A DNA stretch of 32,924 nt from Pseudomonadota bacterium (GTDB taxonomy: Bacteria; Desulfobacterota; DSM-4660; Desulfatiglandales; B25-G16), in contig JAUVXZ010000006.1 of the NCBI GenBank assembly GCA_030603345.1, forward strand, positions 1 to 32,924, given 5' to 3'. Shown in pieces: positions 1 through 32,924 of this stretch. The notes below the pieces were generated by a model, which had not been told where the DNA came from, did not search any database, and saw only the letters and a program-made list of their open reading frames with translations. Made by a program: the position numbers and the translations under genes. How positions within the stretch are numbered: the stretch's first letter is position 1; each line of letters opens with the position of its first letter.

Positions 1-2
1 CA

Positions 3-941
3 ACAGGTGATACCTTTTGCATTGGGGATAATCCAGTCGTGTTTGATCCAGCTCAGCCATTTTCGCCAACCATCTCTTTCGCCATAGAAGCCACTGAAAA
101 AGAGAATGAGGACAAGGTATACTCTTCTCTGGCCAAGTTGATGGAGGAAGATCCTACCCTCAAAGTGGATAGAGATCAATCAACCTCAGAGATTATCCTG
201 TCAGGAACAGGTCAGATTCACCTGGAGAATACGAGGGATAAATTAAAGAGAAAATTTGGTGTGGAGATCAATCTGAAGACCCCAAAAGTCCCTTACAGGG
301 AGACGGTTAGAGGTGCCAAAGAAAAAATAATCTACCGGCATAAAAAACAGACCGGGGGGCGAGGTCAGTTTGCCGAGGTACATTTTGATATTTTCCCTTT
401 GGAACGGGGGGAAGGGTTTGAGTTTAAAGAGGCATTGACTGGCATGAATGTGCCCAGGAATTTTGTCCCAGCTGTTGAGAAAGGAATAGTGGAGGCTATG
501 AGGAGTGGTGTCTTAGCGGGATACCCTGTTGTGGACTTAAAGATCCGTTTTTATGATGGAAAATCCCATGAGGTCGACTCTTCTGAGATGGCCTTTAAGA
601 TTGCTGCCTCCATGTGTTTCAAAAAGGCTGTTCAGGAGGCTACACCTATTCTTCTTGAACCGATTATGAGCATAGAGATCAGAGTCCCGGAAGATGTAAT
701 GGGAGACGTCATAGGTGATATTAACGGCAGGAGGGGTAAAGTCCTGGGGATGGATACCGAGGGGAAGCACCAGATTATAAAGGCTGAGGTGGCTCTTGCT
801 GAGGTTTTGAGATATTCCTTTGATCTAACATCAATGACTGGTGGCAGAGGCAGTTTCCAGATGGAGCATTCACACTATGAGGAGGTTCCACTGCAACTAG
901 CAGACAAGATAATAGCTGCCTCTAAAGGAGGGACAACCTAG
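3..941 (+). CDS. Elongation factor G-like GTPase, C-terminal part (truncated by window start)
   Basis: Frame is open from base 3 (TGDTFCIGDNPVVFDP...). EF-G domain III-V motifs: SGTGQIHLE, TGGRGQFAEVHF, PIMSIEIRVPEDVMGDVIGDINGRRGKVLGM, TSMTGGRGSF. Confidence 0.93.
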   Translation, partial: TGDTFCIGDNPVVFDPAQPFSPTISFAIEATEKENEDKVYSSLAKLMEEDPTLKVDRDQSTSEIILSGTGQIHLENTRDKLKRKFGVEINLKTPKVPYRETVRGAKEKIIYRHKKQTGGRGQFAEVHFDIFPLERGEGFEFKEALTGMNVPRNFVPAVEKGIVEAMRSGVLAGYPVVDLKIRFYDGKSHEVDSSEMAFKIAASMCFKKAVQEATPILLEPIMSIEIRVPEDVMGDVIGDINGRRGKVLGMDTEGKHQIIKAEVALAEVLRYSFDLTSMTGGRGSFQMEHSHYEEVPLQLADKIIAASKGGTT

Positions 942-951
942 AGGTTGCCGA

Positions 952-1440
952 TTGATGATAAAGGCTGGGGTACTAACTATTAGTGATAAAGGATCCAGGG
1001 GACAGAGAAAGAATGAATCTGGCGCTGTGGTTGCTGATTTGCTAGCCAAGGCCGGGTACCCTGTTGAGAAACAGGGTATTGTCCCTGATGACCAGGAAAA
1101 GATTGCAGAGTGTTTGATTACCTGGGTTGACAAAGATGGTCTCGGACTCATTGTGACTACCGGGGGAACTGGGGTCAGCCCAACTGATGTAACTCCTGAG
1201 GCCATGCTCAGGGTGATCAAGTATCAGGTGCCTGGTATGGCCGAGGCCATGAGGGCCGCGAGTCTGAAAAAAACCCCTCATGCTATGCTTTCCCGGGCAA
1301 TTGTCGGGGTCAGGGGAAGCAGTCTCATAATAAATTTACCCGGAAGTCCTGATGGTGCAAAGGAAAACCTGTCTGTTATCTTACCAGCGCTGAGCCATGG
1401 GCTGGCTAAAATTGGTGGCGATCCGAGCGACTGTACTTAG
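952..1440 (+). CDS. mogA: Molybdenum cofactor biosynthesis protein MogA/MoaB family (molybdopterin adenylyltransferase)
   Basis: Motifs LTISDKGSRG, TTGGTGVSPTDVTPEA, PGMAEAMR, LPGSPDGAKENL are typical of the MogA/MoaB family. Confidence 0.92.
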   Translation: MMIKAGVLTISDKGSRGQRKNESGAVVADLLAKAGYPVEKQGIVPDDQEKIAECLITWVDKDGLGLIVTTGGTGVSPTDVTPEAMLRVIKYQVPGMAEAMRAASLKKTPHAMLSRAIVGVRGSSLIINLPGSPDGAKENLSVILPALSHGLAKIGGDPSDCT

Positions 1441-1516
1441 ATTTCCCGGACTATGCGGTTATCAAAAACAGGGGTAATTGACTGCTGCCCATCCTACCAA
1501 GTTTCCGCACTTGATA

Positions 1517-1697
1517 CCCAAACGGAAACCCCTTTTCTCTTAGTCTAAAACGTTTTTTGACAAATCTAAGGCTCCCTCCAGGCGATGTCAAAACTCACCT
1601 TTAGGGCTCAAACAGTTGACATCGCTTATCTTCCAATTCGCCAAGATTTGTTAGCAAAAAACGTTTTAATGACCGCTCAAAGGGATTTCCGTTTGGG
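1517..1697. repeat. ~180-bp imperfect palindromic (MITE-like or structured RNA) intergenic element
   Basis: Inverted blocks pair in order: CCCAAACGGAAA, TAAAACGTTTTTTG, ACAAATCT, GCGATGTCAA on the left (1517-1591) with their reverse complements on the right (1616-1697). Confidence 0.75.
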
Positions 1698-1865
1698 CAA
1701 CAGCCCGTCTACACCTGATACCCACTGGAGTAGCTGTCCTTATCAGGGATAAATCTCGGTTTCTTCTCGGAGAAATCCATCCTGATGGAAAACCACCCTC
1801 AGTGCCCTGGGTGAAGCAAACTTCCCAGAAAAGGCATTCCTCAGGTTAACAATAACGTTATGAGG

Positions 1866-2339
1866 CTAGATGCTCTGGAAGCCTTGTGCAACGAGGATTT
1901 CTGCTTCGGTAGTAAAGGTTTTGCTGATTATGGTGATGACGCAAAAGCGGTTTTCTTTCTGAAAGAACATGATAGTTTTGGGCGATGTAATGGAGCTCAA
2001 GAAACGCCAACCGTCCTCGAGTAATTTAATCCTAAAGAAGCTGATCAGAGAATTTGATTCAACCTTCCCGGAAAAGGTGAGCAATCCAGAGGCAAATTCG
2101 GTTGTTTGGAAGACAAAGGACCTCTCCCTTTGAATCTCCATTTCCTTTGGAACAGGCACATCCTTAAAATCGTAATAAAGAGCAGCTTGTGCTTCCACAC
2201 CTTGTTGGACGGCTTGGGATTGTTCAGGAGCTGTTGTCTGTTCGGAGAGGGTGCTGGTGGCACAGGCGGTGATGGCTATCAGGAAAAGTATAGCCAAGAA
2301 CTGTGCCATGAAAGCTTTGAAAAACTTTAGGTCTCGCAT
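1866..2339 (-). CDS. Predicted lipoprotein of unknown function
   Basis: MRDLKFFKAFMAQFLAILFLIAITAC lipobox-type signal. ATG at 2339 is preceded by GAGGAGG; the ORF track's longer start (2372) is less likely. Confidence 0.65.
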   Translation of the reverse strand: MRDLKFFKAFMAQFLAILFLIAITACATSTLSEQTTAPEQSQAVQQGVEAQAALYYDFKDVPVPKEMEIQRERSFVFQTTEFASGLLTFSGKVESNSLISFFRIKLLEDGWRFLSSITSPKTIMFFQKENRFCVITIISKTFTTEAEILVAQGFQSI

Positions 2340-2609
2340 CTTCAAACCTCCTCTTTTTTTTCCGTATATCACAAAACCAAATGGAGGTCTATCCGATTTT
2401 TCAAAATTCGGCGTTTATCGTGTAAATGAAGATCTCAGTGGTAATTTCTTCTTGACTCAATGTGTCCCCCCGCCTATACTTCCACCGACTTCGAGACACA
2501 GTCTAGTGCAGGATACATTCTGGTTCTGGACAGAGGGATTAACCGAGAAGTGTAGACGATGCAACAATTGCCCAAGTAGAAAATTGTTAATTCTCTGTGA
2601 GGCGCATTA

Positions 2610-4058
2610 ATGAAATGGAAAAGTTTGATTTTGCTTTTGCTCGTTTTTTTTGCCCTTTTCTTTCCCGTCTTTGCAGCAGGACATTCCCCTGAGGGGGGTT
2701 CCGAACACATCAATTTAGGTGAGATTCTCTCTCTTTACAGCACTATTCCATTTATCGGGATATTGCTTTCAATCGCCTTATTGCCTCTTTTTGTTCCCGG
2801 ATTCTGGCACCATCATTTTGGAAAGGTCTCGGCCTTTTGGGCTATTGCCATAGCAATCCCTCTCTTAACTGCCTATAAGGGAGTAGCGCTTCACGGTTTT
2901 CTTCATATCCTCATAGCGGATTATGTCCCCTTTATTATCCTGCTATGGGGTCTTTTTACTATCTCCGGGGGTATTTTGCTTAAGGGGAGTTTACGGGGAA
3001 CACCTTTAGTGAATACCGTCATAATTGTCATAGGAACTGTTCTCGCATCATGGATGGGAACAACCGGAGCCGCCATGCTACTTATCAGACCGTTTTTGAG
3101 GGCTAATAATTATCGAAAAAACAGGGCATTCATGGTGGTTTTTTTCATCTTTCTTGTGGCAAACATTGGCGGGGCACTCACACCGGTGGGCGATCCTCCA
3201 CTATTCCTGGGTTTCTTGCACGGCGTTCCCTTTTTCTGGACCTTTCGCCTCTTGCCTCACATGGTATTGACTGCCATGATCTTGCTGGTCATGTATTTTT
3301 TACTCGATCTCTATTATTACCGGAAAGAAGGGCATACCGAAAGCGGCCAGATAGATGAAGGAGAAAAAGTACCTTTGGGGTTAGTCGGAAGCTATAATTT
3401 TATATTTTTGGCTGGTGTCGTTGGCTCGGTCATCTTTAGCGGATTGGTGAATTGGGGGGAGGTAAGTACGTTAGGTGTGGCCAGAAACGTTCAAGAGTGG
3501 GGGAGAGACGGTTTTATTATCCTCATGGGCGTGCTTTCGTTGATATTTACCTCTTCTCAGATACGGGAGGATAACGAGTTTACCTGGTTTCCCATTAAGG
3601 AGGTGGCCTATCTATTTGCAGGAATATTTATAACCATGACCCCCTGTCTCCTTCTCCTTCTGGCAGGGAGCAAGGGTGCACTTGCCTTCCTTATAGGTGC
3701 TGTAAAAGAACCCGTTCACTATTTCTGGGTTACGGGGATCCTTTCAAGTTTCCTGGATAATGCTCCTACCTATTTAACCTTTTTCACGAGTGCTCTCGGG
3801 AAGTTCTATCCAGGTATGCCAGAAGGGATGGCTGTCTCAAGGTTGATTGCTGAAAACCCGATATACCTCATGGCTATTTCTGCAGGTGCTGTTTTCTTTG
3901 GCGCCAATACCTACATCGGAAATGCACCTAATTTTATGGTGAGGTCAATCGCGGAAGAGGCAGGCACACCCATGCCGAGTTTCTTTGGGTATATGTTAAA
4001 ATACTCGATTGTCTTTCTCTTTCCTGTTTTTATTATCGTAACCCTTATATTCTTTTAA
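2610..4058 (+). CDS. Sodium:proton antiporter, NhaD / citrate-transporter (IT) superfamily
   Basis: 482 aa polytopic membrane protein with N-terminal signal-like segment and motifs NIGGALTPVGDPPLFLGFL, SSFLDNAPTYLTFF, GANTYIGNAPNFMV. Confidence 0.85.
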   Translation: MKWKSLILLLLVFFALFFPVFAAGHSPEGGSEHINLGEILSLYSTIPFIGILLSIALLPLFVPGFWHHHFGKVSAFWAIAIAIPLLTAYKGVALHGFLHILIADYVPFIILLWGLFTISGGILLKGSLRGTPLVNTVIIVIGTVLASWMGTTGAAMLLIRPFLRANNYRKNRAFMVVFFIFLVANIGGALTPVGDPPLFLGFLHGVPFFWTFRLLPHMVLTAMILLVMYFLLDLYYYRKEGHTESGQIDEGEKVPLGLVGSYNFIFLAGVVGSVIFSGLVNWGEVSTLGVARNVQEWGRDGFIILMGVLSLIFTSSQIREDNEFTWFPIKEVAYLFAGIFITMTPCLLLLLAGSKGALAFLIGAVKEPVHYFWVTGILSSFLDNAPTYLTFFTSALGKFYPGMPEGMAVSRLIAENPIYLMAISAGAVFFGANTYIGNAPNFMVRSIAEEAGTPMPSFFGYMLKYSIVFLFPVFIIVTLIFF

Positions 4059-4510
4059 GATGCATCAGGTTGGGATACGGGTCTTTTGACCTTTTCAATA
4101 ACCCTGATATCGGTGATCCGAGTGGATGGATATTGACCGCCCTCATCTTTCTCAAGATATTTAACCATATCCCAGATAGTAGCAAGGGCTATTGAGACAC
4201 CTACGAGGGCCTCCATCTCTACCCCAGTCATAGCTTCGGCCTTTACGAAACAGCTGGCCTCAATAAAATCCTTTCCCAGAGAAAAATTGAGCTCCACAGT
4301 ATTGAGTGGGATCTGATGGCAGTGGGGAATCAAGCGAGAGGTTTCTTTAGCTGCATTCATGCCCGCTATTTCAGCAACTGGTCGGGGGTCTCCTTTCTTA
4401 ATCTTATCGTCTCTTACCTTTTGGATTGTTTCCGGGGAGAGGATTATTCGCCCTGAAGCTCGTGCCTCTCTTACAATAGTCTTCTTACTGGTAATATCAA
4501 TCATACCCAT
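4055..4510 (-). CDS. moaC: Cyclic pyranopterin monophosphate synthase MoaC
   Basis: MIDITSKKTIVREARASGRI...AGMNAAKETSRLIPHCHQIPL...EAMTGVEMEALVGVSIALATIWDMVK. The homologous part starts at ATG 4510 (or 4504), not at the ORF-track 4636. Confidence 0.93.
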   Translation of the reverse strand: MGMIDITSKKTIVREARASGRIILSPETIQKVRDDKIKKGDPRPVAEIAGMNAAKETSRLIPHCHQIPLNTVELNFSLGKDFIEASCFVKAEAMTGVEMEALVGVSIALATIWDMVKYLEKDEGGQYPSTRITDIRVIEKVKRPVSQPDAS

Positions 4511-4622
4511 AATAATGAAAGTGCCTAAAGTTTGGAGTTGTCGGCTCGAAACGAGTAACGAGGTCCGGGGATATTGTGTAAATATCTTATATATGCCGAT
4601 GGTTTTGATGGGGTGAGGACCA

Positions 4623-5042
4623 TTAATTATCCTCATCTTTAGGTTTAATGAAAGGGAACTTGAAGAATTTGATCCCCTCTTCTTTGAGTGTTTTTTCTTC
4701 TTCTCCTGTAGCCGATCCCCTGATATCCCTCTTTTTTGCTACGCCGTAATGTATTTTCAGGGCCTCCTTAGTGAAAGCAGTACCCACGTCTTCAAAATTG
4801 TCCTTTATATACTCCATTATGCCCATGGCCAGTTTTTTGTAATCAGGCTTACCCTCTTCTGGCTTTTCCTCTCCTTTCGTGCTCTTTATTGCTACCGGAG
4901 AGAATACTCTGGTTATTTTGTTGCTCTTACAAAAGGGGCAGGTAATCATTCCCTTGGAATCCTGCTCGTCGAATGATTCAAGGTCCTTAAACCACCCTTC
5001 AAAGCTGTGTCCATTAGAACATCGCAGATCGAATGCAATCAT
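4623..5042 (-). CDS. DUF1178 family protein with N-terminal CxxC motifs
   Basis: MIAFDLRCSNGHSFEGWFKDLESFDEQDSKGMITCPFCKSNKITRVFSPVAI is typical of the DUF1178 N-terminus. Confidence 0.8.
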   Translation of the reverse strand: MIAFDLRCSNGHSFEGWFKDLESFDEQDSKGMITCPFCKSNKITRVFSPVAIKSTKGEEKPEEGKPDYKKLAMGIMEYIKDNFEDVGTAFTKEALKIHYGVAKKRDIRGSATGEEEKTLKEEGIKFFKFPFIKPKDEDN

Positions 5043-5075
5043 TTTACCACCAATAAGAAATTTCGCATAAGTTCA

Positions 5076-5176
5076 GCCACCAAGTCACAAAGGCACGAAG
5101 AAATGGTTATGTTTTTTGTCAAAAATGATATTTGAAGAATTATATAATAATCTTGGTGTCTTAGTGTCTTTGTGGC
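5076..5176. repeat. 101-bp inverted-repeat element built from CACNAAGN octamer units
   Basis: Left arm GCCACCAAGTCACAAAGGCACGAAG (5076-5100). Right arm (5152-5176) reverse complement is GCCACAAAGACACTAAGACACCAAG. Confidence 0.7.
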
Positions 5177-5196
5177 CTAAGTATTACCTTTCTTTC

Positions 5197-5913
5197 TTAT
5201 TCAGTATACAGCACAGCTAATATCGTTGTCGTATGTTTGCCGTGACACCTTACGAGGTGTGGAACAGTAGAGTCGTAATATATCGCATCACCTGTTTCAA
5301 GAAGGTGAGCTTCTTCCCCGAGGCGAACCTCCATGGTTCCCTCAAGAACATAGATAAATTCCTGACCATCATGGGTTGACCGCTCCTCTTCAATATGTGA
5401 TGGCTCCAGCTTTACAATTAAGGGCTCCATATGCCTATTCTTCTTATAAGGGGCCAGAGATGAAAATTCGTACCCGTACTTATCGCTTGTTTTGGCGTCA
5501 TATCTAGATACAAGCTTTCGGTCATTTTTGCGCACAATCGTGTAAGGGAGATCCTCAGCACCAGAAATGAAGTAACCCATCTTCATGTCAAGGGCCTTTG
5601 CCAGTTTGATAATGGTTCCCAGGGGTGGAGATATTTCCCCTTTTTCTATTTCCGTCAAGAGTTCAACCTTTAATCCCGTTCTTTGAGAAATGTCTTCCAG
5701 GCTCAATCCCCTTTTCTTTCTTATCTGTTTGACGTTCTCACCAACCTTTAGAATAATCTCTTTCTCAGAAACAGCGTAACCAGCTCTATCCGCAAGATAT
5801 TTTTCTTCATCCTTTGCCGAGAAGTGACCGAGGTCATCTAAAAAATCTGCATATCTATCAGTTTCAGGGCCTGTCTTTTTTTCTTTCATGCTTCTCTCCT
5901 TTAATTGGCTCAA
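5197..5913 (-). CDS. XRE-family transcriptional regulator with C-terminal cupin sensor domain
   Basis: HTH: VKQIRKKRGLSLEDISQRTGLKVELLTEIEKGEISPPLGTIIKLAKAL. Cupin: EFIYVLEGTMEVRLGEEAHLLETGDAIYYDSTVPH. Confidence 0.92.
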   Translation of the reverse strand: MSQLKERSMKEKKTGPETDRYADFLDDLGHFSAKDEEKYLADRAGYAVSEKEIILKVGENVKQIRKKRGLSLEDISQRTGLKVELLTEIEKGEISPPLGTIIKLAKALDMKMGYFISGAEDLPYTIVRKNDRKLVSRYDAKTSDKYGYEFSSLAPYKKNRHMEPLIVKLEPSHIEEERSTHDGQEFIYVLEGTMEVRLGEEAHLLETGDAIYYDSTVPHLVRCHGKHTTTILAVLYTE

Positions 5914-6238
5914 GAGGCCGTTATTTTCTTAATATCATCCTTGCTCGCTGGTGTCAATGAGACGAAAGGGCTCATGACACGAACGGCTGATTTAAGGGGT
6001 TCTAACCTCAAAGGAGTCAGCCCCTGTCCTTGCATGAGAGCACAAAGCTTGCGGGCAAGAGGGGTGATCAGAAATTTTGCTTTAGGTATTGACCGGTTAA
6101 AGATCTATTTACAGATCTCGCGGTGCCCGCGTAAGGTATTGCCACGAACTCTTGCCTTCTGTGGGCAGGCATTGTTGTTTCGCACCTGAGTATGTGTCCC
6201 TGTAGTTTGCGATGACTCAGTAAGAAAGGGGATGCTCT

Positions 6239-6667
6239 CTAGTCGAATTTGATCTTTTCCTTCAGGAATGCTCTTGTGCTCTTGGTTACCGGAAGCTTGT
6301 CTAGTTCTCGGGGACCGATCCAGCGAGCCTCGCATGCATCACTTCTGGGATGTGGGCTGCCACTGATATAATCGGCAAGAAGATCAACAATCACGTAATG
6401 GAACCGGATGCGTCCCTGGTCGTCGCGTTCAATCAGGTCAAAGGTATATACCGGGTTTCCAGCCCGGATGATAACCCCTGTCTCTTCCCTGACCTCTCGC
6501 TCGGCTGCCTCTTTCAGGGTTTCCCCCAATTCCAGGCGACCGCCGGGAATGGCCCAGAACCCCTTACCAGGCGGTTGGTTGCGCTTGACGAGAAGAACTC
6601 TGTTCTCTCTGAATACCAGTGCCCCCACCGCAACCTGAGGGCTATTCGGATACTCACTCTTTGCCAT
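6239..6667 (-). CDS. NUDIX hydrolase
   Basis: Nudix box GGRLELGETLKEAAEREVREETGV. Confidence 0.93.
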   Translation of the reverse strand: MAKSEYPNSPQVAVGALVFRENRVLLVKRNQPPGKGFWAIPGGRLELGETLKEAAEREVREETGVIIRAGNPVYTFDLIERDDQGRIRFHYVIVDLLADYISGSPHPRSDACEARWIGPRELDKLPVTKSTRAFLKEKIKFD

Positions 6668-6997
6668 AAGGGTGTGCCTGCTGGTTTTTCCCGTGGTGAG
6701 AACCTCGCCTGTAAGGAAATTTCAGGTTCCTGGCCCTTACTTACCACATGCTCCACAGTTCCCATAGGATTTTATGAAAGGCTCTGACCCTCAAAGATCG
6801 TTGTTATTCTACCTTGTAAAACCACGTCCTTCACCGCATAGCGGGATCTTCGATAGGCGTGGTTAGAGTTAATTGGCTCTGCCTGAAGGAAACAGGAGTA
6901 TTGGTGGAGTAATAGAGTATTGATCTCCGGGTCAAATAGATATTTGGGCTTTGGAAGCTATTATATTCTGTTGAAGATGCGCAGTATGGTCCTGTTT

Positions 6998-7033
6998 TCC
7001 ATTATTCCATCGCTCCATCATTCCATTACTCCA
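6998..7033. repeat. 8-bp-period tandem repeat, 4.5 copies of TCCATNAY-like unit
   Basis: tccattat|tccatcgc|tccatcat|tccattac|tcca read directly. Confidence 0.7.
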
Positions 7034-7119
7034 GAAAAACTCAGGAATGACTGACAATCTTCATAAGCCCCCTCAGGGGGCAGATCAAGGCCACGTCCTT
7101 TGGGCGTGAATTCTTTACT

Positions 7120-8067
7120 TTATGGAGGAGTGAAGAACAGGGAGAACAACCAGACCATGATTGATATAGAAATTAAGGAGAAAATGAAGCTAGCAACAAG
7201 AAACTGGTTGACGATAGCCCTGTTTCCCCCTGACCGTTCTGTAACAAGCGGAACTGCAGTGACCGGTGGTATGGCACTCTCCAAGAGGATAAGCAGGGCA
7301 ATATGATATGAAGGGCGTATGAGCAGTAAGATGCCAAGAAAGACGAGGGGGAAAGCAATATTCTTGATGATTACAAATTTTGTGATTTCCACGAATTGAA
7401 GTTGGCCCTTTTGCTGGAAATCCATGTAGATATTGCCCCCAAGTATTATCATAAGAAGTGGTATCGTCATACCACCCACCAAACTGAAAATTGAAAGCAC
7501 AAAATCTGGAATGATATCCTGCAGTCCGACCAGGCGAATAACAACCGCTAGGAGTGTTACGATAAGCACTGGATGGATTATCTTTTTCCAATTTAGCCCG
7601 CTTCTTTCCTTTTTTTCGAAGAAAAGGTGATAGGTACTGAAGAAAAAGGCCGGATAAAAGATGGTAAACAGGAACAGGAACACAAGATACGGTGATTCAT
7701 TTCCATACATTCCCCCAATTATAGCTAAGGGGAAGAATATGGCATTCTGGTAAAAGAGACTGATCGCAAATTCTCGCCGAGTATCCTTTTTTGATATGAA
7801 CCTGGCCATAAACGTTAACACACCTGCACATGTCATGAAAAAGAAACACCAAATAGGCAATTGCCACCAATCAGGAGACTCAGTTGGCGAGAAATCTCGG
7901 ATTATTTTCACGAAAATAAGACTCGGTAGGGCAATATCAAGGGCAAGGGGTGAGAGTAGACCAAGAATGTCTCCTGGCAGGATTTGCTTTCTGATAATCC
8001 AAAAACCTAAGATCCCTATTCCCAAGAGAACTGCTACTGACTCGAATGTAGTAATAAATACAGACAC
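7120..8067 (-). CDS. AEC (auxin efflux carrier) family transporter
   Basis: 315 aa polytopic protein with AEC organisation and motifs such as ALDIALPSLIFVKI and LILLESAIPPVTAVPLV. Confidence 0.82.
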   Translation of the reverse strand: MSVFITTFESVAVLLGIGILGFWIIRKQILPGDILGLLSPLALDIALPSLIFVKIIRDFSPTESPDWWQLPIWCFFFMTCAGVLTFMARFISKKDTRREFAISLFYQNAIFFPLAIIGGMYGNESPYLVFLFLFTIFYPAFFFSTYHLFFEKKERSGLNWKKIIHPVLIVTLLAVVIRLVGLQDIIPDFVLSIFSLVGGMTIPLLMIILGGNIYMDFQQKGQLQFVEITKFVIIKNIAFPLVFLGILLLIRPSYHIALLILLESAIPPVTAVPLVTERSGGNRAIVNQFLVASFIFSLISISIMVWLFSLFFTPP

Positions 8068-8323
8068 TTATTCGCCTCTTTCAGTTTTCCGTACCTTCTT
8101 TTATGGTAATCTAACGTCCTTTGCAGCGCTGCGAGTCGATTATAGTTTCCCCGTATTAGGTTAATGGGTCAAGAAAAATGTGAACGGGGTCCCATCTTCA
8201 TTTATCGGTTAAACCTTGACAGGACAGTCATGAAGGCTAATATGATTTCATGGCACGGTCGGTGAAGATGTAGCTCTGTAACGCCCTTTGGAAAAACTGT
8301 CGATTAACAACAACAATCACATT

Positions 8324-9760
8324 ATGGAAAAGAGATCATTGATGAATAGTGCGCAAGGTAAACGCTCCGCATTGGTGGTTGCCACATTAAGCGCTTTTAT
8401 TACACCCTTTATGGGCTCTGCTGTCCACATTGCGCTCCCCTCGATTGAGAGGGAGTTTGGAATTGACGCTATTGTGTTAACCTGGATTGCTACCTCTTAT
8501 ATCTTAGCTGCGGCAATATCTCTTGTTCCCTTTGGAAGGCTGGCAGATATACATGGAAGAAAGAAGGTCTTTACCTACGGTATGGTGATTTTCACTATTT
8601 CGTCTTTCCTTTCGGCCATTTCAATATCTGCTCCTATGCTGATTCTGTTTCGGATTCTTCAAGGCGTTGGAAGTTCAATGATCTTTGCCACGGGGATAGC
8701 AATTCTCACCTCTGTTTTTCCTCCTCAGGAAAGGGGGAAGGTTCTGGGAATAAATGTGGCCGCAGTCTATATAGGGCTTTCACTCGGCCCATTCTTGGGC
8801 GGATTTTTGACCCAGCATTTTACCTGGAGGAGCATTTTTCTGGTAACCGTACCACTGGGATTGATAAGCATTGCCCTTGTGCTCTGGAAATTGAAGGGAG
8901 AATGGGCTGAGGCAAGGGGTGAGAAGTTTGATCTTCCGGGTTCCTTAATATATGGCCTGGGAATAGTGGCAATCATGTATGGCATTTCTCTGCTGCCAGG
9001 GTTGAGGAGTCTGTGGCTCATTGTCTGTGGGCTTCTCAGTATCGTAGTATTTGTTACATGGGAAACCAGGGTAGAGAACCCTGTTTTCGACCTAGATCTC
9101 TTCAAAACAAATAGAGTTTTTGCCCTCTCTAACCTGGCAGCACTCATTAATTATAGTGCAACATTTGCAGTGGCGTTCCTCTTGAGTCTTTACCTGCAGC
9201 ACATAAAAGGGCTGAGCCCCCAAAGCGCGGGCATAGTTTTGATTTCACAACCCGTTGTTCAGGCTATTTTCTCACCCTTTGCTGGTAGGCTCTCAGACAG
9301 GGTTGAACCACGGATTGTTGCATCAATAGGGATGAGCCTGACAACCTTTGGGCTGGTCTTATTCATTTTTTTGAATGAGAATTCAACCCTGGAATTCGTT
9401 GTTGCCAGGTTGATTCTGCTGGGTTTTGGCTTTGGCCTTTTCGCGTCTCCTAACACCAATGCCATTATGGGTTCTGTTGAAAAGAGGTTTTACGGCTTAG
9501 CATCCGGATCAGTGGGAACGATGCGCTTGCTGGGGATGATGACCAGCATGGGAATTGCTACTGTTATATTTGCTATATTTATTGGGAGGGTCCAGATCAC
9601 CATAGAATACTATCCGATGTTCTTAAAGAGCATGAAGGCAGCATTTATTGTCTTTTCCCTGCTCTGCTCTGGAGGCATATTTGCATCACTCGTGAGAGGC
9701 AGAATACGGAGTAATCTTTCTGAAATGGCGGAACCAGCAGAGGAAGAAGCGTCGCCTTAA
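8324..9760 (+). CDS. MFS transporter, DHA2-like drug:proton antiporter
   Basis: Motifs LVPFGRLADIHGRKKVF, LFRILQGVGSSMIFATGIAILTSVFPPQERGKVLG. ATG at 8324 preferred over the TTG at 8288. Confidence 0.9.
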   Translation: MEKRSLMNSAQGKRSALVVATLSAFITPFMGSAVHIALPSIEREFGIDAIVLTWIATSYILAAAISLVPFGRLADIHGRKKVFTYGMVIFTISSFLSAISISAPMLILFRILQGVGSSMIFATGIAILTSVFPPQERGKVLGINVAAVYIGLSLGPFLGGFLTQHFTWRSIFLVTVPLGLISIALVLWKLKGEWAEARGEKFDLPGSLIYGLGIVAIMYGISLLPGLRSLWLIVCGLLSIVVFVTWETRVENPVFDLDLFKTNRVFALSNLAALINYSATFAVAFLLSLYLQHIKGLSPQSAGIVLISQPVVQAIFSPFAGRLSDRVEPRIVASIGMSLTTFGLVLFIFLNENSTLEFVVARLILLGFGFGLFASPNTNAIMGSVEKRFYGLASGSVGTMRLLGMMTSMGIATVIFAIFIGRVQITIEYYPMFLKSMKAAFIVFSLLCSGGIFASLVRGRIRSNLSEMAEPAEEEASP

Positions 9761-9952
9761 AAGGCGCCCGGTCTAAGGAACATAAAATCACTTGCCCCCA
9801 TACCCTGGACTTTGACGTTGCCATGCTTGGAATGCTTTTTCCTTTGACGCACAAGGTTTCTTCAGCTAAAATTCGTTAGTAGATATCGGGTTTTTTGTCA
9901 CATCTTGTACTATCGGCCCAGTGAAAAGACGTTATATTTGGTGAGTTTTCCA

Positions 9953-10615
9953 ATGAAGTTAGGTCGAATTTCACTAAGATCCATTTTTCTTATCTTCTTT
10001 TGCGCGGTTCTTTTTTTCAGCCTGTGGATGAGCTCTCCTGACTTTAAAAAATTGGTCTATCGCGTAACAAAGCTCGGGTATCATTCGGAACCCATGAAAG
10101 AAGACAGGGTCAGTGAGGATATTTCAGAAGGTGAACACATTGTTAATCGAGCGTCCGTAAAGATTGAACCGCTTCAAGAAACCCGTTCAGTCCCCTCTTC
10201 CCTCGAGCTAGCCAGTGAAGCGAAGCCATCAGAAAGCCCTGGCACTGTCGCCGAACCTGTTGGTCCCGCCCCCTTGAGCCTGGAAAGCAAAACTGCAAGT
10301 GATTCGGTTGAAGAAGCTATCCCTGGCGACACCACTGCAAGCCTCAAAAGAACCTACTATAGTCTTCACATCGGATCGTTTCAAAATCCTGCCAATGCAC
10401 GGAAACGGGTGGAGCTGTTAATCAAGACAGGACTAGATAATGTTTGGTGGAGAAAAGTCACTATTCCGGGAAAGGGTAGATGGTACAGGGTCTATATCGG
10501 GAAGCACCAAGACAGGGCTGAGGCGCTACGCCTCGGGAAAAAATTAAAAGCTGAGGGAGTCATTGAGGAATTCTTTGTTCATGAGCTTACGGAAACAAGC
10601 GGATCAGGGAGTTGA
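9953..10615 (+). CDS. SPOR-domain membrane-anchored protein
   Basis: One N-terminal TM segment, low-complexity linker, C-terminal SPOR-like repeat YSLHIGSFQNPANARKRVELLIKTGLDNVWWRKV...YRVYIGKHQDRAEALRLGKKL. Likely ATG 9953 (ORF-track start 9905 is TTG). Confidence 0.85.
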   Translation: MKLGRISLRSIFLIFFCAVLFFSLWMSSPDFKKLVYRVTKLGYHSEPMKEDRVSEDISEGEHIVNRASVKIEPLQETRSVPSSLELASEAKPSESPGTVAEPVGPAPLSLESKTASDSVEEAIPGDTTASLKRTYYSLHIGSFQNPANARKRVELLIKTGLDNVWWRKVTIPGKGRWYRVYIGKHQDRAEALRLGKKLKAEGVIEEFFVHELTETSGSGS

Positions 10616-10621
10616 TAAAAG

Positions 10622-10948
10622 CTACCCTCCTTTTTTCCTCCTGAAAGTGTTTCTGCGTCCTCTTCCTCTGTTCCTTGATTGTGTGGCGGGAAAGTCGATA
10701 CCTCTTTTCTTAAGCCAGTCCACAGCCTCAGGGTGAAGATCCCGGAGCGCAGAGCGAACCACTATTGCCTTATACATTCCTACCTCTGCCAATTCGTCAC
10801 TGAGACCGAGGCAATGGGACAGTCTGCCTGCTTGCATTGGATGGGCTGCCACATGAGCCTTGAAGGCTTTTACCTCCTTTTTACGGAGAATCCGGTTGAG
10901 CTTCCGGTGAAAATTGGCATAACCTTTTTCTATGTCAAGCTCATCCAT
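10622..10948 (-). CDS. Hypothetical protein with basic Arg/Gly-rich tail
   Basis: 108 aa ORF with AAGGAGA ribosome-binding site before ATG; C-terminus SRNRGRGRRNTFRRKKGG. No family recognised. Confidence 0.6.
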   Translation of the reverse strand: MDELDIEKGYANFHRKLNRILRKKEVKAFKAHVAAHPMQAGRLSHCLGLSDELAEVGMYKAIVVRSALRDLHPEAVDWLKKRGIDFPATQSRNRGRGRRNTFRRKKGG

Positions 10949-10962
10949 GCCTGTTTCTCCTT

Positions 10963-11001
10963 AGCGAGTTGATAGCAGCCATAGCATAGGCTGGGACGTC
11001 T
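10963..11001 (-). pseudogene. 39-nt relic/duplicate of the DUF364-like gene
   Basis: AGCGAGTTGATAGCAGCCATAGCATAGGCTGGGACGTCT matches 23185-23223 with one mismatch; translated on minus it gives DVPAYAMAAINSL versus DAPAYAMAAINSL. Confidence 0.75.
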
Positions 11002-11220
11002 TCATCCCTTGCCGGATCCCCTCCTTACTTCTATGCAATGAGTATTTGCTTGGGACCGAGCATCCCTTATATGCATGAAGGCTGAGGGGCCAAAGAGGCC
11101 AAACGCTTCTGAAATGAGCTATGACTTCTACGCCAGGCAGAACCTTATCAGGAGTAGCTTATAAACTAGCTGATGCTTATCTTTTTTTCACCCTCCTCAA
11201 TCTTTCTATCTTAGCGCCTC

Positions 11221-12219
11221 CTACACCTGGGGCCTAGGTCTTCCACGGCGATTGTCCTTGGTTAAGAGACTTTTCCCTAGGGGAAAGAGAATGGCAAGGC
11301 ATAGCGCACATGCTGAGCTTAGTATAATCCAGGTGCTGAAAGTGGCCATGTTTATCTGTTTCAGAAAGACAGATACCGCTACAACCAGAAGTAGCAAGGC
11401 AAACAGGATTTTTATCTTCATACCTGTCACATATTTGGTTGCATAAACTCCCAATTGCACACCGAGAAGTGACCCAGCAAGGATTATCAAAGCCAGCATC
11501 CATTCCACATATTGTCCAATGGCATAAACGGCAGTTCCATAACATGATACGAGAAATACAATAACTAGAGAGGTCCCTACGGCAGTGATAGTGGGTACGC
11601 CGATCACATAGATCAAGAAAGGTAAAGCAATAAATCCTCCTCCAAGCCCCATAAAGCCTGAGAGGAAACCGATAACCATACCGGAAGCAATGATTACCCA
11701 CAGTGAGATGGAATCCGTTCCTGAATGAGGCAGTGAGACCCTGGGAGGAAGCCCTATCCGATAAGCAAGACGTGTGAAAGCAGACCTGCTCTCTTGCGTT
11801 TCTGGTATTTTCTTTTTTTGCTCGTTTTGCTTTGTGCTCCAGTAATGATAGTTTTCTTTCAGCATGAAGATGGAGATCAAAACCAAAAGAACGATATAGG
11901 CAACCCTCACATACACGCCTGCAAGGTGTAACCTCTCTAAGTGCAATACAAGTCTTTTTCCCAACTCCACTCCTGCAATGCTGAATAGTCCCACGGTGAT
12001 GCCCAATCGTAGATCCAGATTGCCAAGTCTATGGTGCATTATGGCAGCAAATAGGGTTTTACCCATAAGAGTGAAAAACCCCGTCCCAATTGCGTAGACC
12101 ATTTGGAAACCCAGGATATTTAGGGCCGGCGTCAGCAAAAACCCGCCACCTACCCCAAAAAAACCTGTTAAGATTCCAAGAATGAAGCCTAGAAGTAGTA
12201 ATAGAAATGGATTAATCAT
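11221..12219 (-). CDS. TauE/SafE-family sulfite exporter-like permease
   Basis: Duplicated motifs GILTGFFGVGGGFLLTPALNILG and GFLSGFMGLGGGFIALPFLIYVIGVPTITAVGTSL. Confidence 0.9.
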   Translation of the reverse strand: MINPFLLLLLGFILGILTGFFGVGGGFLLTPALNILGFQMVYAIGTGFFTLMGKTLFAAIMHHRLGNLDLRLGITVGLFSIAGVELGKRLVLHLERLHLAGVYVRVAYIVLLVLISIFMLKENYHYWSTKQNEQKKKIPETQESRSAFTRLAYRIGLPPRVSLPHSGTDSISLWVIIASGMVIGFLSGFMGLGGGFIALPFLIYVIGVPTITAVGTSLVIVFLVSCYGTAVYAIGQYVEWMLALIILAGSLLGVQLGVYATKYVTGMKIKILFALLLLVVAVSVFLKQINMATFSTWIILSSACALCLAILFPLGKSLLTKDNRRGRPRPQV

Positions 12220-12410
12220 CTCGCTATTTATTGCTGGAAGTGATTAATGAGCTTATTCTGCAGCCTGAAAGCAGTAAGTACTATACCGGAAGGTTCAATG
12301 TGTAAGGCCCTTCAACTCAGGCCGGAAAGCAGGCATGTTGACCGAAGTAGCCTTAATTATCTCCTATTTTTGCGAAACATCTACGGCAAGCTCTCTGCTT
12401 TTGGAATATG

Positions 12411-13598
12411 TTAGCTGGTGGCTACCTTTTCCTTTAGTCCCGAATAGTATTCTTTAAGAATGGTCAAGACTTCCGGGCGGCTGAACTCCTCTGGAATAGG
12501 GTCTGCGTGTGTAAGCATTGTGCGCAATAAAGTACCACTCAAGAGCAGATGATCTTCCTTGCCATGGGGACAGGTCTTAAAAGAAGCCATGCCCTTACAT
12601 TTGTAACAGTAAAATGTCCAGTCTATTGGGAGCATCTCTATAGCCAGAGCATCTTCTGGAATATCATAAAATATCTTTTGGGCATCAAATGGGCCATAAT
12701 AATCCCCAACCCCTGCATGATCCCGACCAATGATCATGTGGCTTGCCCCATAGTTCTGCCTAAAAACCGCATGAAGCAATGCCTCCCGTGGGCCAGCATA
12801 CCTCATCTCCATGGGGTACACCTTGGTAACTACCCGTTCTTTGGGAAAATAATGATCAATCACCACCTGTACACATTGCACACGGGTTTGGGCTGGGATG
12901 TCCCCCTCTTTCAGCTTTCCCACGAGCTGGTGGACAAAAAGACCATCCGAAACCTCAAGGGCAGTCTTGGCAACATATTCATGAGATCGGTGCATGGGAT
13001 TTCGCAGTTGAAGGGCCGCGATCGTCTGCCACCCACGTTCATCAAATATGGCACGCGTGTCCTCGGGCCGGGCATAAAGGTCAGGAAACTGATCACGATA
13101 GTCAAGCTCACTTAACACTTGAACGGGGCCTGCAATATTGAACTCCCCTTGCGCCAGCACCTTGGCCACTCCTGGATGTTTTGGGTCATCTGTACGGAAG
13201 ATCTGCTTGCACTCATATGGTTTATCGATTGTGTATTTTTCCTCTATCCTCATGGAGCCCATCAAGACACCGCTTTCCCCGTCAACGAGCGCCACCTCAC
13301 CACCTTCTCTCAATCCGGAGGCTGAATCTGTGGATACTGAAAGCGTGATCGGAATAGGCCAGAATATTCCCTTTGCTGTTTTGAACTCCTTACAGACTCT
13401 TTCCCAGTCCTTCCTCCCCATAAAGCCATCTACCGGGCTAAATGCCCCTATACCAATCATGATTAGATCGGAGGTCTCTCTGGATGTCATCCGGACCATT
13501 GGCAGCTCCCTAGCCCTCCTTTGGGCCTCAACAAGCTCCTCTCCCTCAACCAATCTTGAGACTAGATTACCGCCATGCGGCGGCACCAAACTGGACAT
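12411..13598 (-). CDS. sat: Homomeric sulfate adenylyltransferase (ATP sulfurylase)
   Basis: QLRNPMHRSHEY, GRDHAGVGDYYGPFDAQ, Zn-type CYKCKGMASFKTCPHGKEDH, LLLSGTLLRTML; good RBS. Confidence 0.95.
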   Translation of the reverse strand: MSSLVPPHGGNLVSRLVEGEELVEAQRRARELPMVRMTSRETSDLIMIGIGAFSPVDGFMGRKDWERVCKEFKTAKGIFWPIPITLSVSTDSASGLREGGEVALVDGESGVLMGSMRIEEKYTIDKPYECKQIFRTDDPKHPGVAKVLAQGEFNIAGPVQVLSELDYRDQFPDLYARPEDTRAIFDERGWQTIAALQLRNPMHRSHEYVAKTALEVSDGLFVHQLVGKLKEGDIPAQTRVQCVQVVIDHYFPKERVVTKVYPMEMRYAGPREALLHAVFRQNYGASHMIIGRDHAGVGDYYGPFDAQKIFYDIPEDALAIEMLPIDWTFYCYKCKGMASFKTCPHGKEDHLLLSGTLLRTMLTHADPIPEEFSRPEVLTILKEYYSGLKEKVATS

Positions 13599-13677
13599 AT
13601 ACTCCTTTACCTCCCAAAGGGCTTTTTAAAGGTATAAAACGGCGAGTATTGATGTAGAGCCTTTCAATATAGAGAAG

Positions 13678-14520
13678 TTACATGTATCCTAGCTGGCGCA
13701 TCCTTTCCATTGCTTTTTCTTTATCCTGTCGCCTTCCGCCCCGCTCCTCGGTGTTTTCAAGATCCTGTTCCCAGGCTGGAATATCAGAGTCTTTTACAGT
13801 AGTTGTCTTTGCTCCCAGGGAACGATAACCTTGCTCATAAAGCACACAGTAAGGAATATTGAAGGCAGCATAGGTATCCCACAGGTCCTTTTCAGTGAAG
13901 TGCAAAATGGGTCGAATCCGAGTGTGCTCAGGTACCAGATGAGCCATCTCCTTATGCTCAAAATATTCATCATTAAATCGAGCCGGATGTTCATCCCAAC
14001 GGAGGCCCTGAATTATCCCTTTGATACTATTTCGCTCAAGAAACTGGTTAAAGACCACAGTCTTCATCAGATGATTACCAACCTGTGACTCGGCCTCAAA
14101 GGGGAATTCCTCCCCATCGAATCCAATACGTTTCAGTTCCGCTCGATTGCGTTCGCTTAGATCCTTTACCTTAACAGGTGCATTCAACGTATGGTTAGCA
14201 GCCTTTAATACATCCTCATTTCTACAAACCTCAAGAGGAACATCCCATTCCTTCTTAATCGTTTCTACAAATTCCTCTATCTCCTGAAACTCATCACCTT
14301 CGCCGATAATCATTGCCTTAGGGAGAGGAACTCCTTTTTCCTCACAAACCTGCCGCGTGATCCACAAGGTCAACGTGCTATCCTTTCCACCTGTCCAGGT
14401 TATCCCCACTTCCTCATGCCCAAATTTCTCAAAGGCCTCTCGAACCACATCCTTGGAGAGCTCAATAAGCTTCGAACACTGTCTTTCCCTCTTTTCGCTG
14501 ATCTCTTTGTCAATTGCCAT
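13678..14520 (-). CDS. PAPS reductase/CysD-like PP-loop ATP pyrophosphatase family protein
   Basis: PP-loop TWTGGKDSTLTLW. C-terminus GYRSLGAKTTTV...ERGGRRQDKEKAMERMRQLGYM resembles the CysD tail. No PAPS-reductase catalytic Cys motif seen. Confidence 0.85.
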   Translation of the reverse strand: MAIDKEISEKRERQCSKLIELSKDVVREAFEKFGHEEVGITWTGGKDSTLTLWITRQVCEEKGVPLPKAMIIGEGDEFQEIEEFVETIKKEWDVPLEVCRNEDVLKAANHTLNAPVKVKDLSERNRAELKRIGFDGEEFPFEAESQVGNHLMKTVVFNQFLERNSIKGIIQGLRWDEHPARFNDEYFEHKEMAHLVPEHTRIRPILHFTEKDLWDTYAAFNIPYCVLYEQGYRSLGAKTTTVKDSDIPAWEQDLENTEERGGRRQDKEKAMERMRQLGYM

Positions 14521-14584
14521 CTTTAAATCTCCTTCTTGATTTTTTATTACCTTTCACTCCAGATCTGGTCCAGAGCTGTATTTC

Positions 14585-15793
14585 CTACCCCTGATATCTT
14601 TTTACCCTCGGCCTCACCTTTTCCTTCATCTCCTCTGCAGCAGAGGATGTCTCGACGATGTTATTGATCTCCTTTGGATCCGCATCGAGATCATATAATT
14701 CCCATGAGTCATCCCTCTCGCGATAAATGATCTTGAGGTCATCTTCACAATAGTAGTGGACTTCTTTTTCTTCACCTTTCTCCGTACTACCGTGCTTATC
14801 AACGGCCTCGCCAAAAACTCCCTTTGTAGGATAGTCCTCAAGGGGGAGAAGGGAGCAACCTTCAAAGACATCCACCTGATTGAGTCCGAAAAGATATACT
14901 ATGGTTGGAGGTATATCTAGGAGGGACACCAAAGTGTCATACACTTCAGCCTTTTCTCGAGAGGGCTCATAGATGATTAAAGGCACGTTGACCAGCTCTG
15001 AATACATCTTTCCATCATGAGAGAGTCCTCCATGTTCCCCAAACTCATCGCCGTGATCGGAAGTGATGATGATCAGCGAGTCCTTTAAGACATTACATTT
15101 TTCCAGAATTGCGAAAAATTCCCTTACCCCATCATCGATTTCCCGGACGTGGGCACAATAAAGCTTTCTCAAAAGCTCAACTACCCCCTTATCAGAAACA
15201 TCTCGTTTCAACAGTACGTCTTTGAAGAGCCAAAACATCTCTTTCTCATTCAGGCGAATGGACGAGTCTATCATGTCCACGTATTTTCTTTCTGGCACAT
15301 AGGGTTCGTGCACATCCATATAGTGCACCCAGAGGAAAAATGGATTGTATCCGGCTATCCCTCCAATATGGGATGATAACCATGTAGACACCTTATTGTT
15401 TATTTCCCCTGCTTTTATATACGGAACCTTATCATCAACCTCATCTTCCATGGAGTCATAGAAGACATCCCATCCCCTGTTCCAGCCAAAGTAAGCACTA
15501 AGATACGGATTTGAATGGAACCCAGCCGTTGTAACCCCCGCCCTCTTGAGCGATTCGGATATCAAGGCCCTCTTCTCCGAAAGCATTTTCCCTCTTCCAT
15601 ATTCGAGATAGTATGATGATGTAAGTATCCCAGGGAAGGCTGCTTGTGTGTAAGGACCAGGGGAATGTGCCTTGGTGAACCTGATGCACCTGTCCTGAAC
15701 CGAATCAATGAAAGGTGTAAAACCCTTCCCCCCATAGCAACCCAAAACATCCTTTCTTAAAGTGTCTAAGGTTAACAGGATCACATTTTTCAA
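14585..15793 (-). CDS. Sulfatase-fold (alkaline phosphatase superfamily) hydrolase
   Basis: NVILLTLDTLRKDVLGCYG, HYMDVHEPY, LIIITSDHGDEFGEHGGLSHDGKMYSELVNVPLII, ELYDLDADPKEINN. TTG start preceded by AGGAGG. Confidence 0.88.
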   Translation of the reverse strand: MKNVILLTLDTLRKDVLGCYGGKGFTPFIDSVQDRCIRFTKAHSPGPYTQAAFPGILTSSYYLEYGRGKMLSEKRALISESLKRAGVTTAGFHSNPYLSAYFGWNRGWDVFYDSMEDEVDDKVPYIKAGEINNKVSTWLSSHIGGIAGYNPFFLWVHYMDVHEPYVPERKYVDMIDSSIRLNEKEMFWLFKDVLLKRDVSDKGVVELLRKLYCAHVREIDDGVREFFAILEKCNVLKDSLIIITSDHGDEFGEHGGLSHDGKMYSELVNVPLIIYEPSREKAEVYDTLVSLLDIPPTIVYLFGLNQVDVFEGCSLLPLEDYPTKGVFGEAVDKHGSTEKGEEKEVHYYCEDDLKIIYRERDDSWELYDLDADPKEINNIVETSSAAEEMKEKVRPRVKRYQG

Positions 15794-15833
15794 TTACTCA
15801 CCTCCTGCTGCAATAGATTAACAAAGCTTCTCG

Positions 15834-17312
15834 TCAGTAGCCTAATGCCTTTAACCTGGACCGCATCTTCTCATGATCCTCCGGTGGACGTTCTGGTTTT
15901 TCTTCCCCCAAAAGAGATTTGCCTTCCATTTCCTTCGGTATTTCCAAATCCATCACATCAAGCACGGTAGGGGCCACGTCAAGCAACGTAGCTCCAGTGT
16001 GCTTTCCACTTGCAGGTACTCCCGGCCCAGCTATGCAAAAATAGCCGTTCAGACCATCGGCTCCGTCATCTGGGCCCGAGGGCTTGTCGAAGGAGTATAG
16101 GTTGCCCCGTCCATAACCGACCATCTCGCTGGTATTCCAGAGATACTCATCAAATAGAATGAAAAGATCCGGCCCATACTGGGCAAAGGGGCCGGAGTGG
16201 ATTTCCTTGCGCTTGAATACCCGAGTTTTTAGGGAGTTTCCTTGTTCATCTGGTATCTGTATTAGTTTGTCTGCCAGTTCATCCAGGAAACTGTCATAAT
16301 CATCAGGGTCAACAATTCCCTGAGGTTCTCTGCCTTTAACGTTGAGATATATCTGGCCTGTATTTCCCGTGGCCCAGGCCTTTGTCTTCGACCAGTCAGT
16401 CTTGAGTTCCGTCAACGGAGTACGCTCTGAAGGATATTCATGAAGCACCATGTATCCTTCTTGAATAAGCCATTCATTAAGATTAATTAGCCCGTCGAGC
16501 CTTTGCACGCCGTGAGCGCTGTGCACAAAGAGCACGGTATCTCCATTCAAGACATCATAGGTTTCACCAATGTGCTTGTCGATCCAGACATAGTAATCAT
16601 GTAACACGTTCGCATATCGAGTATCAGGATCATAGCGTCTATGGTGTTCATCAAGGTACCGATAAAAAAGATGTGACATCCTGTCACAACCTGTGATCAT
16701 TGCAAATACATAATCACATTGTTTCTGAACAAAGAAATGCTTGCAGAGTGTGAACCTTTGAGAGTCCATGTCGTAGATTTGTCTTAACACCTTATCTTTT
16801 TCTATCTGTAGGTAGTTTACCCCTGGCTCGCTCGCATCGATGATGTATTTCCCGACCAAGCGGTAAACCTCATCCTTTAGGCTTTCTGGCCAGGTGAAGC
16901 CTCTATCCAAACCGGGGGTCATAAAAGATGAAATGCTATACCCCCCTGGAATTCGAGGTGGTGGCCAGGTGAGAGGTGCGTTAATCATAGCTACCTTTTG
17001 CCCCAAAATCGGGAGTATCTTATACAGACAGTCCACCCTCTTATCCCTTACCGTGCAATCAATTAGTTTCGGCTGCCCGTAAGAAAAGTCATCCCGGTAG
17101 CTGAAATCCCAAAAACCAAAGGTCCCCGGGTTATGCCCTGTCTGAGCACACGTCCAGGCTGGATATGTGGAAGGAGGCACGGTGCTTTCCATGGTCCCCC
17201 AAATCCCCTGCTGTTGCAATTTTTTCAAATTGGGGAGGTCTTCCAACCACCTCTCTACTAACTCTGGACTGAAACCGTCCAGCCCCAAAACCACTACTTT
17301 TGACACTCTCAT
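15834..17312 (-). CDS. Alkaline phosphatase family protein (type I phosphodiesterase/nucleotide pyrophosphatase-like)
   Basis: KVVVLGLDGFSPELVERWL, PPSTYPAWTCAQTGHNPGTFGFWDF, VAPTVLDVMDLEIPKEMEGKSLL. Confidence 0.88.
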   Translation of the reverse strand: MRVSKVVVLGLDGFSPELVERWLEDLPNLKKLQQQGIWGTMESTVPPSTYPAWTCAQTGHNPGTFGFWDFSYRDDFSYGQPKLIDCTVRDKRVDCLYKILPILGQKVAMINAPLTWPPPRIPGGYSISSFMTPGLDRGFTWPESLKDEVYRLVGKYIIDASEPGVNYLQIEKDKVLRQIYDMDSQRFTLCKHFFVQKQCDYVFAMITGCDRMSHLFYRYLDEHHRRYDPDTRYANVLHDYYVWIDKHIGETYDVLNGDTVLFVHSAHGVQRLDGLINLNEWLIQEGYMVLHEYPSERTPLTELKTDWSKTKAWATGNTGQIYLNVKGREPQGIVDPDDYDSFLDELADKLIQIPDEQGNSLKTRVFKRKEIHSGPFAQYGPDLFILFDEYLWNTSEMVGYGRGNLYSFDKPSGPDDGADGLNGYFCIAGPGVPASGKHTGATLLDVAPTVLDVMDLEIPKEMEGKSLLGEEKPERPPEDHEKMRSRLKALGY

Positions 17313-17393
17313 CCTCCCTTCAATAATTCTTCTTCTTGATCATCATAATACTTAATTCGCTCTGCTCACATATCGTCCCAATATTCCACCATT

Positions 17394-17606
17394 CCCTGGC
17401 CAAGACCCCTGGCCCAGACCTGGCATGTTAAGATGTGTTGATGGAAAGTGAGGCATTCGTAAGCAGTGAAAACAGTTGGATATCCACATCCCGTCGCGCC
17501 AGGGCAGGCCCTGACCCAGACCTGGTTGCATAGGCTTAATAGGCTAATCCCAGCACATAGCACTCTATACACTTAACATGCTGATTCAAGTCCATAGCGC
17601 CAGGGC
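17394..17606. repeat. Repeat-rich intergenic spacer
   Basis: 13-mer CCCTGGCCMAGAC at 17394, 17407 and (1 mismatch) 17509; GCGCCAGGGC at 17496 and 17597; inverted GCATGTTAAG (17423-17432) / CTTAACATGC (17572-17581). Confidence 0.6.
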
Positions 17607-17645
17607 GTGCCATTCTTCCTTTTCCAAATGGGGAACATCCTGATA

Positions 17646-19547
17646 TTATCTAAATAACAAGCCAGGCAAATACAGGGCAATCTGGGGAAATATGACCAGA
17701 AGAATGACACATGCTATCATACAAAGAAAGAATGGAAAGATGCCTCTAAATATATCCTCCATAGGCACATCCTTGGCAACACTGGCGATGGCGAACACAT
17801 TCACACCGATGGGCGGTGTAATCTGCCCCATCTCCATTGTTAGTACGGTTACAACCCCGAACCAGATGGGGTCAAATCCCAGGGCAACAATCGCCGGAAA
17901 AATGGTGGGCAAGACAAGCAGGATCATCGGAATCACATTCAACAGGCAACCGAGAATTATGAAAAAGATTATCACAGCTGCGAATATGATATATCGACTT
18001 ACCTCCAATCCCGTAACAAAATTGGCCAATGCAAAGGGTAATCGAGTCGCTGCAAGGAAATAACCCAAGACACCTACACCGATCAGGATCAAAAGAAGCT
18101 TACATGTTATGCTTAGCGCCTCTTGCAGGGATAACATGATCATCCGCTTGTTAACACGTCCCCTGATTAATGCATATACAAAGGCACCAACAGACCCGAT
18201 AGCACCACCTTCTACAGGACTGAAAATCCCGCCCAATATCCCGCCCAATATCAGAACAAACAGCGCCAGCATGCCTATTACGCCTCTCAGGGAGATAATC
18301 TTCTCTTTTAAGGTAGTAGGCTCGCCTCGGGGTGCTAATTCGGGATCAATCTTTGCACGAGCATAGATCATACCACAAAACAAGACGGCGAGGAGTAACC
18401 CGGGCATTATACCTGCAACAAAAAGCCTGCCGATGGATTCTTCAGTGACGATGGCATAGAAGATAAACCCAACACTGGGCGGGATCAGGATGCCCATGGT
18501 CCCACCTGCGGCCAAACAACCTGTTGATAGGGACATATTATACTTATGCTTTTTCATTCCAGGGAGAGCGACTGTTCCCATGGTGACCGCAGTGGCAAGG
18601 CTGTCACCGCACACGGCTGAAAAACCGGCACATCCTGCCACGGAAGACATGGCCAAGCCCCCGGGCAGACGACCCAGCCATTTATTCGCGGTTTCAAAAA
18701 GATCTTCGCTGATCCCTGAGTGGTAGGCAAACTCCCCCATGAGAATAAACAGAGGGACCACCGTCAGCATATAGTTAGATGCGGTATCAAATGGGCCAAT
18801 GCCCAGCATGGCTAAAGAAGGCTTCGCCGCCTTGTAAGCCACAGTCATACCCAACAATCCCGTTAAGGCCATACCAAACCCAATGGGCATACCCAGAAAC
18901 AGGAGCACAAAAAGGAAGCACATCCCCAGAACTCCTGCAGTTGCTCCACTCAAACCTGTAGGCGCCAGACCTACCAGCGGTGCAATTAATATGAAACATG
19001 CGACTGTTAGGGCGAGGATCAACCACGGCCATCGCTTGTCTTCAAGGGAACGCTGAAGGGCCCGCAAAAAATCAAGTGCTACCACGATAGCCAGAATAAT
19101 AATGCCTAAGGCACCAATAAACCAAAAGATCCAGATAGGAATTTCGAGGTCATAAGTTATTACATTGTCTTGTATTTTTCTGATACCCTGCATGATGAGT
19201 TGGGAAGACATTATGCCGAAAAACAAAGCGCATATTAGATAATGAAAACAATCCAGAACATTTTTCACCCATTTCGGAAAACGCGAAACAATGAATTCTA
19301 TGCGTATATGCCCTTCATTAATCTGTATAAATGCAACCCCTAAGAAAATTATGATAAGCAACATATAGCTCTCAATCTCGATACCTCCCGGTATGGATCC
19401 TCTAAACGTAAACCGGGCTATGACATCAAAAAAGACCGGCAAGGGCATTATTAAAAGGAATCCAATGCTAATATAATTGGAGATGCGAGTTGCAGTGCCG
19501 AGGAATCTTTCAAGGTTTGTTACTGTCGAGTTTAAGCTCACGGTCAT
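17646..19547 (-). CDS. TRAP transporter, fused small (DctQ) and large (DctM) permease subunits
   Basis: N-terminal four-TM DctQ-like region followed by DctM motifs GMALTGLLGMTVAYK, GCAGFSAVCGDSLATAVTMGTVALPGMKKHKY, GQITPPIGVNVFAIASVA. Likely start MTVSLN at 19547. Confidence 0.92.
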   Translation of the reverse strand: MTVSLNSTVTNLERFLGTATRISNYISIGFLLIMPLPVFFDVIARFTFRGSIPGGIEIESYMLLIIIFLGVAFIQINEGHIRIEFIVSRFPKWVKNVLDCFHYLICALFFGIMSSQLIMQGIRKIQDNVITYDLEIPIWIFWFIGALGIIILAIVVALDFLRALQRSLEDKRWPWLILALTVACFILIAPLVGLAPTGLSGATAGVLGMCFLFVLLFLGMPIGFGMALTGLLGMTVAYKAAKPSLAMLGIGPFDTASNYMLTVVPLFILMGEFAYHSGISEDLFETANKWLGRLPGGLAMSSVAGCAGFSAVCGDSLATAVTMGTVALPGMKKHKYNMSLSTGCLAAGGTMGILIPPSVGFIFYAIVTEESIGRLFVAGIMPGLLLAVLFCGMIYARAKIDPELAPRGEPTTLKEKIISLRGVIGMLALFVLILGGILGGIFSPVEGGAIGSVGAFVYALIRGRVNKRMIMLSLQEALSITCKLLLILIGVGVLGYFLAATRLPFALANFVTGLEVSRYIIFAAVIIFFIILGCLLNVIPMILLVLPTIFPAIVALGFDPIWFGVVTVLTMEMGQITPPIGVNVFAIASVAKDVPMEDIFRGIFPFFLCMIACVILLVIFPQIALYLPGLLFR

Positions 19548-19626
19548 CTTAACGTATACCCGCCTTTCCTCCAGTTTATTCAGTCGACGTCTGCCTGATG
19601 CACTGATAATGGCTGCAATAATACGC

Positions 19627-19657
19627 ATTCATCCCCGTGCACAGCACGGGGATGAAT
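19627..19657 (-). promoter_or_regulatory. Perfect 14-bp stem, 3-nt loop hairpin between dctP and dctQM
   Basis: ATTCATCCCCGTGC-ACA-GCACGGGGATGAAT, between dctP stop (19702) and likely dctQM start (19547). Confidence 0.8.
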
Positions 19658-19701
19658 GTTATTGCTCAGTTGAGAGGGTCCAAGAACCGCTGTTGCCTGG
19701 C

Positions 19702-20769
19702 CTATTCCTTATATCCCCCTACGGTTGTTTTTGCATACTCCTTGCCTAACCGGATGGCCTCATCATGGATCTCTTTGGCGTTCTTAATTCCTTTGGCCTC
19801 CATGTCCTTAATCCACTTATCATGTATACCTTGAATCTTATTGGTCCATCTCTTTTTTTCAGCTGCTGGTAAAACATAAAATTTATGTCCTTGACCTTTC
19901 ATCCACTCGGAATCATTAATGGACCCATCGTCGAGCGTCTTACCACAGATTTGAGACAATTTTCTACCGGTCGTATCTTCCAGTATCTTCTTCAGGTCGG
20001 GAGGCAGGCTGTTCCATTTATCAGTGTTTATGGCCCCATAGAAGGGGTCACACATAGCGTCAATTATGGTATGGTATTTTGCTGCGTCGGTGATTTTGAA
20101 AGCTTTACATGGTGCTATGGGGAAAAACATACCTTCTGCCATGCCCCTTTCCAAGGCCAGATATGAATCCGGCGGTGTCATTTGAATAGGGTTCGCCCCC
20201 AGTTTTTTTATTATTTCCCGTATTTGGGGGTTAATGCCGATTATCTTCATGCCCTTTAAGTCTTCCAGGGTTCGTACCATCTTTTTCACTGTGTGAAGGT
20301 TGAAAGTTGCGCTTCCCCATTGCCACAACAGCTTTATGTCTCTAAACTCATTCCGCCACTCCGGGTATTTCTTATACATATCCCAAGTAGTTAAGCTGGC
20401 AGCCTCAGCGCCGTTAAAAGTGAGAGGTGTCTGAATTACCGTATTCAATGGGAATTTACCGTGGACCCAATGACACGGAGATCCTGTCATGTCAATTGAG
20501 CCAGCTACCAAAGCGGAGTAGACCTCTCTAGTGGGACATAGGGCATTTGGATTGAAAAAGTGGATCACCAATCTGCCGCCGCTAAGCTTTTTAACTCTAT
20601 CTATCCAGGGCAGTATGCCGTTTCTTATTGTTGGATGTTTGTCTGGATACTCACTGGCGTATCTTAGCTCGTACTTCTTTTCTGCCGACCAGGCACATAC
20701 GTTAAAGGCTGCTAAGAGTAAAAAACAGGTAAAAATGCCCACCATTGATGCTGAAAATAATTTCCTCAT
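19702..20769 (-). CDS. TRAP transporter solute-binding protein DctP family
   Basis: Signal peptide MRKLFSASMVGIFTCFLLLAAFNVCAWSA; ELRYASEYPDKHP, LVIHFFNPNAL, LEDLKGMKI, ERGMAEGMFFP; upstream of dctQM on the same strand. Confidence 0.92.
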   Translation of the reverse strand: MRKLFSASMVGIFTCFLLLAAFNVCAWSAEKKYELRYASEYPDKHPTIRNGILPWIDRVKKLSGGRLVIHFFNPNALCPTREVYSALVAGSIDMTGSPCHWVHGKFPLNTVIQTPLTFNGAEAASLTTWDMYKKYPEWRNEFRDIKLLWQWGSATFNLHTVKKMVRTLEDLKGMKIIGINPQIREIIKKLGANPIQMTPPDSYLALERGMAEGMFFPIAPCKAFKITDAAKYHTIIDAMCDPFYGAINTDKWNSLPPDLKKILEDTTGRKLSQICGKTLDDGSINDSEWMKGQGHKFYVLPAAEKKRWTNKIQGIHDKWIKDMEAKGIKNAKEIHDEAIRLGKEYAKTTVGGYKE

Positions 20770-21050
20770 TCTTTTGCCCTCCTTTTATAGTTCTTTTCTT
20801 TGCAAGTAAGTCCTGCCTTTTTTAGATTTTCCAATGACCAGCACCACCTCCTTCCAGAAGAATTCATGATGTTGTTGACCGTCTGGCTCGTCCTATTACT
20901 ACCAAGGAACATTATCGAATCATTGGATACTAACATATGCACAGATAAAATATGTACAATTCTTATCTGCACCTGCACTTTGTTTTTCTTGCTACTTTCT
21001 CATAGCCGCTTAGAGGCCTCAAAGGTCACTAAAAGATAAACATATTACCC

Positions 21051-22184
21051 TCAAAATCTAAATGCATCAGGGCCGTAGGTTCTATTCAACGATTCAAATC
21101 TCTTGGGATCGAGTTCTGCCCCTCTGAAGCCTGGATAATCGGAGCCGTAGCGATGAGCCCTGAAAACTAAATTGCTGAATCCTATCTTTTCCATGGGTAT
21201 ATCATAGAAAAATGGGTTAATGTACTCCCAGACGATCTCACCGTCCTTTGTTATCTCGAAGAAATGACCTGTTGGGCCTGCACAGATAAGGGTATTGCCA
21301 TTAGGCAATCTCTGGCAGCCAGAAATAAACGAAGCGAAGAAATTGCAAGGAGTTTTGTCCATATATTCCCAGACAATTTTACCCGTTTCTTGTTCTATTT
21401 CCATAACACGGGAATAACACTGGTTAATGAAGGGGCGATGTAATCCATTATCAAAAACCAAGATGTTGCCGTTATCCAACAGCGTGGGATTATGCGGATG
21501 CGCTAATTCTCCCCGCCCCCATCGCCATGTGATTTCCCCTGTTTTCTTGTCGATGATCAGGATGCTATCTAAGGTGAAACTAGCGGTCATGATGTTCCCA
21601 TCAGGCATAACCTCACAAGAATTACAATGGGTCCACTCAGCACGATGACATAAAGGACAGATAACATCTATTGCAGGATCAAGGTGATCGTAGCCGTACC
21701 ACTCCCAGATTATGTTTCCGTCCTCGTCTATCTCGTGAAAGGAATCACCCCAAATTACCCCTTTACGCTCTGTTCCGCGGATACCACCCTTTATCTTAGC
21801 GGCAATGTCGTCGGGTACCGCTTCCCATCTAAGCACCATGGTGTTACCGTTATCCATACGCCAGAAATCGTGATGCATAAATGGATCTTCGTACCGCCAC
21901 ACTTCCTTGCCGTTCCAATCTAACTCTAGTAAAACTCCACCCATCCCGCCAAATTCACCCGTAAATGGTCCCTTCTCTACCCTACCGGCATACAGTAAGT
22001 GGCCGTTAGGCAGGAGTTTAGCGTGCTCTCCAGGTTTATAAGGGGCTTGCCAGCAGTGAACAAAGCGGCCCTGCATATCGATCAACCAAGTCTTTTCTGC
22101 CCCTTTTGGAGCAAACAAGGTGTAACCATTGTATGCCTTGTGAGGCACATAGACAGTCGTGGATAATAAATCATTTTTCCTCAT
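21051..22184 (-). CDS. Arylsulfotransferase-like (ASST) beta-propeller protein, no signal peptide visible
   Basis: Repeated DG-N-I/T-x-x-W blades (DEDGNIIWEWYGYDHL, KTGEITWRWGRGELAHPHNPTLLDNGNILVFDNG, QETGKIVWEYMDK) and WTHCNSCEVMPDGNIMTASF resembling the ASST catalytic His region. Confidence 0.8.
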   Translation of the reverse strand: MRKNDLLSTTVYVPHKAYNGYTLFAPKGAEKTWLIDMQGRFVHCWQAPYKPGEHAKLLPNGHLLYAGRVEKGPFTGEFGGMGGVLLELDWNGKEVWRYEDPFMHHDFWRMDNGNTMVLRWEAVPDDIAAKIKGGIRGTERKGVIWGDSFHEIDEDGNIIWEWYGYDHLDPAIDVICPLCHRAEWTHCNSCEVMPDGNIMTASFTLDSILIIDKKTGEITWRWGRGELAHPHNPTLLDNGNILVFDNGLHRPFINQCYSRVMEIEQETGKIVWEYMDKTPCNFFASFISGCQRLPNGNTLICAGPTGHFFEITKDGEIVWEYINPFFYDIPMEKIGFSNLVFRAHRYGSDYPGFRGAELDPKRFESLNRTYGPDAFRF

Positions 22185-22200
22185 GAATTACCCTCCGATA

Positions 22201-22373
22201 TTATATTGCTATGGCGTATACTGTGCTGAAAGAGGGATTTACAATTTGTCCCTCAACCGACTAAGCAGGCCTGGAGAACACTTGCAAGGGGTCGCCAGTT
22301 GGGCCAGGGTCATTTGCTTTTCTCTGCGAAGAGCCCGAATTCTTTCTTCTATGTTATTGGGAACCGGCTCCAT
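22201..22373 (-). pseudogene. Frameshifted/truncated XRE-family regulator relic
   Basis: Minus frame 1: MEPVPNNIEERIRALRREKQMTLAQLATPCKCSPGLLSRL then stop; after a one-base shift: EGQIVNPSFSTVYAIAI*. Together a typical XRE HTH. Confidence 0.75.
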
Positions 22374-22706
22374 AGTTAATTTACACTGAAGATTACAGAG
22401 ATATTCAAAAAACCTTTCAGTGTAGTTATAATTTCACTTAGCAAATCACCATGTGTCAAGGAAAACTTTTGCCTCTTTAAGCAAAGCCAATATTTCCCTT
22501 TAAGCGACAAATAAAAAGGTCTTTCTCTTTGTCTAAAGTGACGCCTGTTTCATTTGCTGACACAAGATATTCTTTGCAGCTTTTCTATTCTTGAACCTGA
22601 GAAAATGATGGGTAGCTGCAAGGGTATTTCCAGCTCTGAAATCATCAGCCACATACATCGCTCAGGTATCCAAGGTCCGTATGCAGATCGATAGTCAGGA
22701 TAACTC

Positions 22707-23519
22707 TCAGGTGCTCAATGAATTTCGGTCTCTGATCCAGATAAGCGGCTCAACGCCCATTGATGGCTTGAATGGCAGACCTTCTCGAACACAAGAAGTG
22801 GCGAGAGATGTGTCGCGGACATGGCACCCTGCCAGGGCGTTGATGCCCCAGTCAAACAGGCAGGGCGCAAACGGTGTACTGGGTCCAAGCATGATCGTGA
22901 AGGCCCCTTTGGGAATGAGGTTGAGGATGTCCGCACAGGTGCCGTTAAGGAGGGTAGTTGCTGTCAAGGCAATAACGTCAGCCTGCGGCAGAAATTCGGC
23001 CGCTGTCTCTGTCGGTATATCCCCTTCTTTGGGGTGGGTTTCCAACACCCAGAAGTTTCGGAATTTTCCTCCTATGTCGTCTACAAAGGGAAAATGCCCA
23101 ATGATCGCCACGTTTTTCCCTTGGCCTTGTTTGCGGATCAAATCCTGCGCCTTGAGCAGAACGGTATCTCGAGGAACAGGCAGCAGCGAGTTGATAGCAG
23201 CCATAGCATAGGCTGGGGCGTCTGGAAAGTCTGCCGGCGCGTGCACTAATAGCGAAGCAACTTCCCGCGCCGATTCCGGGATATGGCGATCATCCCTGGA
23301 GATATCTTGGGAGTGACGCCACATGTTTGAACAGATGCCCATGCGGGAGCTTATGACTGCCAGGAAATGGCTCCCCTGGATGATTTCCTTCACAGGCACT
23401 TCAGGCAATCTTGCCACAGCCAAGAAAATCTCTTCGAGCAGCCGTCTTTGGCTTCCTGTCATGGGCCTGTGTGTTGTTTCCATAATGTTCAAACCCTCTG
23501 TCGAGTCCTGGCGCGTCAC
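22707..23519 (-). CDS. DUF364/DUF4213-type Rossmann-like (putative metal-chelation domain) protein
   Basis: AYAMAAINSLL, VAIIGHFPFVDDIGGKFRNFWVLETHP, ADVIALTATTLLNGTCADILNLIPKGAFTIMLGPSTPF. Confidence 0.78.
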   Translation of the reverse strand: MTRQDSTEGLNIMETTHRPMTGSQRRLLEEIFLAVARLPEVPVKEIIQGSHFLAVISSRMGICSNMWRHSQDISRDDRHIPESAREVASLLVHAPADFPDAPAYAMAAINSLLPVPRDTVLLKAQDLIRKQGQGKNVAIIGHFPFVDDIGGKFRNFWVLETHPKEGDIPTETAAEFLPQADVIALTATTLLNGTCADILNLIPKGAFTIMLGPSTPFAPCLFDWGINALAGCHVRDTSLATSCVREGLPFKPSMGVEPLIWIRDRNSLST

Positions 23520-23828
23520 TGAAAATGAAGTGATAAAAACCTACCTTCCGATAACAAGAGGATAGGAAAAAGATGGTTATGTGTCAAGGAGATGTGAATC
23601 CTTGTTTCTGCCCTGGGAGAGAAGAAGGAGAAAAGAAATATTGACTCAGGAGAGGAAACATTTTAAATTCTCTAGGTGTTGCCAGTCCACAGTTCCATAG
23701 AAGCTTTAACTTGAACTGGAACAGAACGAGGTCGCTAGCGGCCCGTGGAAAGAAGGGTTGCCGAAGCGATTGCGTTGATATAACAAGGCTCGTATATAGG
23801 CGCTCGTTTCTTGAAAAGAGGAAAAGAC

Positions 23829-26411
23829 ATGGGAAAGGTAGAAAAGCTGACCACTGGTACAACAGGGGGACCGGTTTTTGTTTATGTGCAGGACGGTCGG
23901 ATAGTACGTATCACACCAATGGAATTTGACGATAGTGACGCGCCCTCATGGGTTATTGAAGCACGGGGCAGAAAGTTTTCCCCACCCCGGAAGACCACTC
24001 TCTCTCCGTACTCATTTGCCTGGCGGTCGATGGTCTATTCGCCTAAGAGACTCTTATATCCCCTCAAGCGGGTCGATTTTGATCCTGACGGCGAACGAAA
24101 CTGCACTAAACGAGGGGAGTCAGGGTATGAGCGGATCAGTTGGGACGAGGCAACAAATATTGTCACGAATGAGATCAAGCGAATCAAACGGGAGTATGGC
24201 CCCGCAGCTATATTGAGCACTGCAAGTTCTCACCATCTCTGGGGACATCTGGGCTACCGTCACAGCACCTACTTCAGGTTCATGAACCTTATTGGATTTA
24301 CGTACGCAGACCATAATCCCGATAGCTGGGAGGGATGGCACTGGGGAGGTATGCATCAGTGGGGATTTAGCCATCGGCTGGGCATTCCCGAGCAGTATGA
24401 TCTGTTGGAGGACGCGCTCAAGCATGCAGAAATGATCGTATTCTGGTCGAGCGACCCTGAGACTACCCATGGAATCTACTCTGCATTTGAAAGTACCTGT
24501 CGCCGTCAATGGCTAAAGGGTTTGGGGGTCAAGATGGTCTTTATCGACCCGTTTTATAATCACACGGCCGGCATGTATGCAGACAAATGGTTCGCTCCGA
24601 GACCAGATACGGGTAATGCCATGGCCTGTGCCATCGCATTTGTGTGGATAACGGAGGACTCTTACGACAAAACCTACATCGAAACCCGAACGGTAGGGTT
24701 TGACAAATTCAAAGACTATATCCTGGGTAAGGAAGACGGCATACCCAAGACGCCTGAGTGGGCAGAAGAAGAAAGCACCATCCCTGCTAGAGAAATCAAA
24801 GCCCTGGCTAGAGAATGGGCCTCTAAGAAAACCATGCTGGCCGCTGGTGGATTGGGCGGCTGGGGAGGTGCGTGTAGGTCCGCAACGGGAACAGATTGGG
24901 CCCGCCTTATGATCAGTTTGGCAGCAATGCAGGGCTTAGGAAAGCCGGGCAGTAACATCTGGGGAACAACCCAGGGAGCGCCCCACAACTCAGATTTTCT
25001 TTTCCCGGGTTATACTGAGGGAGGGATGTCTGGCGATGTGGACAACTCGGCGGCGGGTTTTCGTTTTGTCTATCGCATGCATAAACAACCCACCCGCTCT
25101 AATATAAACGCCCCTATGGGCCAGCACATCCCTCGGCTCAAGATCCCGGAATGCATCCTAGACGGCAAATTTGAGTGGAGAGGAAAGGGATTCTGCGGTC
25201 AGTCTATTGAGGCCCAGTTCCATAAATACAAATACCCGGCGGACGGGTATCCGGAGATTCAGATGTACTACCGGTACGGTGGTTCTTTCATCGGCACCAT
25301 GAATGAGACCAACCGGTATGTGAAGGCCTATAGGACCGAAAGGCTCCCCTTTGCGGTGAACCAGTCCATCTGGTTTGAGGGTGAGGCCAAGTTTGCCGAC
25401 ATCATTCTGCCCGCATGCACCAACTTTGAGCGGTGGGATATTAGCGAATTCGCCGGCTGTCATGGATATATTCCTGACAACACCTCTCAGGTCAACCATA
25501 GGGTCATCACCTTGCAGAAGAAATGCATTGAGCCCCTGGGGGAATCGAAATCAGATTACGAGATCTTCACCTTCTTGGCCAAAAAATTAGGGTTCTCAGA
25601 GGTTTACACCGAAGGCGGCCTGAGCGAACTCGATTGGGTCAGGAGGTATTTTGACGCCACTGATCTGCCCAAATACATTTCATGGGATGAATTCTTCAAG
25701 AAGGGCTACTTCGTGGTTCCCATACCGGAGGAGTACAAAGCCACCCCTGCCCTGAGATGGTTTGCCGAGGACAGGAAAAGGGACACACCAGACTGGGGGC
25801 CCCATCCCGAGTGTCAGGAAGAGTTCGGTAAGGGACTTCAGACAACCTCTGGTCTGATAGAGTTTGAGTCTTCCAGTCTCAAGAAATTTGACCCAGAGGA
25901 TGAAGAGAGACCCCTCATACCCAAATACATACCCTCCTGGGAAGGGCATCACACCACGAGACTCTACACCAAGTACCCGTTGCAGTTGATATCCCCGCAT
26001 CCCCGATTCAGTTTTCACACCATGGGAGATGCGAAGGAGAGCTGGATAAATGAGATCAAGGACCATCGGGTCTTAAAGGAAGACGGCTATTACTACTGGA
26101 TCATACGGATCAACTCGAAGGATGCCAAAGAGCGAGGAATCAAAGAGAACGATCTGGTCAAGGTATTCAATGACCGGGGCGCTGTGATCTGCGCAGCCCA
26201 AGTCACCGAACGGGTTCCTCCTGGCACGGTTCACTCCTATGAGTCCAGTGCAGACTATGATCCTATGGGTAAACCGGGAGAATCAACGGATCGGAATGGA
26301 TGTATCAACCTGCTAACGCCAAGCCGTTACATAACGAAAAATTCCTGCGGCCAGGCACCGAACTCATGTCTCGTACAAATAGAAAAATGGAAGGGGGAGA
26401 GCAGAAAATGA
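23829..26411 (+). CDS. athL: Pyrogallol-phloroglucinol transhydroxylase / resorcinol hydroxylase-family molybdopterin large subunit
   Basis: DMSO-reductase-family fold lacking the N-terminal Fe-S cysteine motif. H141/Y149/D171/S172/W173/W351/Y401 (ORF-track numbering) keep the relative spacing of the Pelobacter acidigallici enzyme residues as I recall them (H144/Y152/D174/S175/W176/W354/Y404). Followed by the matching small subunit. ATG at 23829 (MGKVEK) likely. Confidence 0.82.
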   Translation: MGKVEKLTTGTTGGPVFVYVQDGRIVRITPMEFDDSDAPSWVIEARGRKFSPPRKTTLSPYSFAWRSMVYSPKRLLYPLKRVDFDPDGERNCTKRGESGYERISWDEATNIVTNEIKRIKREYGPAAILSTASSHHLWGHLGYRHSTYFRFMNLIGFTYADHNPDSWEGWHWGGMHQWGFSHRLGIPEQYDLLEDALKHAEMIVFWSSDPETTHGIYSAFESTCRRQWLKGLGVKMVFIDPFYNHTAGMYADKWFAPRPDTGNAMACAIAFVWITEDSYDKTYIETRTVGFDKFKDYILGKEDGIPKTPEWAEEESTIPAREIKALAREWASKKTMLAAGGLGGWGGACRSATGTDWARLMISLAAMQGLGKPGSNIWGTTQGAPHNSDFLFPGYTEGGMSGDVDNSAAGFRFVYRMHKQPTRSNINAPMGQHIPRLKIPECILDGKFEWRGKGFCGQSIEAQFHKYKYPADGYPEIQMYYRYGGSFIGTMNETNRYVKAYRTERLPFAVNQSIWFEGEAKFADIILPACTNFERWDISEFAGCHGYIPDNTSQVNHRVITLQKKCIEPLGESKSDYEIFTFLAKKLGFSEVYTEGGLSELDWVRRYFDATDLPKYISWDEFFKKGYFVVPIPEEYKATPALRWFAEDRKRDTPDWGPHPECQEEFGKGLQTTSGLIEFESSSLKKFDPEDEERPLIPKYIPSWEGHHTTRLYTKYPLQLISPHPRFSFHTMGDAKESWINEIKDHRVLKEDGYYYWIIRINSKDAKERGIKENDLVKVFNDRGAVICAAQVTERVPPGTVHSYESSADYDPMGKPGESTDRNGCINLLTPSRYITKNSCGQAPNSCLVQIEKWKGESRK

Positions 26412-27244
26412 AAAAGTGGAATCTGGTCATCGATGTAGCAAAATGTCACGATTGCAATAACTGTTTTCTCTCCTGTAAGGATGAATACGTGGGTAATGAT
26501 TTCCCGCCTTTCTCCGTGGCCCAACCCAACCATGGCCACCGATGGATGAATATCATGCGCAAAGAGAGGGGCCAATACCCTAAGGTGGACGTTGCCTATC
26601 TGCCCATCCCGTGCATGCACTGCGATGACGCCCCGTGTATCAAAAAATCAAAAGACGGGGCAGTGTATAAAAGAGATGACGGCATCGTCATTATTGACCC
26701 GGAAAAGGCAAAAGGCCAGAAGGATATCCTTGCTACCTGTCCCTATGGTGCTATCTGGTGGAATGAGGAGAAGGCGGTGCCGCAAAAGTGCACACTGTGT
26801 GCCCATCTGCTCGATGAGGGGTGGAAAGAGCCCCGGTGTGTTCAGGCATGTCCCACCGGGGCATTGCGTGTGATCTACGCTGAGGATTTCGAGATGCAGA
26901 AGATCATTGAATCTGAGAATCTGGAAGTATACCAGCCACAATATAAGACAAGGCCCCGTGTATATTACAAGAATCTGTACCGCTACGCCACCTGTTTCAT
27001 TGCGGGCAGTGTGGCCATAAGGGATACAGATGAGTGTGCCGAGGGGGCTACAGTATCACTGATCAAGGGCTCGAAGAAGACAATCGCTGAGGCTGTGACT
27101 AATAACTATGGGGACTTCAAATTCGATGGTTTCGATGAGGATGGTGGCGCCTACAGCCTCGACATCTCTTACAAAGACCGGCCAAAGAAGATCATTGAGT
27201 TAGAGCTCAAGACCAGTGTTAATGTGGGGACCATTCTTCTGTAG
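26408..27244 (+). CDS. athS: Transhydroxylase-family iron-sulfur small subunit with C-terminal beta-sandwich (Cna_B/transthyretin-like) domain
   Basis: MKKWNLVIDVAKCHDCNNCFLSC...; 12 cysteines in the ferredoxin part; C-terminal AGSVAIRDTDECAEGATVSLIKGSKKTIAEAVTNNYGDFKFDGFDEDGGAYSLDISYKDRPKK. ATG 26408 overlaps the large-subunit stop by 4 nt. Confidence 0.85.
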   Translation: MKKWNLVIDVAKCHDCNNCFLSCKDEYVGNDFPPFSVAQPNHGHRWMNIMRKERGQYPKVDVAYLPIPCMHCDDAPCIKKSKDGAVYKRDDGIVIIDPEKAKGQKDILATCPYGAIWWNEEKAVPQKCTLCAHLLDEGWKEPRCVQACPTGALRVIYAEDFEMQKIIESENLEVYQPQYKTRPRVYYKNLYRYATCFIAGSVAIRDTDECAEGATVSLIKGSKKTIAEAVTNNYGDFKFDGFDEDGGAYSLDISYKDRPKKIIELELKTSVNVGTILL

Positions 27245-27517
27245 CTCTCAGCAAGGCGCGCTGGCCCAGAGGTAGCGCCACAGGCAAGGTGTCTTGCTCT
27301 AAGGCATTGGGATTTTCGGCATTGACATTTATTTAGGCCCGGTCTGGCGCGACAGAACAGGATCATGCTCTTGCCATCATAACACTATGATCGCAGAAGG
27401 TATTGAATTGAACCATTGTACGTCGGACCTGGGCCAGGGATTTTAGTATTTGAATTTGGGATTTCTATTCATGCCTTTTCGATTTGAGATGAAACTTCAT
27501 TAGATGTGTCAGCACGG

Positions 27518-28216
27518 CTAACATCTCCTCACCAGCTCGTGAAGATATTCCATATCAATCTTGACAAGTCCATCGAGAATCAGCAAAAAACCTCGATAGA
27601 AATCTGTCCACGCATCTTTTTGTGCCTGGCAACAGAACTCCCCAACCCAGCTTCCCAGGTGTTCCGTGAGAAACTGTTCTTCAGCGGCGACCGTTCTACT
27701 CACATCAACTGCAGATGCCCACTGTTCCTGCTCACGTAGACATAGATTTCTCATAAAATCGAGCTCAACGCACAGGTAGTCCGGAGTCTCGAGAACTGTT
27801 TCATCTGGCAACAAGCCAGCCTTTCTATAGAATTTTTTGACTTCAAGAACCGACGCCCCTCTCCCTTTCCCATACCTGTACACTCCCTCATAGGGAGGCC
27901 TGAGGTTCGTATTGCTCGTTCCCCTGAGGATTCTGGTTCTGTCCACAGACAACTCGGTGAGAACCTCTTCATCGGGCTTGGTTTCAACAGCGCCGCAATA
28001 TGACCTGATATGGTCAACGCCAGACTTGAATCTCGATTTGTCCCATTCGTAGAAGCTATCGAGTAATTCATCAAGGCCGTTGCCTTTTATCCGAATAAGG
28101 AGATCTTTGTCCGGAAGGCTGTCGAAGATACCCACGAGCGAACCGTAGGCGTCGGCCCTCCGTTCGGCTACTTGTACCATCGTTTCCCTATCCTTAAACG
28201 GCTTCCTTCCGGGCAT
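27518..28216 (-). CDS. TorD/DmsD-family molybdoenzyme maturation chaperone
   Basis: RADAYGSLVGIF..., NLRPPYEGVYRYG, KKFYRKAGLLPDETVLETPDYLCVELDFMRNLC, directly downstream of an A-B-C molybdoenzyme operon. Confidence 0.85.
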   Translation of the reverse strand: MPGRKPFKDRETMVQVAERRADAYGSLVGIFDSLPDKDLLIRIKGNGLDELLDSFYEWDKSRFKSGVDHIRSYCGAVETKPDEEVLTELSVDRTRILRGTSNTNLRPPYEGVYRYGKGRGASVLEVKKFYRKAGLLPDETVLETPDYLCVELDFMRNLCLREQEQWASAVDVSRTVAAEEQFLTEHLGSWVGEFCCQAQKDAWTDFYRGFLLILDGLVKIDMEYLHELVRRC

Positions 28217-28217
28217 C

Positions 28218-29258
28218 CTATCCCCCTGCCATCAGCGTCTTCAGGTAGATGATTCCCGAACTTAACCACACACATGCTGCCAGCCCACCGAGGACCAGCA
28301 TCCACTCTGCGGCGGTTGGCTTATAGGCAGGCTTCTCATCGAATTGGCTGTAAGGGAACGGCACGGTTGGATTCATCTGGTACTGCCTCATCACGTGAGA
28401 CTTCTCCATAAAAACAGCCACAAGGATGAGCACCGAGGCCAGGGCCGGAAGAAATGTATTCCGGGGTCCGATAATCTGTGTCACGATCAGGATGAGGAGG
28501 ATAAACGTATCCAGGAAAATAATCTTCCTGTCAACCTCACTCCCCGTACTGGTCAGAGATGCAATATATGATCCGGTGATGGGAATCAGTGCGAGGATCG
28601 TCAGGATGAGAAGGATCCCGGCCAGATTACTTTCTTTCATTCCTGTTGCCAGGGCGATCAGGTTCACCAGGGCCATTCCGCCCCACAAGCTCTGGGCCAA
28701 GGTGTCAAGACCAAGAAAGGGTTGGGATCTGAACCCTGCTCCCACCCTGGATAGGAAAAAGAGGGTGTGTATCATGACATAGGCCAGTGCCGCAATGAGG
28801 CACAAAATCGACCATATAGTGGTAACCAGCCCGCCATTGTGTATGACCCCAGTCAGAAAGATCACGTTTAACACACCGCACAACGAGAGCATGAAGAAAT
28901 CCCAGGTCAATGGGGAGGCCAAGTTCTTGCCAGTCACGATCTTTAGGGCCCGAAACGGCTTTCCCAAATCGGCGCCCAGCAAGCCCGCTGCACAGATCAG
29001 GCAGCTCAATGATACCGCTGCCCCAATTTCAGCGAGGGACCGAACCGCCTCTATCTTAAAGAGCGTTGCCGCAGACACAAACACGAGGATGCCGCCGGCC
29101 AGGGCCGAAAGGTAAAAGAATCCCTGTATATAGAGGCCCCAGTTGAAGGTGTCGTGAAGGGCTGTCGTTGTCAGTCCCCACCTCAGCTGCTTGAGAAATA
29201 CAAGCCCTGCTATCACGGAGAGCAAAACCGTTACCGCAATCAGTATCCAATACAGCAT
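28218..29258 (-). CDS. NrfD/PsrC-family membrane quinone-interacting subunit
   Basis: Polytopic; TALHDTFNWGLYIQGFFYLSALAGGILVF, GADLGKPFRALKIVTGKNLASPLTWDFFMLSL. Start MLYWILIA at 29258 preferred to 29306. Confidence 0.85.
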   Translation of the reverse strand: MLYWILIAVTVLLSVIAGLVFLKQLRWGLTTTALHDTFNWGLYIQGFFYLSALAGGILVFVSAATLFKIEAVRSLAEIGAAVSLSCLICAAGLLGADLGKPFRALKIVTGKNLASPLTWDFFMLSLCGVLNVIFLTGVIHNGGLVTTIWSILCLIAALAYVMIHTLFFLSRVGAGFRSQPFLGLDTLAQSLWGGMALVNLIALATGMKESNLAGILLILTILALIPITGSYIASLTSTGSEVDRKIIFLDTFILLILIVTQIIGPRNTFLPALASVLILVAVFMEKSHVMRQYQMNPTVPFPYSQFDEKPAYKPTAAEWMLVLGGLAACVWLSSGIIYLKTLMAGG

Positions 29259-29268
29259 ATAGTCCTCC

Positions 29269-29874
29269 TCAGCCCTTAACGTAATATATCGAAGGTTGGG
29301 TGCCAAGTTCCTCCCTGAACGGAGTTCCCCTGTAGTCGGCGATCAGCCGAGAGACCTCGCTCTCCGGATCGTCCAGATCCCCGAAGTATCGCGCCTGCGC
29401 TGGACATGCCACCACGCAGGCGGGCAATTGTCCTTCCTCCAGTCTCTGGAGGCAAAAATTACATTTGACCACGGTCCCTTTTTCGAAGTCCTTCTGTTTC
29501 AGCACCTCATAGGGTGTTGGCACGTGACCCGGGTAGTAATTCCTGATGTCCCAAAGAAACTGTCTGCTCTCGTAAGGGCAGGCAACCACGCATGCCCTGC
29601 ACCCGATGCACTTGTCATGGTCTATGAGCACAATTCCATCCTCACGCTTATATGTAGCACCGGTCGGGCAGACCTTGAGACATGCCGGATCCTGACAGTG
29701 CATGCAAAGGATAGGCAGGAATTTTATCTTTGCAGTCGGATATTTTCCGACCTCATATTTCTTGACTTTATTATACGACACACCAGCAGGTGTTCCATGT
29801 TCCGCTCGGCAGGCGACGGTACAGGTACCACATCCTACGCAGCGCGAGAGGTCGATTACCATCGCGTGCCTCAT
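29269..29874 (-). CDS. 4Fe-4S ferredoxin-type electron transfer subunit (PsrB/DmsB-like)
   Basis: 16 cysteines in four clusters: CVGCGTCTVAC, CMHCQDPACLKVCP, CIGCRACVVACP, CNFC...CVVACP. Confidence 0.92.
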   Translation of the reverse strand: MRHAMVIDLSRCVGCGTCTVACRAEHGTPAGVSYNKVKKYEVGKYPTAKIKFLPILCMHCQDPACLKVCPTGATYKREDGIVLIDHDKCIGCRACVVACPYESRQFLWDIRNYYPGHVPTPYEVLKQKDFEKGTVVKCNFCLQRLEEGQLPACVVACPAQARYFGDLDDPESEVSRLIADYRGTPFREELGTQPSIYYVKG

Positions 29875-32552
29875 TTACGTACCTCCTTCTTGTAGAGCTT
29901 CACACGTGGGGCACTGTCCTGACCTCCACTCACTCCATCAAAGGTCTTCTCGTCTAAAGAAAGTAATGTGTTGAAGTTCGGTCCTATTCTGTTCAACGGG
30001 TTTGACTGTAGGGTACCCAAACCGTAATTACCTGAAATACCCACAGCGTCTGGGTGGAAAAGCTCCGATACGCGCACCCTTCCCTCAATCTTGCCGTACC
30101 GTGACTCAATGATGACCATATCTCCATCCTTGATATTCTTCCTTTGCGCTGTAACCGGGTTTAAACAGATAACGGCCTCATAGGGATCTTTGGAATAGAG
30201 TTCCGCAAGCCACGGGTTCCCGGCTACATTACCGGCATCACTCGAGTAGTAGGGCGTCTTCCAGTTTATGGCCCATAAGTCGAATCCCTCGGGTGCCCTG
30301 AATTCCGGTGTTTCCACCCAGTGCGGTACCGGGCGGTACAGGTCAAATACATAATCCATGTCATCGACTCCGGGGAATGATATATTGTGTTCAAGAAGGT
30401 TCGCCCGCAACTCATCGCCTACCTTTTTTAAGCCCAGGAAATAGAAGGGATGTCTCGTTTTGTCGTCGGGGAAATAATAATAGTTATAAAATTCCTTCCG
30501 CGGTTTCCAGTGGGCTATGTATCCTTTCTCTTTGAGATCTTTCAACCCCTTACCGCCGCTGTAAGGCCAGCCCCTGATCTGCCTGTCGACGATCTCTTTC
30601 AGGGTGTATTTCCTGTTTATATCGAGCTTATATTCCCCATTCATGTTGAGGCCATCGGTCTTATCAACCCAATCGATGTTGTTATTCAGGTGATCATACA
30701 GTCCCCCTTCACCACAAAGAATCCCCAACCGCTCCGCCAGTTCCGTAAAGATGTCGTCCGCATGCTTCGTATTAAAGAGTCGTGGGACCGGTTCCCGCAA
30801 CTGAATCATTTTGAGCCCATTTACCTCGTCATCGATGGATTGATGTTGAGGATAAAAGGCGGCAACCCGAAATCGCTCCAAGGCACTGTGCTCAGGCAGA
30901 AGCACATCCGAGAGAATGGCAGGCTCATCCATATGCAGGGCAACGGATACGACAAACGGTATCTTCTTGAAGCCCTCAACGTACGCGTGCGGTTGAGCAT
31001 TCATTTTGATGGGATTGCCCCCAACCGAGATATAGGCCTCTATAAGGTAGTCGAGATAGTACTTTTCGGGGTCCAGAATCGACTTGATGGCAATATGGGG
31101 GGCCGTATGCTGGTGCGGATAGAACTCAGCCAAGCCGATATGATCAGGGGGGTACTTGAAAGGCCTCGGCACCGCCTCATACGCAGGCTTCACCGTTCCG
31201 TCCTCATCAGGTCCCATAATTGGGCCTCTGAAGCTGCAGCTCAGACACCCGCCTGGTACCTCGATGTTGCCTACCAGCATGTTGATGATCTTGCCGGTCA
31301 GGTCGGCATAGGTTCCACCCCTTCTGTTGGTCACGTTCCGCTCGGTGTTCAGGGACACGGGTCGAAAGGGAAAGGTGAACCCGTCAATCTCAATAGTACT
31401 GCCAATTCGGGCGTGCTCCACAAACTCCTTGGCGATCCGTCTGATGGTTCTCGCTGGCACCGTGCAGATTCCCTCTGCCCATTCCGGGGTGTATTTGGAG
31501 AATTCATCGCAAACAACATCAAAGCCTGCCCGGCATTCAACTCCATTAACGGTATGGGTGCCGGTCAGGGCAATATCCTCAAATTCCGCATCAAAAGGTT
31601 TGGCCGTATCTTCGATCGCCTCCCACATAAGTGGTTTCCCCGTCTTTTGATCTCTGCAATAGTCTCCATCGGGTCCGATTAGATAGGGTGCGTTCGTCCG
31701 ATTCTTGAGAAACCACACATCGTACCGCTGAACCTCGAAAAGCATCACGTGAGCCATGCCCAACAGAAAGGCCAGGTCTGAGCCGGGGCGAATCGGAATC
31801 CACTCCCCTTTGGAGGCCTCATAAGAGCTGCGGGGATCAACGACCACCAGCTTCATCCCTCGCTCTATTGCCCTGGCAAACTTGCGAGTTCCCGGCGCGG
31901 TAGCAAAATTGGGGCCGAGAGATCGACCTAAGGTAATATGATATTGACAATATTCAAGGTCCACAATAGCCACAGGATAGCCAGCGTGCACTAACCCCGA
32001 CGGATAATGAACCGTACAGAGAGCCCCGTGAGAGCCTATTTCATTGGGTGTCCCAAAGGCCTGACCAAATGGCTGCCGCAGAATTGTATCTCGCTGACCC
32101 CACCCTTCACACAGCACCAGACCTCTGGGGTCTTTCTCACGCACATTTTTCAGGCGTTCCACTACGAGATCTAGGGCCTCATCCCAGGTGACCTCCTTCC
32201 ACATAGGATCGACATCTAGGCCCTTCTCTGGGTTCGCGCGGACCATCGGTGTCTTTACACGGTACGGGTTATACAGACCCATGAGCTCAGATTTACCTCG
32301 GGGACAGAGACTTCCGTAATTGGGCGGCGCTTCCGGATTTCCCTCCGTTTTGACTATGATTCCATCTTCCAAATACACTAAGGTTGCACAGTCACCTTGC
32401 ATACACGCTCGGCACAGACCGTATAGTACTTGTCGTTTTCCCTTTTCCTTTGGATCAACCTGTTTCCATTTGTAGGGCGAAGGCTTAAATGCCTTCTGAT
32501 TAGATTCAAGGCCTTTGAATCTGCGCGCATAATCAATGAACCGTTTGAGCAT
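29871..32552 (-). CDS. Molybdopterin-dependent oxidoreductase catalytic subunit (PsrA/PhsA/TtrA/ArrA-like)
   Basis: CRACMQGDC...CPRG Fe-S motif, ITWDEAL-like VTWDEALDLV, GSHGALC candidate Mo ligand, C-terminal molydopterin-binding AQRKNIKDGDMVIIESRYG. ATG 32552 with GGAGG; the ORF-track start 32561 is TTG. No Tat signal evident. Confidence 0.9.
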   Translation of the reverse strand: MLKRFIDYARRFKGLESNQKAFKPSPYKWKQVDPKEKGKRQVLYGLCRACMQGDCATLVYLEDGIIVKTEGNPEAPPNYGSLCPRGKSELMGLYNPYRVKTPMVRANPEKGLDVDPMWKEVTWDEALDLVVERLKNVREKDPRGLVLCEGWGQRDTILRQPFGQAFGTPNEIGSHGALCTVHYPSGLVHAGYPVAIVDLEYCQYHITLGRSLGPNFATAPGTRKFARAIERGMKLVVVDPRSSYEASKGEWIPIRPGSDLAFLLGMAHVMLFEVQRYDVWFLKNRTNAPYLIGPDGDYCRDQKTGKPLMWEAIEDTAKPFDAEFEDIALTGTHTVNGVECRAGFDVVCDEFSKYTPEWAEGICTVPARTIRRIAKEFVEHARIGSTIEIDGFTFPFRPVSLNTERNVTNRRGGTYADLTGKIINMLVGNIEVPGGCLSCSFRGPIMGPDEDGTVKPAYEAVPRPFKYPPDHIGLAEFYPHQHTAPHIAIKSILDPEKYYLDYLIEAYISVGGNPIKMNAQPHAYVEGFKKIPFVVSVALHMDEPAILSDVLLPEHSALERFRVAAFYPQHQSIDDEVNGLKMIQLREPVPRLFNTKHADDIFTELAERLGILCGEGGLYDHLNNNIDWVDKTDGLNMNGEYKLDINRKYTLKEIVDRQIRGWPYSGGKGLKDLKEKGYIAHWKPRKEFYNYYYFPDDKTRHPFYFLGLKKVGDELRANLLEHNISFPGVDDMDYVFDLYRPVPHWVETPEFRAPEGFDLWAINWKTPYYSSDAGNVAGNPWLAELYSKDPYEAVICLNPVTAQRKNIKDGDMVIIESRYGKIEGRVRVSELFHPDAVGISGNYGLGTLQSNPLNRIGPNFNTLLSLDEKTFDGVSGGQDSAPRVKLYKKEVRK

Positions 32553-32570
32553 AAATCGCAACCTCCATTG

Positions 32571-32601
32571 TACACCCGAAAACCTATCCTCTACGGGTGT
32601 A
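32571..32601. promoter_or_regulatory. Perfect 8-bp inverted repeat just upstream of the RBS of the PsrA-like gene
   Basis: TACACCCG (32571-32578) / CGGGTGTA (32594-32601). Confidence 0.5.
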
Positions 32602-32740
32602 TTTGAAATCTCTCCGATTTGGGCATCGGAACTTCAATGCACAGAAAATCTCTCGAATGCAATAATGGAGCACACCTCCGTAGGGCAATAAGAGATGATC
32701 GTCATCACGCCTTCAACAGCATGAGAAACCCTGAGAGATG

Positions 32741-32924
32741 CTAAAACCCCATCCTGCCGGGCAACCACGTCGCCAGAGAAGGGAAAACCATTATCAGGGC
32801 CAGGCCAAGCATAAGCAAGAAAAGAAAAGGCAGGGACCCGCCAACAATATCCTTCATGGTAATGCCTTTGACAGATCCCTTAAGTATGAACAAATTCAGG
32901 CCAACAGGAGGGGTAATCATCCCC
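32741..32924 (-). CDS. TRAP transporter large permease subunit DctM, C-terminus (truncated by window end)
   Basis: Own translation of the minus strand: GMITPPVGLNLFILKGSVKGITMKDIVGGSLPFLFLLMLGLALIMVFPSLATWLPGRMGF*, a typical DctM C-terminus. Confidence 0.88.
   Translation of the reverse strand, partial: GMITPPVGLNLFILKGSVKGITMKDIVGGSLPFLFLLMLGLALIMVFPSLATWLPGRMGF

Follow-up and report, generated by a model that had tools for sequence, protein, structure and literature searches.

The window analysed here, a stretch of 32,924 nucleotides, carries a two-gene operon on the forward strand. The first gene starts with an ATG at 23829, just 3′ of the purine-rich ribosome site AAGAGGAAAAGAC, ends with a stop at 26411 and encodes 860 aa. 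The second (26408..27244, +) encodes 278 aa, and its ATG overlaps the stop of the first by 4 bp (ATGA). The interval 23829-27244 given in the first-pass annotation was therefore correct. The products are a predicted large, catalytic subunit with bis-MGD Mo and a predicted small subunit, corresponding to AthL and AthS of the Pelobacter acidigallici pyrogallol-phloroglucinol transhydroxylase (TH).

A phmmer search of all PDB chains with the large subunit gave the Pelobacter pyrogallol hydroxytransferase (4v4c_A) as the top match (1319 bits, E = 0, 858 residues; global identity 65.5%), the second-best being TMAO reductase with only 263 bits. Pfam analysis found the TH-specific first domain PF21423 (AhtL-like_1st, E 2.6e-30) together with the molybdopterin (PF00384) and dinucleotide-binding (PF01568) domains. 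The large subunit had been described earlier as lacking an N-terminal Fe-S motif; indeed, Pfam detected no Molybdop_Fe4S4 domain (PF04879), no CxxC or CxxxC occurs along the entire protein, and its first cysteine is residue 92. Among NCBIfam models no equivalog was found, every match lying far under its cut-off. An AlphaFold2 model built with 11 close relatives (pLDDT 33, pTM 0.25) was too poor to read the pocket.

The small subunit matched 4v4c_B with 293 bits and 52.6% identity, the next PDB match having 99 bits. All 12 cluster cysteines of AthS are aligned and conserved, and three [4Fe-4S] sites are predicted by homology. PF13247 was matched as well, and the C-terminus has a CarboxypepD_reg-like beta domain (PF13620, sub-threshold).

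Active-site pocket and family tree

Ten residues of the Pelobacter enzyme (H144, Y152, R153, D174, S175, W176, W354, Y404, C557 and Y560), which we take to be the pocket described in the crystal-structure paper, were numbered by verification against the PDB sequence. In the alignment the window protein agrees with the Pelobacter enzyme at each of these positions, including the Mo ligand S175; the first-pass annotation had already named this serine as the predicted ligand. The codons of Asp165-Ser166-Trp167 (860-aa numbering; D174-S175-W176 of TH) lie at 24321..24329 (+), and this triplet is invariant in the 11 close relatives. A constant offset of -3 from the TH numbering had also been claimed, using an 866-aa ORF. 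It is exact for H144/H141, Y152/Y149, D174-S175-W176/D171-S172-W173, W354/W351 and Y404/Y401, but does not hold along the whole protein, being -7 at C557/C550 and Y560/Y553. Counted from the ATG at 23829 the offset is -9.

The pair resembles AthL/AthS (PDB 4v4c/4v4d/4v4e) in its two subunits, domain order, serine ligand and ten pocket residues, in the lack of a large-subunit Fe-S cluster, and in the 12 small-subunit cysteines and C-terminal beta domain. It differs by sequence divergence, by a shorter loop near TH residues 99-106, and by its host, an uncultured bacterium in whose 88.6% complete genome the downstream pathway was not found.

A tree of 31 family members, AthL included, was built with sequences from related genomes and public MAGs as well as the window. 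The window protein, its 11 close relatives (hereafter type A) and AthL formed one branch with support 99/98, other paralogues falling outside. Since the AthL branch is long and the tree lacked RhL, of resorcinol hydroxylase, this result argues strongly for TH-likeness but settles the choice between TH and resorcinol hydroxylase (RH) only in part. The tree placement that the first-pass annotation had named as a check thus came out on the side of AthL. With plasmid homologues added, the branch still had an SH-aLRT value of 99. The assignment to the TH/RH family of molybdenum enzymes can accordingly be refined to its AthL side, given the 65.5% identity, the pocket, the clade and the TH-type small subunit.

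A separate clade, type B (L076, L079, L086, L087 and L094-L097), shares 58-66% identity with the window protein. Its members have the same core and serine ligand and differ by a conserved extension at the N-terminus, about 140 aa long, and by the substitutions R153 to W/Y and W354 to F/V. Large subunits with the extension are encoded at 12403-15504 in L076, 1051-4059 in L086, 1096-4065 in L094 and, on the minus strand, 2568-5582 in L079. The extension is also present in three plasmid loci (L120, L121 and L123), and lies inside the annotated CDS on Burkholderia stagnalis and Salipiger abyssi plasmids. These plasmid-borne homologues (L120-L123; 51-55% identity to the window protein) are annotated as molybdopterin oxidoreductase, and a search of the plasmid collection for named RhL-like genes gave nothing beyond them. 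Like type B, they keep the core and the serine ligand, carry changes at R153 and W354 and fall outside the AthL branch. Pfam gave SCP2 matches in the extension of three members out of ten; the one match listed with its cut-off lay below it. Weak SCP2 matches in PDB (E 0.33-0.48, from seven sequences) disappeared once the plasmid homologues were added. The extension may be weakly SCP2-like.

Other family members diverge further in the pocket. In a third set (L088-L090) R153 is replaced by K, W354 by E and C557 by A, and a distant set (L100-L105; 34-36% identity to AthL) keeps H, D, S and W and has lost the remaining pocket residues. The predicted pocket fingerprint sets the window protein apart from AhtL-like proteins of the same order and groups it with the characterised enzyme. 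At R153 and W354 the extended paralogues differ from the AthL-like clade, and these are concrete positions for testing substrate choice. The distant set consists of pairs of nearby large subunits in same-order genomes (G031, G036 and G039) and represents an uncharacterised subfamily.

Gene neighbourhood and downstream pathway

We found 17 TH loci in GTDB genomes, 15 of which encode the same protein with 69-91% identity to that of the window. Hosts were MAGs labelled Deltaproteobacteria, Desulfatiglandales, Desulfobacterales and Syntrophobacterales, and Chloroflexota (Anaerolineales bin12, RBG_16_48_8, CSMAG_2701 and a Dehalococcoidales). Proteins from three Chloroflexota MAG loci (L010, L017 and L022) are 78-87% identical to the window protein, and such similarity between Chloroflexota and deltaproteobacterial-type MAGs suggests possible gene transfer between phyla.

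In nine loci (L009, L010, L012, L014, L016, L017, L018, L020 and L022) the surroundings of TH include one or more genes of phloroglucinol-pathway type. These genes encode an SDR reductase, a 3-hydroxyacyl-CoA dehydrogenase (3HCDH), a BKACE-family cleavage enzyme and a cyclase (PF04199); individual roles, such as phloroglucinol reductase for the SDR, are assigned from family and context rather than from orthology with a characterised sequence. Genes for a Liv-type ABC transporter and for an IclR or GntR regulator are often nearby. In the Chloroflexota locus L010 type A is accompanied by a full phloroglucinol cluster including acetoacetate-CoA ligase, and on the L015 contig about 400 bases separate the TH gene from the end of a cyclase match upstream of it. 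The BKACE beside type A is close to NF053538 (3,5-dioxohexanoate:acetyl-CoA acetone transferase), scoring 402 bits where the cut-off is 430. The same gene families make up the phloroglucinol pathway demonstrated biochemically in Clostridium scatologenes (PMC10470551).

The window itself has no such cluster: the TH pair stands alone, and annotation of the window found no phloroglucinol reductase or hydrolase gene, as had been stated before. The genome to which it belongs (3.33 Mb in 330 contigs, 88.6% complete) has one TH gene. At this completeness it yielded no PF04199 cyclase, no close match to a triacetate-lyase-like gene (best 117 bits) and no orthologue of the neighbours' reductase, the best SDR being 34-38% identical. 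Its single BKACE (C207) was considered as triacetate lyase and rejected, being 38% identical to the clustered BKACEs, most of which share 44-73% identity among themselves, and having housekeeping-type neighbours. An EF-G fragment at the left end of the window was likewise rejected as a marker of a missing cluster: an EF-G gene stands beside the phloroglucinol cluster of the same-genus MAG bin73, and the two are 36% identical.

Genomes of the same genus do have pathway genes. In bin73 (G004 = G017) SDR, 3HCDH, BKACE and a type B TH are together at 4.95 Mb, and a cyclase and a third TH are at 3.77 Mb; another genome (G015) carries a type B TH together with five cyclase matches and two BKACE genes that score over 400 bits. 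The genes missing from the window's genome may reflect an assembly gap or real loss. Because that genome is 88.6% complete, their absence is weak evidence against TH. A search for dsrA gave no match at E <= 0.001 in the same genome, although several relatives bear the labels of sulfate-reducer lineages; the host may not be a sulfate reducer, or dsrA may lie in the missing part.

The third TH paralogue of bin73 (L077:10574-12538, -) is about 59% identical to the window protein. Its N-terminus is cut by a run of N, a small subunit is present, and it adjoins the PF04199 cyclase. This stretch also holds BKACE, SDR and other genes and is a possible second phenol cluster.

Predicted function

The Pelobacter enzyme transfers a hydroxyl group of its co-substrate 1,2,3,5-tetrahydroxybenzene to pyrogallol, which becomes the new tetrahydroxybenzene, while the old one is released as phloroglucinol, the reaction being redox-neutral overall. 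Normally phloroglucinol reductase next reduces this product, a dihydrophloroglucinol cyclohydrolase of the cyclase family hydrolyses it, and oxidation and cleavage to acetyl-CoA units follow. From sequence we infer the substrate, metal and activity of the window enzyme: the operon very probably encodes a pyrogallol-phloroglucinol transhydroxylase located in the cytoplasm. Homology predicts that the large subunit binds Mo-bis-MGD, with the metal coordinated by Ser (S166 from the ATG; S175 in TH numbering), and holds phenols in its His/Tyr/Asp/Tyr/Trp pocket, and that the small subunit carries three [4Fe-4S] clusters. The pair would thereby convert pyrogallol to phloroglucinol in a tetrahydroxybenzene-dependent manner, as in Pelobacter.

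The first-pass annotation had left the substrate open. The presence of the type A gene among phloroglucinol-pathway genes in relatives clearly shifts the odds to conversion of pyrogallol to phloroglucinol, and the choice of substrate can be provisionally narrowed to this reaction. A TH-family enzyme that works on another polyphenol (e.g. hydroxyhydroquinone or tetrahydroxybenzene) within a series of successive transhydroxylases would be consistent with the two to three TH paralogues of relatives. Types A and B occur together in G017, G041, G043 and G053, being on one contig in G041 and adjacent in G043 (87189-89753 and 90711-93257), and type B differs at R153 and W354. It is, however, type A that has the AthL pocket and belongs to the AthL clade, and type A that accompanies the full cluster in the Chloroflexota locus L010, which makes another substrate unlikely for the window enzyme.

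A resorcinol- or 3,5-dihydroxybenzoate-hydroxylase-like enzyme of RhL/DbhL type would hydroxylate the phenol oxidatively with water and pass on two electrons. RhL/RhS of Azoarcus anaerobius is, by published description, a sister of TH in the group with a serine ligand (PMC10100899), and failure to find the phloroglucinol pathway in the window's own genome fits a non-TH function. Against this, every pocket residue is that of AthL, whereas other same-order family members differ at R153, W354 or C557; the protein falls in the AthL clade, and the same gene is embedded in the phloroglucinol clusters of relatives. We consider such an enzyme improbable here. Transhydroxylation of pyrogallol to phloroglucinol is much more likely than resorcinol hydroxylation, a split that rests on AthL and gene context rather than on direct comparison with RhL.

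Confusion with a catechol dehydroxylase or another DMSO-reductase-family enzyme, which shares the superfamily with TH and, for catechol dehydroxylases, catechol-type substrates, is hardly credible, since catechol dehydroxylases cluster beside acetylene hydratase and away from TH (PMC7028382), acetylene hydratase (2e7z) scored 53 bits against 1319 for TH, and PF21423 is present.

The window enzyme is a well-preserved, ordinary member of the TH family, and its sole oddity is that the next-step genes were not found in an incomplete genome. Enzymes of this kind are already known, because predicted pyrogallol hydroxytransferases have been reported in anaerobic sediment Chloroflexi (RBG-2, RBG-1351 and DEH-C11) since 2013 (PMC3971608, PMC4959651). 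The same gene pair was predicted there, as judged from the published descriptions; the window host, in contrast, is not a chloroflexote, a same-genus genome being labelled Deltaproteobacteria. The pair is a well-supported addition to a family of which very few enzymes have been characterised. Its close copies (78-87%) in Chloroflexota and deltaproteobacterial-type MAGs stand mostly beside a phloroglucinol-degradation cluster, and oxygen-free breakdown of tannins and polyphenols becomes testable in uncultured sediment lineages.

A bolder and rather doubtful proposal is that the host keeps TH without the ring-cleavage module and supplies partner cells with phloroglucinol. In a wider version, sediment bacteria might use a two-enzyme set in which type A is joined by type B, with its perhaps weakly SCP2-like N-terminal extension and changed pocket, for a second or bulkier polyphenol.

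Other genes in the window

Upstream of the TH operon and divergent from it lies a gene for a DUF364 (putative heavy-metal chelation) protein (22707..23519, -; PF04016). A DUF364 protein 65.5% identical by tblastn flanks TH in the same position in bin73 (L013). A TRAP transporter is encoded at 17646..20769 (-), with a fused DctQ-DctM at 17646-19628 and DctP at 19702-20769 (PF06808, PF04290, PF03480), and is a possible uptake system. The bin73 locus also has a TRAP system beside TH, but its permease is just 40% identical.

The region 11221-22184 (-) contains genes for a TauE exporter, ATP sulfurylase, a PAPS-reductase-like protein, a sulfatase, a type I phosphodiesterase-family protein, the TRAP system and an arylsulfotransferase-like protein. 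These could handle sulfated organics and, more speculatively, might take up sulfated phenols and desulfate them as a supply for TH.

Downstream of TH, on the opposite strand, a second Mo enzyme operon occupies 27518-32561 (-). Its catalytic subunit is Psr/Phs-like with an N-terminal Fe-S motif, and it is accompanied by a multi-cluster ferredoxin subunit (just above the DsrO model cut-off), an NrfD-like membrane subunit and a TorD/NarJ-like chaperone. Along with the two Mo enzymes the window holds Mo cofactor genes at 952-1440 (+) and 4055-4636 (-), encoding a MoCF_biosynth-domain protein and MoaC.
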